From Caballeronia sp. BR00000012568055 (GTDB lineage Bacteria > Pseudomonadota > Gammaproteobacteria > Burkholderiales > Burkholderiaceae): 64,000 bases of DNA. Both the position numbers and the translations under genes were made by a program. The notes beneath the pieces are model-generated. The model worked only from the letters and a program-made list of their open reading frames with translations. It made no database searches and was not told the DNA's origin. Location of the stretch: positions 1 to 64,000 of the forward strand of contig NZ_JAQFVG010000251.1 of NCBI RefSeq assembly GCF_029439455.1. Reading direction: 5' to 3'. Below are positions 1 to 64,000 of the stretch, piece after piece; within the stretch, counting starts at the first letter, position 1; each line of letters starts with the position of its first letter.

Positions 1-311
1 ATAGACCCCTACGGCGATGGCGCGTGAGCGCCGAACACGCCGCGCGGATGAGCGCGTGCCGCTTGGTTAAGGAAATAGAGGTGCTTAAATGGCGCGTACC
101 GAGCACTTGACAGGCCGGGCAGGCCTCCGTGGCGGCGGGCTATTGTTACCGAGAGAAACCATTAATCCACTTGCCGTATCAAGAGGCAGTGTCCGGTTGA
201 AAAAGCTGCTTTCTTTGGTGACTTTCTTTGCAGCAGCAAAGAAAGTTACCCCCCCGCCGGGGAGGCGGCTACTGCATAACCAGCAAGACAAAGCCAGCAG
301 CAAAAAAAACC
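1..311. other. Gene-free left end
   Basis: No convincing gene lies in the first 311 bases. Short open frames on both strands run through the palindrome at 221-246 and read like translated repeat rather than protein. The stretch lies downstream of the efflux operon, whose last gene stops at 312. Apart from the palindrome I see no promoter or RNA gene that I can defend. Confidence 0.6.
221..246. repeat. Dispersed Burkholderiales-type palindrome
   Basis: Perfect inverted repeat: ACTTTCTTTGC (221-231), four-base loop AGCA, then GCAAAGAAAGT (236-246). Because it is palindromic, both strands translate to the same peptide VTFFAAAKKVT in one frame. I recall near-identical elements scattered in intergenic DNA of Burkholderia and Paraburkholderia, where they produce spurious hypothetical ORFs. 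No T-tract follows on either side, so it is not a standard intrinsic terminator, although it lies just beyond the efflux operon and could protect the transcript end. Confidence 0.7.
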
Positions 312-1751
312 TCACCGACCGCCGTCATCCCGCTCCCACCCACCGCCTAACGCCAGAAACAAATTCACCTGATCCTGCGCAACCTGCCCTTCAGCCGCGG
401 CAACCTGAGCCGCAACCCCAGTCAGCGTCCTGGTCGCATCAAGATCAGCGACAAAAGACTCCCGCCCAGCGGAATAAAGCCGATGTGTCTCATCCGCCGA
501 TTCAACCGCCGATTGATAAGCCGTCCGTAAAGCATCCGCACGCGTCGTATCGCCCGCGTAAGTGGCGAGATTGCTCTGAGTCTCGCGCAAGGCATTGAGC
601 ACCACAGCATCGAAATGAGCCAGCGCACCGCTGGAAGCCGCTTCCGCCTGAATCACGCGCGCGCGCTGTCCGTTGATCGGAAAGCTCCAGCTGATCAAAG
701 GCCCGAACGCCCAGCGATTCGTATTCGCGCCGAACAAATCCTCCGCCACGCCCACCGATTCCACCGACGCTCCCAGACTCACCGATGGATACAAGGCCGC
801 CGTCGCCACGCCAATGCGCGCCGTCGATGCCGCCAGTTGCCGCTCGGCCTGCCGCACGTCGGGACGGCGCTGGAGCAGGGCCGCGCCATCGCCGACGGGA
901 ATCGGCTGACGCAGCTTCGGCAGCTTCTTGCACGCGAGCGCTTCGGGCGGCAAAGCCGACACCGGACGCGCCAGCAATTGCGACAGCCGATACCGCGCCA
1001 CCCGCTGACGCGCGATAAAACGCGGAATATCGGCAGCGAGCGTATCGGCCTGAGTTTGTCCGCGCGTCACTTCGGACACGTTGCCGCGTCCCGCGCTCTG
1101 CAATCGGCGTGACAGCACCACGCGCTGCTTCTGCAAGGACAGCGAACGCCGCGCAATCTCCAGTTCTTCAGATGCCGAACATGATTCGACATACGCCCGC
1201 ACGACATCGGCGACGACCGTGATGCGCGCGAGGTCGCTCGCTGCCTCGACGGCGTCGTCATCGGCTTTGGCCGCTTCGACGCCGCGCCGCAGCTTGCCGA
1301 ACAGATCGAGTTCATAGGAAACGCTCAGATCGAGCGCGCCTTCGTTCACGACCGGCAGTTTCTCTGTCAACAAATACTGTTCCGCCGATTCCTGCGCCCG
1401 CTGGAACGCCGCCGATGTCTTGCCCGAAAATCCTCCTTGCTGCTCCGCGAACGCGACTTCCGCGCGCGAGCGCGCGAGATTGGCCGCCGCCACGCGCAAA
1501 TCCGCGTTCGAGACGAGCGCTTCATCGACCAACTTATCGACGACCGGATCGTCGTACAGACGCCACCATTTGACGGGCACGGCGCCTTGAGTGACGGGCG
1601 CATCGCTTGCGCCGTCGATGGCGCCGTTGGTGTACGAGGCCTTCGCCGCCGCGCCATCGGGCATCGAATAGTTGGGGCCGACAGTCATACAGCCGTTCAG
1701 CGCCAGCAGCGAGCAGGCGGCAAGCGCTGCATTCAGACGCGTCATCTTCAT
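312..1751 (-). CDS. NodT-family outer-membrane efflux lipoprotein
   Basis: 479-residue outer-membrane factor that forms the exit duct of a tripartite efflux pump. The N-terminus has a hydrophobic signal ending in the lipobox LNGC, so the mature protein is expected to be lipidated at Cys21. The body has the two OEP-type halves of the TolC/OprM/NodT family, including the VGPNY start typical of NodT proteins. Its ATG overlaps the stop of the adaptor gene (ATGA at 1748-1751), so the two are translationally coupled. It is the last gene of the operon marR-FUSC-DUF1656-HlyD-NodT. The family is certain; the substrate, probably aromatic or hydrophobic carboxylic acids, is inferred from the operon type. 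Confidence 0.93.
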   Translation of the reverse strand: MKMTRLNAALAACSLLALNGCMTVGPNYSMPDGAAAKASYTNGAIDGASDAPVTQGAVPVKWWRLYDDPVVDKLVDEALVSNADLRVAAANLARSRAEVAFAEQQGGFSGKTSAAFQRAQESAEQYLLTEKLPVVNEGALDLSVSYELDLFGKLRRGVEAAKADDDAVEAASDLARITVVADVVRAYVESCSASEELEIARRSLSLQKQRVVLSRRLQSAGRGNVSEVTRGQTQADTLAADIPRFIARQRVARYRLSQLLARPVSALPPEALACKKLPKLRQPIPVGDGAALLQRRPDVRQAERQLAASTARIGVATAALYPSVSLGASVESVGVAEDLFGANTNRWAFGPLISWSFPINGQRARVIQAEAASSGALAHFDAVVLNALRETQSNLATYAGDTTRADALRTAYQSAVESADETHRLYSAGRESFVADLDATRTLTGVAAQVAAAEGQVAQDQVNLFLALGGGWERDDGGR

Positions 1752-2701
1752 TGCGATGCACCCGAAGCATGCGCCGCAACAGGCGAGGCAGGCGCAGTCG
1801 GCGTCGCAGGCACCGCATTCGTCTTACCCGCAGGTGTAATACCACGTACGGAAACGGTCGCCGTGCGTCCCGCGATCATGCGGAAATCGGCGGGGATTTC
1901 ATCGAGCTGGACGCGCACGGGAATACGCTGCGCGAGCCGCACCCAACTGAAGGCCGGGTTCACGTTCGGCAAGAGCGTCGAACTTTGCTGACGGTCGCGA
2001 TCCTCGATCGCCGCGACGATGCTCTGCACATGCCCGCGCAACAGACCCGGCTCGCCCATCACCTTGATATCCACCGGCTGACCGATATCGATACCGCCGA
2101 GCTTCGTCTCCTCGAAGTAACCATCGACGCGGAACGAGTGCATATCCACCACCGACAACACCGCGCGTCCCGCCGACACATATTCGCCCACACGCGGCGC
2201 GCGATCGTTCAGATAGCCATCGACGGGACTGACGATGGTCGTACGCTGCAAATTGAGTTTGGCGGTATCCACGGCGACTTGCGCATCGGCGATGGCGGCA
2301 GCGGCGGTCTCCACGCGCGAGTGCGTTTCTTCGACCACTTCACGCGCCACCAGATTGCCGAGCGCGCGATTGCGGGCATCTTCGCGGCGCGCCTGATCGA
2401 GCGTGGCCTGACGCGATTGCACCACCGCCTGCGCATTGCGCAGCGCCAGTTCGTAGCGCGCCTGATCGATCAGAAATAGCACCTGACCTTGCTTGACCTG
2501 CTGATTGTCCGACACCTCGACGCTGGTGATGAGGCCCGACACATCGGGTGCGACCTGAATGACATCGGCGCGCACGTGGCCGTCGCGCGTCCACGGCGCG
2601 AACAGGTAGTAATCGACCAGCTTCCACAACACGACCGCGGCGATGGCGACGACGATAAGCGTGAGCAGCACTTGCCCGACGGAGAACCAGGTTTTTTTCA
2701 C
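1748..2701 (-). CDS. HlyD/AaeA-family periplasmic adaptor
   Basis: Membrane fusion protein of about 317 residues linking the inner-membrane FUSC pump to the outer-membrane duct. From the GTG at 2701 it begins VKKTWFS, followed by one N-terminal membrane helix (about residues 8-30), a biotinyl-lipoyl-like half (around DVIQVAPDVSGLI), an alpha hairpin and the matching barrel half, which is the standard HlyD_D23/AaeA layout. A longer frame exists upstream, but the GTG start overlaps the DUF1656 stop (GTGA), as expected in this tightly packed operon. The Ala- and Pro-rich C-terminal tail is not conserved-looking. Confidence 0.9.
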   Translation of the reverse strand: MKKTWFSVGQVLLTLIVVAIAAVVLWKLVDYYLFAPWTRDGHVRADVIQVAPDVSGLITSVEVSDNQQVKQGQVLFLIDQARYELALRNAQAVVQSRQATLDQARREDARNRALGNLVAREVVEETHSRVETAAAAIADAQVAVDTAKLNLQRTTIVSPVDGYLNDRAPRVGEYVSAGRAVLSVVDMHSFRVDGYFEETKLGGIDIGQPVDIKVMGEPGLLRGHVQSIVAAIEDRDRQQSSTLLPNVNPAFSWVRLAQRIPVRVQLDEIPADFRMIAGRTATVSVRGITPAGKTNAVPATPTAPASPVAAHASGASQ

Positions 2702-2907
2702 GGAAAGAGCCGATGCGAGACGATGACGACAAGCCCCAGCACCATCACATAGATGCCGAGATCGAAAATGGAGCGATGCCACACGAAGCGATAAACACCC
2801 AGACGCGCGAGCACGGTGCGGATCGCCAGATTCAGCAAATAGGCGATGAACATCAGCACCAGCACGGCGGGTACGAACACGCCGAGAATGTCGATTTCAC
2901 CGATCAT
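2698..2907 (-). CDS. DUF1656 (AaeX-like) small membrane protein
   Basis: 69-residue protein with two predicted membrane helices (about residues 8-28 and 47-65). It matches the DUF1656/AaeX family, which nearly always lies between FUSC pump and HlyD adaptor genes. Its role is unknown; it is presumed to be a small inner-membrane accessory of the pump. The start is ATG at 2907, 34 bases after the FUSC stop, and the stop overlaps the adaptor start. Confidence 0.9.
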   Translation of the reverse strand: MIGEIDILGVFVPAVLVLMFIAYLLNLAIRTVLARLGVYRFVWHRSIFDLGIYVMVLGLVVIVSHRLFP

Positions 2908-2941
2908 GCCTGACGGTCCATGAAGAAAAGTTGAGTGAGCA

Positions 2942-5071
2942 TCATGCCGGTTCCTGACGCGGCGCGCCGCCAGCGGTATCGGGTTGCGGCTGCGTGGCGG
3001 GCGGATGCAGCGACAAACGCATGCCGATCAGCGCGTGCAGCGTATCGCGCAGGTACTTTTCGCCGAGCGTGGGGGCTTGCGGTTGCGGGTTCGTGGCGTC
3101 GGCATCGCCGGGGCCTTCTGCGATGTTGCGGCGCGAGACCTGGCGCGCGGCGGTATCGATTGCATCGATCAGTTCGTGCGGCACCGGCTGACGCGTGCGC
3201 GCCGCGATGCAGTGTTCGAAGTAGCGGCGCACATCGCCGAGTACGTCTTCGATCGAGCGCTGCAAATCCGTCGGCAATTTGCGATGCGCGCGCCGCAAAT
3301 CCAGCGCATTCAACGCGACGCGAAAGTCGCGAAAGCTTTCCACCGATGGGTGCTTGTTCGAGTCCGTCGCGGCCAGACGCGGCAGCAGTTGCATCAGCCG
3401 GTCGAGCATGCGCGAATAGAGATTGCGCTGATCCGCAATCGCGCCCGGAGACGCGCATACGACGATATCCGCCCACGCCGAACGCGTCAGCCGCGCGACG
3501 GCCAGTTCCGCGCCGAACGGCCGCGTCACCGTGGTCCAGATATAGGCGAACAAGAGCCCGGCGACGCCCGCGAGATTGCTGTTCACGAACACGAAGAAGT
3601 CGGCTTCGTAAGCGCTCTGAATGCTAATGAAAGTGGCCGTGTTGACAGCGGCAAGCATGGTCACGAGCGTGAATTGCGGGCGCGGAATCAGCGTGCCGAT
3701 AATCAAAAACGGTCCCGCAAAAATGATCACCAGCATCGGGAAATCGTGGACGATCGGCAACACGACGAACACGTAGAGACCGGCGAGCATCACGCTCGCG
3801 CAGGTCGCGAGGAAAAACTTGAAAACCTGCGGCGCGGGGTCGTCGAGCGTGGCGAAGAAGCAGCATGAAACGGCCGCGAGCGTGACCGCGCCCGCGCCAT
3901 CGTTCCAGCCGGATTCGATCCACAGCGCGCACGCGAAGATGATCGCGCCGACCGCGACCGCCGTGGAGAACAGCATCATGCCGAGGTCGAAAAAGCGCTC
4001 GGTGCCGCCCAGACGCCAGTGTTTGAAGCGCGGCTGCCAGACTTCCGTGTCGTGGAGAATGGCGGCGCGCAGCGAGCGGATGTCCTGCCAGACATCGACG
4101 ACCTGCGCGAGCCGCCACAGCGCGTTCGAAAGCAGCGCGCCGTCGATGGTCGCGAGCGCGTCGGCCGATGGGCGCATCGCGAGGATGCGGTTGCGCAAGG
4201 TATCGGCGGTGCGCGTGTCGTCGGGTTCATCGGGCTTGGGCACCGGCAGACCGACCCATTTCGCCACGTCCTGCAGCAGCGGAACAAGACCTTCGGGCTG
4301 CGTGCCGCGTGTATCGATCAGTTCGATCAGGGGATCGGCAAGCGAGGAAATCAGCGGCAGGAATATCTGCATGCGGCCCTGCAAGGCACGCGCGCGGCGG
4401 ATAGTGCCGGGCTGCGTGTGATCGTAGGTCAACTGGCTCAGAATCAGTTCCAGCCCGTTGACGGTCGCCGCCAGCCGCTGCCGCGCCGCCGAAATCGGTG
4501 CGCCCGCCAGATGTCCGGACAGCGTTTCGCTCGCATAGAAAGCGGCGTCGCGGAACCACGCATCGGTACGTTCGATCAGCGTGGGCGCGAGCCGGCTCGG
4601 AAACACCACGCTGCCGACAATGCTCGCCACCACGATGCCCAGCGTAATCTCTTCGGTCCGCGAAATCGCCAGATCGAACACGGCGGTCGGATTGGTCACG
4701 GCGGGCAGCGCGATCAGCGGCAGCGTGTAGCCCGCCAGCAGAAACACGTAGCTGCGCGCGGTGCGATCGAACATCGAAAGAAACAGCAGGGTGCCGGTCC
4801 AGAGCGCCACGGCCGCGCTGAAGATATAGGGCGATTCGACGAACGGCGGCACGATCAGCACCGCGCCCGCCGCGCCGATCATGGTGCCGAGCGCGCGATA
4901 CAGCGCCTTCGAACGCGTCGCGCCGACGAACGGATTCGAGACGATATAGACGGTTGCCATCGCCCAGTAAGGACGCGGCAGTTCCAGCCATAGACCGATG
5001 TAGAGCGCGATCATTGCCGCCGCGAAGGTCTTCGCGGAGAACAGCCACTCGCGGGCGGAGGGAAAGTTCAC
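2942..5071 (-). CDS. FUSC-family aromatic acid exporter (AaeB-like)
   Basis: 709-residue inner-membrane pump of the FUSC/AaeB family. It has the usual duplicated plan: an N-terminal block of about six helices, a long cytoplasmic domain (about residues 165-370), a second helix block (about 375-520) and a C-terminal cytoplasmic tail. The motif RPYWAM with the following SNPFVGATRSKA region is typical of the family's first block. The start is GTG at 5071, four bases after the marR stop, so marR leads the same operon. E. coli AaeB exports p-hydroxybenzoate, and a similar substrate is the best guess. The second block contains several Cys residues but nothing looks broken. Confidence 0.92.
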   Translation of the reverse strand: MNFPSAREWLFSAKTFAAAMIALYIGLWLELPRPYWAMATVYIVSNPFVGATRSKALYRALGTMIGAAGAVLIVPPFVESPYIFSAAVALWTGTLLFLSMFDRTARSYVFLLAGYTLPLIALPAVTNPTAVFDLAISRTEEITLGIVVASIVGSVVFPSRLAPTLIERTDAWFRDAAFYASETLSGHLAGAPISAARQRLAATVNGLELILSQLTYDHTQPGTIRRARALQGRMQIFLPLISSLADPLIELIDTRGTQPEGLVPLLQDVAKWVGLPVPKPDEPDDTRTADTLRNRILAMRPSADALATIDGALLSNALWRLAQVVDVWQDIRSLRAAILHDTEVWQPRFKHWRLGGTERFFDLGMMLFSTAVAVGAIIFACALWIESGWNDGAGAVTLAAVSCCFFATLDDPAPQVFKFFLATCASVMLAGLYVFVVLPIVHDFPMLVIIFAGPFLIIGTLIPRPQFTLVTMLAAVNTATFISIQSAYEADFFVFVNSNLAGVAGLLFAYIWTTVTRPFGAELAVARLTRSAWADIVVCASPGAIADQRNLYSRMLDRLMQLLPRLAATDSNKHPSVESFRDFRVALNALDLRRAHRKLPTDLQRSIEDVLGDVRRYFEHCIAARTRQPVPHELIDAIDTAARQVSRRNIAEGPGDADATNPQPQAPTLGEKYLRDTLHALIGMRLSLHPPATQPQPDTAGGAPRQEPA

Positions 5072-5075
5072 GGCT

Positions 5076-5537
5076 TCAGTCGTCGATAGGTTTGGCGGGT
5101 TTGCTTTCGAGCGATGCGTTGAAGACGTTCAGCACCCGCAACGTCGTCTCCAGATCCTCACGGCTGACATCTTTCAGCAGACGCGCGCGCAGCGTGACCA
5201 GCCGCGCTTCCATGCGCGCGGTGACGGCGCGGCCTTCATCGGTGAGCGTGATGGTTTTGGCGCGGCGATCCTCGGGGTCTTCGTCGCGGCGCACCAGACC
5301 CGCCGCACACAACTGATCCAGCAAACGCACCAGCGACGGCCCTTCGATCCCGACATGCTAAGCCAGCGTCACCTGTCTAACCGCTTCGCCCAGCCGGTTG
5401 GCCGTGAGCAGCGGCACGGCGCACGCCTCCGACACACCGTACGACGCCAGCACCCCATGACTGGTGCGGCGCCAGCGGCGCGCGGCCAGCACGAGCGTGC
5501 TGCTGACGGAGCGGCGAAGAATATCGAGATAGGGCAT
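5076..5537 (-). pseudogene. MarR-family regulator, interrupted by an in-frame amber stop
   Basis: Read from ATG at 5537, this frame encodes a MarR/SlyA-type protein of 153 codons in a single frame. It is interrupted at codon 60 by TAG (5358-5360), within the sequence VRQVTLA-stop-HVGIEGPSLVRLLDQL. In homologues this position is normally Glu (LAEHVGIEGPS), so one G-to-T change explains it and no frameshift is needed. The intact C-terminal part carries the winged-helix wing (RRDEDPEDRRAK) and the last dimerisation helix. A restart at GTG 5330 would lack the N-terminal dimerisation helices and much of the DNA-binding domain. The gene heads the efflux operon and would normally repress it. A sequencing error or suppression cannot be excluded. 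Confidence 0.85.
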
Positions 5538-5566
5538 GGGGCGCGATTATAGCGACTGTTTAATTC

Positions 5567-5584
5567 GTTAGCATCCTATCTAAC
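5567..5584. promoter_or_regulatory. Candidate MarR operator
   Basis: Inverted repeat GTTAG-N8-CTAAC, 30 bases upstream of the marR start and in the divergent region shared with the beta-lactamase gene. Its 18-bp size and short arms fit MarR-family operators, which usually overlap their own promoter. The site remains intact although the regulator gene carries a stop codon. Assignment is by position and symmetry only. Confidence 0.5.
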
Positions 5585-5636
5585 CAAAATTTCTCGTGAA
5601 GAAATCGTGTCGGGCGAGGGGAATAGAATCGCGGTT

Positions 5637-5658
5637 CGCGCAATCGTCGCGCAATCGT
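5637..5658. repeat. Tandem 11-bp repeat upstream of ampC
   Basis: CGCGCAATCGT occurs twice head-to-tail (5637-5647 and 5648-5658), ending just before the Shine-Dalgarno of the beta-lactamase gene. Eleven bases is one helical turn, so both copies face the same side of the DNA. The GCGCAATC core resembles a half-site of the LacI-type palindromes at 8925-8966. Function is unproven. Confidence 0.4.
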
Positions 5659-5675
5659 TTAAGGAACCCGGAGCT

Positions 5676-6824
5676 ATGAAATTATTGATGGCGGCGGCAC
5701 TGCTGATCGTTTCAGGTGCGGCAGCGGCGCAGGACGAAGTCAAACCCATCGTCGATCAAACCATTCAGCCGTTGATGCAGAAAAACGCGATCGCGGGCAT
5801 GGCGGTCGGCGTGGTGGTGCAGGGCAAGGCTTATGTGTACGACTACGGGCTGGCATCGAAGGAAGGCAGGAAGTCCGTTACGCGCGATACCTTGTTCGAA
5901 CTCGGCTCGGTCAGCAAGACGCTGACGGTCACGCTGGCGTCGTATGCGCGCGAGCAGGGCGCGCTTTCTCTGAGCGATCCCGTCAGCAAGTTCCTGCCGA
6001 CGCTCAAAGGCAGCCCGTTCGGCGACGATGTCACGTTGCTCAATCTCGGCACGCACACGCCCGGCGGTTTGCCGCTGCAAGTGCCCGACGAAATCCACGA
6101 TAACGCCGAACTGCTGACCTGGTTCAAGGCATGGCAGCCGCCGCATCCGCCGGGCTCGGTGCGCACGTATTCGAATCCGGGCATCGGCACCTTGGGTCTG
6201 GTGACCGCGAAAGCCATGCACGCCGATTACGATTCGCTGATGCAGCAGCGCGTTTTCCCTGCGCTCGGCATGAAGAACAGCTTTATGCACGTGCCCGCCG
6301 CGCGCGAACGCGATTACGCACAAGGCTATACGAAGGATGAGAAGCCGATCCGCATGAAGCCGGGCGTGCTGGCATCCGAAGCGTATGGCGTGCGATCGAC
6401 GGCATCGGATATGACACGCTTTTTGCAGGCCAATATGAACGATGCAAGCGGTATTGCCGCGCCGTGGCAACGCGCGATCGACGCTACGCACACGGGCTAT
6501 TTCAACGTCGGACCGATGACGCAGGATTTGATCTGGGAACAGTACGCGTACCCGGTGAAGCTGGACGCCTTGCTCGAAGGCAACGGCAATTCCATGATCC
6601 TCGATGCGAAGCCGGTCACGCGTATCGATCCGCCGCAAGCGCCGCGTGAGGATGTGTGGATCAACAAGACCGGATCGACGAATGGCTTCGGCACGTATAT
6701 CGCGTTTGTGCCGGCAAAGCATGTGGGTATCGTGATGCTGGCGAACAAGAATTATCCAAATAGTGAGCGCGTGCAGGCCGCGTATGCGATCTTGGAAGCG
6801 TTGATGCTACGCTTGAAGCCCTGA
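5676..6824 (+). CDS. ampC: Class C beta-lactamase (AmpC family)
   Basis: 382-residue periplasmic serine hydrolase. A signal peptide of about 19 residues ends at AAAAQ. The three class C motifs are present in order: SVSK (Ser78, Lys81), YSN (Tyr165-Asn167) and KTG (Lys331-Gly333). The LPLQVP segment after THTPGG is also typical of AmpC. The frame is open further upstream, but ATG 5676 is chosen because it begins the signal peptide and has AAGGA about 10 bases before it. No ampR-type LysR gene is adjacent, so the usual induction circuit is not seen here. A neighbouring tandem 11-bp repeat (5637-5658) could be regulatory. Confidence 0.93.
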   Translation: MKLLMAAALLIVSGAAAAQDEVKPIVDQTIQPLMQKNAIAGMAVGVVVQGKAYVYDYGLASKEGRKSVTRDTLFELGSVSKTLTVTLASYAREQGALSLSDPVSKFLPTLKGSPFGDDVTLLNLGTHTPGGLPLQVPDEIHDNAELLTWFKAWQPPHPPGSVRTYSNPGIGTLGLVTAKAMHADYDSLMQQRVFPALGMKNSFMHVPAARERDYAQGYTKDEKPIRMKPGVLASEAYGVRSTASDMTRFLQANMNDASGIAAPWQRAIDATHTGYFNVGPMTQDLIWEQYAYPVKLDALLEGNGNSMILDAKPVTRIDPPQAPREDVWINKTGSTNGFGTYIAFVPAKHVGIVMLANKNYPNSERVQAAYAILEALMLRLKP

Positions 6825-6833
6825 GCTTTTTGA

Positions 6834-8833
<2,000 letters not shown>

Positions 8834-8924
8834 GTCGTTCGATACGGATACACGCTGTTCCACGCGATTAGACCATGAACCCACGGCCCGTCACGCTGGA
8901 TGCGGGCATCAGTGTAAACCATGA

Positions 8925-8940
8925 TGATTGCGCAATCATT
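8925..8940. promoter_or_regulatory. LacI-type operator 1
   Basis: Perfect 16-bp palindrome ATGATTGCGCAATCAT with the central CG typical of LacI-family operators. An identical copy lies 26 bp away, centre to centre. It sits just upstream of the -35 box proposed for the dehydratase promoter. Confidence 0.75.
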
Positions 8941-8945
8941 TTCGC

Positions 8946-8974
8946 TTGGAATGATTGCGCAATCATTTTATGAT
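8946..8974 (+). promoter_or_regulatory. Sigma-70 promoter for the aldarate dehydratase gene
   Basis: TTGGAA (8946-8951) and TATGAT (8969-8974) are separated by 17 bases, a good -35/-10 pair. The spacer holds almost the whole second operator palindrome, so a bound repressor would block polymerase directly. Confidence 0.6.
8951..8966. promoter_or_regulatory. LacI-type operator 2, in the promoter spacer
   Basis: Second exact copy of ATGATTGCGCAATCAT, lying between the -35 and -10 boxes of the proposed promoter. Two identical sites 26 bp apart suggest cooperative binding by the divergent LacI regulator. Confidence 0.75.
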
Positions 8975-9063
8975 CGGGGTATCGAATGAAAGGGTGAACC
9001 TGGCGGCGTGGGAATGCAGCGCGCCGTCGCATCGAATGTGATTTCCGCAAAGGAGAGATGTTC

Positions 9064-10227
9064 ATGAGCATGGCTAACAATCTTGCAGCAGCGACGCCGT
9101 CGATCGATCAGATCAAGTGGGTGCGTGTAGCATCGACGTTTCTGCCGCTCGCCAATCCGATCAGCGATGCCAAAGTGCTCACCGGCCGTCAAAAGCCGAT
9201 GACGGAAATCGCGATTCTGTTTGTCGAACTCGAAACGGCGGACGGGCATCGCGGACTCGGTTTCAGCTATTCGAAGCGTGCGGGCGGGCCGGGCCAATTC
9301 GCGCATGCGAAAGAGATTGCGCCGGTGCTGATCGGCGAAGATCCGAGCGATATCGCGCGTCTGTGGGACAAACTGGCGTGGGCGGGGGCATCGGTGGGGC
9401 GCAGTGGCATGGCCGCGCAAGCCATCGGCGCGTTCGATGTCGCGTTGTGGGATTTGAAGGCCAAACGCGCGAATCTGTCGCTGGCCAAGCTGATCGGCGC
9501 GCAACGCGATTCGGTGCGCTGCTACAACACATCGGGCGGCTTCCTGCACACGCCGCTGGATCAACTGCTGGTGAATACGGATGCGTCGCGCGAAAAGGGT
9601 ATCGGCGGGATCAAGCTGAAGGTGGGCCAGCCGGATTGCGCGCTCGACATTCATCGCGTGCAGACCGTGCGCAAGCATCTCGGCGATGCCTTCCCGCTGA
9701 TGGTCGATGCAAACCAGCAGTGGGATCGACCGACCGCGCAGCGCATGTGCCGCACCTTCGAGCAGTTCAATCTCATCTGGATCGAAGAGCCGCTCGATTG
9801 CTACGATGCCGAAGGTCACGCCGCACTCGCCGCACAATTCGATACGCCGATCGCCACGGGTGAAATGCTGACCAGCGTGTCCGAGCATTGGGAGTTCATC
9901 CGCCAGCGCGGCGCGGATTATCTGATGCCGGATGCACCGCGCGTCGGTGGGATTACGCCGTTTTTGAAGGTAGCGACGCTGGCGGATCACGCGGGTTTGA
10001 TGCTCGCGCCGCACTTCGCGATGGAACTGCATGTGCATCTTGCCGCGTGTTACTCGCGTGAACCTTGGGTCGAGCACTTCGAATGGCTCGAACCGTTGTT
10101 CAACGAGCGGCTTGAGACGAAGAACGGCCGCATGATCGTGCCGACGCGGCCGGGGCTGGGTCTGACGTTGAGCGAGCGCGTGAAGGAGTGGACGGCGCAG
10201 GAAGTGGAGGTCGGAACGCGCGCGTAA
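9064..10227 (+). CDS. Galactarate / L-talarate dehydratase (enolase superfamily)
   Basis: 387-residue mandelate-racemase-group enzyme predicted to dehydrate an aldarate to a 2-keto-3-deoxy acid. The KLKVG motif gives the catalytic Lys pair (Lys184, Lys186). MVDANQQW, WIEEPL and ATGEM supply the three Mg2+ ligands, and APHFAME supplies the catalytic His. The block from DANQQWDR to APHFAME matches the TalrD/GalrD subgroup as I remember it. ATG 9064 is preferred over ATG 9058 because AGGAG at 9051-9055 is correctly spaced only for 9064. It is controlled by the divergent LacI gene through two operators. Galactarate could arise from galactose or galacturonate oxidation. Confidence 0.87.
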   Translation: MSMANNLAAATPSIDQIKWVRVASTFLPLANPISDAKVLTGRQKPMTEIAILFVELETADGHRGLGFSYSKRAGGPGQFAHAKEIAPVLIGEDPSDIARLWDKLAWAGASVGRSGMAAQAIGAFDVALWDLKAKRANLSLAKLIGAQRDSVRCYNTSGGFLHTPLDQLLVNTDASREKGIGGIKLKVGQPDCALDIHRVQTVRKHLGDAFPLMVDANQQWDRPTAQRMCRTFEQFNLIWIEEPLDCYDAEGHAALAAQFDTPIATGEMLTSVSEHWEFIRQRGADYLMPDAPRVGGITPFLKVATLADHAGLMLAPHFAMELHVHLAACYSREPWVEHFEWLEPLFNERLETKNGRMIVPTRPGLGLTLSERVKEWTAQEVEVGTRA

Positions 10228-10234
10228 GCAGCGT

Positions 10235-10262
10235 AGCGGCTCCGTTTTGAAACGGAGCCGCT
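10235..10262. terminator. Hairpin between convergent genes
   Basis: Perfect 13-base inverted repeat AGCGGCTCCGTTT / AAACGGAGCCGCT separated by two bases, lying between the convergent dehydratase and malic enzyme genes. It probably ends transcription from both sides. No clear T-tract follows, so it may work with Rho or simply as an RNA end-protecting stem. Confidence 0.6.
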
Positions 10263-10266
10263 CCCC

Positions 10267-11883
10267 TCAATACTTCGGCGTATAAGCCGCCTGCTTAATA
10301 TGCTCCACCAGATTCGCGGGCCTTTCCACGCGCGCGAACCCATGATCGAAGATATATTCCGCTACCGATGCCGCCACGTGCATCGACGCTTCGAAAATCC
10401 GGCTTTGCGGCGGATAGATCAAACCCTTCTCAAGACTCTCATCGCTGACCTGTTCCGCGACCGCCTTCGCCGCGATGATGAACATCTCCTCCGTCACGCG
10501 CGTCGATTCTGTCGCGAACACAGCCATGCCCATCGCAGGGAAAATATAGACATTGTTGCCCTGACCCGGCACGAACGTGCGTCCTTCGATTTCCACTGGC
10601 CCGAACGGACTGCCGCTTGCGAAGATCGCCTGACCCTTCGACCACCGATACGCCTCTTCCGCCGTGCATTCCGAACGCGATGTCGGATTGGAATAAGGAA
10701 AGATGATCGGCCTTTCGTTCAACTCACTCATCGCTTCGATCACCGGTTGACTAAAGAGCTTAGGCACTGTACTTACGCCGATAATCCCAGTCGGTTTTAA
10801 CGCACGCACCGCATCGACGAAAGTATCGATAGGCGCGTGATCCATCGCGAAGACCTTCTGAAAATCCGCCAGATCGGTGCGTGAATTCACCATCAATCCA
10901 TTCACATCGAACAGCATGTTTTGCTTGCGCGCGCTGTCGATATCCATGCCTTCGAGTGCCATCGCCTGGCTGATCAATTCGGCGATGCCCGTCGCTGCCG
11001 ATCCGCCGCCGAGAAACAAGAAGCGCTGATCGGTGAGCTTTTGCTTAGAGATGCGAAGCGCTGCATAGATGCCCGCAAGTGCGACGGCGGCGGTGCCTTG
11101 AATATCGTCGTTATAGGTGCAGACTTTATCCTTGTAGCGCGCAAGCAAAGGCACCGCGTTGAAGTTCGCGAAGTCTTCCCATTGGATGCAGCACTTTGGA
11201 TAAATCTCCTGCACGGCGCTGACGAATTCATCGACGAAGGCGTGATAGTCGTCGCCACGTACGCGTTCATGCCGCGAGCCAAGATACAAGGGATCATCGA
11301 GCAAGGTGGCATTGTTGGTGCCGACATCCAGCGTGATGGGCAGGCAGTGCATCGGCGGCACGCCTGCACATGTTGTATAAAGCGCGAGTTTGCCGATGGG
11401 AATGCCCATGCCGCCGACGCCGAGATCGCCCAGACCGAGAATGCGCTCGCCATCCGTCACCACGATAAATCGCACATCCGGCTCGGGCCAGTTGCGCAGA
11501 ATATCCTTCACGCGGCCGCGCGCGCTGATCGGAATATACAAGCCGCGCGTGGCCCGGAAAACGTGATCGAATTTCTGACACGCTTCACCGACTGTCGGCG
11601 TATAAACAATCGGCATATACGTCGCCGGATCGGACATCAATAAGGCATAAAAAAGGGTTTCAGTACGCGCCTGAAGATCGGAGAGAAAGAGGTATTTTTG
11701 AAGGTCGTTGTCGAGCTGTTCGAGTTGCGCATGCGTGCGCGCGACCTGAAGTTCGAGCGTGCTTACACCCGGCGGCAACAAACCTTCCAGCCGATACTGC
11801 TCGCGCTCCGCCTGCGTGAACGCGGAACCATGATTGAGCCGCGGATTGCGGAGGATGTCATAGCCGTGGGCTTGCGTGGACAT
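10267..11883 (-). CDS. NAD-dependent malic enzyme (malate dehydrogenase, decarboxylating)
   Basis: 538-residue cytoplasmic enzyme converting malate to pyruvate and CO2 with NAD(P)H. The N-terminal malic domain contains YMPIVYTPTVGEACQKF with the catalytic Tyr. WEDFANFNA and TYNDDIQGTAAV supply acid/metal and substrate residues, and FLFLGGGSAATGIAEL begins the nucleotide-binding domain. The length fits the large MaeA/SfcA type and there is no phosphotransacetylase tail as in MaeB. ATG 11883 has AGGAG just upstream; the frame extends further but without family similarity. It is divergent from an AEC transporter that may import its substrate. Confidence 0.92.
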   Translation of the reverse strand: MSTQAHGYDILRNPRLNHGSAFTQAEREQYRLEGLLPPGVSTLELQVARTHAQLEQLDNDLQKYLFLSDLQARTETLFYALLMSDPATYMPIVYTPTVGEACQKFDHVFRATRGLYIPISARGRVKDILRNWPEPDVRFIVVTDGERILGLGDLGVGGMGIPIGKLALYTTCAGVPPMHCLPITLDVGTNNATLLDDPLYLGSRHERVRGDDYHAFVDEFVSAVQEIYPKCCIQWEDFANFNAVPLLARYKDKVCTYNDDIQGTAAVALAGIYAALRISKQKLTDQRFLFLGGGSAATGIAELISQAMALEGMDIDSARKQNMLFDVNGLMVNSRTDLADFQKVFAMDHAPIDTFVDAVRALKPTGIIGVSTVPKLFSQPVIEAMSELNERPIIFPYSNPTSRSECTAEEAYRWSKGQAIFASGSPFGPVEIEGRTFVPGQGNNVYIFPAMGMAVFATESTRVTEEMFIIAAKAVAEQVSDESLEKGLIYPPQSRIFEASMHVAASVAEYIFDHGFARVERPANLVEHIKQAAYTPKY

Positions 11884-12014
11884 GTGCGTGCTCCTCGTGA
11901 CGTTGAGCGTGAAATGACATTGAAAAGCGCCATCGCTCGTCATAGTGTAGACATGCTTAGCGATCGAGTCAGCGAAGATGCCACGTATAAGTCTGAGAAA
12001 AGGAGATCATCGTT

Positions 12015-12926
12015 ATGCAGCTAGCCGGCACGATCCTTCCGATCTTTGCGATCATCCTCACCGGATGGCTGGCGGGCGCATACGGCTATATTCCGCGCGA
12101 ACTGTCGGGACCGTTGATGCGCTTCGCGTATTACGTCGCCATGCCCGCGCTGGTGTTTTTGACTATCGCCGATGAGCGGCTTCGCGCCTTGCTCGACTGG
12201 CGTTTTATCGCCGCGTTCGGCGGTGGATCGATGCTGTGTTTCGTGGCGATGATGCTGTTCGCGCGCGTCGCAAGAGGCGCGAATCTGCGCACGAGCGCAA
12301 TGCTCGCGGCGGCGGTATCGATGACCAATACGGGCTTCGTCGCGCTGCCGATATTGAAGACGCTATACGGTCAGCCCGGCGTGTTGGCCGCTGCGATCGC
12401 GACGGTGTTCGTCGGCGCGATCATGTTTCCGGTACTGGTGATTCTGCTCGAAATGGATCGCGGCGAGTCGGCGCGCTTCGCGGTCGTCGCGCGGCAGATC
12501 GCGACCAATCCCGTCATTCTGGCGACTATCGGCGGGTTGATCTGGTCTTTGATCGGACTGAAGTTGTACGGGCCGTTTGCATCGTTTTTGTCGATACTCG
12601 GCGAAGGATTGACGCCGTGCGCGTTATTCGCAATCGGACTCGAACTCACGGTGAAAGAGTTGCGCAAAGGCATGACGTTCTATGCGGTGCTGACCGCATT
12701 GAAACTGCTCGTCATGCCGTTGATCGTCTACGCGTTATGTCTTGCGTGCCGGCTCGATCACACGGCGACGATTGCCGCCGTGGTGTGCGCCGCCGTGCCG
12801 ACTGCAAAGAGCGCCTATGTGCTCGCCGTCGAATACGATGTCGAGAAACAGGTCGTCGGCGCGGTTATATCGATGAGCACGCTGTTCTCCGTGCTTACTT
12901 TGCTGGCGTGGTTGTATGTGCTTTAG
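12015..12926 (+). CDS. AEC-family (auxin efflux carrier) transporter
   Basis: 303-residue inner-membrane carrier with about ten predicted helices in two halves, the second half beginning near residue 160. PF03547 family members move malate, malonate and other organic acids in bacteria. AAGGAG lies eight bases before ATG 12015. Its divergent pairing with the malic enzyme suggests an organic acid substrate, but orientation (import or export) cannot be read from sequence. Its end overlaps the convergent dehydroquinase gene by four bases. Confidence 0.88.
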   Translation: MQLAGTILPIFAIILTGWLAGAYGYIPRELSGPLMRFAYYVAMPALVFLTIADERLRALLDWRFIAAFGGGSMLCFVAMMLFARVARGANLRTSAMLAAAVSMTNTGFVALPILKTLYGQPGVLAAAIATVFVGAIMFPVLVILLEMDRGESARFAVVARQIATNPVILATIGGLIWSLIGLKLYGPFASFLSILGEGLTPCALFAIGLELTVKELRKGMTFYAVLTALKLLVMPLIVYALCLACRLDHTATIAAVVCAAVPTAKSAYVLAVEYDVEKQVVGAVISMSTLFSVLTLLAWLYVL

Positions 12927-13363
12927 CGCGCTTTCGCTGCCGATACCGCCGCACGCAACGCCAGCAAATAACTATCGACACCGAAGCCGCATATCTGCCC
13001 GTTCACCACTTCGGCAAACACGGAGTGATGCCGAAACGCTTCCCGCGCGTGAATATTCGACATATGCACTTCGACGATCGGCACGGTCATAATGGCGAGC
13101 GCATCGCGGATGCCGTAGCTGTAGTGCGTCCACGCGCCGGCGTTGATTAGCACGGCATCGACGCCATCGGTAAAGGCTTGGTGGATGCGTTCGCACATCT
13201 CGCCTTCGTGATTCGTCTGAAAGCTATCGACCTCGGCATTGAGTTCGCGGCCGAGCGCCTTGAGTTTGTCGTCGATTTCAGCGAGCGTGATGGTGCCGTA
13301 TTGCGCAGGATCGCGCTTGCCGAACATATTGTGATTGACGCCGTGAAGCATGAGTACGTTCAT
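12923..13363 (-). CDS. Type II 3-dehydroquinate dehydratase, variant subgroup
   Basis: 146-residue AroQ-fold protein. The catalytic loop reads HGVNHNMFGKRDPAQYG with Arg17 and Tyr22, where most enzymes read NGPNLNLLGxREPxxYG. Downstream, INAGAWTHYSYGIRDAL and EVHMSNIHARE keep the active-site Asn, His, His and Ser. So the catalytic set is retained but the lid and binding loops differ. It lies 21 bases downstream of a Gfo/Idh/MocA oxidoreductase gene, which suggests a catabolic (quinate or shikimate side) role rather than the housekeeping aromatic pathway. The assignment to the fold is firm; the substrate is less so. Confidence 0.82.
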   Translation of the reverse strand: MNVLMLHGVNHNMFGKRDPAQYGTITLAEIDDKLKALGRELNAEVDSFQTNHEGEMCERIHQAFTDGVDAVLINAGAWTHYSYGIRDALAIMTVPIVEVHMSNIHAREAFRHHSVFAEVVNGQICGFGVDSYLLALRAAVSAAKAR

Positions 13364-13384
13364 TTGATTAGTGTCCCTATCTAT

Positions 13385-14437
13385 TTAGTCGCGCGGCAAT
13401 TCGACGACGGTGCCATGCGTGGCCGCCGTCACGATGGCTTCGGTCACGAGCAAGTTTCTGAGTCCATCGCGCGCAGATACCAACGGCTTCACTTCGCCGC
13501 GCGCGACCGCACCGAAGTGCTCCATCTGATGTTTGATCGGATCGTCCCGCACCATGCCGACGATGCCCGTTTCGAAGGGTTTCCACCATGAGCGGTCTTC
13601 ATCGCGTGCATAGGTTTTCAGGCGCATAGTTGGGATTGCCAGGCTTCCGTTGGTTCCGGCGACGAGATAGCAATCTTCATCGTCGTAAGTGGGATAAGCC
13701 TTGTTTTCCTGCGATGTCTGCTCCCAGCTGCGCGCGCTCGCCGCCGTATCCGAGAGCAGGAAGGTGCCGAGCACGCCGTTCTCGAAGCGTAAATTGATGG
13801 CGACGGTATCTTCCACCGCGAAGCCGCGCGTTTCGTGCGATTTGAACGCCTGCACCGCGACGATATCGCCGCACATCATGCGCAGGTTGTGGACCTCGTG
13901 AATCATGTTCAGCAGAATCGGACCAGCGCCGATTTCACGACGCCACGGGGCATCGGCGAAATAGTGGTCGGGCTTCAGGAACATGGCCGTGCCGGTGACC
14001 GCGACCAGCCGCCCGAGCACGCCGGATTCGACCACCTGACGCGCTTTCGCCATGATCGGGCTGTGCGCGCGATGATGGCCGATCAGCACCGCCACGCCTG
14101 CATCGTCAACCGCGCGCACGAGGGATTGCGCTTCCGCCACGGTCGGCGCGATGGGCTTTTCGAGCAGCATCGGTACGTGTGCTTCGAGCGCTTGCATCGC
14201 GTGCGGCACGTGAAGCTGATTCGGCGTTGCCAGCACGATGCCATCGGGCTTGTCCTTCGCGAACAATTCGTCGAGCGTGGCGTGCAGCGGCACATTGGCT
14301 TGTTCCGCCAGCGCTTTCGCGGCGGGCGAAGGATCGACGATAGCCGACAGCGCGCGCGTGCCGCTTTGCTGAATTGCGCCGATATGCGCCTGTCCGATAT
14401 AACCCGCGCCCGCCACCGCGATGCGTGTCTTGCTCAT
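13385..14437 (-). CDS. Gfo/Idh/MocA-family oxidoreductase
   Basis: 350-residue NAD(P)-dependent dehydrogenase. The N-terminus has the Rossmann motif VAGAGYIGQAHI, and EKPIAPT carries the conserved Lys of the family; the C-terminal alpha/beta domain follows from about residue 125. ATG 14437 is preceded by GGAGA, and the open frame upstream is non-coding in character. It is the first gene of a two-gene operon with the variant dehydroquinase and is divergent from a LysR gene. The substrate is not evident; a cyclitol, shikimate-type ring or sugar is plausible. Confidence 0.85.
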   Translation of the reverse strand: MSKTRIAVAGAGYIGQAHIGAIQQSGTRALSAIVDPSPAAKALAEQANVPLHATLDELFAKDKPDGIVLATPNQLHVPHAMQALEAHVPMLLEKPIAPTVAEAQSLVRAVDDAGVAVLIGHHRAHSPIMAKARQVVESGVLGRLVAVTGTAMFLKPDHYFADAPWRREIGAGPILLNMIHEVHNLRMMCGDIVAVQAFKSHETRGFAVEDTVAINLRFENGVLGTFLLSDTAASARSWEQTSQENKAYPTYDDEDCYLVAGTNGSLAIPTMRLKTYARDEDRSWWKPFETGIVGMVRDDPIKHQMEHFGAVARGEVKPLVSARDGLRNLLVTEAIVTAATHGTVVELPRD

Positions 14438-14532
14438 GCCTGTCTCCGTTATATGAATCGCAATGACGCACAGAATAAAGTCAACCGATGCGCTTACAAT
14501 GCGTGCATCCTTCACTTCACTCATTCCAAATC

Positions 14533-15456
14533 GTGAATAATGATTGGGATCTCATCGACCTGAAAGTGTTCTGCGAAGTGGCGCGGCGCTCGAGTTTCGT
14601 GGCGGCGGCCACCGAACTCGGCATTTCACCGGCGTACGTCAGCAAGCGCGTGGCGGATCTGGAAAAGGCGCTCGGCGTGACGCTGTTTCATCGCACCACG
14701 CGGCGCGTGCGCATCAGCGATTCGGGCGAGGCGGCGTATGCGTGGGCGCGCAAGGTGCTCGAAGCGGTGGACGGACTGAACGACAGCGTCGCGCATACGG
14801 AGACGCGTCTGACGGGCGAGTTGCGCATCAGTTCGAGTCTGCGGCTGGGCCGCAATCATTTGTCGCCGATTCTCGCGGAACTGCATCGCGCGCATCCGGA
14901 CCTTGAAATCTGGCTGGAATTGATGGATCGGCGTGTCGATCTGTTGGCGGAAGGCTTCGATATCGATATCCGAATGGGCGAAGTGTCGGAGCCGCATCTG
15001 GTGACGCATCTTGTGGTGGAGAACGCGCGCGTGCTGTGCGCCGCGCCGGAATATCTCGCCAAACGCGGCACGCCGAAGACGATTGCTGAACTCGCCGGGC
15101 ACGATTGTCTGCTTTACCGCGAGCGGCATCAGACGTTCGGTGTGTGGCGTTTGCAAGGGCCGCAGGGAATCGAAGCGGTGAAGGTGACCGGGCCGATCGG
15201 CTCGAATCACAGCGATATCGTGAGCAATTGGGCGCTGGCGGGGCACGGCATCATTCTGCTCAATGGTTGGGATGTCGCGCCCGCGCTCAAGTCGGGGAGA
15301 TTGCAGCGCGTGTTGCCGGAGTATCGGCAGGAGGCGAATGTGTGGGCGGTGACGGCGGCGCGCTTGCAGACATCGCCCAAGCTGAGGACGTGTACGAACT
15401 TTATTATGAAGCGGTTGAGGAAGGGGCCGTTTGCGTTGGATACGTCGGTGGGGTGA
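14533..15456 (+). CDS. LysR-family transcriptional regulator
   Basis: About 307 residues from GTG 14533 (VNNDWDLIDLKVFCEV). The winged helix-turn-helix (SFVAAATELGISPAYVSKRV) is followed by the linker helix and a LysR substrate-binding domain resembling the DmlR/PecT side of the family. No strong Shine-Dalgarno is visible, so the start is uncertain. It is divergent from the oxidoreductase-dehydroquinase operon and is the natural candidate to activate it. Confidence 0.88.
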   Translation: MNNDWDLIDLKVFCEVARRSSFVAAATELGISPAYVSKRVADLEKALGVTLFHRTTRRVRISDSGEAAYAWARKVLEAVDGLNDSVAHTETRLTGELRISSSLRLGRNHLSPILAELHRAHPDLEIWLELMDRRVDLLAEGFDIDIRMGEVSEPHLVTHLVVENARVLCAAPEYLAKRGTPKTIAELAGHDCLLYRERHQTFGVWRLQGPQGIEAVKVTGPIGSNHSDIVSNWALAGHGIILLNGWDVAPALKSGRLQRVLPEYRQEANVWAVTAARLQTSPKLRTCTNFIMKRLRKGPFALDTSVG

Positions 15457-15460
15457 GCGC

Positions 15461-15952
15461 TCAGAAGCGCTTCGTCATCAGCAGCGAATCGAAATAAATC
15501 CCGTCGATTTTCAGTGCTCTTGGCTCTGTCGCGTACACGCTGAAACCCACCGCTTCGTATAGCCGGATCGCTGCGGCGTTATCCGGCGAACAGTGAAGCG
15601 TGAGTTCTTCGACACGCGTTTTCGCATAGTCGATTATCTCAAGGACCAGCGCCGCCGCCAGCCCCGTTCCGCGCGCGACAGGGCGCACATACATGCCCCA
15701 GAGCGTGCCCTTGTGCTTCATCTTCGCGCCTGTCGGCACCATCAGCCCGGCCACGCCTGCAAGCGATCCATTGTCGAGAAACGCGCCGAACACGGCATGA
15801 TCGATCACGCGCGCGCGAAACCACGCGTCGGGCTGCGCGCGTTCGTCTTCGTAATCGGCACCGAATGCGGACGGGTGAAGCTGCAATCCTTCGAGCCGGA
15901 TTTCGCGGAAGGCGTGAGTATCAACTTCGGTCAGGCGGCGAATGGAAGGCAT
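15461..15952 (-). CDS. GNAT-family N-acetyltransferase
   Basis: 163-residue cytoplasmic acetyl-CoA-dependent transferase. Motif A appears as MYVRPVARGTGLAAALV (R-G-T-G-L pyrophosphate loop), and NAAAIRLYEAVGF is motif B. It converges on the LysR gene with a four-base gap. The substrate is unknown; nothing nearby defines it. Confidence 0.88.
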   Translation of the reverse strand: MPSIRRLTEVDTHAFREIRLEGLQLHPSAFGADYEDERAQPDAWFRARVIDHAVFGAFLDNGSLAGVAGLMVPTGAKMKHKGTLWGMYVRPVARGTGLAAALVLEIIDYAKTRVEELTLHCSPDNAAAIRLYEAVGFSVYATEPRALKIDGIYFDSLLMTKRF

Positions 15953-15993
15953 GACGTATGAGCGACGATAAATGACTCATCTTACCGACACGC

Positions 15994-16938
15994 TCAAAAC
16001 GTCACCGTCGCAATCACCGTATCGCTATAACTTCCCGGTGGCGGCGTGACCTGCGGCAACACGCGCGCATAGACCGGAATCGTCTGCGCCGATCCGTTGC
16101 CCGTGCCGCTTACCGTCGTCGTTCCAGACGTTCCATCGCCCCACGGCGTCGAATAACTCGATGTCGTATATAACCCGTACGCGATCTGTTCCGTTCCGCC
16201 AGTGCGCGTCATATTGCGCGTCGCGCCGCCCGACAGCGATATTGTGTAAGCCGCCGTATTCGTACATGTCACCGTCACGCCACCCGCTGCGCTCAGCGTC
16301 GTCTTGAGCAAACCCTGCGTGCCGAAGTCGATATTCGCCGCGTAAATCGAACAATCGTTGACCACGCTCGCCGTCACCGGAAACGAAAACGATCCCGTCA
16401 GCAGCGGAATCGCGAGGCAGTCCAACAGCGTTCCCGTCGATACCGTCGTCTGCAATCCAATTGCCGCCGATGCCCCGAACGATGCGCTATAACTGCCCGG
16501 CACCGCGCCCGTCTGCGGACTCATCAGCTTCCCGTACACGGTGACGGTCGTATCGATCTTGCCCGCCGTCACCGGTAAATCGAACGCCGCCGCCGGAAAA
16601 CCCGCAGGCGCGAGCGTGCTTCCGACGATATTGGTGCCAGCCGAATCGGTATAAAGGTTGTACTGCAAAGTATTTGTGCCGCTCGTCATATAGCGAGGTG
16701 AGTAACTCGTCTGCCCGACGCCCGGCCCGATGCTGATGCACACGCGCGCCTTCGCAAGCAATCCTGTGCATTTGATCGCGATGGTCCCCGACACCGTCGC
16801 CGCCGTGCTGATCGGGCTGAACGAGCCGAACGCCAGCCCCGTCGATGTCGCTGAACAAAGCTGCGCATGTGCATTATTCGCGGCAAATCCGCCGCAAATC
16901 AGAATCACGAGCAAAAGCACACGGCGCAGCAGATTCAT
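15994..16938 (-). CDS. Csu-type tip adhesin (two spore coat U domains)
   Basis: 314 residues: a signal peptide to about residue 25 (cleavage near AHAQ), then two SCPU/spore coat protein U domains (about residues 27-170 and 180-314), each with the N-terminal Cys pattern and the closing beta strand of archaic pilins. Two-domain SCPU proteins such as CsuE form the tip of archaic pili. ATG 16938 overlaps the usher stop (ATGA). It is the last gene of the pilus operon. Its second domain lacks an obvious donor extension, as expected of a tip subunit. Confidence 0.85.
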   Translation of the reverse strand: MNLLRRVLLLVILICGGFAANNAHAQLCSATSTGLAFGSFSPISTAATVSGTIAIKCTGLLAKARVCISIGPGVGQTSYSPRYMTSGTNTLQYNLYTDSAGTNIVGSTLAPAGFPAAAFDLPVTAGKIDTTVTVYGKLMSPQTGAVPGSYSASFGASAAIGLQTTVSTGTLLDCLAIPLLTGSFSFPVTASVVNDCSIYAANIDFGTQGLLKTTLSAAGGVTVTCTNTAAYTISLSGGATRNMTRTGGTEQIAYGLYTTSSYSTPWGDGTSGTTTVSGTGNGSAQTIPVYARVLPQVTPPPGSYSDTVIATVTF

Positions 16939-19442
16939 CGTGTCACCTTCGTGCAGACGTAGGGGCCGAGCGTATCGAGCGCATTGCCGGCGGCGGGTTC
17001 GAACGCGACGTCCAGCTGACATGCGCCGCTGCCGTCCGCGCCGTTCCATTGCGCTAGCAGATGATTATGCGGCTTGAGATCATCGATGAAGGTCAGGCCG
17101 TCGTAGCCGATCATGTATTGCTTGCCGGTTTCCGTGACGGTCGCGTGCGCGCCGGGCGCGAGCGGACGGCCTTTTTCATCGACGAGACGCAGTTGTGCGC
17201 CGCTGTAATTCTGAATCATAAAACGCGCCAGCACGCCTGCGCGCGCCTGCGGCGTCACGTTCAGGCTGGTCGAACTGATCGACGTGGTCGCGGGCAGACC
17301 GAGCGGATCGATCGACAGATGGTTCGAATCGTAAGGCAGCAGGTTCGGCACGAGCAAGTGACCCGAACCGTTCGTCATGCCAATCAATCGGTTCTCGTGC
17401 AGCACGGGCACGTTCGGCATGCCGTTGGTATCCACCACCGCAAAAGCCTCGTCGATACGCCTTCCCGCCAGCACATCGCCCGCCATCAGCACGATCGAAC
17501 CGGAGCCGTCGAGTTCCGTCGATGTATGGCCGCGATTCTGATACACCGAGCCGATCAGGTCGCCGTAGCGGCTGCGATACGTGCCTTGCGCGAGACCAAT
17601 GGTGTTCTGATCCTGCTGCCCGCCTTGCACCTGCCAGCCGAAGCCGCCGTCATAATCGGGCGTGCGGGTGAGCGAGGCGTTGGCCATCGGCGAATGATGA
17701 TCGAAACCGCCCGAGACGCTTGCATTGATATTGCCGCCGATCGGCATGCTCAGTGCTACGAACAATCCCGTATTTTTGGTCGTGCCGAAATCGCGATAAA
17801 GACTCGTCGAAAGCGCAACGCTGCCGCCGATCGTCGATGAATACGACAGCGAGCCGATGCGTGAATGTCCGGTGTAGTCGTCATCGACGCCGACGTAGGT
17901 GACGCTGATCGAAGCGGGCATATCGCCGAGCTTGATCGGCGTGGCGATAGTCGCGCGTTCGGTATTGCGCGGCACGGGCGTGCCTTCGCTGGACGCGAGA
18001 TCGCCGTAACGGGACGTCGCGTGCTGAACCTGCATATCGACCGATAACGCCGGCGCGCGATATTGCCAGCCCGCCGTGAATTGCGCGCCGGTGCCGGAAA
18101 CGGTCGTCAGTTGCGGCTGCACGAGCGTGCCGTCGGCGTCGTAGTAGCCGGTGACGGGCGCGCTCACCTTGCCCGTGCTCGCCGCCGCCGACACATTCAC
18201 CACGCCGAACGCGCCCGCGCGAATCAACGTGCCCGCGCCGAGGTTGACGATGCCGCGCGTCGCTTCCATATGCGCCTCGACGGTCAGCAACTGCCACACG
18301 CCGCGCCTGAGCGATCCTGAAAGCGACGGCTCGCTCGTATAGTTCATCGATTCCAGCCCGTAGGAGCGGCGCACGAAGCCCGCTTCCATCGAAAAATCCG
18401 TCAGGCCGGGGGCGAGCAGGCGCGAGTCCATGTAGAGCGGCACGGTGGTCATCACGTTGCGGCCGAGCGCATCGCGCGTGACGATGGTGGCTTCGCCTGC
18501 GCCCGTCACGGCCGGCACCGCGTTGATGACGAACGGGCCGGACGCGGTGTTGCCGCTGTATTGACGCACGTTGTTCACGTAGAGATCCACAGCGGTCGGC
18601 ACTGCGGCCGAGCCGCCCAGCAAGGGCACCGGATACGTGACGAGATCCGGCCGCAGCGAGAAATCGCGCGACACTTGCACGCCGCCCATGCGCACCGGAC
18701 GCGTCCACGAAAGCGAAGAACTGATCGTGTCGCCCACGCGCGTGGTGACCATGGTGTCGGGATCGGAATGCCGCCATGAAGTATCGAGGCGCGTGTAACC
18801 CATGCGCGCGCCGTATCGGTAAGCGGTGCCGGTATTGCTGAACGTGCCGCCCGGATAAAAGAAGCGTTCCTCGCTAAACAGACCGAAGCGCGACTGATCC
18901 TGCGGCTGCACGGTAAACTCGTAGTTGATGAGCGCGCCGGTCGCGGTGGACGTCACCTTGCGGCGCTGCGTGATATCGCCGAGCGTGGCGGGCACGCGGC
19001 TCGCATCGCTCACCTGAATATCGATCCGCTGCTGTTCCGGCCGATACACATACGACAGCCCCGCAATCGTCGCCAGCGCCACGCGGCCTTGTGCATCGGC
19101 GGGCGCGGTGCCGCTGAGAATGCCCACTTCGGCCAGCTCCTCGGAACGCGCATAGAACGCGCCGCCGATCATCTCGAACTGCGCCACCTGTTCCGTCGAT
19201 ACCCCGTTGATCACCACTTCGAGATACAGCGCGCCATCGCGCGTGGCGCTCGCCGTCCCCGGAACCGCCGATGCCGCTGGCACCGCCCACGCCGCATGCA
19301 CGGCGAAGGCCAGCGTCGCGCCGGCCGCGAGCGCAGCAGGCCAACGATTGCGCAAAGGCGCACGCAAACCCGCGCACGATCGTTTGCTCGGCTGGGCGCG
19401 CGCGGTCCTCCGTCCGCACACGGCTGGGTCCCGGAGTTTCAC
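16935..19442 (-). CDS. Archaic fimbrial outer-membrane usher (CsuD-like)
   Basis: 835-residue outer-membrane assembly platform for the pilus. GTG 19442 lies six bases after the chaperone stop. A long basic leader precedes a signal peptide ending near AAWAVPAAS, then a PapC N-terminal domain (about residues 65-190), a beta-barrel with plug (about 200-680) and a C-terminal domain with a Cys pair near the end (GSGACQLD and PYVCTKV). Length and domain order match CsuD/FimD-type ushers. The long basic N-terminal segment before the signal peptide is unusual, so the true start may be further in. Confidence 0.88.
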   Translation of the reverse strand: MKLRDPAVCGRRTARAQPSKRSCAGLRAPLRNRWPAALAAGATLAFAVHAAWAVPAASAVPGTASATRDGALYLEVVINGVSTEQVAQFEMIGGAFYARSEELAEVGILSGTAPADAQGRVALATIAGLSYVYRPEQQRIDIQVSDASRVPATLGDITQRRKVTSTATGALINYEFTVQPQDQSRFGLFSEERFFYPGGTFSNTGTAYRYGARMGYTRLDTSWRHSDPDTMVTTRVGDTISSSLSWTRPVRMGGVQVSRDFSLRPDLVTYPVPLLGGSAAVPTAVDLYVNNVRQYSGNTASGPFVINAVPAVTGAGEATIVTRDALGRNVMTTVPLYMDSRLLAPGLTDFSMEAGFVRRSYGLESMNYTSEPSLSGSLRRGVWQLLTVEAHMEATRGIVNLGAGTLIRAGAFGVVNVSAAASTGKVSAPVTGYYDADGTLVQPQLTTVSGTGAQFTAGWQYRAPALSVDMQVQHATSRYGDLASSEGTPVPRNTERATIATPIKLGDMPASISVTYVGVDDDYTGHSRIGSLSYSSTIGGSVALSTSLYRDFGTTKNTGLFVALSMPIGGNINASVSGGFDHHSPMANASLTRTPDYDGGFGWQVQGGQQDQNTIGLAQGTYRSRYGDLIGSVYQNRGHTSTELDGSGSIVLMAGDVLAGRRIDEAFAVVDTNGMPNVPVLHENRLIGMTNGSGHLLVPNLLPYDSNHLSIDPLGLPATTSISSTSLNVTPQARAGVLARFMIQNYSGAQLRLVDEKGRPLAPGAHATVTETGKQYMIGYDGLTFIDDLKPHNHLLAQWNGADGSGACQLDVAFEPAAGNALDTLGPYVCTKVTR

Positions 19443-19448
19443 GACGGC

Positions 19449-20219
19449 TTACTTCGACGACACCACGAGCTTGCTGTCCAGCGACACCTGCGCGGTCACC
19501 GGCGTGCCGTTGACGATCGCATGGACGGTGGCGTTGCCCGCGTTGCCAGAAACGCTCGCCGCATCGCCGACGGGCCACTGACGCGTGGCGTGAGCCAGCG
19601 CGTAACCAAGCAGGCCGGGCGCGAGTTCCGTGCTGTGGCCATCGGCCCATTCGATCCGCACCTGGCTCAATTGCGCATGCGCCGTATCCCCGTTTGATGC
19701 GCGCAGCATCAAGCGCCCCGGCACGTTTTTGCCATCCGCGCCGGCCACGCGCTGCAGCGAGAAATCGACCTTCGGCGTGGCGCTGGCGGGCGCGCCCGCG
19801 AACACAGGCACCGAATAGCGCAACTGCATGCGCACGCCGGAAGTACGCGCGGTTTCGGCCTGCGGAATTTCATCGACCAACAGGCGATACGTCTCTTCGC
19901 CCTGCGGCGCGTCGCGGCTCGTGCGCAGAATCCGCACGGTCTGATCGCCGCCTGCCGGAATCGTGATGATCGGCGGGCTGGCGACGATGCGCTGCGCTTC
20001 GTCGAGATGATCCTCGTCGAGCGTCTGCGACCAGCCGAACACGCGGACCTGCGCGGTGATCGGCTGATCGCCGCGATTGTGCAGCTTCATGACCGCTGCG
20101 GGCTGCTCCGCCGACAGATCGACGCGGATCGGCGAGACCTGGAGCGAGCCTGCGTGCGCGTGCATCGCAAGGAACAAGGGCGCTACGGCCGCAAGACGTT
20201 TGAAACGAGAGATAGACAT
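19449..20219 (-). CDS. Periplasmic pilus chaperone (CsuC-like)
   Basis: 256-residue periplasmic chaperone that caps pilin subunits and delivers them to the usher. A signal peptide of about 23 residues ends at HAHAG. It is followed by two Ig-like domains with the family segments LHNRGDQPITAQVRVFGW and YRLLVDEIP. ATG 20219 begins just after the pilin stop; a much longer frame upstream is only the shadow of the pilin gene. Together with SCPU-type subunits it belongs to the archaic (sigma) chaperone-usher class. Confidence 0.9.
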   Translation of the reverse strand: MSISRFKRLAAVAPLFLAMHAHAGSLQVSPIRVDLSAEQPAAVMKLHNRGDQPITAQVRVFGWSQTLDEDHLDEAQRIVASPPIITIPAGGDQTVRILRTSRDAPQGEETYRLLVDEIPQAETARTSGVRMQLRYSVPVFAGAPASATPKVDFSLQRVAGADGKNVPGRLMLRASNGDTAHAQLSQVRIEWADGHSTELAPGLLGYALAHATRQWPVGDAASVSGNAGNATVHAIVNGTPVTAQVSLDSKLVVSSK

Positions 20220-20230
20220 CGCCTGAGTCC

Positions 20231-20758
20231 TCAGAAGGTCACGGTCGCCGTAATGGTCGATGAGTACGCGCCCGCGGCCGGAGCCGTTTGCGTCGGTACG
20301 CGGCCATACACGGTGAGGGCTTGCGCGGAACCGTTGCCGGTGCCGGACAGCGTGTCGGTGCCGACCGTGTTGCCCCAGTTCTGCGAACGTGCCGAGTCGC
20401 GATAGAGGCCAAAGTTGACGGTGTTCGAACCCGAGCCGCCGAGCAGACGCGTGCCGATGGCCGAGCCTGTTACGGAGCCCTGATCGAGTCCGACGTTGTA
20501 CGCCGTGCCCTGGCTGCACGTGACGGCGAGACTGGTCGATTGATCGATGTTCGAGGTGATGAGGCCGGTTGTACCGAAATCGAGCGAATTGGCGGTGATC
20601 GAGCAATCCGCCTGAATGGTCAGCGACACCGTGAAAGTGGTCGTTTTCGGACTGGCGGCATCGGCCAGAAGGGGTGCTGCACCGGCGAGCGCGAGCGCCA
20701 TGCCGGTCACAGCGACGCGCGGTCCGACGCGTCGCTTTCTCTCAGTCAAGGTCCGCAT
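20231..20758 (-). CDS. Major archaic pilin (spore coat U domain, CsuA/B-like)
   Basis: 175-residue secreted subunit: signal peptide to about residue 35 (ADAAS), then a single SCPU domain with Cys pair (ADCSI and VTCSQG) and the terminal strand TITATVTF. GGAGAG precedes ATG 20758. As first gene of the operon and the only single-domain subunit, it is likely the structural pilin. The separate minor pilins CsuA and CsuB of Acinetobacter are absent. Confidence 0.87.
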   Translation of the reverse strand: MRTLTERKRRVGPRVAVTGMALALAGAAPLLADAASPKTTTFTVSLTIQADCSITANSLDFGTTGLITSNIDQSTSLAVTCSQGTAYNVGLDQGSVTGSAIGTRLLGGSGSNTVNFGLYRDSARSQNWGNTVGTDTLSGTGNGSAQALTVYGRVPTQTAPAAGAYSSTITATVTF

Positions 20759-21065
20759 TTTTCTCTCCGAATATGCGTGTATTGGTGTTTGAAGGGATGT
20801 GGAAAAAGCCCGCTTGAGCCCGTTTAGTCCGCTTCAAACACCATAACGGCAGTCGGAAATAAATTCTTTAGCAGTCTGATGATTAATTTTTTTCAGTAAA
20901 AGTGACTGCTTAAACGTTTGGTTTTTGCGGATGCTTATGACCGGCGGCGCGCTTTACAACGCGGGGGAATTCCAATATTGCTGATTCGGCCTCGGCCTTT
21001 CACGCTTGGCCCTACGGGCAGCGGCGGGCGGTTTCGGGGCGATTCCCGGATCGAGAGGTGAAGCC
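20759..21065. promoter_or_regulatory. AT-rich divergent control region of the pilus operon
   Basis: This 307-base gap separates the pilus operon (minus) from the SphA-like gene (plus). Its middle (about 20836-20925) is markedly AT-rich against the surroundings, as for promoters silenced by H-NS/MvaT-type proteins. The hexamer GCAGTC occurs at 20849 and 20871 and inverted (GACTGC) at 20904, giving the long-loop inverted repeat AGCAGTC/GACTGCT. I cannot fix a -35/-10 pair with confidence. Confidence 0.4.
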
Positions 21066-22016
21066 ATGAAGATTCGTCGGATAGCCATCGCGGTGGCGCT
21101 CGCGGGCGCTTGTTGCACCCAACCGGTATTTGCGACCGAAGGCGGGCTCGGGCGGCCGGTGGCGGGAACGAGCGTGCTGTCGGGTGTCGGCGTGGTGCCG
21201 CCGGAAGAAGTGTGGATCGCGAGCATCGAGGAGTTGTATCTGGATGGCTCGATTTCCGGCAGCAGGCAGGTGCCGGTGGGCGGGCGGTCATCGATCGGGC
21301 TGAACGGGGAGGTCGCTTTTACGCTGGCCACGCTGGTCAGAACATGGGGCAACTTCGGCGGCTGGAGTCTGGCCTCGGGTTTTACGCTGCCGTATGTGTG
21401 GGAACTGGCGCGCGGCACGTTCGCGGTAGGACAGCGAACCGCAACGACGAGCGACCGCGCATCGAATCTATACGACCTGTACTTCACGCCGATTCTGGCG
21501 GGCTGGCATTTTTCGCAGACCGACCATATCGCGCTGAGCTTCAACATCTGGGCGCCGACGGGCAATTACGAAGCGGGCGCGCTGGCCAATCCGAGTCTGA
21601 ACACATGGACCTTCGTGCCGCAAATTGCGTACACGCATCTGATGCCGAAATACGGACTCGAATTCGATGCGGTGATGGGTTTTCAGTTCTACACGCGAAA
21701 TTCGGCGACGAACTATCAGAACGCACCGTTATTCACGCTCGATGTGATGGGACTCAAGAAGTTCGCCAATGGCTGGGGCGCGGGTATCGTGATGGGAACC
21801 GTGCAGCAGCTTGGTAAAGATACCGGGCCGATTCCGGATCGGCTCGATGGCTTCGTCGGCCACGACTTTACTGTCGGCCCGATTCTGACGTATGGGATGA
21901 AAGTGGCCGGGAAAGCGCCGCTGTCGATGAGTATCCGATGGGTGCCTTCGGTCACGAGCACGAATCGGTTGAGCAGTACGAAGACGTTTTTGGCGACGGC
22001 GACGTTGGTGTTTTGA
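21066..22016 (+). CDS. SphA-family outer-membrane protein (phenol MetA-pathway family)
   Basis: 316-residue beta-barrel protein. A signal peptide ends near residue 24 (PVFATEGG), and the remainder alternates hydrophobic strands and ends in a C-terminal Phe (LATATLVF), the usual outer-membrane assembly signal. It resembles the MetA-pathway-of-phenol-degradation family (PF13557), often found near aromatic or sphingosine-responsive genes. GAGGTG precedes ATG 21066. No catabolic partner is adjacent, so the transported compound is unknown. Confidence 0.8.
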   Translation: MKIRRIAIAVALAGACCTQPVFATEGGLGRPVAGTSVLSGVGVVPPEEVWIASIEELYLDGSISGSRQVPVGGRSSIGLNGEVAFTLATLVRTWGNFGGWSLASGFTLPYVWELARGTFAVGQRTATTSDRASNLYDLYFTPILAGWHFSQTDHIALSFNIWAPTGNYEAGALANPSLNTWTFVPQIAYTHLMPKYGLEFDAVMGFQFYTRNSATNYQNAPLFTLDVMGLKKFANGWGAGIVMGTVQQLGKDTGPIPDRLDGFVGHDFTVGPILTYGMKVAGKAPLSMSIRWVPSVTSTNRLSSTKTFLATATLVF

Positions 22017-22034
22017 AGCGCGGGCGGAGACAGT

Positions 22035-24578
22035 TCAATTGCCTGCGCCCAACACCCATCGATAATAAGGATTACTATGATCCTCCGTCAACACGTCCTG
22101 AATCTCCCGCGCCCAGCCGTTCCGATCGCCCCGATACGCATCCAACCCGGCCCGATAGAACGCATGCAGCGTGGCGCGTTCGTTACGCATCGCATCGGCA
22201 AAAGCGGCATCTGCGTTCGATAAAACCGGCTCGCTTTGCAAGGCCATCAAATGCGCAAACGCCGATGCAAACTCCATCGAATTCACCCAGGGCGCATATT
22301 CGATACGCGGATCGTCGTCCGTCACGGGCAACGCATCGGCTGCGTAGTAGGCGAGCGCCGGCCCGTCCGCGACCCAGTTCGCCAGCAACGCTTCCGGCGA
22401 TGCAATTCCCACTTCGCGCAACGCGCGCGCCACCTCCGGCACCGCGAATCGCGCGCGGACCTTCGCGACATCCAGCGTCAAAGGCGCATTCGATCCAACC
22501 AACATCATCTCGTGAAATTCGGTGGTCCACAGCGCCGCATACGGAAACACGCGCACGAAGCTCTGAATCAGCGAACGCGTCTGCGCTTCGTTCTGCGTCG
22601 CGAGCGGCAGCCATTGCGCGACGATTCCGCCCGGGTTCAAGCGCTTTGCCGCCAGCGTATAAAAATCGGTCGAATATAGATTGACGACGCCCGCAGCCGA
22701 GGGCGGCGGCGGTTCCAGCGTAATCATGTCGTAGCGTTCATCGCGTGCGAGCAGATCACGCCGTCCATCGGTGATGCGGATATCGATGCGCGGGTCCGCA
22801 CTCACGCCATCGTTGCCATCGAAGCGCGAGGACGCGCGCACGACTGCCGGCAGCAACTCAGCTACCGCGCGCTTCTGCAAATCCGGCCACGTCAGCAGCG
22901 CGCCCGCCGTGATGCCCGTGCCCATGCCGATCACCAGCGCGGAACGCGGCGTGCCGTTGTGCACGATCAGCGGCGCGAGCGCCTGCAAACGCATGTAGCG
23001 CAGCGACGTCATTGCATCGCCGGAATTGGACACGCCTTGAATATAGAGGCGGCGAAAACGTTGCGCGTCGCTGCCTTGCTCAAGCACCGCGACCGTGCCA
23101 CCCGCATTTTCTTCGTAGTACACAAGTGTTCCGTGATGCGCTTGCGCGAGCAACATACCGAGCCGATTCGCAGGCGTGAACAGCAAGAATATCGCTGTCA
23201 ACACAGCCACGCACACGCAGGCAACGATGCCTGTTTTCTGCGGCTCGCGTCCCGACAAAGCCGCCGACAAGCCGACGAAACTTCCCGCTACGGCAAGTAC
23301 GCCGAGTGCGCGAATCAAGCCGAGCGAAGGCACCAGCACGAAGCCAGCGAACAGCGTCCCGGCAATGCCGCCCGCCGTGTTCCATGCCACCACGCGTCCC
23401 ACATCCGCGCCCAAAGCGGAAGAAGCCGTATGTTGTTTCGATTCGCGATCGCACGCCATGCGCAAGGCAAACGGAAACGCCGCGCCGAGCAGCACGGTCG
23501 GTACGAGCACGATCGCGCAGGCAGCGACAAAAAAGCCCGCGCACATAGATGCAAGCAGATTGCCGCTCATCGACAACACGAACGCGGCGGCATGCTGTTG
23601 AGCGAGCGCGAGCCAGTCGCCCGCACACGCGACGCCCGCAAACGCCACCAGTCCCGCCGATGCGATCAGCACGCCGAACACGCTCCACGCGTCGCGGACG
23701 CGATCGACGAATCGCGAGGCCAGCGCGCTGCCGATTGCCAGGCCGAGAAGATACGTTGCCAGCACGATCGAAAATGCGAAGCTGCGCGTGCTGATGAACT
23801 GTCCGATCGCCTGCGACCAGATTACTTCGTATCCCAAAGCAATGCCGCCTGCCGCTGCATAGAGCGCAACAGCGGATCGCACGTTCGCACCTTCAGCAAT
23901 CGCATGGCCACGACCAAACGAAGCCTTTCGCATGATTCCAAGCGCGAAGGCGCAGAGTGCCGCCAGCGCATTCAGCGCCGCCGCAAACAAGCCACTGCCT
24001 TGCACGCCAAACGCGGGGATCAGCGCGAACGCGGGCAAGAGCGCGCCGAGAATCGCACCGGCCGTATTCGCGGCATAAAGCTTTGCGCCCGCGCCGCCGA
24101 TCTGCGATCGCGCGGGCCCGATCACGCGCATCAAAACGGGTAAGGTGCCGCCCATTGCAATCGCCGGAATGCCGACGAGCGCAAACGGCAAGAGCCACGC
24201 AAGCACGCCCGCATGCGTCTGCATCGCATCGAAAAGCGCTGCACAGCGCGCCAACGCCAGCGTCGCGCCGATGCCCGTCACGAGCGTCAGCGCTTCCAGC
24301 GCGGCATACAGCAACAAGGGCCGCGCCGTGCGATCCGCAAGCTTGCCGAACAGCCATCCACCCAACGCAAGCCCTGCAAAAAAGGCGCTAATCGCAATAC
24401 TTACCGCCTGCACTTCGACGCCCACCACGAGCGTCAACTGCTTCACCCAAATCACCTGATACACCAGCGACGCGCAACCCGACGCAATCAGCAACAACGC
24501 AGGCAATACGATGGAACGGCCCGCAACATAAGACGATTCGGCGTGACGTGCTTTCATATCGGCAGTGAGCGGCTTCAT
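22035..24578 (-). CDS. Fused MFS / spermidine-synthase-like membrane protein
   Basis: 847 residues: an N-terminal membrane half of roughly 13-14 helices (about residues 20-480), related to the MFS-like part of fused spermidine synthases, then a cytoplasmic Rossmann methyltransferase-like domain (about 500-760). The latter contains the nucleoside-binding loop VIGMGTGITAGALL and the segment MITLEPPPPSAAGVVN. Classical spermidine synthases carry a catalytic D-x-x-D-P at that point; here it is E-P-P-P-P, so aminopropyl transfer is doubtful. It converges on the SphA-like gene. A terminator separates it from the upstream sulfatase operon, so it is probably transcribed on its own. Confidence 0.82.
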   Translation of the reverse strand: MKPLTADMKARHAESSYVAGRSIVLPALLLIASGCASLVYQVIWVKQLTLVVGVEVQAVSIAISAFFAGLALGGWLFGKLADRTARPLLLYAALEALTLVTGIGATLALARCAALFDAMQTHAGVLAWLLPFALVGIPAIAMGGTLPVLMRVIGPARSQIGGAGAKLYAANTAGAILGALLPAFALIPAFGVQGSGLFAAALNALAALCAFALGIMRKASFGRGHAIAEGANVRSAVALYAAAGGIALGYEVIWSQAIGQFISTRSFAFSIVLATYLLGLAIGSALASRFVDRVRDAWSVFGVLIASAGLVAFAGVACAGDWLALAQQHAAAFVLSMSGNLLASMCAGFFVAACAIVLVPTVLLGAAFPFALRMACDRESKQHTASSALGADVGRVVAWNTAGGIAGTLFAGFVLVPSLGLIRALGVLAVAGSFVGLSAALSGREPQKTGIVACVCVAVLTAIFLLFTPANRLGMLLAQAHHGTLVYYEENAGGTVAVLEQGSDAQRFRRLYIQGVSNSGDAMTSLRYMRLQALAPLIVHNGTPRSALVIGMGTGITAGALLTWPDLQKRAVAELLPAVVRASSRFDGNDGVSADPRIDIRITDGRRDLLARDERYDMITLEPPPPSAAGVVNLYSTDFYTLAAKRLNPGGIVAQWLPLATQNEAQTRSLIQSFVRVFPYAALWTTEFHEMMLVGSNAPLTLDVAKVRARFAVPEVARALREVGIASPEALLANWVADGPALAYYAADALPVTDDDPRIEYAPWVNSMEFASAFAHLMALQSEPVLSNADAAFADAMRNERATLHAFYRAGLDAYRGDRNGWAREIQDVLTEDHSNPYYRWVLGAGN

Positions 24579-24600
24579 CGCAAACGGTCCCTCCTGTTGC

Positions 24601-24634
24601 AGAAAAACCCGCTGCCTCTTTCGAAGCAGCGGGT
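24601..24634 (-). terminator. Intrinsic terminator of the sulfatase operon
   Basis: On the minus strand a nine-base stem ACCCGCTGC/GCAGCGGGT with a short loop is followed by a run of T (24602-24607 read on minus). It lies 25 bases after the sulfatase stop and just before the fused spermidine-synthase-like gene. Confidence 0.8.
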
Positions 24635-24658
24635 GTCATCGAGTACTGAAAAAAGGGC

Positions 24659-26323
24659 TTATTTGCCGGTGCCGCTCAGACTGTTCATCAGCGCCTCCGT
24701 CATCTGGTCGATGCTGAAGCTCGCGGGCCGCTGGCTCGGCGGATATTGCTTGAAGGTCGCGAGGAACGGCGCCACCTTCGCGACCGCGTATTGCGCGATA
24801 TAAACGTTCTTCACGGTCCAGTCGTAATACTGATCAGAGACGATATCGGCGCGCTCATACGGGTCCATGCGCAGATTGAAGATCTTCGGAATGCGCAGGC
24901 AGGTGAATGGATTGGCCCACACTTCGTAACCGCCTGGCTGACGCTGTTCGCAGAAGACCACTTTCCAGTCGTCCTGACGCATGGCGACGAGCAAGCCATC
25001 GTCATTGAAATAGAAGAACTCGTGACGCGGGCCTTCCTTCGCTTGTCCGGTTAAATAAGGCAGAAAGTTGTATCCGTCCAGATGATTCTTGAAGGTCTTT
25101 CCGCCGATCGTTCCGCCCTTCAGCAAGCGGTCCGAGATGTTGCTGTCGCCTGCCGCTGCGAGCAGCGTCGGGAACCAGTCGAGTCCGGACATCATCTGGC
25201 GCGAGACCGTATCGGGCTTGATATGCCCCGGCCATCGGATGATCGCGGGGACGCGGAACGCGCCTTCCCAGTTGGTGTTTTTCTCGGAGCGGAACGGCGT
25301 GGTCGCCGCATCGGGCCACGAGAACTGGTTCGGGCCGTTGTCCGTCGTATAGATGACGATGGTGTTATCGGTCAGTTTCAGATCATCCAGCGCCTTGAGC
25401 AGCTTGCCGACATCGTTGTCGTGTTCGATCATGCCGTCCGCGTATTCGTTGCCGGGCATGCCGCTTTGACCTTGCATCGATGGCCGCACATGCGTGAACA
25501 AGTGCATGCGCGTGGTGTTCATCCACACGAAGAAAGGCTTGTTGGCCTTGGCCTGACGCTGCATGAAATCGATCGCCGCCGCCGTGGTTTCGTCGTCGAT
25601 AGTCTCCATGCGCTTGGCCGTGAGCGGGCCGGTATCCTGAATCTTTCCGTCTGCGAACGAATGGATCACGCCGCGCGGCGCGTTTCCCTTGATCCATGCG
25701 GTATCTTTCTTCGGATAATAGGGACGCTCCGGTTCTTCTTCTGCATTGAGGTGATAGAGATTGCCGAAGAACTCATCGAATCCGTGCGCGGTCGGCAGAT
25801 ATTCGTTACGATCACCTAAATGATTTTTACCGAACTGGCCGGTTGCGTAGCCGAGCGGTTTCAATGCCTGCGCAATCGTAATGTTCGATGCCTGCAATCC
25901 CACCGTCGAACCCGGAATGCCGACTTTCGATAAGCCCGTGCGCAAGGTCACTTCACCGGTGATGAAGGTCGAACGTCCCGCCGTGCAGCTATTCTCCGCA
26001 TAGTAATCCGTGAACAGCATGCCTTCTTTTGCAATGCGATCGATATTCGGCGTGTCGTATCCCACCACGCCCTGGCCGTATGCGCTGATATTGGTCTGCC
26101 CGATATCGTCACCGAAGATCACGAGGATATTCGGCTTCGGCCCCTGATTTTGCGGTGGCGGATTGTTCGCAGCGGGCTTGGCATTGTTCGCCGCCGCCGG
26201 CTTGGCGTTGTTCTGCGACTGCGCGCGAGACACCAAAGGCGGCACGATCAGCACGCATAGCGCCGCAAACGCGGCCAATGCGCCCGCCCACGTGCGCAGG
26301 CGTCGAAGAGTGGGTTTTGTCAT
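24659..26323 (-). CDS. Periplasmic type I arylsulfatase
   Basis: 554-residue alkaline-phosphatase-superfamily hydrolase of sulfate esters. An N-terminal signal or anchor (about residues 12-35) is followed by a low-complexity Asn/Ala/Pro linker (about 38-63). The catalytic domain starts with NILVIFGDDIG (metal ligands Asp72, Asp73). The active-site signature CTAGR (Cys113-Arg117) fits C-x-A-x-R, so Cys113 must be converted to formylglycine. ATG 26323 is chosen at the signal peptide. The gene for the converting enzyme ends four bases upstream of it (overlapping region), forming a self-contained operon. The natural sulfated substrate is unknown. Confidence 0.92.
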   Translation of the reverse strand: MTKPTLRRLRTWAGALAAFAALCVLIVPPLVSRAQSQNNAKPAAANNAKPAANNPPPQNQGPKPNILVIFGDDIGQTNISAYGQGVVGYDTPNIDRIAKEGMLFTDYYAENSCTAGRSTFITGEVTLRTGLSKVGIPGSTVGLQASNITIAQALKPLGYATGQFGKNHLGDRNEYLPTAHGFDEFFGNLYHLNAEEEPERPYYPKKDTAWIKGNAPRGVIHSFADGKIQDTGPLTAKRMETIDDETTAAAIDFMQRQAKANKPFFVWMNTTRMHLFTHVRPSMQGQSGMPGNEYADGMIEHDNDVGKLLKALDDLKLTDNTIVIYTTDNGPNQFSWPDAATTPFRSEKNTNWEGAFRVPAIIRWPGHIKPDTVSRQMMSGLDWFPTLLAAAGDSNISDRLLKGGTIGGKTFKNHLDGYNFLPYLTGQAKEGPRHEFFYFNDDGLLVAMRQDDWKVVFCEQRQPGGYEVWANPFTCLRIPKIFNLRMDPYERADIVSDQYYDWTVKNVYIAQYAVAKVAPFLATFKQYPPSQRPASFSIDQMTEALMNSLSGTGK

Positions 26324-27492
26324 TGTGGAACTCCTTTGCTCCGATCGTGCGTCTGCGTCCACGCATCCTTGTCCATCACCAGCCGGAAACCGAGATGCGA
26401 CATGCTGTTGTACGGATCGGTGCCGCGTCGCGCGCTCGGGCGATAGCTCAGGCAATACGATTCGTTGCACAGAAACGAGCCGCCGCGCGTCACGCGTTTG
26501 GGTGCATCAACGGGGACGCCGGGATCGGCCGGATCCCATGAATTCGCAGGCCCGCGCGGTTCATCGATCACACCGTTCGCGGTCGCTTCACGCCGGAACT
26601 GATCTGCGCGATACCAGTCCGCAGTCCATTGCCACGCGTTGCCGGTCATATCGTAGAGACCGTAGCCATTCGCCGGAAAGCTGCCGACCCGGCTCGTACC
26701 CGCCGCGCCGCCCGCCTTTGCACTCACGACTGGAAAGGGCTGCGTCTGCTGGCCTTGCCAGACATTGGCCATCTGCTTGCCATCCGGCGAGAACTGATCG
26801 CCCCACGCATAAGTCGCTTGTTCGAGACCGCCGCGCGCCGCGTATTCCCACTCGGCTTCGGTTGGAAGACGCTTGCCGGCCCACGTTGCGTAGGCCTGAG
26901 CATCTTCATAGGATACCTGAACAACGGGGTAATCGTCACGTCCTTCAATACTGCTCGACGGTCCTTCCGGATGTCGCCAATCCGCACCGGGCACGAAGCG
27001 CCACCATCGCGAATAATCCTGCAAGGCCACCTGTTCCTTCGTGCCGACGAAGACCATCGCGCCCGCGACCAGCGCGCTGTCGGGCGGGCGTGGCGTGCCG
27101 GGCGGCAACTGAACTTTCAGCGTGTCCCAGTCGGGCTTTTTCTCGGCGGTGGTGACGTAGTGCGTGGTATCGACGAAAGCGCGAAACTCGGCGTTGGTCA
27201 CGTGATGTTCGTCCATCCAGAAGCCGTGCACGCGGACCTTGTGCGCGGGACGCTCGTTCGCTTGCGCGAGTTTGCTGTCGCTGCCCATCAGAAACACGCC
27301 GTCGGGCACCCACGCCATATGCTTCGGGCCGCTGACGCCATCGCCGATCACGATCTGCACCGGTTTAGGACGCGCCTGCTGGTTCATCGCCCAATTGACC
27401 GCGTAGCCTGCGAGCGCAGGGCACAACAACAGCAACACCGCCCACATGCCGATGCGGCGCGCACGCTTGTTCAAGGCCGACTCCTGCGCCAT
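26320..27492 (-). CDS. Formylglycine-generating enzyme, membrane-anchored
   Basis: 390-residue FGE/SUMF1-family oxidase that converts the sulfatase Cys to formylglycine with O2. The C-terminal core RGGSFLCNESYCLSY carries both catalytic cysteines (Cys342 and Cys347, same five-residue spacing as human FGE), followed by the SMSHLGFR closing motif; WMDEHHVTNAEF and LPTEAEWEYAARGG are also typical. ATG 27492 has a good AGGTGA site; ATG 27525 is possible. The N-terminus has basic residues (KRARR) and one hydrophobic helix (about residues 15-34), placing the catalytic domain in the periplasm. It is the first gene of the sulfatase operon and divergent from the MoxR operon. Confidence 0.92.
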   Translation of the reverse strand: MAQESALNKRARRIGMWAVLLLLCPALAGYAVNWAMNQQARPKPVQIVIGDGVSGPKHMAWVPDGVFLMGSDSKLAQANERPAHKVRVHGFWMDEHHVTNAEFRAFVDTTHYVTTAEKKPDWDTLKVQLPPGTPRPPDSALVAGAMVFVGTKEQVALQDYSRWWRFVPGADWRHPEGPSSSIEGRDDYPVVQVSYEDAQAYATWAGKRLPTEAEWEYAARGGLEQATYAWGDQFSPDGKQMANVWQGQQTQPFPVVSAKAGGAAGTSRVGSFPANGYGLYDMTGNAWQWTADWYRADQFRREATANGVIDEPRGPANSWDPADPGVPVDAPKRVTRGGSFLCNESYCLSYRPSARRGTDPYNSMSHLGFRLVMDKDAWTQTHDRSKGVPQ

Positions 27493-27652
27493 ATCCGTCA
27501 CCTCATATTTGTCGGATACCGCCATGTCGAGCCACCAATATACGAACGATTCCGCGATTTCAAGCGTTTTTCGCCGGACATGCTTTGACGAAACGGCGCC
27601 GCTTTGGTATCTGGTAACAGATGCGTCACATCCCGGCGGACTGTTCGACATC

Positions 27653-28612
27653 ATGCGCGACACCATCCTGCGATTCGAAGCGAGCATCGGGCAAGCCGTG
27701 GTCGGGCAAGAAGCGGTCGTGCGGCAAATACTGATCGCGCTGCTCGCGGACGGACACGTGCTGCTCGAAAGTCTTCCGGGCCTCGCCAAAACGCGCACGG
27801 TCAAGGCGATTGCTGCGCGTCTTGCATGCAGCATGAAACGCATTCAGTTCACGCCCGATCTCCTGCCCTCCGATATCACCGGTGGCGAGACGCTGCTGCA
27901 ATCGGGCAACGAACGCACGCTGCGTTTCCAGCCTGGACCGATCTTCGGCAACCTGATCCTTGCCGATGAAATCAATCGCGCGCCCGCCAAAGTGCAATCG
28001 GCCTTGCTCGAAGCAATGGAAGAGCGGCAGATTTCAGTGGCCGGAGAAACGCACGCCATGCCGCCATTGTTTCTTGTGATGGCGACGCAGAATCCGATCG
28101 AACAGGAAGGCACTTATCCGCTGCCGGAAGCGCAGATGGACCGCTTTCTTTTGAAAGTGCTGATTACGTATCCTGCGCCGCAAAGCGAAGCCGATGTGCT
28201 GCGTTTGCTGCGGCGTGAAAGCGAAGGCGCGCACGAATCGTTCGATACGCTCTCGCAAGAAGACATTTTTGCCGCGCGCGATGCGGTGCGGCATATCGCG
28301 GTGTCGCCTGCTATCGACGAATACATCGTGTCGCTGGTCAACGCAACGCGCCACGGCGATGCGCTCGATACGGACCTCGGCAAGTGGATCGAAGTGGGCG
28401 CGAGTCCGCGCGGCGCGATCGGGCTGGATCGCGCGAGCCGCGTGCACGCGTGGCTCGATGCGCGCGATTACGTCACGCCCGACGATGTGCGCGCGATCGT
28501 TCATCCGGTGCTGCGGCATCGCCTGATCCTGTCCTACGATGCGAACGCGGATAACGTCAGCGCGGACGACGTGATCGACCGTCTTGTGCAGAAGGTCGCC
28601 GTGCCCGCGTAA
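27653..28612 (+). CDS. MoxR-family AAA+ ATPase
   Basis: 319-residue cytoplasmic ATPase that usually acts as a chaperone with VWA proteins encoded beside it. Walker A is the MoxR-type LPGLAKT, and Walker B is ILADEINR followed by APAKVQSALLEAMEERQ. The C-terminal lid domain follows (about residues 230-319). ATG 27653 is preferred because conserved sequence starts there; the upstream Shine-Dalgarno is weak. It heads the operon moxR-DUF58-DUF4381-VWA-VWA/TPR-BatD, a standard Bat layout, and is divergent from the sulfatase/FGE pair. Confidence 0.92.
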   Translation: MRDTILRFEASIGQAVVGQEAVVRQILIALLADGHVLLESLPGLAKTRTVKAIAARLACSMKRIQFTPDLLPSDITGGETLLQSGNERTLRFQPGPIFGNLILADEINRAPAKVQSALLEAMEERQISVAGETHAMPPLFLVMATQNPIEQEGTYPLPEAQMDRFLLKVLITYPAPQSEADVLRLLRRESEGAHESFDTLSQEDIFAARDAVRHIAVSPAIDEYIVSLVNATRHGDALDTDLGKWIEVGASPRGAIGLDRASRVHAWLDARDYVTPDDVRAIVHPVLRHRLILSYDANADNVSADDVIDRLVQKVAVPA

Positions 28613-28629
28613 ATTGATAAGGCATCCAG

Positions 28630-29586
28630 ATGATGCAAGAGGACGAATCGAGCGTCTATATCGATGCGGCGCATCTCGCGCGACTGGAGTATCGCGCGCG
28701 CGGATTGAGCTTTTTGCGGCCCGCGCCTGTATCGAGCATCTTGTCGGGACGTCAGGCGTCGCGCATGCGCGGACGCGGGCTGAATTTCGAGGAACTGCGC
28801 GGCTATCTGCCCGGCGACGATATCCGTCATCTCGACTGGCGAGTGAGTCTGCGCACCGGCAAGCCGCATGTGCGTGTCTATACGGAGGAGCGCGATCGTC
28901 CCTTGCTCGTGGTGGTCGATCAGCGCATGAATATGTTTTTCGGTTCGACGCGCGCGTTCAAATCCGTGGTCGCGGCGGAAGCGGCGGCGCTCGCGGTGTG
29001 GATGGGCTTCAGCGCAGGTGATCGCGTCGGCGGTGTCGTGTTCGGTGATGATGAAGTGCTGCGCGTGCGGCCCTTGCGCAGCAGAAGCCGTATCGACATG
29101 CTGTTCAACGGTATCGCGCGAATGAACCGTTCCTTATCCGCCGATAGCGTCGCGCGCACGCACTACGCGCAATTGAATGCCGCGCTCGAAGGCGTGCTGC
29201 AAATTGCCGGACATGACTTTCTGATCTGCATCATCAGTGATTTTGCGGGTGCGGATGAACGCACGCGGCAATTGCTGCGGCAGCTTGCATCGCATAACGA
29301 TGTCATCGCCGCGCTGGTCTTCGATCCGCTATGGCAGCGCATGCCTGAACATCGCGCGTTAGTCGTCAGCGAAGGACGCTTGCAGGTGGAGTTGCGTATC
29401 GACAATGCGCGCGTGCGTGAACCGCTGGCGACGCTTTTCAAAGGACGTGCGGCGCAGATTGCGGAACTGTTGCGCGCGAGTGGCGTGCCGTTGATGGCGT
29501 TATCGACAGCCGAGCCTGTAGTCGATCAGGTACGAAGATTGTTCGGAGAACGTCCTAATCGAAGGATACCGGGAAGCGGGACATGA
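28630..29586 (+). CDS. DUF58 domain protein
   Basis: 318-residue protein with the DUF58 core, including RPGDDIRHLDWR-like PGDDIRHLDWRVSLRTGKP, which is the family signature. DUF58 proteins have a VWA-like fold and nearly always follow moxR. It has no clear signal or helix, so it is likely cytoplasmic. It begins 17 bases after moxR and its stop overlaps the next start (ATGA). Confidence 0.9.
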   Translation: MMQEDESSVYIDAAHLARLEYRARGLSFLRPAPVSSILSGRQASRMRGRGLNFEELRGYLPGDDIRHLDWRVSLRTGKPHVRVYTEERDRPLLVVVDQRMNMFFGSTRAFKSVVAAEAAALAVWMGFSAGDRVGGVVFGDDEVLRVRPLRSRSRIDMLFNGIARMNRSLSADSVARTHYAQLNAALEGVLQIAGHDFLICIISDFAGADERTRQLLRQLASHNDVIAALVFDPLWQRMPEHRALVVSEGRLQVELRIDNARVREPLATLFKGRAAQIAELLRASGVPLMALSTAEPVVDQVRRLFGERPNRRIPGSGT

Positions 29587-30056
29587 ACGGCTCCGCGTTG
29601 CGTGAATTGCCGCTGCCCGCGCCGGTATCGTACGCGCCTCAGACCATCGGCTGGCTGTTCGTGCTGCTGTTGATGCTGGCGCTCGGCGCGATGTTCGCGT
29701 GGATCGCATGGCGGCGCTATGAACGCGGGCGGTATCGGCGTGAAGCGCTGGCGGAGCTGGAACGTATCGAGCAAAAGCTCAAGCACGACAAAGCCGCACT
29801 TGCCGATATCGCGCCGCTTATCAAGCGCACCGCATTGGCTGCCGCGCCGCGCGAATACGTCGCGTCGTTGAGCGGGGCGGCATGGCTTGCGTACCTGCAA
29901 AAAGCGCATCATTCGTTCGATGATGAAAGCGGCGCACTGCTGCACACATCGGCTTATGCGCCACGTGCAGCGCTCGATTCAATCACGCCGCAGCAAGCGG
30001 ATCGCTTCGTGAACGCGGCGCGCGAATGGATCGAACATCATCATGTGGAAGTTTGA
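29583..30056 (+). CDS. DUF4381 membrane protein
   Basis: 157 residues with one membrane helix (about residues 20-40, IGWLFVLLLMLALGAMFAW) and a C-terminal cytoplasmic domain that matches DUF4381, found between DUF58 and VWA genes in Bat operons. ATG 29583 overlaps the DUF58 stop, and its own end overlaps the VWA gene by 14 bases. Function unknown; presumably a structural partner of the Bat complex. Confidence 0.85.
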   Translation: MNGSALRELPLPAPVSYAPQTIGWLFVLLLMLALGAMFAWIAWRRYERGRYRREALAELERIEQKLKHDKAALADIAPLIKRTALAAAPREYVASLSGAAWLAYLQKAHHSFDDESGALLHTSAYAPRAALDSITPQQADRFVNAAREWIEHHHVEV

Positions 30057-31053
30057 GTTTCCGTGGATGTTCGCGCTGTTGCCACTGCCCTTGCTGGTGT
30101 GGTGGCTCGCGCCCGCGTATCGCACCACAGCGTCCGCCGTGCGTATGCCGTTCTTCCACGAAATGGCCGATGCCGCCGGCGAGAAACCCGCGCCCGGCGG
30201 CGTGCGTCTGCGCAGCAATTGGATGCAGCGTTTGCTGATGCCTTTTTTGTGGATGTTGCTCGTCATCTCGGCGGCGCGTCCGGTGTTCGTGGAGCCGCCC
30301 GTTACGCGCGAGTTGCCCGCACGCGATCTCTTGCTTGCCATCGACTTGTCGCAGTCGATGAGCGAGCGCGATTTCATCGACACGCAAAGCGGCGAACGCA
30401 TGGATCGTCTGAGCGCGGTCAAGCGCGTGGTTGCGCAGTTCATCGCGAAGCGCAAGGGCGATCGCATTGGTCTGATCGTGTTTGGCGATGCCGCGTATCC
30501 GCAAGCGCCGCTGACGCTCGATCACGACAGCGTGCTGATGCTGCTCGACGCCATGCGCATTGGCATGGCGGGACCGCTTACCGCTATCGGCGATGCGCTC
30601 GGTCTCGCCGTCAAGATGATGGAGACCACGCCCGCACAGGAAAAAGTGCTCGTACTCCTGACCGATGGTAACGACACCGCCAGCGCCATTCCGCCGATGC
30701 AGGCCGCGCGCATCGCGAAGCGGCACGGGATCGTGGTGCATACCATCGGCATCGGCGATCCGGGCACGGAAGGCGAAGACAAGGTCGATCTCGATGCGCT
30801 GGCGCAGATCGCAAAAGCCACCAATGGCAGCGCGTTTCGTGCGTTGGGCCGCGAGGAAGATCTCGCTGCGGTTTATGCGGCTATCGACAAGATGACGCCT
30901 GAGAAGATCAAGCGCGAGGTGTATCGGCCGCAGACGGAATTTTATTGGGTGCCGCTGGCATTGGCGGTTTCGCTGCTCGCGCTGTATCACGTGATGGCGT
31001 ATCTGATTGCCTTGCTGCGTGCGCCGCGCCGTGTCGAAATGAACGAGGCATGA
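30043..31053 (+). CDS. BatA-like VWA-domain membrane protein
   Basis: 336 residues: membrane helices near the N-terminus (about residues 9-24 and 64-80), a VWA domain (about 92-290) and a last helix (about 305-327). The metal-ion (MIDAS) motif is intact as DLSQS (Asp101, Ser103, Ser105), with the downstream LTDGND Asp. Membrane-tethered VWA proteins of this type bind partners through the metal site and work with the MoxR ATPase. Starts and stops overlap those of the neighbouring genes. Confidence 0.9.
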   Translation: MWKFEFPWMFALLPLPLLVWWLAPAYRTTASAVRMPFFHEMADAAGEKPAPGGVRLRSNWMQRLLMPFLWMLLVISAARPVFVEPPVTRELPARDLLLAIDLSQSMSERDFIDTQSGERMDRLSAVKRVVAQFIAKRKGDRIGLIVFGDAAYPQAPLTLDHDSVLMLLDAMRIGMAGPLTAIGDALGLAVKMMETTPAQEKVLVLLTDGNDTASAIPPMQAARIAKRHGIVVHTIGIGDPGTEGEDKVDLDALAQIAKATNGSAFRALGREEDLAAVYAAIDKMTPEKIKREVYRPQTEFYWVPLALAVSLLALYHVMAYLIALLRAPRRVEMNEA

Positions 31054-31054
31054 G

Positions 31055-32563
31055 ATGGCGATCGATCTCACCGCGTTTCATTTCTTGCGACCGATATGGC
31101 TTCTGCTGCTGATTCCCGCGTTACTGTTGCCTTTTCTATGGCTGCGCCGTAACGATGTGCGGGCGCGGTGGCGCAATATCATCGCGCCGCATTTGCTGGA
31201 ACATTTGATCATTGGCGATACTAAACGTCGCGGCATGCAACCCGTGCACACGCTTGCGCTTTTGATCGCACTCGGCGCAATCGCAGCAGCAGGGCCGACG
31301 TGGCAACAAGAACGCCCGCCGTTCGATCAGGATAAAGCGCCGCTCGTCGTCGTGCTGTCGCTCGCGCGTTCGATGAATTCGAGCGATATTGCGCCGACGC
31401 GGATCGAACGGGCCAGGCAGAAAGTGCTCGATCTTGCAGCCGCGCGAAAAGGTGCGCGCACAGGACTTGTTGTATTCGCATCGAGCGGGCATCTCGTGGT
31501 GCCGCCGACAGAAGACGCCGCGATGCTGCAACTCTACGTTCCCGCGTTATCGCCCGATCTGATGCCGCATGATGGCGAGAATGCGGCGGCGGGGTTATCG
31601 ATCGCTGAGAACATGCTGCAAAAGGACGAAGCCGCTGGCACCATCGTTTTCATGAGCGATGGTTTCGATGCAAGCCATAGCGATGAATTCATACGCATAG
31701 CGAAGCAATCGAAACATCAGCTGCTGTGGCTTGCGGTAGGCGCATCCGGTGCGTCGTTCGATGCCGACGCCATTCGCAAGATCACGCAAGCCGCATCGAT
31801 TCCGCTTGCCAGCATGCGTGGCGATGACGACGATATCGATTGGGTTCAGCATCGCGCGCAGGTGTATCTCGAAGCCGCGCAGGATGAGAAGGTCGTGCCG
31901 CGCTGGAAGGAAACGGGCTACTGGCTCGTGATGCCGATCCTGCTTGTCGCGCTGTATTGCTTCAGACGCGGATGGACGGTGAAATGGCTGCCCATGTTTA
32001 TCATCGCAATCGCTTCGGCATCGACGCCTAAGCTCGCGCATGCCGAATGGATAGACTGGTTCGCCACGCACGATCAGCAAGGCCGCTATGCGTTCGAACA
32101 CGGCGACTATCAACGCGCTGCATCGCGTTTCGATAACGCCATGTGGAAAGGCCGCGCGCAATATCAGGCCGGTGATTACGATGCCGCGCTCGAAAGCTTT
32201 TCGCATATCGAAACAGCGGAGGGTTACTTCTACGTCGGCAATACGCTTGCACAACTAAAGGATTACGCGAGCGCAATCGCGGCGTACGATCACGCGCTTA
32301 CCAAACGCGCTTCGTTCGATGAAGCGCGCGTGAATCGCGAGTTGATGCAGCGCTTGCTCAAAGACGAGGAGCAGAACGACAGCGAACCGACCACCGTCAA
32401 GCCGGATCAGGTCGATAACAAGAAGCAGAAAGAGAAGGGCGGCCAGCGCGTGACGATAAACGCAGCGCGTCCGTCCGAAGAAGCATGGATGCGCAACTTG
32501 AACACGTCGCCCGCTGCGTTTCTGCATCGGCGATTCGAGGAAGAAGCGGGGCCATCGCAATGA
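31055..32563 (+). CDS. BatB/BatC-like VWA and TPR membrane protein
   Basis: 502 residues: two N-terminal helices (about residues 12-30 and 65-80), a VWA domain (about 95-285), a helix pair around 300-330, then a tetratricopeptide region (about 340-425) and a charged C-terminal tail. It combines what other genomes split into BatB (VWA) and BatC (TPR). The MIDAS position reads SLARS (around residues 102-106) instead of D-x-S-x-S, so the metal site looks lost, unlike in the preceding gene. It starts one base after the BatA stop. Confidence 0.85.
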   Translation: MAIDLTAFHFLRPIWLLLLIPALLLPFLWLRRNDVRARWRNIIAPHLLEHLIIGDTKRRGMQPVHTLALLIALGAIAAAGPTWQQERPPFDQDKAPLVVVLSLARSMNSSDIAPTRIERARQKVLDLAAARKGARTGLVVFASSGHLVVPPTEDAAMLQLYVPALSPDLMPHDGENAAAGLSIAENMLQKDEAAGTIVFMSDGFDASHSDEFIRIAKQSKHQLLWLAVGASGASFDADAIRKITQAASIPLASMRGDDDDIDWVQHRAQVYLEAAQDEKVVPRWKETGYWLVMPILLVALYCFRRGWTVKWLPMFIIAIASASTPKLAHAEWIDWFATHDQQGRYAFEHGDYQRAASRFDNAMWKGRAQYQAGDYDAALESFSHIETAEGYFYVGNTLAQLKDYASAIAAYDHALTKRASFDEARVNRELMQRLLKDEEQNDSEPTTVKPDQVDNKKQKEKGGQRVTINAARPSEEAWMRNLNTSPAAFLHRRFEEEAGPSQ

Positions 32564-33885
32564 TTCGCCGATTCGTCTTATGTTTGCTGCTGCTGTGCTC
32601 AATGCTGGCGCACGCCGACGAACACACCGACGACACCCCGCGCACCATGCTTCGCGCGCATCTCGAACCATCGGGCGCGGTTACGGCAGGCACCGCGATC
32701 ACGCTCGTCGTCGATGCCCTCACGACCACATGGTTCACCGCCGCACCCGACTGGCCGCTGTTCGACATGCCGGACGCCTTCGTCACGCTGCCCGATGAAA
32801 ACGCGCAGAACCTCAACGAGACCATCGACGGTGTGCACTGGTTTGGCGTGAGCCGCGCGTATCGCATCGTGCCGCGCACGGCGGGCACGTTCGATGTGCC
32901 TTCGTTCAAGATCACCCTGCATCCCGGCGGCACCGAAACACCCGTCATACTCGATACCCCCGCGCTCCGTTTGACCGCGACGCTTCCACGCGGCGCAGAA
33001 GGTATGACGACCTTCTTTCCCGCGCCGCACGTGAGCGCGACGCAGCGTATCGATCCGGCCGATGGCAAGCTCGAAGTCGGCGGTACCGTCACGCGCACCA
33101 TCACGCAGCGCGCGGACGCCACCGAAGCGATGCTGATCCCGCCGCTCGCCTTTACCGATATCGACGGTCTGCGCCGCAACGACAAACCGCCTGCCACGCG
33201 CAATATCACGCAGGATCGCGCGGGTTTGATTGCAGGCGAGCGTGTCGATTCGGTGACATACGTGGTGAATCGGCGTGGACATTTCGAACTCCCGCCGGTT
33301 CGTATCGAATGGTGGAACACGCTGACACATTCTCGTGAGACCATCGACCTTCCTGGCGTGAGCTTCACCGCGCGCGCCGCGCATGAAAAGCCGTTGTGGG
33401 CGCTGCCCGCCGATGCCGCGCGCCATACGGTGATCTTTTTGAATGCGCGCGATGTGGTGGCGGTGTGTATCGCGTTGGCGTGTATTGTGGCGGGCGTGGC
33501 GTGGTATCCGCGTATCGGCATATGGCTTGCACGCCTGAAAGCGCGTCTTGCCAACGCGCGCAAGCAACGCAAGGAAGGCGAACGCGCCGCATGGCATGCG
33601 CTGTCGCAAGCCGCTGATTCGGGCATCATGCAACGCGTGGTGCCCGCGCTGTATCGATGGATGGATGTGAACCCGCGCATGAAGCATCCCGCGCGGCTGA
33701 GCGATCTGCAAGACGAAGCCGAAGACGAAGACGTGAAGCGCCTCGCCAAGGCGGTCGAAGCGCATTACGCTGCATCGAGCGAACGAAAGGATGCCGCGCC
33801 GCGCATACGCTTTCGACGCCGCATCGGATGGAATCGCGCACGCGCAGCGAAGCGGCCCGCGCTGCCGCCACTGAACGAAGGATGA
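32560..33885 (+). CDS. BatD-like periplasmic protein
   Basis: 441 residues. ATG 32560 overlaps the preceding stop (ATGA) and starts a signal peptide (cleavage near LAHADE). A large extracytoplasmic beta-rich region (about residues 20-285) is followed by one membrane helix (about 300-322) and a basic cytoplasmic tail. This is the layout of BatD (oxygen-tolerance) proteins, here short. It closes the Bat set; the downstream hydrolase overlaps its end. Confidence 0.8.
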   Translation: MIRRFVLCLLLLCSMLAHADEHTDDTPRTMLRAHLEPSGAVTAGTAITLVVDALTTTWFTAAPDWPLFDMPDAFVTLPDENAQNLNETIDGVHWFGVSRAYRIVPRTAGTFDVPSFKITLHPGGTETPVILDTPALRLTATLPRGAEGMTTFFPAPHVSATQRIDPADGKLEVGGTVTRTITQRADATEAMLIPPLAFTDIDGLRRNDKPPATRNITQDRAGLIAGERVDSVTYVVNRRGHFELPPVRIEWWNTLTHSRETIDLPGVSFTARAAHEKPLWALPADAARHTVIFLNARDVVAVCIALACIVAGVAWYPRIGIWLARLKARLANARKQRKEGERAAWHALSQAADSGIMQRVVPALYRWMDVNPRMKHPARLSDLQDEAEDEDVKRLAKAVEAHYAASSERKDAAPRIRFRRRIGWNRARAAKRPALPPLNEG

Positions 33886-33911
33886 ACGCATTCAAACCAG
33901 AAGGAGATGCC

Positions 33912-34997
33912 ATGCCTCGCATCAGATTGAAACTCGCCAGTTTTGTCGTGCTCGTGCTGCTTTCGACATCGTTCGCGCTGGCCTGCACGCGCGCGCTGTA
34001 TGTCGGCGACAAAGGGCTCGTCATCACGGGCCGCACGATGGACTGGTCCGAGGACATGCGCTCCAATCTCTGGGTGATGCCCGCAGGCATCGAACGTGAT
34101 GGCAACGCGGGACCGCGCTCGATCAAGTGGAAATCGAAATATGGGAGCGTGGTGGTCTCGGGTTATGAAATCGGCACCGTGGATGGCATGAACGAACGCG
34201 GACTGGTCGCCAACGCGCTCTATCTCGCGGAGACGGATTACGGCAAGCCCGACCCGAAGCGCGATCCGATGTCCATCAGCCTGTGGGCGCAATACGCGCT
34301 GGACAACTTCGCCACCGTCGGGCAAGCGGTCTACGTGATGAGCCGCGAGCCGTTCCAGATCATCGCGCCGCCGTTGCCGAACGGCAAACCGCTCACCATT
34401 CATCTTTCGTTGTCCGATGCACATGGCGATTCGGCCATCTTCGAATACATCAACGGCAAGCTCATCATTCATCAGGGCAAAAAGTACAAGGTCATGACGA
34501 ACTCGCCGATCTACGACGAGCAACTCGCCATCGACACGTATTGGCGAACGGTCGGCGGCTCGGGCTTTCTGCCGGGCACCAATCGCGCGGCGGACCGCTT
34601 CGTGCGTACTTCCTTTCTGCTCGATGCCATTCCCAAACAGTCCGATCCGAGCTATATGGCGGGCGTGCCGCAGCAATCGGGCGCGTATTTCGCGGCGGCG
34701 AGCGTGATGAGCCTGATGCGCTCGGTGAGCGTGCCGCTGGGCATCAGCACGCCGCAGCAGCCGAATCTCTCCTCGACCATCTGGCGCACGGTGTCGGATC
34801 AGCAGAATCTGGTTTATTACTTCGATTCAGCCACGCGGCCGGATACCTTCTGGGTGTCGCTCAAAAAGCTCAATCTCAATCCGGGCGCGCCGGTGATGAA
34901 GCTGACCATCGACCACGGGCAAGTGTTTTCGGGCGAGACGGCGGGCAATTTCGTGGCGACGCCCGCGTTCACTTTCATGCCTGCAAAAGCACCCTGA
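33912..34997 (+). CDS. Secreted Ntn hydrolase (choloylglycine hydrolase / penicillin V acylase family)
   Basis: 361 residues from ATG 33912, which has AAGGAG five bases upstream; ATG 33882 overlapping batD is a weaker alternative. The signal peptide ends SFALA and the next residue is Cys25, the expected N-terminal nucleophile (CTRALY). RTMDWSEDM and the later NEPFQ-like catalytic Asn/Arg segments fit the linear-amide C-N hydrolase group. Gram-negative members cleave penicillin V, bile salts or acyl-homoserine lactones. Signal peptidase would expose the nucleophile directly in the periplasm. Whether it belongs functionally to the Bat operon is unclear. Confidence 0.85.
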   Translation: MPRIRLKLASFVVLVLLSTSFALACTRALYVGDKGLVITGRTMDWSEDMRSNLWVMPAGIERDGNAGPRSIKWKSKYGSVVVSGYEIGTVDGMNERGLVANALYLAETDYGKPDPKRDPMSISLWAQYALDNFATVGQAVYVMSREPFQIIAPPLPNGKPLTIHLSLSDAHGDSAIFEYINGKLIIHQGKKYKVMTNSPIYDEQLAIDTYWRTVGGSGFLPGTNRAADRFVRTSFLLDAIPKQSDPSYMAGVPQQSGAYFAAASVMSLMRSVSVPLGISTPQQPNLSSTIWRTVSDQQNLVYYFDSATRPDTFWVSLKKLNLNPGAPVMKLTIDHGQVFSGETAGNFVATPAFTFMPAKAP

Positions 34998-35098
34998 CGG
35001 ACGCGGATCAGGCATCGGTCCCTGAAAACCCTTAGCCTGTCCGGGCGATTCCCCTTCGCCGTTGTGTAAACTAGCGGGTTTTGTCACCGACGAGAATC

Positions 35099-35815
35099 GT
35101 GCAGACCGCTCCGCGCACAGCGATCAGCGGCCCGGCGCTGGTGCGCCTGCTGGCCCGTTTCGCCGCTCCAGACCAAGCCGTGGCCGTTCCGGCGTCCTCG
35201 CTGTCCGACCGCCTGAGCCAGTGGCTCGGCTGGACGGACGCGATCGCGCTATCGACCGCGCTCGCCGGCGATCCGCCCGCCGTGTCGGCGGCGGTTTCCG
35301 CGCCCGAAAGCGAGATCGACGCCGTCGTGAACGCGCACGATGCGCTCATGCGCCGATTGACCCGCGACGAGCGCAAGGAAGTCCGTGGTCGCAATCGCCG
35401 CGCGATGCCGCCGCCGCCGGATTTGCCCATCGACTACGCGGTGTTTCGGCAGGATTACCTGTCCGCCCAACAGTCGATGGAAACCGACATCGGCGCATGG
35501 CGCACGCGGCTGCGCGCGGCGGTCGCGGCGCAATCGACGGATATGACGCGCCTGGCCGTCGTCGATGCCGTGATGGAACAGGCGCTCGCCGCACGCGAAC
35601 GCACGTTGTTGTCGCAGGTTCCGGTGCTGCTCGGCAAGCATTTCGAGCGCCTGAAGCGTGCGAATGCGGACGCTGAAACGGGCACGCAAACTCAGGCCTG
35701 GCTCGACGACTTCCGCCGTGACATGCAGCACGTTCTGCTCGCGGAACTCGAAATTCGTTATCAACCGGTCGAAGCGCTGCTCGCGGCGCTCCGGCATCCT
35801 TCCAGCCCTCGCTGA
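35099..35815 (+). CDS. DUF3348 protein
   Basis: 238 residues from GTG 35099 (VQTAPRTAISGPALVRLLAR); TTG 35081 is an alternative. The N-terminal SDRLSQWLGWTDAIALS block is the DUF3348 signature. The protein is soluble with many charged helices and no signal or membrane segment, so it is probably cytoplasmic. It is the first gene of the operon DUF3348-DUF802-ompA-DUF2894, with 10 bases to the next start. No function is known; I infer a cytoplasmic accessory of the membrane motor encoded downstream. Confidence 0.82.
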   Translation: MQTAPRTAISGPALVRLLARFAAPDQAVAVPASSLSDRLSQWLGWTDAIALSTALAGDPPAVSAAVSAPESEIDAVVNAHDALMRRLTRDERKEVRGRNRRAMPPPPDLPIDYAVFRQDYLSAQQSMETDIGAWRTRLRAAVAAQSTDMTRLAVVDAVMEQALAARERTLLSQVPVLLGKHFERLKRANADAETGTQTQAWLDDFRRDMQHVLLAELEIRYQPVEALLAALRHPSSPR

Positions 35816-35825
35816 CTGGTACGCC

Positions 35826-38192
35826 ATGCCTCGCTATCTCTTGAACGTTGCAGTGTTTCTGGCCGGTCTCGCCGCGGTATGCGGCATCGCGGTCGGCTAT
35901 ATCGGCTCGAATTTTCTGGCGCTCGCGGTCACCTTGCTGATCGGCGCGTGCTATCTGGCCGGCGCATCCGAATTGCAGCGCTATCAGCAGACCACGCAAG
36001 CCTTCGCGCGCGTGCTCGATGCCCTGCACACGCCGCCCAAAAGCCTCGGCGTATGGCTGGAAAATCTGCCCGCGACGCTGCGCAATGCCGTGCGTTTGCG
36101 CGTGGAAGGCGAGCGCAGCGCCTTGCCGGGCCCGGCGCTGACGCCGTATCTGGTCGGCTTGCTGGTTTTGCTTGGGATGCTTGGCACGCTGCTCGGCATG
36201 GTCGTGACCTTGCGCGGCACGGGCGCGGCGCTCGAAAGCGCAACCGATCTTTCCGCGATTCGCTCATCGCTGGCGGCGCCGGTGACGGGCCTGAGTTTCG
36301 CGTTCGGCACCTCGATCGCGGGCGTCGCGACATCGGCGATGCTGGGTTTGCTGTCCGCCTTGTGCCGCCGCGAACGTATGCTGGCCGCGCAGACGCTGGA
36401 CCTCAAGATCTCGACGACGCTGCGTTCGTTTACGCCGATCCACCAGCGCGAGGAATCGTTCCGGCTGATGCAGCGGCAGGCGGACATCATGCCGAAACTC
36501 GCCGAACGCCTCGACGCGATGATGCACGCCATCGAACAACACAGCATGGCGGCGAACGAGCGGCAGATCGTCAATCAGGACGCGTTTCATGCGAAGACGG
36601 AGACGGCGTATCGGCGTTTGGCAAACTCGGTGGAGCAGTCGCTGAAGCAGAGCGTGGCGGACAGCGCGCGGGCCGCGAGCGCCGCGTTGCAGCCGATCAT
36701 GCAGACGACGATGGACGGCATCGCGCGGGAAACGGCAGCGTTGCAGGGCAAAGTGGAACAAGCCGTCGCGCAGCAACTCGATGGCCTGAAACACGGCTTC
36801 GAAGCATCGACGGAAAAGGTCGCGGATATCTGGACGCGTTCGCTCGACGGGCATCGCCAGTCGAATGCCAATCTGGTCGATGGCGTCGCCGCGCAGATCG
36901 GCGCGCTGAATGCGGGCTTCGAGTCGATGCTGGCGAAACACGCCGAATCGAGCGAGTTGCAAACGCAAGCGGCGGAGCAACGCGCGGACAGGCTGATCGA
37001 TAACGTTGCGACGCAAGTGGGCGCATTGAACGCCGGTTTCGAGTCGATGCTCAGCAAACACGCGCAATCCAGCGATGCCTTGGTCACCAAGATGGACGCT
37101 TCGACCGATCGCTTCGCCGAGCAACATGCGCAAGCGGGCGAGGCCATCGCCGCGCGTATGAACGATGCGTTGCAGCGTATCGCGCAGAGCTTCGACGAGC
37201 GTTCGACCACGTTGATCGATGGCGTGGCATCGCGCCTCGAAACCACGTCGTCGGGTTTGTCGCAGACGTGGCGCGACGCGCTCACGCAGCAGACGCAGGC
37301 CGGCGAAACGCTCGCCGCACAGCATGAAAAGGCCTTGAATAAGGCATCGGCGAACTTCGAACACCATGCGGCATCGCTATTGAATTCGATGGACCGCTCG
37401 CACGCGGACCTGCGCACCGAACTCGCCGCGAACCACGAAGCGCGTCTGACCGCATGGAACGATTCGCTCGCCGCGCTCGCCTCCACATTGCGCGAAGAAT
37501 GGCAGGCCGCGAACGCATCGACGGCGGCGCATCAGAAGCAAATCTGCGACACGCTGGAGCAGACCGCCAGCAATGTCTCCGCGCAAACCGAAGCGCATGC
37601 GAAGGCCACCATCGCGCAGATCGAAGGGCTGGTGCAGACCGCATCCGAAGCTCCGAAGGCGGCCGCCGAGGTCATCGCCGAACTGCGCCAGCAATTGTCC
37701 GATTCGATGGTCCGCGACACCGCCATGCTCGATGAGCGCGCGCGTCTGTTGTCCACGCTCGAAACACTGCTCGATGCGGTGAATCACGCATCGAAGGAAC
37801 AGCGCGTCGCCGTCGATGCGCTCGTCGCGAGTTCCGCCGATCTGCTCGAACGCGTCGGTACGCAGTTCACGGACAAGGTCGAAACCGAAACCGCGCGCCT
37901 TGGCGAAGTGGCCGCGCATGTCACCGGCAGCGCAGTGGAAGTCGCGAGTTTGTCGGATGCGTTCGGCTCGGCGGTGCAGGCATTTGGGACATCGAACGAA
38001 TTGCTGGTGACGCAGTTGCAGCGCATTGAAGGCGCGCTCGACAAGTCGCTTGCGCGCAGCGACGAACAGCTTGCGTACTACGTTGCGCAGGCGCGTGAAG
38101 TGATCGATCTGAGCCTGATGTCGCAGAAGCAGATTGTCGAGGACTTGCAGCATATCGCCGCGCAACGCGCGACAGGAGCGCGTGCCGCATGA
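35826..38192 (+). CDS. DUF802 protein: MotA/TolQ/ExbB-like channel with long cytoplasmic tail
   Basis: 788 residues from ATG 35826, which begins the first helix. Four membrane helices are predicted (about residues 4-26, 29-47, 106-128 and 150-178). The third carries LGMLGTLLGMVVTLRGTG and the fourth PVTGLSFAFGTSIAGVATS, which look like the two pore-lining helices of the MotA/TolQ/ExbB family, including the conserved GxLGT and the Thr-rich stretch. From residue about 200 to 788 the protein is a long, mostly helical, coiled-coil-like tail rich in Ala, Gln and Glu, with a 40-residue tandem duplication (350-389 and 390-429). Its stop overlaps the OmpA gene (ATGA). The motor function is my inference. 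Confidence 0.8.
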   Translation: MPRYLLNVAVFLAGLAAVCGIAVGYIGSNFLALAVTLLIGACYLAGASELQRYQQTTQAFARVLDALHTPPKSLGVWLENLPATLRNAVRLRVEGERSALPGPALTPYLVGLLVLLGMLGTLLGMVVTLRGTGAALESATDLSAIRSSLAAPVTGLSFAFGTSIAGVATSAMLGLLSALCRRERMLAAQTLDLKISTTLRSFTPIHQREESFRLMQRQADIMPKLAERLDAMMHAIEQHSMAANERQIVNQDAFHAKTETAYRRLANSVEQSLKQSVADSARAASAALQPIMQTTMDGIARETAALQGKVEQAVAQQLDGLKHGFEASTEKVADIWTRSLDGHRQSNANLVDGVAAQIGALNAGFESMLAKHAESSELQTQAAEQRADRLIDNVATQVGALNAGFESMLSKHAQSSDALVTKMDASTDRFAEQHAQAGEAIAARMNDALQRIAQSFDERSTTLIDGVASRLETTSSGLSQTWRDALTQQTQAGETLAAQHEKALNKASANFEHHAASLLNSMDRSHADLRTELAANHEARLTAWNDSLAALASTLREEWQAANASTAAHQKQICDTLEQTASNVSAQTEAHAKATIAQIEGLVQTASEAPKAAAEVIAELRQQLSDSMVRDTAMLDERARLLSTLETLLDAVNHASKEQRVAVDALVASSADLLERVGTQFTDKVETETARLGEVAAHVTGSAVEVASLSDAFGSAVQAFGTSNELLVTQLQRIEGALDKSLARSDEQLAYYVAQAREVIDLSLMSQKQIVEDLQHIAAQRATGARAA
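36873..37076 (+). repeat. 120-bp tandem duplication inside the DUF802 tail
   Basis: Two units start at 36873 and 36993, exactly 120 bases (40 codons) apart. They encode LVDGVAAQIGALNAGFESML and LIDNVATQVGALNAGFESML, each followed by similar A/S-KHA-S-S sequence. The second copy is complete for about 28 residues, then diverges. It lengthens the coiled-coil tail in phase. Confidence 0.75.
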
Positions 38193-38848
38193 GCAGCGAA
38201 GATTTCGACGGCGGTGTCGAAACCGCCGCGCCGGTCTGGGCCGCATTTGCCGATCTGATGTCGGTGTTGCTCGGCGCATTCGTGCTGATTCTGGTCGGTG
38301 TCATCGGCGTGCAATTGCAACTCTCGACACGGCTCGATGAAGCCATCAAGCAGCAACAAGAAGAAGCGCAGCGACGCAAGTCGCTCGAACAGGCGCTCGC
38401 GGGGCCGCTCGCTTCGGGACGCGTGACGCTGGTGAACGGGCGCATCGGGATCAGCGGGAATGTGTTGTTTGCGCTGAACTCGGATCAGTTGCAACCGCAA
38501 GGGCGCGATGTGTTGAAGAGTCTCGCCGGTCCGCTGCGCGCGTATCTGGATTCGCACGATCAGACGCTGATGGTGAGCGGTTTCGCCGACGATCAGCAAG
38601 TGCACGAAGGCAATCGGCGTTTCGCGGATAACTGGGAACTGTCGGCCAAGCGCGCGCTGACCGTCACGCGCGCATTGATCGATGCAGGCGTGCCCGCGTC
38701 CACGGTATTTGCGGCTGCGTTCGGATCGGAGCAGCCCGTCACGCCGAACAAGGACGACGAAAGCCGCGCGAAGAATCGGCGCGTGGAGATATCGGCGGTG
38801 CCGAAGCCTACGAACACCAATACCAGCACGACCATCAAACATGATTGA
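38189..38848 (+). CDS. MotB/ZorB-like OmpA-family protein
   Basis: 219 residues: a short cytoplasmic N-terminus, one membrane helix (about residues 17-41) with Asp22 in FADLMSVLLGAFVL, then a periplasmic linker and an OmpA-like peptidoglycan-binding domain (about 85-205) with NWELSAKRA and the closing NRRVEIS. The Asp at the start of the helix corresponds to the ion-carrying Asp of MotB, ExbD, TolR and ZorB. ATG 38189 overlaps the DUF802 stop, and its own stop overlaps the DUF2894 start. Pairing with the DUF802 channel is inferred from this architecture. Confidence 0.88.
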   Translation: MSSEDFDGGVETAAPVWAAFADLMSVLLGAFVLILVGVIGVQLQLSTRLDEAIKQQQEEAQRRKSLEQALAGPLASGRVTLVNGRIGISGNVLFALNSDQLQPQGRDVLKSLAGPLRAYLDSHDQTLMVSGFADDQQVHEGNRRFADNWELSAKRALTVTRALIDAGVPASTVFAAAFGSEQPVTPNKDDESRAKNRRVEISAVPKPTNTNTSTTIKHD

Positions 38849-39386
38849 GCGCGTGATGGCATCGCTCGAAGCATGGCGCGCATCCGGCGATGATCGCGTG
38901 AATCGCGTGCGCTTTCGTATGATCGAGGCGTTCGCGCTTCGTGCATCGCAATACGAAGGCGAAGCGCGGCGTGTGATGGACGCGCGTTTGTCGGCACTGG
39001 TCGAAGCGTACGAACAAGACGTCGCGAATAAAAAAGAAGCAGACGACGTTTCGGCAGAAAGCCCGCTCGCCCAACTTCTGCAAGAGATGCACCAACGCGC
39101 CGGGACTCACGCCGCGCCCGCGGAATTGGCCGATTATCTTCGCGCGGTTTGGTCCAGAGTCAGCGCGGAAAAGCGCCTGCGCGAATCGCTTGCGCAAGTG
39201 CCTAAAAACGCGGGGCCTTTGAATTCCAGCAGCCTCGTGCATCGCTCGCTTTCATTGATGCGCGAAGCCTCGCCCGAGTATTTGCAGCATTTTCTCAGCT
39301 ATCTCGACTCGCTCGCCTGGCTGGAAGACACCACCGCGCGCCCCGCGCCGACGAGCACGCCATCACGCAACAAACGCGGCGGCTGA
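38841..39386 (+). CDS. DUF2894 protein
   Basis: 181 residues from ATG 38841, overlapping the OmpA-family stop. The C-terminal half with the LREMHQRAG-like LLQEMHQRAG segment and the SLMREASPEYLQHFLSYLDSLAWLE block is the DUF2894 signature. It is soluble, strongly charged, and probably cytoplasmic. The Pro/Thr/Ser-rich end looks disordered. It closes the four-gene operon; function unknown, perhaps a cytoplasmic ring or tail-binding factor. Confidence 0.82.
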   Translation: MIERVMASLEAWRASGDDRVNRVRFRMIEAFALRASQYEGEARRVMDARLSALVEAYEQDVANKKEADDVSAESPLAQLLQEMHQRAGTHAAPAELADYLRAVWSRVSAEKRLRESLAQVPKNAGPLNSSSLVHRSLSLMREASPEYLQHFLSYLDSLAWLEDTTARPAPTSTPSRNKRGG

Positions 39387-39661
39387 TCCGCGCGATGGTG
39401 TCGGTCCGGCGTTGCTGCGCAAACTGAACGAATCACCTCGATTGTTGCCGAACGCTGCGCTTCGTTTCACGTTGCAAAGCAATTGATACGAACAGCTAAG
39501 CAAATCGAAACGATACCGTGACGAAGCGAGAATCGATCATCCTTCACACTGGTTAAACCGCAAACTCTGCACTACCTTTACCTTGTAAATACGGGTAGAG
39601 GAAAGTTTGGCGATAGGGTCTGAATGCCCGGCAACACCTCGCCCCGACGACCGGTGATGCC
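39387..39661. other. Upstream region of the tpsA gene
   Basis: Gap of 275 bases between the DUF2894 stop and the giant adhesin gene. Base composition falls in its second half (about 39480-39610). I see GGTGATGCC directly before ATG 39662 as a modest ribosome site but no promoter pair that I can defend. No gene or RNA gene is evident. Confidence 0.5.
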
Positions 39662-42600
39662 ATGAATCATGTCTATCGCTTGTGCTGGAATCGTTCGCTT
39701 GCGCAATGGGTGGTCGCGTCGGAACTGGCGAAAGGCGGACGAAGGATTGCGGCGTGCGTGCTTGCGGGCGCCTCGTGCGCAACGTTTGCGGCAGGCGGTC
39801 CTGGCGGTGGACAGATCGTGTCGGGTGTCGGCAGTATCAGCGAATCGGGCGTGACCACCACGATTCAGCAATCGAGCCAGACGCTCAGACTCAACTGGCA
39901 AAGCTTCAATGTCGATGCCGCGCATACCGTCGATTTCGTACAGCCGGGCCGCAACGCGCTCGCCGTCAATCGCATTCAAAGCAGCACGCCCAGCGCGATT
40001 TTCGGGCGGCTGAATGCCAATGGTCAGGTCTGGCTCATCAATCCCAACGGCGTGTTGTTCGGGCCGTCTGCGCAGGTCAATGTGGGCGGCATTGTCGCGT
40101 CCACGCTCGATGTCGATGCAAACACGCTGAGCGGCAACACGCGCACGTTCAGCGGCGCGGGGCGCGGAAGTATCGTCAATCAAGGGTCGATCGTCGCGGC
40201 GGATGGCGGCTATGTTGCGCTGCTCGGCAATCGCGTGTCGAATCAGGGCGTGGTGTCGGCGCGGCTCGGCACGGTGGCGCTCGCGGGCGGCAGCGCGGCG
40301 ACGCTGACCTTCGACGGTTCACGCCTGCTTCACGTCGAAGTCGATGCCAGCACGCTCGGCAATCTCGCGGAAAACCGGCAATTGCTGGTCGCGGACGGCG
40401 GGCAGGTCGTCATGACGGCGGGCGCAAAAAACGAGCTGCTCGCGAGCGTGGTGAATAACACGGGCGAAGTGCGCGCGCGGACCGTCGGCGAGCAACAGGG
40501 CAAGATCGTGCTGCTCGGCGGCATGCAGGCGGGACAGGTGAACGTCGGCGGCACGCTGGATGCAAGTGCGCCCGAGGGCGGCGACGGCGGATCGATCGAA
40601 ACATCGGCGGCGCATTTCAATCTCGCGCCGGACGCGCATATCACGGCAGCCGCGCCTGATGGACACGCTGGCAACTGGCTCGTCGATCCAACCAATCTCA
40701 CCATCGACGCCACGACGGCGAGCACGGTATCGAACACCTTGCAAGGCGGCACCAGCGTCACGGAGCAGACCACGGCAACTGGCGCGACCGGTCCCGGCGT
40801 GCAATCGTCCGGCGCGGGCGATATCAACATCAACGCGCCCGTCACCTGGACCAACGCGGCGGCGAATTTCACCTTGCAGGCGCTGAACGCCATCAACGTG
40901 AACGCGGCGGTGAACGGCGCGGGCAATGTGACGATGCAGGCGGGCACCGGCAATCTGAGCATCGCGCCGGGCGCATCGGTGACGGGCGGCGCGGGCGTGG
41001 TGCTGGCGACATCGGCGAACTTCGTGAACAACGCGGGGAGCGCGGCGGTGAGTACGGGCACGGCCGCGCCGTGGCGTATCTATTCCACCGATCCCCGGCT
41101 CGATACAGCGGGCGGGCTCGCGCCTGCATTTATTCAGTACAACGCGCCATTTCAGACAGCCGCTGCTGCGAGCGGAAACGGCTTTCTTTACAGCCTTGCG
41201 CCGACGATTACCGTAACGGGATTGACCGGCACCATCAGCAAGGTCTACGACGGCACGAGCGCTGCGCCACTCACGGGCGCGAATCTCAACGCAAGCGGCC
41301 TCATCAACGGCAACACGATTCAAAGCGCTACCGGCACGTACGCCACGCCCAACGCGGGTACGACGATCCGCGTGTCATCGCCTGCGGCGAGTGCGGGTGT
41401 GGTCGTGACGGATGCCAGCGGCAAGATTCCCGTGTTCGGTTATGCGCTGGCGGGCGCGGTGACGGCGGATATCGGCATCATCACGCCTGCGCCGCTTGCC
41501 GCGACCATCGTCGGCGATCCGACCAAGGTGTACGACGGCTCCGCGTCGGCGTCGCTGGCAGCGGCGAATTACGGCTTGACCGGCTTCGTCGCCGGGCAGG
41601 GCGCGACAGTCAATCAGGCTAGTTCGGTTTCCTACGCAACCGGCGATGCAGGCGCGGCGATCCCCGTCAACGCGACGTTCGCATCGACCAGTTTTGTGGC
41701 CAATAGCGGCACGAGCCTGTCGAACTACAAGCTGCCGACCAGCGCGACGGGCATGGGCACCATCACGCCCGCGCCGCTGATCGTCACGGGGCTGCTGGCG
41801 AACAACAAGGTCTACGACGGCACATCGTCCGATGTGCTCACCGTCAATGGCGCGTCGATTTTCGGGGTCATCAGCACGGACGTGGGACAAGTCACGCTGA
41901 ACACGGCAGGCGCGACGGGCGTGTTCGCAACATCGAACGCGGGCAGCAATATCGCAGTTTCGGCTGCGGGACTGACGTTGACGGGTGCGCGTGCATCGAA
42001 CTACAGCATCGCGCCATCGACGAATCTGGCGGCGAATATCACGCCCAAAGCCATCACCGTTTCCGGCGTGACCGCGAATAGTAAGGTGTACGACGCGACG
42101 ACGGCAGCATCGCTCAATCTCGGCAGCGCCGCGATCACCGGTCTCGTTCCCGCCGATGCCGCCAACGTCACGCTCTCCACCGGTGCCGCAAAAGGCGCGT
42201 TCAGCCAGTCGAACGTCGGCAATGCATTGACAGTTTCTGCAACCGGTTTCGCGCTGGCGGGATCGGCGGCGGGTAATTATTCGGTGTCGGCGCTCACCGG
42301 CATCACCGCGAATATCACGCCTGCGCCGCTGACCATCAGTTTGCTCGGCGCGCCCTCCAAGGTCTACGACGGCAGCGCGAACGCCACGTTGACCGCATCG
42401 GATTATGCGATCTCGGGCTTTGTCGCCGGACAGAACGCGACGGTCGCGCAATCGTCCGCGCAGTATGCGACGGCGAACGCGGGCAACGGCATCACCGTGA
42501 CCGCGACGCTCGAAGCCTCGGACTTCGCGCCGGCTGCGGGCACGTCGATGTCGAACTATTCGTTTCCTGCCACGCGCACGACGACAAGCGGCGTGATTCG

Positions 42601-45600
42601 TCCAGCGCCGGTCACGGTGAATATCATTGGGAATCCTACTAAAGTATTCGATGGCAACGCGAACGCCACGCTGAGCGCAGGCAATTACGCCGTGTCGGGC
42701 GCGATTCCCGGTCAGTCGATCAGTCTGAATGGGGCGTCCACTTCGGCGCTGTATGCATCGGCGAATGCGGGGTTTCAGGGCGTGAGCGCAACGCTCGGCG
42801 GCGCGAATTACGTTGCGGGACCGGGTACGTTGTTGTCGAACTATCTGTTGCCGACGAGCGCGAGCGGCATGGGCACCATCACGCAGAAAGTGATCAGTAC
42901 GGGATTGACATCCGCAATCACGAACAATCCGACCAAGCTCTACGACGGCACCACGGTCGCGAACATTCCCGCCAATGATTTCACGCTGACGGGCTTTGTC
43001 GGCACGGATAGCGCAACGGTCACGCAGACGGTCACCGGGCAATATGCGTCCAAAAATGCCGGGCCGCAGCCCGTGCAGGCGACTCTGACGACATCGGAAC
43101 TCAGCGCGGGTCCGGGCACGAATCTGAACAATTATGTGTTTCCGGTGACGGCCTTCGGCAACGGCACGATTCTTCCTGCACCGCTCGCCGTATCGATAGT
43201 AGGGAATCCTACTAAAGTCTATAACGGCAACGCGACCGCAAACATCAGCAGCGGCAATTTTCAGCTCAACGGCTTTGTCGCGGGCGAGGGCGCGACGATC
43301 ACGCCGACCACGCAATTCAGCTATGCGCAGGCGAACGCGGGCGCATCGACGATCAGCGGTGCGCTCGTGTCAGGCAACTACGCGGCCAACGCCAACACGC
43401 TGCTGAGCAATTACGTGCTGCCGACGATGGCCTCCGGTCCCGGCATCATCACGCCCGCGCCGCTTTACATCATCAACACGTACGCGACCAACAAGGTCTA
43501 CGACACCACTTCCGCCGATACACTCGACACCAGCCGTTCCACGCTCTCCGGCCTCGTCGCCGCCGATGCGGGCAAGGTCACGCTCAATACATCGACCACG
43601 GGCACGTTCGCGCAATCCAATGCAGGCAGCAATATCGCGGTGACGGCGAGCGGCTTCGGCATTTCGGGCAGCGCGGCGGGCAATTACGCGTTGCAGCCGT
43701 TGACGGGACTCGTGGCGAACATCACGCCCGCGCAACTCACCGTGGGTGGCGCGGTGGCCAATAGCAAGGTCTATGACGGCACCACGACCGCGACCATCGA
43801 CAACAGCAAGGTCACGCTCTCCGGTGTGCTCGGCAGCGATAACGTCACGCTGACCGGCGAGAGCGCGACGGGGCGCTTTATCACATCGAACGTGGGCAAC
43901 AATCTAAGCGTGACGTCGAGCGGATACGCGCTCAGCGGCGCGCAAGCGGGCAATTACACGCTGACGCAGCCAGCCGGGTTGTTCGCCAACATCACGCCTG
44001 CGCCGCTCAATGTAGTGATCAGCGGGAATCCGGTGAAGGGTTATGACGGAACCACATCGGTCAGGCTCGGTTCGGCGGATTTCACGGTGACGGGCTTTGT
44101 CGGCAATCAGAGCGGACAGGTCGCGCAGGCAGCGTCCAGCGGCTATCTGTCGCCAAACGCGGGCGTGAATGTGGGCTTGAGCGCGACGCTGGAACCATCG
44201 GATTATGTGGCGGGCGCGGGCACGAATCTGTCGAACTATCGCTTGCCGACGAGCGCGACCGGCACGCTCGGGCAGATCACGCCGAAGATCATCGATCTGA
44301 CCGGGTCGCGCGTATATGACGGCACGACCAATGCCAACGCCGCTCTGTTCACGAACGCGGGCACGGTCGCCGGTATCAACGGGCAGACGCTGAGCTTGAG
44401 CGGCGCGGGCACGCTTGCGAGCAAGAACGTCGGCAGTCAGGTGGCGTTCACGGCGGGCACGCTGGCGCTCGGAAACGGCACGGGACTGGCGAGCAACTAC
44501 ACGCTGGCGGGTGGCATCGACTGGGTGACGATCACGCCCGCGACGCTCACGGTGATCGGCACGATCGCCAGCAGCCGCGTGTACGACGGCACCACCGCCG
44601 ATGCGCTGCAAGGCGCGCAATTGTCCGGCGCCATCGCGGGCGACGATGTCGTGCTCGGCAACGCGGCGACCGGCAGCTTCGCCAACAAGAACGCGGGCAC
44701 GGGCAAGGCGGTATCGACGAACATGAGCGTGTCGGGCGCGGATGCCGTCAATTACAAGCTCGTGCAGCCGACCGGTCTCACCGCCAACATCACGCCGCTG
44801 GCCATCACGGTGAACGCGACCGGCAACAACAAAGCCTACGACGCGACCACCGCGGCCAACGTGAATCTCACCAGCACGGGCGTGCTCGCGGGCGACAACA
44901 TCGTTTTCACCGACACCACCGCCAACTTCGCGCAAGCCAATGTGGGCAATAACATCGCGATTGCGGTGCTGGGTATCGGCGCGACGGGCACGGATGCGGG
45001 CAATTACGCGCTGCTCAATCCGACGGCCGCGACCAGCGCCAATATCACGCCGTTCGTGCTCAATCTCCAGGGCACGCGCGTGTACGACACGACCACGAGC
45101 GCCGCCGCCAGTCTCTTCGGCAACAAGGGCACGCTGACGGGCGTCGCGGGACAGACGCTCACGCTCGGCGGCGCGGGGACGCTGGCGAGCAAGACGGCGG
45201 GGACGCAGAAGGCGTTTGCATCGAATGGATTGAGCGGTTTTACGCTGACCGGCAACGGCGCGGCGCTCGCCAGCAATTACACGCTTACGGGCGGCACCGA
45301 TTGGGTCACGGTCACGCGCGCGCCGCTGACGGTCACGGGCACGAGCGCGCTGAGCAAGACGTACAACGGCACCACCGCCGCGCAATTGCAGGGCGCAACG
45401 CTCGTCGGCGTGCTCGGCGCGGACGCCGTCACGCTCGGCAATACGGCGACGGGCACGTTCAACAACAAGAACGTCGGCCAAGCCAAGCCGGTGACGGCGA
45501 GCATGACCCTCTCCGGCGCCGATGCCGCGAATTACGCGCTGACGCAGCCAGCGGGCCTTACCGCCAACATCACGCCGCTGGGCATTACGGTGAACGCAGC

Positions 45601-48600
45601 GGGCATCAGCAAGGTCTATGACGGCACGACGACTGCGCGCGTCACGTTCACCAGCCCCGGCCTCGTTTCCGGCGATAAAGTCACCTTCACCGATACCGCC
45701 GCCACCTTCGCGCAGTCCAACGTCGGCACGAATGTGCCGGTATCGGTCGCGGGCATCGGCGCGACGGGCACGGATGCGGCCAATTACACGCTGCTCAATT
45801 CGACGGCGAGCGCCACCGCGAACATCACGCCCTTCGTGCTGAACCTCAGCGGCACGCGCGTCTACGATGCACGAACCGATGCGAACGCGAGCCTGTTCGG
45901 ATCGAACGGTTTGCTGACGGGCGTGGCCGGACAGACGCTCACGCTTTCCGGCACCGGCGTTTTATCGACGAAGAACGTGGGCACGCAGCAGGCGTTTGCA
46001 TCGAATGGATTGAGCGGTTTCACGCTGACCGGCAACGGCACGGCGCTCGCCAGCAACTACACGCTCACGGGTGGAAAGGACGGCGTGACCGTCGTGCCTG
46101 CGACGCTGGCCGTCACCGGCACCACGGTCAATACCAAGGTCTACGATGCAACCACTGCCGCAAGCTTGAGCGGCGCGACGCTCGCAGGCGTACTCGGCAC
46201 CGATGCCGTCACGCTCGGCACCGCGGGCACCGGCACGTTCAACAACAAGAACGTCGGCGCAGGCAAACCGGTCACGCCCGCGACCATGACGATTTCCGGC
46301 ACCGATGCCGCGAACTATGTGCTCGTGCAGCCCACCGGTCTGAGCGGCACGGTCACGCCGCGTCCCGTCACGGTGAGCGCGACGGGGCAGAACAAGACCT
46401 ACGATGGCACGCCGAACGCGACCGTGACGCTGGCGCAATCGGGCGTGATCGCAGGCGACAGCGTGAGCTTCGGGTACGGCGGCGCGAGCTTCGGCACATC
46501 GAACGCGGGGACGGGCATCGGCATACAGGTGAGCGGGATTACCGGCAGCGGCGCGGATGCGGGCAATTACGCGTTCAATACGACGGCGGGGGCATCGGCG
46601 AATATTTTGCCTGTGGTGCTAAATCTGACCGGCACGCGGGTTTATGACGGCACGACGGGCGCGATTTCTACGCTGTTCGGCAATAGCGGCGTGCTGAACG
46701 GCGTTGCAGGGCAAACGCTGACGCTTTCCGGCGCGGGTTCCTTATCGACGAAAAACGTCGGCACGCAGCAGCCTTTGGCTACCAACGGCCTCACGCTGAC
46801 GGGAAACGGCGCGGCGCTGGCGAGCAATTACACGTTCGCGGGCGGTATCGATTGGGTGACGGTCACGCCGTTGCCGATCACGGTGAACGCCATCGCGCAG
46901 AACAAGACCTATGACGCGACGACAGCCGCGAACGTCGCGCTGAACAGCACCGGCGTGCTCGCGGGCGACATCGTCACGTTCGGCGATACCTCCGCCAACT
47001 TCACGACGCCGAATGCGGGAAGCGCGGTGCCGGTGACCGTGGCAGGCATCACCGCGAGCGGCGCCGATGCGCGCAACTACAGCTTTGCCACGACCGCGAC
47101 GACGAGCGCGACGATATCGCCCGTGGTATTGAATCTGACCGGCACGCGGGTTTATGACGGCACGACGGGCGCTGCTTCTACGTTGTTCGGCAGCAACGGC
47201 GTGCTGAATGGCGTCGCGGGGCAAACGCTGACGGTTTCCGGCGCGGGTACGTTGCCGACGAAGAACGTCGGTACGCAGCAGCCTTTGGCGACGAGCGGTC
47301 TCACGCTGACCGGAAACGGCGCGGCATTGGCGAGTAACTACACGTTCGCGGGCGGCATCGATTGGGTGACGGTGACGCCGCTTGCCGTGACGATCGGCGC
47401 GATCGGACAGAACAAGACGTACGACGCGACGACGAACGCGCAAGTCGCGTTGAGCGAGAAAGGCGTGCTGGCAGGCGATAACGTCGCGTTCGATTACGCG
47501 TCCGCGAACTTCAATACGCCCAATGCGGGCGCGAATATTCCCGTGCAGGTTTCGGGGATTACGGCAAGCGGTGCCGATGCGCGCAATTACAGTTTTTCCA
47601 CGAACGCGACTACGATCGCGACGATATCGCGTGTCGTGTTGAATCTGACCGGCACACGGGTTTATGACGGCACGACGGGCGCGGGTTCTGCGTTGTTTGG
47701 CAATAACAGCGTGCTCGATGGCATCGCCGGGCAAACCCTGACGCTTTCAGGTGCGGGCACGCTATCGACGAAGAATGTTGGTACGCAGAAGCCTTTGACG
47801 ACCAACGGCCTCACGCTGACCGGCAACGGCGCGGCGTTGGCGAGCAACTACACGCTGACGGGCGGTATCGATTGGGTGACGGTGACGCCGCTTGCGATCA
47901 CGGTCGGCGCAATCGGCCAGAACAAGACGTACGACGCAACGACGAACGCGCAAGTCGCGTTGAACCAGACCGGCGTGCTCGCGGGCGATAACGTCAGCTT
48001 TAACTACGCATCCGCGAACTTCACGACGCCGAACGCAGGCACGAACATTCCCGTGCAAGTCTCAGGCATCACCGCCAGCGGCAGCGATGCCGCCAACTAC
48101 ACGATCAACGCGACGACCAGCACGGCGGCGAACATCGCGCCAGTTGTGCTGAATCTCACCGGCACGCGCGTGTATGACGGCACAACGGGCGCTGTTTCTA
48201 CGCTGTTCGGCGATAACGGTGTGCTCAACGGCGTCGCGGGACAAACGCTGACGGTTTCAGGCGCGGGCACATTGCCGACCAAGAACGTCGGTGCGCAACA
48301 GCCTTTGGCAACGAACGGACTCACGCTGACGGGCAATGGCGCGGCATTGGCGAGCAACTACACGCTGGCGGGCGGTATCGATTGGGTGACGGTCACGCCG
48401 CTTGCGATCACGATCAGCGCGATCGGCCAGAACAAGACGTATGACGCGACGACGAACGCGAAAGTCGCGTTGAACGAGCAAGGCGTGCTCGCAGGCGATA
48501 ACGTCGCGTTCGATTACTCCTCCGCGAACTTCAATACGCCCAATGCGGGCGCGAATATTCCTGTGCAAGTCTCGGGCATCACCGCAAGCGGCGCGGATGC

Positions 48601-51445
48601 AGTGAACTACAGCTTCTTATCGAACGCGACGGCGAGCGCGACTATCGCGCCTGCGATGTTGAATCTCACGGGCACGCGTGTGTATGACGGCACGGCGGGC
48701 GCTGTTTCTACGCTGTTCGGCGATAACGGCGTGCTGAACGGCGTCGCGGGGCAAACGCTGACGGTTTCAGGCTCGGGCACGCTGCCGACCAAAAACGTCG
48801 GCACACAGCAGCCTTTGACAACGAACGGATTCACGCTGACCGGCAACGGCGCGGCGCTGGCGAGTAATTACACGCTGGCGGGCGGTATCGATTGGGTGAC
48901 GGTCACGCCGCTTGCCATCACGATCAGCGCGATCGGCCAGAACAAGACATATGACGCGACGACGAACGCGCAAGTCGCGTTGAACGAAACCGGCGTGCTG
49001 GCGGGCGACAACATCGCGTTCAACTACGCGTCCGCGAATTTCACGACGCCGAACGCAGGCACGAACATTCCCGTGCAGGTCGCAGGCATCACCGCCAGCG
49101 GCAATGACGCATCAAATTACACGATCAACGCAGCGACAACGACCACAGCGAACATCGCGCCTGTCGTGCTGAATCTGACGGGCACGCGCGTGTATGACGG
49201 CACGGCCGGCGCGAACGCCAATCTCTTCGGCACTAACGGCGTGCTCAACGGCATCGCAGGGCAAACGCTGACGCTTTCAGGTGCTGGCACGTTATCGACG
49301 AAAAACGTCGGTACGCAGCAGCCTTTGGCAACCAACGGCCTCACGCTGACGGGCAACGGCGCGGCGCTCGCGAGCAACTACACGCTGGCAGGCGGTATCG
49401 ATTGGGTGACGGTGACGCCGCTTGCGATCACGCTCACAGCCACAGGCCAGAACAAAACATACGACGCGACGACAAACGCACAAGTCGCGCTGAACGAGCA
49501 AGGCGTGCTCGCAGGCGATAACGTCAGCTTCAACTATGCGTCCGCGGACTTCACAACGCCGAACGCAGGCACCAACATTCCCGTGCAGGTTGCAGGCATC
49601 ACCGCCAGCGGCAATGACGCATCAAATTACACGATCAACGCAACGGCAAGCACCACAGCGAACATCGCGCCCGTCGTGTTGAATCTCACCGGCACGCGCG
49701 TGTACGACGGCACGACAGGCGCGAACGCGAATCTCTTCGGCACCAACGGCGTGCTCGACGGCATCGCCGGACAAACGCTCACGCTAAGCGGAGCCGGCAC
49801 GCTGCCGAGCAAGAACGTCGGCACGGAACAGCCGCTTGCGACCGATGGCTTCACGCTGACGGGCAACGGCGCGGCGTTGGCGGGGAACTACACGTTCGCG
49901 GGCGGCATCGATTGGGTGACCGTTACGCCGAAGCCGATCGTCATCAGCTTTACGCCGTTGAGCAAGACCTACGACGGCACCACGGCCGCGCAGTTCACCG
50001 GACTGCATATACAAGGCCTGCTCGGCGGCGATGCAGCCACCGTCACCGCGAACGGCGCGACCTTCAGTTCACCGAACGTGGGCGGCGGCAATATCGTGGC
50101 GCTAACGGGAATCACGGCGAGTGGAATTGGTTTGGGTAACTACACATTCAGTACCACGGCGAGCGCGCCCGCGCAGATTTTGCCCGTCGTGTTGAATCTC
50201 ACAGGCACGCGTGTATATGACGGCACGACCGTCGCAGCTTCCACATTGTTCGGCAATAACGGCGTGATCAACGGCGTCGCCGGACAAACGCTGACGGTTT
50301 CAGGCGCGGGCACGCTATCGACGAAAAACGTCGGCACGCAGCAGCCTTTGGCCACCAACGGACTCACGCTGACCGGCAACGGCTCGGCGCAGGCGGGCAA
50401 TTACACGCTCGCGGGCGGCATCGATTGGGTGACAGTCCCGCCGCTTGCCATCAACGTCAGCGCGACGGCGGCCAACAAGGTTTATGACGGCACGCGCGCT
50501 GCATCGGTCGATCTGTCGGGCAACGGCGTGCTCAAGGGCGATGACGTCAGTTTCAGCGCGCAGTCCGCAAGCTTTGCATCGCCGAATGCGGGGAACGGGA
50601 TCGATGTCGCGGTGACGGGCATCCAGGGCAGCGGCGCGGCGGCGGGGAACTACACGTTCAATTCGACGGCGACGGCATCGGCGAATATCACGCCGGTCGT
50701 GCTCGGTCTGACCGGCAGCCGCGTGTATGACGCGACAACCGGTGTATCGGCGGGATTGTTCGGCGCGAACGGCGTGTTGAATGGCATCAATGGCGAGACG
50801 GTCACGTTGTCGGGCAGCGGCGTGCTCGCAAGCAAGAACGTCGGCAATCAAATCAACTTCACGACGGGCACGCTGACGCTCGCAAACGGCAGCGGGCTGG
50901 CGAGCAATTACACGCCGGCGGGCGGCATCGACTGGCTGACGATCACGCCCGCGACCTTGCACGTGGTCGGCACGCAGGCGACCAGCCGCTTATACGACGG
51001 CAGCATCGCCGATACGCTCTCGGGCGCGACGCTTACAGGCGTGCTCGGCAGCGATCAGGTCACGCTCGTCAACGGCACATCGGGCGCGTTCCACGATCCG
51101 GTCATCGGCAACGGCAAGCCGGTCAGCACGGCCATGTCGATCGATGGAACCGACGCGGGCAATTACGTGCTCGTGCAGCCATCGGCCTTGAGCGCGGACA
51201 TCACCGCGCAGGCCGTGCCGATCACCACCGTGCCCGTGGGCACCTTCGCCAGCACGCAGGCGCTGGTCGGCGCGAACGGCGTCGCCACGCCGTACGGCAC
51301 CGCGCCTGCCGGTTCGCCGGGCGACACCACCGGCAATCAGAAGCAGGAAGACACACCCGGCGAGCGCAACGTCGCGCGATCCGACTTCAATCCCGGACTC
51401 GCGCTGACGGTGATCAACGGAGGAATTCGATTGCCGGCGAATTGA
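39662..51445 (+). CDS. Giant TpsA adhesin (filamentous haemagglutinin N-domain plus about 38 MBG/YDG modules)
   Basis: 3927 residues. The N-terminus MNHVYRLCWNRSLAQWVVAS is an extended signal peptide (ESPR) as in FhaB/HMW proteins, with cleavage near AGASCATFAA. The TPS secretion domain spans about residues 45-310 and holds NPNG (Asn127-Gly130). From about residue 515 to 3830 the protein is a chain of MBG/YDG modules of 80-90 residues, each with a K-V-Y-D-G/A-T box; I count about 38. The last 90 residues are non-repetitive. No VENN motif or toxin-like C-terminus is seen, so it is a surface adhesin or biofilm matrix protein rather than a CDI toxin. The TpsB transporter gene follows 90 bases downstream. 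Confidence 0.93.
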   Translation: MNHVYRLCWNRSLAQWVVASELAKGGRRIAACVLAGASCATFAAGGPGGGQIVSGVGSISESGVTTTIQQSSQTLRLNWQSFNVDAAHTVDFVQPGRNALAVNRIQSSTPSAIFGRLNANGQVWLINPNGVLFGPSAQVNVGGIVASTLDVDANTLSGNTRTFSGAGRGSIVNQGSIVAADGGYVALLGNRVSNQGVVSARLGTVALAGGSAATLTFDGSRLLHVEVDASTLGNLAENRQLLVADGGQVVMTAGAKNELLASVVNNTGEVRARTVGEQQGKIVLLGGMQAGQVNVGGTLDASAPEGGDGGSIETSAAHFNLAPDAHITAAAPDGHAGNWLVDPTNLTIDATTASTVSNTLQGGTSVTEQTTATGATGPGVQSSGAGDININAPVTWTNAAANFTLQALNAINVNAAVNGAGNVTMQAGTGNLSIAPGASVTGGAGVVLATSANFVNNAGSAAVSTGTAAPWRIYSTDPRLDTAGGLAPAFIQYNAPFQTAAAASGNGFLYSLAPTITVTGLTGTISKVYDGTSAAPLTGANLNASGLINGNTIQSATGTYATPNAGTTIRVSSPAASAGVVVTDASGKIPVFGYALAGAVTADIGIITPAPLAATIVGDPTKVYDGSASASLAAANYGLTGFVAGQGATVNQASSVSYATGDAGAAIPVNATFASTSFVANSGTSLSNYKLPTSATGMGTITPAPLIVTGLLANNKVYDGTSSDVLTVNGASIFGVISTDVGQVTLNTAGATGVFATSNAGSNIAVSAAGLTLTGARASNYSIAPSTNLAANITPKAITVSGVTANSKVYDATTAASLNLGSAAITGLVPADAANVTLSTGAAKGAFSQSNVGNALTVSATGFALAGSAAGNYSVSALTGITANITPAPLTISLLGAPSKVYDGSANATLTASDYAISGFVAGQNATVAQSSAQYATANAGNGITVTATLEASDFAPAAGTSMSNYSFPATRTTTSGVIRPAPVTVNIIGNPTKVFDGNANATLSAGNYAVSGAIPGQSISLNGASTSALYASANAGFQGVSATLGGANYVAGPGTLLSNYLLPTSASGMGTITQKVISTGLTSAITNNPTKLYDGTTVANIPANDFTLTGFVGTDSATVTQTVTGQYASKNAGPQPVQATLTTSELSAGPGTNLNNYVFPVTAFGNGTILPAPLAVSIVGNPTKVYNGNATANISSGNFQLNGFVAGEGATITPTTQFSYAQANAGASTISGALVSGNYAANANTLLSNYVLPTMASGPGIITPAPLYIINTYATNKVYDTTSADTLDTSRSTLSGLVAADAGKVTLNTSTTGTFAQSNAGSNIAVTASGFGISGSAAGNYALQPLTGLVANITPAQLTVGGAVANSKVYDGTTTATIDNSKVTLSGVLGSDNVTLTGESATGRFITSNVGNNLSVTSSGYALSGAQAGNYTLTQPAGLFANITPAPLNVVISGNPVKGYDGTTSVRLGSADFTVTGFVGNQSGQVAQAASSGYLSPNAGVNVGLSATLEPSDYVAGAGTNLSNYRLPTSATGTLGQITPKIIDLTGSRVYDGTTNANAALFTNAGTVAGINGQTLSLSGAGTLASKNVGSQVAFTAGTLALGNGTGLASNYTLAGGIDWVTITPATLTVIGTIASSRVYDGTTADALQGAQLSGAIAGDDVVLGNAATGSFANKNAGTGKAVSTNMSVSGADAVNYKLVQPTGLTANITPLAITVNATGNNKAYDATTAANVNLTSTGVLAGDNIVFTDTTANFAQANVGNNIAIAVLGIGATGTDAGNYALLNPTAATSANITPFVLNLQGTRVYDTTTSAAASLFGNKGTLTGVAGQTLTLGGAGTLASKTAGTQKAFASNGLSGFTLTGNGAALASNYTLTGGTDWVTVTRAPLTVTGTSALSKTYNGTTAAQLQGATLVGVLGADAVTLGNTATGTFNNKNVGQAKPVTASMTLSGADAANYALTQPAGLTANITPLGITVNAAGISKVYDGTTTARVTFTSPGLVSGDKVTFTDTAATFAQSNVGTNVPVSVAGIGATGTDAANYTLLNSTASATANITPFVLNLSGTRVYDARTDANASLFGSNGLLTGVAGQTLTLSGTGVLSTKNVGTQQAFASNGLSGFTLTGNGTALASNYTLTGGKDGVTVVPATLAVTGTTVNTKVYDATTAASLSGATLAGVLGTDAVTLGTAGTGTFNNKNVGAGKPVTPATMTISGTDAANYVLVQPTGLSGTVTPRPVTVSATGQNKTYDGTPNATVTLAQSGVIAGDSVSFGYGGASFGTSNAGTGIGIQVSGITGSGADAGNYAFNTTAGASANILPVVLNLTGTRVYDGTTGAISTLFGNSGVLNGVAGQTLTLSGAGSLSTKNVGTQQPLATNGLTLTGNGAALASNYTFAGGIDWVTVTPLPITVNAIAQNKTYDATTAANVALNSTGVLAGDIVTFGDTSANFTTPNAGSAVPVTVAGITASGADARNYSFATTATTSATISPVVLNLTGTRVYDGTTGAASTLFGSNGVLNGVAGQTLTVSGAGTLPTKNVGTQQPLATSGLTLTGNGAALASNYTFAGGIDWVTVTPLAVTIGAIGQNKTYDATTNAQVALSEKGVLAGDNVAFDYASANFNTPNAGANIPVQVSGITASGADARNYSFSTNATTIATISRVVLNLTGTRVYDGTTGAGSALFGNNSVLDGIAGQTLTLSGAGTLSTKNVGTQKPLTTNGLTLTGNGAALASNYTLTGGIDWVTVTPLAITVGAIGQNKTYDATTNAQVALNQTGVLAGDNVSFNYASANFTTPNAGTNIPVQVSGITASGSDAANYTINATTSTAANIAPVVLNLTGTRVYDGTTGAVSTLFGDNGVLNGVAGQTLTVSGAGTLPTKNVGAQQPLATNGLTLTGNGAALASNYTLAGGIDWVTVTPLAITISAIGQNKTYDATTNAKVALNEQGVLAGDNVAFDYSSANFNTPNAGANIPVQVSGITASGADAVNYSFLSNATASATIAPAMLNLTGTRVYDGTAGAVSTLFGDNGVLNGVAGQTLTVSGSGTLPTKNVGTQQPLTTNGFTLTGNGAALASNYTLAGGIDWVTVTPLAITISAIGQNKTYDATTNAQVALNETGVLAGDNIAFNYASANFTTPNAGTNIPVQVAGITASGNDASNYTINAATTTTANIAPVVLNLTGTRVYDGTAGANANLFGTNGVLNGIAGQTLTLSGAGTLSTKNVGTQQPLATNGLTLTGNGAALASNYTLAGGIDWVTVTPLAITLTATGQNKTYDATTNAQVALNEQGVLAGDNVSFNYASADFTTPNAGTNIPVQVAGITASGNDASNYTINATASTTANIAPVVLNLTGTRVYDGTTGANANLFGTNGVLDGIAGQTLTLSGAGTLPSKNVGTEQPLATDGFTLTGNGAALAGNYTFAGGIDWVTVTPKPIVISFTPLSKTYDGTTAAQFTGLHIQGLLGGDAATVTANGATFSSPNVGGGNIVALTGITASGIGLGNYTFSTTASAPAQILPVVLNLTGTRVYDGTTVAASTLFGNNGVINGVAGQTLTVSGAGTLSTKNVGTQQPLATNGLTLTGNGSAQAGNYTLAGGIDWVTVPPLAINVSATAANKVYDGTRAASVDLSGNGVLKGDDVSFSAQSASFASPNAGNGIDVAVTGIQGSGAAAGNYTFNSTATASANITPVVLGLTGSRVYDATTGVSAGLFGANGVLNGINGETVTLSGSGVLASKNVGNQINFTTGTLTLANGSGLASNYTPAGGIDWLTITPATLHVVGTQATSRLYDGSIADTLSGATLTGVLGSDQVTLVNGTSGAFHDPVIGNGKPVSTAMSIDGTDAGNYVLVQPSALSADITAQAVPITTVPVGTFASTQALVGANGVATPYGTAPAGSPGDTTGNQKQEDTPGERNVARSDFNPGLALTVINGGIRLPAN
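44294..46621 (+). repeat. Higher-order A-B-C module repeat, about 780 bp
   Basis: Three module types recur in order: A (LTGTRVYDGTT), B (VTGT...YDGTTAA.L.GA) and C (AxGxNKxYDATT). A modules start at 44294, 45062, 45842 and 46622, giving spacings of 768, 780 and 780 bases, so the three-module unit is about 260 codons. Confidence 0.8.
46622..50194 (+). repeat. Higher-order A-C module array with exact 510-bp period
   Basis: A modules begin at 46622, 47132, 47642, 48152, 48662, 49172 and 49682, each exactly 510 bases apart, and the next at 50195 (513). Each unit has one A and one C module (170 residues); the B module of the preceding array is missing. Neighbouring units are near-identical over long stretches by eye. 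Confidence 0.9.
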
Positions 51446-51476
51446 AACGTCAATTGAAACGTCAATGGAAACGTCG
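51441..51476. repeat. Three 12-bp tandem repeats over the tpsA stop codon
   Basis: ATTGAAACGTCA at 51441-51452 and 51453-51464, then ATGGAAACGTCG at 51465-51476. The TGA stop of the adhesin gene (51443-51445) lies in the first unit. The repeats occupy the start of the 90-base spacer before the TpsB gene. Confidence 0.75.
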
Positions 51477-51535
51477 TTCGAAAGGAGCGTGCGCAGCGCC
51501 GTCTGCGCCGGGAAAAAAAGTCCCCCGCAGAGACC

Positions 51536-53239
51536 ATGACCGAGACACGCGCGACCACTCTCCACAAGACCCGAACCTGCCTCGCCGTCACGTTCGCCAC
51601 CACCGTGCTCGCGACACACGTCGCGCAGGCTCAGGTGCGCGGCACGCTCCCGCCGAACAGCGGACAATTGCTCCAGCAAGCGCCGCCACCCGCGACGATC
51701 GTTCCGCCTTCCAATCTCGATCTCACCATTCAGCGTTCCAGCGAAACGCCTTCCGCCGATACGAAAACCTTCTTCGTCCGCAGGATCGATATCACCGGCA
51801 ATACCGAATTGCCGACCGCGCTGCTGCACGACGAAATCGCTGCGGGCGAGAACAAGAATCTCACGCTGGCCGATCTCGATGCGCTCGCCAATCACCTGAG
51901 CGACGTGTACCACGCGCACGGTTACCCGCTCGCCACGGCCTACGTGCCCGCGCAGACCATCGACGATGGCATCGTGCGGATCGCGGTGGCGGAGGCGCGA
52001 TACGGCGCGGTATCGATGACCAATAAAAGCGCCGTCTCCGACCGCGTGCTGAACGACACGCTCGCCGCGCTGCAACCGGGCGACGCCATCACCGAATACG
52101 CGCTCGAACGCACCTTGTTGCTGCTTCAGGACATTCCCGGCGCGCAGGAAAATGCCACCTTGAAACCGGGCCAGACGGTCGGCACCTCCGATCTGCTTGT
52201 CGATGTCACGCCGCAAGCGCGTATCAGCGGCGATGTCGGCATCGACAATTCCGGCGATCCTTATACCGGACGCGTCCGCGGCAGCGGCGCGCTGAATGTC
52301 AGTAATCCGCTCGGGCAGGGCGATTTGCTGAGCGTGAGCGCGCTGACGGCGGGACACGGCATGACCTACGGCCGCATGGATTATCGATATCTGCTGAACG
52401 GGCAGGGCACCACGCTCGCCGCGACCGTTTCGGGCCTCGACTATCACCTCGGCGGCGATCTTTCCGATCTCGATGCGCATGGCTCCGCTTTCGTCGGCGG
52501 CGTGGTGCTGGCGCAGCCGCTGATCCGCAATACGCGCGGCAATCTGTTCGGCCAGGTCGAATACGACTTCAGGCGGCTGAACGACAATATCGACGTGATC
52601 GGTTTGCAGAACGATCGCCATACCAACAGCGTGACCGCCACGCTCGCCGGCGATGAACTCGATTCGACCGGCGTGGTGAACGGCCGCATCGCCATGACTT
52701 ACGGCGTGCTCGCGGCGAACAATCTGCAAACCGATTTCATCGATCAACTCGGCACCGATACGGCGGGCCATTACGTGAAGCTCTCGGTATCGCTGTCGCG
52801 CTTGCAACAACTCACGCGGCACGATGCGCTGTATCTCGGCTTTTCAGGGCAGACCGCGAGCAAGAACCTCGATACGTCCGAGCAGTTCTATCTCGGCGGA
52901 CCGGACAGCGTGCGCGGTTATGGCGTGGGCGTGCTGTCGGGCACGCGCGGTTATCTGGCGACGTTCGAGTATCGGCACGATCTGAGCATTCCGTCGATTC
53001 CCGGCATCTGGCAGTTTTCCGTTTTCGTCGATACGGGCTGGGTGCAGGTCTACAAGAACGCGTTCGCGCCGGGGCCGAATACGGGGCAATTGAGCAGCGC
53101 GGGCGCGGGCGTGCAGTGGAACGGGCCGTATCGAATCACGATGAGCGCGAGTGTCGCGGTGCCGTTCGGGCGCAAGCCCGAAGTGTTGAGCGCGAGCGTG
53201 TCCGTGCATGCGTGGCTGCAGATGCGCAAAGCGTTCTGA
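51536..53239 (+). CDS. TpsB outer-membrane transporter (ShlB/FhaC family)
   Basis: 567-residue beta-barrel transporter that recognises the TPS domain of the adhesin and threads it through the outer membrane. A signal peptide ends near THVAQAQ, then comes a Pro-rich linker helix region, POTRA domains (about residues 75-230; FFVRRIDITGNTELP opens the first) and the 16-strand barrel. The secretion motif VRGYG is present in GPDSVRGYGVGVL, and the protein ends in Phe. Gene order A then B, with a 90-base spacer, indicates co-transcription with tpsA. The Shine-Dalgarno is weak. Confidence 0.92.
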   Translation: MTETRATTLHKTRTCLAVTFATTVLATHVAQAQVRGTLPPNSGQLLQQAPPPATIVPPSNLDLTIQRSSETPSADTKTFFVRRIDITGNTELPTALLHDEIAAGENKNLTLADLDALANHLSDVYHAHGYPLATAYVPAQTIDDGIVRIAVAEARYGAVSMTNKSAVSDRVLNDTLAALQPGDAITEYALERTLLLLQDIPGAQENATLKPGQTVGTSDLLVDVTPQARISGDVGIDNSGDPYTGRVRGSGALNVSNPLGQGDLLSVSALTAGHGMTYGRMDYRYLLNGQGTTLAATVSGLDYHLGGDLSDLDAHGSAFVGGVVLAQPLIRNTRGNLFGQVEYDFRRLNDNIDVIGLQNDRHTNSVTATLAGDELDSTGVVNGRIAMTYGVLAANNLQTDFIDQLGTDTAGHYVKLSVSLSRLQQLTRHDALYLGFSGQTASKNLDTSEQFYLGGPDSVRGYGVGVLSGTRGYLATFEYRHDLSIPSIPGIWQFSVFVDTGWVQVYKNAFAPGPNTGQLSSAGAGVQWNGPYRITMSASVAVPFGRKPEVLSASVSVHAWLQMRKAF

Positions 53240-53242
53240 CTT

Positions 53243-56200
53243 TTAGCGCACCACCGCCGCATTCAACGCGTTCATCAACGCGAGCGGATCGTAGGGCTTG
53301 CGCAATTGGATCGCGCGGGGCAGGGCGCGGCGTTCATCGTCGGTGAGCGTGAGATCGTAGCCGGTGACGAAGACCACGCCGAGATGCGGCGCATCGCGGC
53401 AGGCGTTCATCGCGAGGCGCACGCCGGATTCGCCCGCTAAATCCACATCCGTTAGCAGCACTTCGAAGCGCTGTTCGCGCAAGTGCGTCAACGCTTCATC
53501 GACGGAACCGGCTTCGGTCAGATCCAGCCCGAAAGTGCGCAGCAATTCCGCGCTGCTCGCCCGCACCAGTTCGTTATCCTCGACGAAAAGTACGCGCATG
53601 CGCGCCATCGCGTCCACGGCGTCGGGTTGCGGCGCGTCCACCGTCACGGCGGCAGGCGCATCTTCGATACGCGAATGCAGCCCGAGCACATGCCGCACCT
53701 TGCGCGCCAACGCCTCGTGCGTATAAGGCTTGCTCAGCAAGTCGATGCCCTCGTCCAGCCTTCCCGCATGCACGATGGCGTTATCCGTATAACCCGACGT
53801 GAACAGCACCGCGATGCCCGGCACGCGTTCGCGTGCCTTACGCGCGAGTTCGGTGCTGCGCAGCGGGCCGGGCATCACGACATCGGTGAACAAGAGGTCG
53901 ATCGGCACGCCGCTTTCGACGATCGCCAGCGCGCTCTGCGCATCCTTCGCGCGCAGCACGCGATAACCCAAATCGCCGAGCATCGCGACGACGGTGGCGC
54001 GCACTTCCTCGTCGTCTTCGACCACCAGAATGGTTTCGCTGCCGCCCTTGGCCGGACCAGTATCGATATCGGTTTCGAGGTCTTCTTCCTGTTTCGCGCG
54101 CGGCAGATAGATGCGCACCGTGGTGCCGTGGCCTTCCTCGCTGTACACCTTCACGTGCCCGCCGGATTGCTTGACGAAGCCGTAGACCATCGACAGACCC
54201 AGTCCCGTGCCTTGTCCTTCGCGCTTGGTGGTGAAGAACGGCTCGAAGGCGCGTTCCAGCACTTCGGGCGACATGCCCGCGCCGGTATCGGTGACGGCGA
54301 CCATCACGTACTGGCCGGCCGTGACTTCGGCGTGGCGCAGCGCGTAGGCTTCATCGAGCGAGGCGTTGCCGGCTTCGATGGTCAGCTTGCCGTGACCGCT
54401 CATCGCGTCGCGCTCGTTGATCGCCAGATTGAGCAGCGCGTTTTCCACCTGAAATGGATCGACCAGCGTGTTCCACAAGCCGCCCGTCACCACCGTTTCT
54501 ATTTCGATGCCATCGCCCAGGGCGCGGCGGAACATATCGTCGAGACCGCGTACGAAGCGGCCGAGATTCACCACCTTCCGCGCGAGCGGCTGGCGTCGTC
54601 CGAACGCGAGCAATTGCGAAGCGAGATTCGCGCCGCGCGCCACGCCCGCAAGCGCGCTGCGCACGCGTTGCTCGGGCTTTTCGCTGCCCGCGACGTCCTT
54701 CGCCAGCAATTGCAGATTGCCGCCGATCACCTGCAACAGGTTATTGAAGTCGTGCGCCACGCCGCCCGTCAGCTTGCCGATGGCCTCCATCTTCTGCGCC
54801 ATCCGCAGCGCTTCCTCGGCGTGCCGCAGCGCGTCGGCGGTTTCGCGGTCGGTGGTGACGTCGCGGCCCACGCCATGAATGCGCCGCGTATGCGGATCGA
54901 GCGACAGATTCCACGCGATCCACCGCCAGCCCTGATCCACGCGTCCGAGCCGGCATTCGTAACGCACCGGCACGCCCGTTTCCCGCAGCCGGTCCAGTTC
55001 GATGGAAACGGCGGCCACATCGTCCGTATGCACCAGATCGAGCATGGTGCGCGCGTGCAGGCGTTCGAGGTCCATGCCGAGCACCGTGGACCACGACGGA
55101 CTCACGCGAAGCAGTGCGCCGTCGAAACTGGTCACGGCGAACAGATCCTCGCTCAGTTCCCACAGACGATCGCGATCCGCGACGGCATCCGCGACGCGGC
55201 GTTCAAGCGTTTCGTTCAGCTCGCGCAGCGCGGCCTGCGCCTTGGTGCGCTCGGTGATCTCGTCCTGCGCCGCCTGGAAGAGCCGCGCATTGTCGATGGC
55301 GATCGCCGCCTGCGCCGCGATGCCGGTGAGGATGCGCTCGGCGCGTTCATCGAATATGCCGGGTTCGGGGTGGCCGAAGAACAGCCCGCCCAGCACTTCG
55401 CCATTACGCGATACGACCGGCGCGGCGAGATAGCTCACCACGCCCAAGTGTCCCTTCGGCATGCCGTGATGCGGCGCGTTCTGGCCGTAGCGCGGATCCT
55501 TCGTGATGTCGTCCGAGCGCACGATGCCTTCGCCGCCGAAAGTCGGCCCGAAGACCGCCGTATTACGCGGCATCGGAAATTGGGAGAAGGTGTCGGTCGG
55601 TACGCCGGAAAGCGTGTAGAGCGTGTAGCGGCCACCTGCTTCGTCGAGCACGTTGTAGAAGAACGAGCCGAAGGCCGCGCCCGTGAGTTCGGTGGCGGCA
55701 TCGACCACGACCTGCACCGCGCGCGATAAATCCAGTTCGCCTGCCACCGCCGTGCCCACACGATTCAGCACTTCCAGCATGCGCGATTCCTCGCGCAGCT
55801 TCTGCTCCGTCTCGCGCCGCAAGCGCGCCAGCCGCAGATTGCTCGACACGCGCGCCAGCAACTCGCGCGCGGAAAACGGCTTGGTCAGATAATCGTCCGC
55901 GCCCGCTTCGAGACCGCCCACGCGCGCTTCTTCACCCGCGCGCGCCGACAGCAGCACGACCGGCGTGTCGCGGAGCACGTCGTCGGCGCGGATCGCGCGT
56001 AGCAGGCCGAAGCCGTCGAGGCGCGGCATCATCACGTCCGAGACGATCACTTCCGGCGACAGATCGCGGACCATTTGCAAAGCGTCTTCGCCATTGGCGG
56101 CGACGCTGACTTCGTGGCCCGCCGAGGCAAGCATGCGGCGCATGTAGTCGCGCAGATCGGCGTTGTCATCGACCACGAGCACGCGGCCCTGCACGTCCGC

Positions 56201-58075
56201 ATAAGCCGACTGCATGTCTGATGCACCGAGCGGCGCGTGATCGGCATCGGACAGCAGGACGTCTTCGCGATCCGGACTCCAGCGCAGCGCTTCGTTTACA
56301 TAGGAGCGCGCGCCGCTGCTCGCCTGCGCGTGCGACAAACCTTCCGCCGATTCCGACGCCGCCGGCAGCGTAATCACGAAGCGCGTGCCTTCGCCCAGCG
56401 TGCTGTCGGCATCGATGGTGCCGCCGTGCAGCTTGACCAGTTCCTGCACCATCGCCAGACCAATCCCGCTGCCTTCCACCGATCGTCCTGCCGCGCCCGC
56501 CACGCGATGAAACCGCTCGAACACGCGCGCCAGTTCCTGCTTCGAAATGCCGATGCCGGTATCGCGCACGCTCATTTCGATATCGCCCGCCGCGTTATGG
56601 CCGAGCGCGATCTCGATGGTCCCTTCGAAGGTGAACTTGTACGCATTCGACAGCAGATTCATCACGACTTTTTCCCACATGTCGCGATCCACCGCCGCGA
56701 CGATGGGCTCCGCCGCCATGTCGATATACAGCCGCAGACCCGCCGTCTCGATCGCCGAACGGAACAGCGAGGCGAGTTCTACCGTGAACGCGGTGAGATC
56801 CGTGCGCTGCACGTGCATTTCGATCCGGCCCGCCTCGATGCGCGAGAAGTCCAGCAGCGCATTCACGAGCTTGAGCAGCCGCAGCCCGTTGCGGTGCATG
56901 ATTTCGATGATGCGCACGTCCTCGCGCCCGATGCGTTCGGGTTTGGCGAGCATTTCTTCGAGCGGCCCGAGCATCAGCGTGAGCGGCGTTCTGAACTCGT
57001 GGCTGATATTGGAAAAGAACGTGGTCTTGGCGCGATCGACTTCCGCGAGCGCTTCGGCGCGGCGGCGTTCTTCGTCGTACGCGTGCGCATAGCCGATGGC
57101 CGCGCCGATCTGCCCCGCGACCAGATTCATGAACGCGCGATACGCTTCATCGAATAGCCGATACGGATTGAGGCCCGCGACCAGCACGGCGGCGCGTCCC
57201 GTTTCGCCCGATGGCGCAATCGGGATCAGCGCCGCGCGTTGGGGCGCGACATTCCATGCGCCGGCGGGCAGCGGGGTATCGAAAACGTGATCGAGGTTGG
57301 TGACGAGGCGCACCTGATTGCTGCGCAAGGTGTCCTGAAGCGGCCACGACGCCACGCGCGCCGCCGCATGTTCCGGTTCGATACCGCTCGTGCCGACCAG
57401 CGTCGCCGTATCGCCGCCCGGCTCGATCGCATAGAGCAGCGCGAAGGGCAGATCGCGCGGGGCGGTGCCGAGCGCTTTCATCGAGAGCGCGCAGGCGTCC
57501 TGCCAGGTGCGCGCCTTCGCCGCCGATGCCGCCAGTTCGCGCAGCACGCCTAGTTGGCGCTCGCCGAGCACGCGCTGTGTATCGTCGCTGTTGGCGCAGA
57601 TGATGCCGCCCGCGCCGCCGCGATCGTCGGGAATCGGGCTGTAGGAAAACGTGTAGTACGTTTCCTCCGGAAAACCGTTGCGCTCCATGATGAGCAACTT
57701 CTGCTCGACGAACGTCCCTTCGATACCAGCGAGCGCCGTATCCAGCAACGGACCGATATCGCTCCAGATTTCGCGCCAGACAACCGAAGTCGGCTGACCG
57801 AGCGCCTGCGGATGCTTGCCGCCGATGATGGACTTGTAAGGGTCGTTATAGAAAAACAGCAGCTCCGGGCCCCAGCCGACCCAGATCGGCTGGCGCGACG
57901 TGAGCATGATGCGGATCGCCGTTTTGAGGCTTTGTGGCCAGTGCTCGGGCGAGCCGAGCGACGTTTGCGTCCAGTCGTGATTGCGGATCAGCGCGCCCAT
58001 TTCACCGCCGCCCAGCAGAAAGCTCGGGTCGAGCCCGTCTGCTCTCGTATCGGGGATCAAATGGTCAGCTTTCAC
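53243..58075 (-). CDS. Giant hybrid histidine kinase (two kinase cores, three receivers)
   Basis: 1610 residues, no membrane helix, so cytoplasmic. Order: N-terminal PAS (about residues 45-170), GAF (about 180-330), kinase core 1 with phospho-acceptor His359 (SHEFRTP) and ATPase domain to about 590, receiver 1 (Asp680 in VIVSDVMMP), GAF (about 770-960), PAS (about 985-1085), kinase core 2 with His1108 (AHDFNNLL) and ATPase domain to about 1340, receiver 2 (Asp1398 in LLFTDVVMP) and receiver 3 (Asp1543 in LLTDVDLAGE). Receivers 1 and 2 keep the distal Lys (TKPF, SKPY); receiver 3 has RKPY. It has no output domain, so it must signal through other proteins. It converges on the TpsB gene with a three-base gap. 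Confidence 0.92.
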   Translation of the reverse strand: MKADHLIPDTRADGLDPSFLLGGGEMGALIRNHDWTQTSLGSPEHWPQSLKTAIRIMLTSRQPIWVGWGPELLFFYNDPYKSIIGGKHPQALGQPTSVVWREIWSDIGPLLDTALAGIEGTFVEQKLLIMERNGFPEETYYTFSYSPIPDDRGGAGGIICANSDDTQRVLGERQLGVLRELAASAAKARTWQDACALSMKALGTAPRDLPFALLYAIEPGGDTATLVGTSGIEPEHAAARVASWPLQDTLRSNQVRLVTNLDHVFDTPLPAGAWNVAPQRAALIPIAPSGETGRAAVLVAGLNPYRLFDEAYRAFMNLVAGQIGAAIGYAHAYDEERRRAEALAEVDRAKTTFFSNISHEFRTPLTLMLGPLEEMLAKPERIGREDVRIIEIMHRNGLRLLKLVNALLDFSRIEAGRIEMHVQRTDLTAFTVELASLFRSAIETAGLRLYIDMAAEPIVAAVDRDMWEKVVMNLLSNAYKFTFEGTIEIALGHNAAGDIEMSVRDTGIGISKQELARVFERFHRVAGAAGRSVEGSGIGLAMVQELVKLHGGTIDADSTLGEGTRFVITLPAASESAEGLSHAQASSGARSYVNEALRWSPDREDVLLSDADHAPLGASDMQSAYADVQGRVLVVDDNADLRDYMRRMLASAGHEVSVAANGEDALQMVRDLSPEVIVSDVMMPRLDGFGLLRAIRADDVLRDTPVVLLSARAGEEARVGGLEAGADDYLTKPFSARELLARVSSNLRLARLRRETEQKLREESRMLEVLNRVGTAVAGELDLSRAVQVVVDAATELTGAAFGSFFYNVLDEAGGRYTLYTLSGVPTDTFSQFPMPRNTAVFGPTFGGEGIVRSDDITKDPRYGQNAPHHGMPKGHLGVVSYLAAPVVSRNGEVLGGLFFGHPEPGIFDERAERILTGIAAQAAIAIDNARLFQAAQDEITERTKAQAALRELNETLERRVADAVADRDRLWELSEDLFAVTSFDGALLRVSPSWSTVLGMDLERLHARTMLDLVHTDDVAAVSIELDRLRETGVPVRYECRLGRVDQGWRWIAWNLSLDPHTRRIHGVGRDVTTDRETADALRHAEEALRMAQKMEAIGKLTGGVAHDFNNLLQVIGGNLQLLAKDVAGSEKPEQRVRSALAGVARGANLASQLLAFGRRQPLARKVVNLGRFVRGLDDMFRRALGDGIEIETVVTGGLWNTLVDPFQVENALLNLAINERDAMSGHGKLTIEAGNASLDEAYALRHAEVTAGQYVMVAVTDTGAGMSPEVLERAFEPFFTTKREGQGTGLGLSMVYGFVKQSGGHVKVYSEEGHGTTVRIYLPRAKQEEDLETDIDTGPAKGGSETILVVEDDEEVRATVVAMLGDLGYRVLRAKDAQSALAIVESGVPIDLLFTDVVMPGPLRSTELARKARERVPGIAVLFTSGYTDNAIVHAGRLDEGIDLLSKPYTHEALARKVRHVLGLHSRIEDAPAAVTVDAPQPDAVDAMARMRVLFVEDNELVRASSAELLRTFGLDLTEAGSVDEALTHLREQRFEVLLTDVDLAGESGVRLAMNACRDAPHLGVVFVTGYDLTLTDDERRALPRAIQLRKPYDPLALMNALNAAVVR

Positions 58076-58262
58076 CGACGGCGTGTCTCCTCGCGGCGCA
58101 TGAACAGGGGTGACGCGGCGGCCCCGCGCGCAGGTTCAGACGTGCGGCGCGGCTAGGCTCTCAAAAGATGGATGCGCCCGCTGTAACGATGCAGACGGGC
58201 GTGTTCGGATTCTCGCACGGAACGCGCGGACGTTTCAGTTTCGTGCGGTCAGTTTCCCGCGA

Positions 58263-59051
58263 TCATTTTCCATCGATAGGATCGAGGCCCGTGGCTTTGA
58301 CCGTCTCCAGCGCCTCGGGCGACGCCAGATAGCGGAGCAGGGCGCGCGCTTCCTCGGGATGCTTCGCGCCTGCGGGAATGCCGGCGGCATAGCGCGTGAC
58401 GGATTGCATGGGTTCCGGAATCCGGCCGACGAATTGCGCGCCCTTTACCGGCAACAACTCGCTGACCTGCTGAAATCCCATTTCGTACTGGCCATCCGCG
58501 ACGACGGACGCGACCGGAATCTTTGGCACCATCTTCGCCTTCGGTCTGACCTGATCTTCGATGCCGAGCTTTTTGAACATCTCGTTCTGAATGTAGACGC
58601 CGCTCGCGCTATCCGAATACGCAATCGATTTCGCCTGCAGCAGCGTATTGCGCAGCGCATCCACCGTGCCGATATCGGGTTTCGCCGCGCCCTCGCGCAC
58701 CGACAAGCCGATGCGCGAATCCGCCAGTTCCACGCGTGAGCCGGGTATCACCTTGCCCTGTTTGATGAGGTCGTCGAGCGCATAGCCGACCATGATGACG
58801 ACGTCCGCCGGTTCGCCGCGCGCGAGGCGATTGGGAATCGCTTCGGGCGATTTGCCCATCGAGGGGCCGAGCGTGGTGTCGAGTGTATTGCCGGTATCGG
58901 AAGCGAACTTCGGCCCGAGGATTTTGTACGCTGCGGTGAATCCGCCCGAACTCATCACGTGCAGTTCGGCGGCTTGCGCGGCGACGGGATTGAGGGAAAT
59001 GAATGCGGGGAAAAGCGCAGCAATGGCCGCGCGGGCGATACAGTTTTTCAT
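58263..59051 (-). CDS. Orphan ModA-like periplasmic substrate-binding protein
   Basis: 262 residues with a signal peptide (about 1-28, AAQAAELHV). The mature part has the two-lobed PBP type II fold of the ModA group, with SSGGF near the start and GVYIQNEMFKKLG and GFQQVSELLP later. The anion loop differs from the usual ASLT of true molybdate binders, and no modB or modC genes are adjacent, so molybdate binding is doubtful. ATG 59051 is chosen because it begins the signal peptide. The hybrid kinase gene lies 187 bases downstream on the same strand. Confidence 0.82.
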   Translation of the reverse strand: MKNCIARAAIAALFPAFISLNPVAAQAAELHVMSSGGFTAAYKILGPKFASDTGNTLDTTLGPSMGKSPEAIPNRLARGEPADVVIMVGYALDDLIKQGKVIPGSRVELADSRIGLSVREGAAKPDIGTVDALRNTLLQAKSIAYSDSASGVYIQNEMFKKLGIEDQVRPKAKMVPKIPVASVVADGQYEMGFQQVSELLPVKGAQFVGRIPEPMQSVTRYAAGIPAGAKHPEEARALLRYLASPEALETVKATGLDPIDGK

Positions 59052-59219
59052 GAGGTTCGATCCGTTCGGTGCGGTTTTTTTGCCATATCGTTTCGCACTA
59101 TACGGGATCGGCTCCGAAGCCTTGTCCTGGCGCGTGCGGAACACTAATTGCTGCGGCAGTCTCACCTCGAATGAGACGCTTTGTCGTCGCTCGTCTACCG
59201 CACGATCCATATCCGACTT

Positions 59220-59474
59220 ATGCCGAAATCCTCGCCGCTCTCCGAAGGCTCCGTCTATGAAGGCTTCGATATTTACGCGTCTTATGTGGTGAATGCGACG
59301 GGCCTGCACGTCGGCACATTGAAGGTGGTCAGAAAACGCGACAAGCGCGTGCTCTATCCGTTCGATGGCTGCGAGACCATCGGCCCGTACGAGTCGAGTG
59401 AAGATGCGCGCAAGGCCGCGCAGGTGCTCGGACAAAGATTGGTCGAAGCGGATATCGCCAATCCGGAGCCTTGA
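59220..59474 (+). CDS. Small DUF6723-like protein
   Basis: 84 residues from ATG 59220 (MPKSSPLSEGSVYEGFDIY). The pattern VGTLKVVRKRDKRVLYPFDG followed by E-T-I-GPY recalls DUF6723, a small family common in Burkholderia, as I remember it. It is soluble, with no signal or helix, and function is unknown. No clear ribosome site is visible and the frame is open to 59181, so the start is uncertain. It is divergent from the ModA-like gene. Confidence 0.6.
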   Translation: MPKSSPLSEGSVYEGFDIYASYVVNATGLHVGTLKVVRKRDKRVLYPFDGCETIGPYESSEDARKAAQVLGQRLVEADIANPEP

Positions 59475-59495
59475 GTCTGCTCACTCAGCGCCGAC

Positions 59496-60452
59496 TCAGT
59501 GCGCCACCTTCACCGTCTTCCCGCCGCGCTTCAGCACTCTGGCCTGCAAGACGATCACCAGCAGCAGGAACAAACCGCGAATCACCGACTGCCAGTAAGC
59601 CGACAAGCTGATATACCCCAGCCCGTTTTCGAAGTTGAGCAGGTTGAACACCAGTCCGAGCAGCGCGACACCGGCAATCGTCATCGCGATCGAGCCTTCG
59701 CCGCCCGTCAGACGCGTGCCGCCGAGCACGACAGCGGAAATCGCGAACAGCTCCCAGCCGACGCCTTCGTTCGGCTGTCCCGCGCCGAACTGCGCTGCCA
59801 GAATCGCCCCGGCGATACCCGCGAGCAGTCCGCTCACCGCGTACACCGCCACCAGCGTGCGATCGACATTCATCCCCATCAATCGCGATGCCTCTTCGCT
59901 GCCGCCGATCGCCAGCGCGTGCCGCCCGAAGCGCGCCGAGCGCAACGCGATCCAGCCCAGAATTGCCGCCACCGCCGATACGACGCCCGGAATCGGCAGG
60001 CCGAAGATATCGCCCTGACCGAAGGCCGCGAAGCTCGTGTCGGACGCGATGCCGACCGCATCGTTATGGCCGAGCAGCAGCGCCAGACCATGCGCGCCGA
60101 GACTGGTCGCCAGCGTGACGATGAAGGGCAAAATCCGCATATGCGTAATCACCATGCCGTTGAGCAGACCCACCGCCAGCCCGGCAATCGATCCGGCAAG
60201 CACGGCGACCAGGCCGCCATGCGGACTCGCCAGCGCCGACACCACGCTCGCCAGCGCCGCCACCGATCCCACCGACAGATCGATCCCGCCCGTGATGATC
60301 ACGAACGCCATGCCGATGGAAATCAGCAGGAACATGGAGTTGTATCGCCAGAAGGAGAGGATGTTGTAGGCATCGGCGAAATGGTCGTAACGGGTCACGC
60401 CGAGTACGAGCAGCGCGGCCAGCGCGATCAGAATGGGCAAGTTCTTCTTCAT
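59496..60452 (-). CDS. Sugar ABC transporter permease (YjfF/RbsC type)
   Basis: 318-residue inner-membrane permease of the BPD_transp_2 family with about eight to ten helices. The GGIDLSVGS motif after helix two is diagnostic of RbsC/XylH/YtfT/YjfF permeases, and GGTRLTGGEGS is the matching cytoplasmic loop. It is the last gene of the operon and forms a heterodimer with the preceding permease, as with E. coli YtfT/YjfF for galactofuranose. Confidence 0.9.
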   Translation of the reverse strand: MKKNLPILIALAALLVLGVTRYDHFADAYNILSFWRYNSMFLLISIGMAFVIITGGIDLSVGSVAALASVVSALASPHGGLVAVLAGSIAGLAVGLLNGMVITHMRILPFIVTLATSLGAHGLALLLGHNDAVGIASDTSFAAFGQGDIFGLPIPGVVSAVAAILGWIALRSARFGRHALAIGGSEEASRLMGMNVDRTLVAVYAVSGLLAGIAGAILAAQFGAGQPNEGVGWELFAISAVVLGGTRLTGGEGSIAMTIAGVALLGLVFNLLNFENGLGYISLSAYWQSVIRGLFLLLVIVLQARVLKRGGKTVKVAH

Positions 60453-60459
60453 ATTCGAT

Positions 60460-61443
60460 TCAGCCTCGCTTTCTTTGCACGTACACGGCCGCGATGATGA
60501 TGGCCGCTTTCAGCACCAGCGCCGCCGCATCCGGAATGCCGTGGGCGAGCAGCGTATAGCGCAATAACTGGATGATGAGCGCGCCGATCAGCGTGCCCGT
60601 GATGTACGCGCGTCCGCCCGTCAAGGCCGTGCCGCCGACCGCGACCGCCGCGATCGCATCCAGTTCGACGCCAAGACCTACCACGTTCGCGTCCGACGAC
60701 GAATTCACCGAGATCGAAATGAGTCCGGCCAGTCCCGCCAGCGCGGCGCACAGCGCGTAGGCGATCATCTTGACGCGCATGGTCGGAATGCCCGACAGAT
60801 ACGCCGCGTCCTCGTTGCCGCCCGTCACCAGCAGATACTTGCCAAACAGCGTCTTGCGCACGATCCACGTGAACAGCGCGACCAGCGCGAGCATCAGCAA
60901 AATCTGGAAGGGCACGCCCGCGATCTTGCCCAGCGCGATCCACTGAAACGTGGGATTGGTGAACGCCTGAAGGCTACCGTCCGTGACGACCTGCGCGATG
61001 CCGCGTCCGGCGATAAACAACACCAGCGTCGCGACAATCGGCTGCACGTTGAGCCGCGTCACCAACAAGCCATTGAATACGCCGCACAAGGCCGCCACGA
61101 TAATCGGCAGCGTGAACGCGAGCACGATCCCGAGCGGCCCGTCGATATTCATAAACAGCATCGGCGCGAGCGCACCGGAGATCGCCATCGACGCACCCAC
61201 GGACAAGTCGATGCCGCCCGTCGCCACCACCAGCGTCATGCCAATGCCGACGATCACGATCGTCACCACCTGCGTCAGATTGACGTTGAAGGTTTGCAGC
61301 GACACGAAATGCTGCGTGAACAGCAGATTGAACACGATCATCGCCAGCAGCACGACGATCTCACGCTGGATCGCCACGCCGCGTTTTTTCTTGACCGGCG
61401 CTTGTTGGACGATGGGCGCGGCGCTATGCGTCTTATCGATCAT
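60460..61443 (-). CDS. Sugar ABC transporter permease (YtfT type)
   Basis: 327-residue permease with the same GGIDLSVGA and GGTALTGGRAY motifs as its partner. ATG 61443 overlaps the end of the ATPase gene by 11 bases; the longer frame upstream is the ATPase in another frame. The Lys-rich PVKKKRG segment before the first helix is cytoplasmic. Two different permeases in one operon are typical of the YtfQ-R-T-YjfF galactofuranose/arabinose subgroup. Confidence 0.9.
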   Translation of the reverse strand: MIDKTHSAAPIVQQAPVKKKRGVAIQREIVVLLAMIVFNLLFTQHFVSLQTFNVNLTQVVTIVIVGIGMTLVVATGGIDLSVGASMAISGALAPMLFMNIDGPLGIVLAFTLPIIVAALCGVFNGLLVTRLNVQPIVATLVLFIAGRGIAQVVTDGSLQAFTNPTFQWIALGKIAGVPFQILLMLALVALFTWIVRKTLFGKYLLVTGGNEDAAYLSGIPTMRVKMIAYALCAALAGLAGLISISVNSSSDANVVGLGVELDAIAAVAVGGTALTGGRAYITGTLIGALIIQLLRYTLLAHGIPDAAALVLKAAIIIAAVYVQRKRG

Positions 61444-62995
61444 GTTTGGCTTCCTCCACCGCCTCGGCCAGCGTCGATTCGCGGCCCGCGCCGTACGCGA
61501 TCGCATCCATGATCGAGGCTTCGTTCATCTGCGCGCCGTTGAGTTTCGCGACGGTCTGGCCATCGCGGATCACGACCGCGCGGTCGGCCACCGCCGTCAG
61601 TTCTTCCAGTTCCGATGCCGACAGCAGCACGGCCAGCCCCGAATCGCGTAATTCGCGCACGATCTTGGCGACGTCCGCCTTCGCGCCGACGTCGATGCCG
61701 CGTGTGGGTTCATCGAGTAAAAGCAGGCGAGGGTGCGTGGCGAGCCAGCGCGCGAGCAGCACCTTTTGCTGATTGCCGCCCGAGAGCTCGCGGATCGGCT
61801 GATCGGGCGAACGCAGCTTGATACCGAGCGATTCGATAAAGCCATCGACGATTTCTTTTTGTTTGGCGACATCGACCACGCCGCGTTTGGTCAGCATCGG
61901 CAGGCAGACCAGCGTGAGGTTGTCGCGCACGGACAGCTCCGGCACGATGCCTTCCGCCTTGCGATCTTCGGTCAGATAAGCGATGCCGCGTGCGATCGCG
62001 TCTTGCGGCGACTTGAGCGCGACCTCTTTCCCGTCGATGGACAGCGCGCCTTTCGCCGGCCGATCTGCGCCGAACAACAAGCGCATGGTTTCGGTGCGCC
62101 CCGAGCCGAGCAAACCGGCGAGCCCGACCGCTTCGCCCGCATGCACATCGAGCGATACGTCCGCGACTTTCGCGCCCGCCGCCAGTCCTTGCGCGCTCAA
62201 TGCCACCGCGCCGCGCTTGGCGAGATTCGCGTCTTTCACCGCGCTGTCTTCCTGCACCACAGCGGCGAGCGTGCGCCCGAGCATGGTGGTGACGAGCTTG
62301 AGCTTGTCCATCTCCTGCATGCTGCTTTCGGCGACGGTTTGTCCATCGCGCATGACGGTGACGCGGTCGCACAGCGCATACAGTTCGTCCAGCCGATGTG
62401 ATACGAAAATCACCGCGCGTCCATCGTCGCGTAATCGTCTGACCACGGTGAACAGCAACTCGACTTCGCGCTCGTCGAGCGAAGAAGTCGATTCATCCAT
62501 GATCACCATCCGCGCGTCCGACGACACCGCCCGCGCCAGCGCGACCATCTGCTGAATCGCGCTGGAATATTCACGCACGGGCTTTTTCACATCGATCTTC
62601 AGTCCGAACGATTCGAGCAATTCATCCGCGCGCCGCTGCACGCTTTTCCAGTCGATCAGACCGAAACGGCGCGGCTCGCGGCCCAGAAAAATATTTTCCG
62701 CGACCGAGCGGAACGGCACCAGATTGATCTCCTGATAGATCGTGCTGATGCCGGCTTCGCGCGCCTCTTTCGGCGTGCGGAAATCGATCTCGCGTCCATC
62801 GAATTTGATGCCGCCCGCGCTCTTGCGATACGCGCCGGTGAGAATCTTGATCAGCGTCGATTTACCCGCGCCGTTCTGGCCGATCAGCGCATGCACTTCG
62901 CCCGCCGCGACGGTCAGCCGCGCGTGCTTGAGCGCCGCGACGCCGCCGAAGGAAATATCGATGTCCTGCATGTCCAGCAAGGGAGCCTGAGCCAT
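61433..62995 (-). CDS. Sugar ABC transporter ATP-binding protein (YtfR/MglA type)
   Basis: 520 residues with two fused ABC domains. The first has GQNGAGKST (Gly39-Thr47) and Walker B VIMDESTSS. The second has the degenerate P-loop GLLGSGRTE, the signature LSGGNQQK and LLLDEPTRG. A degenerate second P-loop is normal in this CUT2 subgroup, which energises sugar import. The ATG at 62995 lies 90 bases downstream of the binding-protein stop, behind a stem-loop. Confidence 0.93.
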   Translation of the reverse strand: MAQAPLLDMQDIDISFGGVAALKHARLTVAAGEVHALIGQNGAGKSTLIKILTGAYRKSAGGIKFDGREIDFRTPKEAREAGISTIYQEINLVPFRSVAENIFLGREPRRFGLIDWKSVQRRADELLESFGLKIDVKKPVREYSSAIQQMVALARAVSSDARMVIMDESTSSLDEREVELLFTVVRRLRDDGRAVIFVSHRLDELYALCDRVTVMRDGQTVAESSMQEMDKLKLVTTMLGRTLAAVVQEDSAVKDANLAKRGAVALSAQGLAAGAKVADVSLDVHAGEAVGLAGLLGSGRTETMRLLFGADRPAKGALSIDGKEVALKSPQDAIARGIAYLTEDRKAEGIVPELSVRDNLTLVCLPMLTKRGVVDVAKQKEIVDGFIESLGIKLRSPDQPIRELSGGNQQKVLLARWLATHPRLLLLDEPTRGIDVGAKADVAKIVRELRDSGLAVLLSASELEELTAVADRAVVIRDGQTVAKLNGAQMNEASIMDAIAYGAGRESTLAEAVEEAKHDR

Positions 62996-63022
62996 CGTGC
63001 TTCATCCATCGTCATCGAAATG

Positions 63023-63060
63023 AAAAAGCGAGCGCCTGGCTTGAGAAAGCAAGCGCCCGC
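63023..63060 (-). terminator. Attenuator-like stem-loop between binding protein and ATPase genes
   Basis: On the minus strand GCGGGCGC pairs with GCGCTCGC (one G-U) across a 17-base loop that has its own short inner stem, followed by five T residues. It lies 26 bases after the binding-protein stop and 28 before the ATPase start, so it probably lets only part of the transcripts continue. Confidence 0.6.
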
Positions 63061-63085
63061 AAAGGCACACACACTTCGCTGAAGA

Positions 63086-64000
63086 TCAGTAGCCGTACTT
63101 CATGCTCGCATCGACGTTGCTCTTGTCGTAGAAGCGGTCCGAGACCTTGACCCACGGCGGAATGGTTTCGCCCTTGGCGTACTTCTGCGCCACGTCACAC
63201 GCCAGCGGCCCGAAGAACGGACTGGACTGCACGCTCGCGCCGAGTTCGCCCGCCTTGATGGCGTCCAGTCCGCCCTTGGTGCCGTCGATGGTGACGATCT
63301 GGATATCCTTGCCCGGCTGCTTGCCCGCCGCCTTGATCGCGGCAATCGCGCCGAGCGCCATTTCATCGTTGTGCGCGTAGACGGCGGTCACATCCGGATG
63401 CGCCTGCAACAGGGTTTCCATCACCTGACGACCCTTGTCGCGCGCAAAATCACCACTCTGCGATGCAACGATCTTCATGCCCGGATTCTTCGCGATCACA
63501 TCGTCGAAACCTTTCTTGCGATCGTTCGCCGCGGACGCGCCCGTCGAGCCTTCCAGTTCGATGATGGTCGCCTTGCCGCCCGTCGCCTTCACGAGCCAGT
63601 CGGTGGCGCGCTGTCCCTGATCGATAAAGTCCGAGCCGATAAACGTGATGTAGTCCTTGCCCGCTTTGGCCATCGACTGATCGACGTTACGGTCAACGAG
63701 AATCACCGGAATGCCGGCCTTCTTCGCCTGCATGATGACCGGCACCAGCGGCTTTTCTTCACGCGGCGGGAACACCAGCAGATCGACGTGCTGCGCGATC
63801 ATGCTTTGGATATCCGCGACCTGTTTGGCGGCGGAACTGTTGGCATCGGTCATGACCATCTGCCAGCCGCACTTCGCGGCAATATCCTTGAAGCTCTTGG
63901 TCTCCGCCAGACGCCACGGGTTGTTGCTCTCCGTCTGCGCGAAACCGACCTTCAGCGGTTTCTTGTTCGGGATCTTGGGCAGCGCGTCATCGGCTGCGTG
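63086..64000 (-). CDS. Sugar ABC transporter substrate-binding protein (YtfQ type), 5' end beyond the window
   Basis: The last 304 codons are in the window. The frame stays open to base 64000 and reads KKPLKVGFAQTESNNPWRLA, which is the start of the mature PBP1-type domain, so only the signal peptide and a few residues are missing. GSTGASAANDRKKGF, SGDFARDKGRQVMET and YAHNDEMALGAIAAIK match YtfQ closely from memory. YtfQ binds galactofuranose, and near relatives bind arabinose-type furanoses. It is the first gene of the four-gene transporter. Confidence 0.9.
   Translation of the reverse strand, partial: HAADDALPKIPNKKPLKVGFAQTESNNPWRLAETKSFKDIAAKCGWQMVMTDANSSAAKQVADIQSMIAQHVDLLVFPPREEKPLVPVIMQAKKAGIPVILVDRNVDQSMAKAGKDYITFIGSDFIDQGQRATDWLVKATGGKATIIELEGSTGASAANDRKKGFDDVIAKNPGMKIVASQSGDFARDKGRQVMETLLQAHPDVTAVYAHNDEMALGAIAAIKAAGKQPGKDIQIVTIDGTKGGLDAIKAGELGASVQSSPFFGPLACDVAQKYAKGETIPPWVKVSDRFYDKSNVDASMKYGY

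Follow-up and report, generated by a model that had tools for sequence, protein, structure and literature searches.

The four-gene operon at positions 35099-39386 of the Caballeronia window (the whole 64,000-nucleotide stretch of DNA analyzed here) is, as judged from its sequence, a complete Zorya type III locus, and thus belongs to a system that has already been described. PADLOC models match all four proteins (Table 1), and the zorAB pair is flanked by genes for a DUF3348 protein and a DUF2894 protein, the combination by which type III is recognized; weaker matches link the DUF802 protein to ZorA1 (1.1e-10) and the OmpA-type protein to ZorB1 (1.5e-18). Payne et al. (2021; PMC8565338) found 6,401 such four-gene sets and named them Zorya type III, and reported that a type III system of Stenotrophomonas nitritireducens in E. 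coli lowers plaquing for at least one of the tested phages and protects cultures. A preliminary description of this DNA had stated that no function was known for the operon, which the 2021 phage-protection assay shows to be wrong; its proposal of a kinship with ZorAB agrees with the PADLOC matches of the DUF802 protein to ZorA3 and ZorA1, and of the OmpA-type protein to ZorB3 and ZorB1. All four proteins, their order, and their domains are the same in the window as in Zorya type III as represented in PADLOC and in Payne et al. Nothing sets the Caballeronia copy apart, and it is one more member of the type.

The genes are joined by a 10-base gap, then an ATGA junction, and then an 8-base overlap (ATGATTGA). 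ORF positions bear out the four genes and coordinates of the preliminary description, which was also right about the gap and the second junction, but had taken the third for a 4-base ATGA as well. Pfam identifies the domains listed in Table 1, with the three DUF802 stretches together reaching 6.3e-22. By itself, Pfam gave a clear function for none of the four proteins, as might be expected of four unrelated hypothetical genes that had come to form an operon by chance. However, the gene order, on one strand, is kept in 60/60 fetched loci of relatives in the same family, and the DUF3348, ZorB3, and DUF2894 families occupy identical sets of genomes (see below); these observations rule out a chance operon, to which we assign practically no probability. 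All four genes are present in 75 of 80 named loci, and the remaining five have no DUF3348 gene because the contig ends on the upstream side there. We note that names differ between sources: in the text of Payne et al., ZorF is the DUF3348 protein and ZorG the DUF2894 protein, and the core pair is printed as 'zorBC', and PADLOC-DB has the two partner names reversed (ZorG3 for DUF3348 and ZorF3 for DUF2894).

Table 1. Positions of the genes and notable features of the Zorya type III locus in the window
Feature	Position	Strand	Evidence
DUF3348 protein	35099-35815	+	238 aa, GTG start; PF11828 2.3e-74; PADLOC PDLC00658 5.2e-81
ZorA of type III (DUF802 protein)	35826-38192	+	788 aa; PADLOC ZorA3 E 0
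ZorA membrane segment 3 (residues 109-127) with Thr121	36150-36206	+	Hydropathy; Thr121 aligned with 8VVN chain C
ZorA membrane segment 4 (residues 158-176) with Thr162-Ser163	36297-36353	+	Hydropathy; aligned with Thr-Ser of 8VVN chain C
Three DUF802 matches in ZorA rod	36792-36923, 37122-37217, 37224-37382	+	PF05650 5.9e-8, 4.4e-6, 1.5e-13
Conserved ZorA tail tip (residues 601-775)	37626-38150	+	Low column entropy, two sequence sets
ZorB of type III (OmpA-type protein)	38189-38848	+	219 aa; PADLOC ZorB3 3.1e-114
Codon of ZorB Asp22, proposed ion-carrying residue	38252-38254	+	Shared by ≥97% of 61 sequences; paired with Asp24 of 8VVN chain B
ZorB OmpA-type peptidoglycan-binding domain (residues 93-197), predicted	38465-38779	+	PF00691 1.2e-18
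DUF2894 protein	38841-39386	+	181 aa; PF11445 6e-48; PADLOC PDLC00652 1.4e-64

By sequence comparison, ZorA3 and ZorB3 are homologous to the ZorA and ZorB of known structure and retain the channel helices, the aspartate, and the putative wall-binding domain. A hydropathy scan gives the DUF802 protein four membrane segments (residues 1-19, 30-48, 109-127, and 158-176), as had been predicted, followed by a cytoplasmic tail of ∼590 residues, and gives the OmpA-type protein one (residues 23-41); the motifs quoted earlier for the former and Asp22 in the latter are present. ZorA3 matches chain C of PDB entry 8VVN at 6.1e-5 over the whole protein and at 0.00011 for residues 1-220, and the latter alignment, made from sequence, pairs its Thr121 and Thr162-Ser163, which are identical in at least 97% of 61 sequences, with chain C. 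The ZorB3 helix likewise aligns with chain B (E 0.00021), placing Asp22 on Asp24, the residue that the 8VVN paper names as the critical ZorB aspartate (PMC11890865). The OmpA-type domain, predicted by PF00691 to bind peptidoglycan, has MotB and OmpA-type domains as its nearest solved chains (3KHN, 1.8e-17), and the NCBIfam equivalog model PRK09040 scores 383 bits on ZorB3 against a cut-off of 194. Together with PADLOC, these alignments support the preliminary picture of a channel protein with a long cytoplasmic tail, paired with a partner bearing an Asp helix and an OmpA peptidoglycan domain.

The good match to MotB chains raises the question as to whether the pair is instead a flagellar-type or Ton/Tol-type energizer, a stator or transporter motor with no relation to Zorya. 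The MotA-MotB flagellar stator does share with the window the channel, the Asp helix, and the OmpA-type domain, but the operon has in addition a long ZorA3 rod and two soluble partners, DUF3348 and DUF2894, that keep it constant company. Curated flagellar MotB cut-offs are missed by a wide margin (PRK06667, 57.1 of 300 bits; PRK09041, 54.9 of 277), although that of PRK09040 is exceeded, and the best solved match to ZorA3 is a type I ZorA (8VVN). We thus consider an energizer of this kind very unlikely.

Zorya types I and II have in common with the window the ZorA-ZorB motor, the aspartate of the ZorB helix, the wall-binding domain, and the cytoplasmic rod, and defense by these two types reportedly depends on Asp24, on peptidoglycan binding, and on the tail (PMC11890865). 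They differ in their other components: PADLOC models for ZorC, ZorD, and ZorE match none of the four operon proteins, and the NCBIfam ZorA_1 model gives 26.6 bits on the window's ZorA against a cut-off of 190, so that the locus is of neither type I nor type II. A further difference lies in size: the components of types I and II are reported to vary little (PMC11890865), whereas 61 ZorA3 sequences span 631 to 1045 aa.

This variation is unevenly distributed, and ZorA can be divided into a membrane head that is conserved, a rod that differs greatly in length, and a tip that is again strongly conserved, an architecture that we did not find in print. Among the 61 sequences, column entropy is 0.17-0.58 at residues 101-175, which include the channel helices, and mostly ∼1.0-1.7 in the rod, where occupancy drops to as low as 0.18 (residues 426-450) and a mean of 66 residues per sequence is inserted near residues 526-550; in the tip (residues 601-775), it is 0.34-0.73 per 25-residue block, except at 676-700 (1.28). 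The same picture is seen in a second set of 79 sequences, which partly overlaps the first in species (entropies of 0.31 for the head, 0.96-1.20 for the rod, and 0.45-0.48 for the tip). Lengths in this second set reach 1,155 aa, and its three shortest members (239, 336, and 578 aa) fit loci cut at a contig end. We reasoned from the conserved tip and the variable rod length that the tip, rather than the length of the rod, probably carries the specific function. Searching 299 genomes with the tip by itself returned 16 strong matches, every one in a DUF3348-positive genome, and two weak ones (∼1e-4) in genomes lacking DUF3348; a second copy was looked for in the window's genome, and none was found. 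Lengthening of ZorA by whole DUF802 repeats was also considered and is rejected, with repeat number, counted using an HMM built from the three stretches of the window's ZorA, being weakly related to length (Spearman 0.22).

Type III is steadily retained in the large-genome relatives of the window's family, a pattern that we did not find in print. In 150 genomes of the family with at least 90% completeness, the three marker families (DUF3348, ZorB3 scored as PRK09040 over cut-off, and DUF2894) occur in exactly the same 101 genomes, with one locus each, and the suggested pairing of the DUF802 and OmpA genes is thus sustained, in that they are not found apart. The DUF3348 gene is split into two partial matches in genomes G015 and G050, and second matches in G052 (DUF3348) and G101 (DUF2894) are under the cut-off. 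Of the 112 genomes that measure at least 3 Mb, 101 have the operon, as do 0 of the 38 smaller ones; it occurs in 11 of 25 genera, with 16/16, 14/14, and 14/14 genomes in three of them, 13/14, 14/15, 10/11, 10/14, 4/8, 3/3, 2/3, and 1/2 in the others, and none in 14 genera. For comparison, hsdR of type I restriction is over its cut-off in 29 of the 150 genomes (24 of the 112 larger ones), and none has a match over the cut-off of NF033914, the model for type I ZorA, although 38 have a weak one, in some cases to type III ZorA itself. Within the family, the distribution of type III is closer to that of a core gene, and a defense system would not usually be so close to fixed as type III is in the large-genome Burkholderiaceae, albeit by a small yardstick, because only these two comparison families were run. 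A 2025 paper describes the distribution of the three Zorya types as typical of anti-phage systems (PMC11890865). Further afield, the operon is rare: of 250 genomes from the order, 14 are over the cut-off (four of them from the window's family), and of 397 from the phylum, 23 are, none outside the window's class. DUF3348 is found in none of 50,697 phage records, and a viral scan run with one protein, an approach limited to close relatives, gave four stretches that match a pattern, none of them a relative. Among 72,556 plasmid records, it is present in 27, all of 0.37-3.5 Mb, 20 of which are classed as non-mobilizable and seven as mobilizable.

Operon and rpoB distances among 60 genomes are correlated (Spearman 0.42, a value reached by 0 of 500 permutations), and nearest neighbors share a genus in 55 of 59 cases for the operon and 58 of 59 for rpoB. 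Nonetheless, strictly vertical descent is not upheld: the operon tree splits genera g1, g11, and g25, each of which stays together in the rpoB tree, and because of this some exchange of the operon between genera is likely; genera g10 and g20 are whole in neither tree. A fixed genomic site was likewise rejected, as neighbors are common within sub-clades of a genus and hardly between genera. The nearest flanking ORFs of the 60 loci encode ordinary enzymes, transporters, and regulators, with at most 7 of 120 matching a PADLOC model at 1e-10.

We also examined the two soluble partners. The AlphaFold2 model of DUF3348 has nine helices and no strand (pLDDT 86.1, pTM 0.80) and that of DUF2894 has seven helices and no strand (pLDDT 79.2, pTM 0.45), and neither gave a convincing PDB relative or a confident fold match. 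Because both models are all-helical and lack such a match, no nuclease is evident in the type III set; the nuclease step with which types I and II end has no visible counterpart here, although a novel or host-encoded nuclease may exist.

The partners also differ from ZorB in evolutionary rate: ZorB keeps pace with its neighbors, whereas the rates of DUF3348 and DUF2894 are roughly threefold higher, chiefly in the window's genus, a difference that again we did not find in print. Relative to neighboring genes in the same genome pairs, dN/dS is 3.28-fold for DUF3348 (99 pairs), 3.11-fold for DUF2894 (99 pairs), 2.10-fold for ZorA (101 pairs), and 1.04-fold for ZorB (100 pairs). This pattern fits, and is as expected from, a constant motor whose soluble partners face changing pressure, but it also fits helical proteins under looser constraint. 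Indeed, relaxed constraint explains the fast partners equally, because the increase is strongest in the window's genus, which contributes 59 of the ∼100 pairs, because the DUF3348 ratio is near 1 in genera g3, g10, and g11, and because dN/dS is never above 1 (maximum 0.88, in a short ZorB stretch).

Taking these observations together, we think it probable that Zorya type III is an ion-driven, wall-anchored motor that is mainly selected for defense and kept long-term in these genera. The model proposed for types I and II comprises wall sensing, rotation, and nuclease recruitment (PMC11890865, Nat Commun 2025). For type III, a plausible scheme is that five ZorA and two ZorB subunits would form an inner-membrane motor that stays silent until ZorB grips the peptidoglycan upon disturbance of the wall, as by an injecting phage, after which ion flow past Asp22 would turn ZorA and its cytoplasmic rod. 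Conservation suggests that the tip is the working end, where DUF3348 and DUF2894 would be met, and that the rod between head and tip serves as a spacer whose length is of little matter. The output, unlike that in types I and II, likely uses no fused or set-encoded nuclease, and would be an action of the two helical proteins, perhaps on DNA, on the membrane, or in recruiting a host factor.

In the main competing explanation, the operon encodes a housekeeping motor of the cell envelope, present in Burkholderiaceae and some Xanthomonadales, for sensing or repairing wall stress, and phage protection in E. coli is a side effect of expressing a wall-gripping channel. The near-fixed distribution, with one locus per genome in 101 of 112 large family genomes and in 11 of 25 genera (three of them at 16/16, 14/14, and 14/14), suits such a broader role, as do the ordinary neighbors with few PADLOC matches, the absence of DUF3348 from phage records, and its presence in only 27 of 72,556 plasmid records, all of 0.37-3.5 Mb. 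A CRISPRi study of Burkholderia cenocepacia K56-2 (PMC12584637) points the same way for one native host: Zorya III is among the predicted systems, and knocking down predicted defense genes altered fitness against the phage Bcep176 in no case. However, this screen used a single phage, and the same study reports altered transcription of the leading one or two genes of Zorya I and III. A housekeeping role also sits poorly with the 11 large and all 38 small genomes that lack the operon, with its rarity elsewhere in the order and phylum, and with the exchange indicated by the three broken-up genera. The fast evolution of the soluble partners and the published protection assay (PMC8565338) count against it too. 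Defense is favored by the assay, by the relationship to types I and II, by the rapidly evolving partners, and by the exchange, and we rank it first, as the probable main role in these genera, with a wall-stress motor second and rather unlikely. More tentatively, it is conceivable, if somewhat doubtful, that large-genome Burkholderiaceae keep type III as a lasting part of their genomes and not as a roaming module, and that it is a wall-anchored motor with a rod of nearly free length and a nearly constant tip that acts without a nuclease through two fast-changing helical proteins at the tip, and perhaps a general sensor of wall breaches of which phage defense is one use.

With the system itself known, interest turns to how type III acts on phage or cell. 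We found no mechanism for it in the accessible portions of the literature on DUF802, DUF3348, DUF2894, and Zorya type III. The model of types I and II ends in nuclease recruitment by the ZorA rod (PMC11890865), and type III, having no evident nuclease, is therefore a natural test of a more general action of the rod. ZorA residues 601-775 are a short, named stretch that carries the conservation and offers a handle on rod function. Given the near-fixed distribution, one may ask whether a system classed as mobile defense belongs to the permanent inventory of an entire bacterial family. Most worth following are the steadiness with which it is retained, the pairing of a constant tip with a variable rod, and the effector that is missing.

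Several minor observations concern the partners and the surroundings of the operon. Possible distant relatives of DUF3348 are seen in two genomes of another family in the order (G157, locus L166, 4.1e-5; and G279, locus L165, 5.4e-6), as weak matches to model residues 25-156 within frames of 453-460 aa. The control genome of Corynebacterium glutamicum is over the DUF2894 Pfam cut-off, far outside the known range of this family. Upstream of the operon, positions 33912-34994 (+ strand) encode a choloylglycine-hydrolase-type enzyme (PF02275, 9.4e-38), relatives of which lie just upstream in 8 of 16 Caballeronia loci, the window included, and MoxR/BatA/BatB/BatD-type genes precede it (upstream of 33885; BatD-like match 0.00019). 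Directly behind the operon is a gene (39662-51445, + strand) for a 3,927-aa two-partner-secretion exoprotein with ESPR and TPS domains and at least eight YDG repeats in its first 1,260 residues, followed by an ORF (51536-53239) that by eye resembles its outer-membrane transporter; the other fetched Caballeronia loci have different neighbors in this place.
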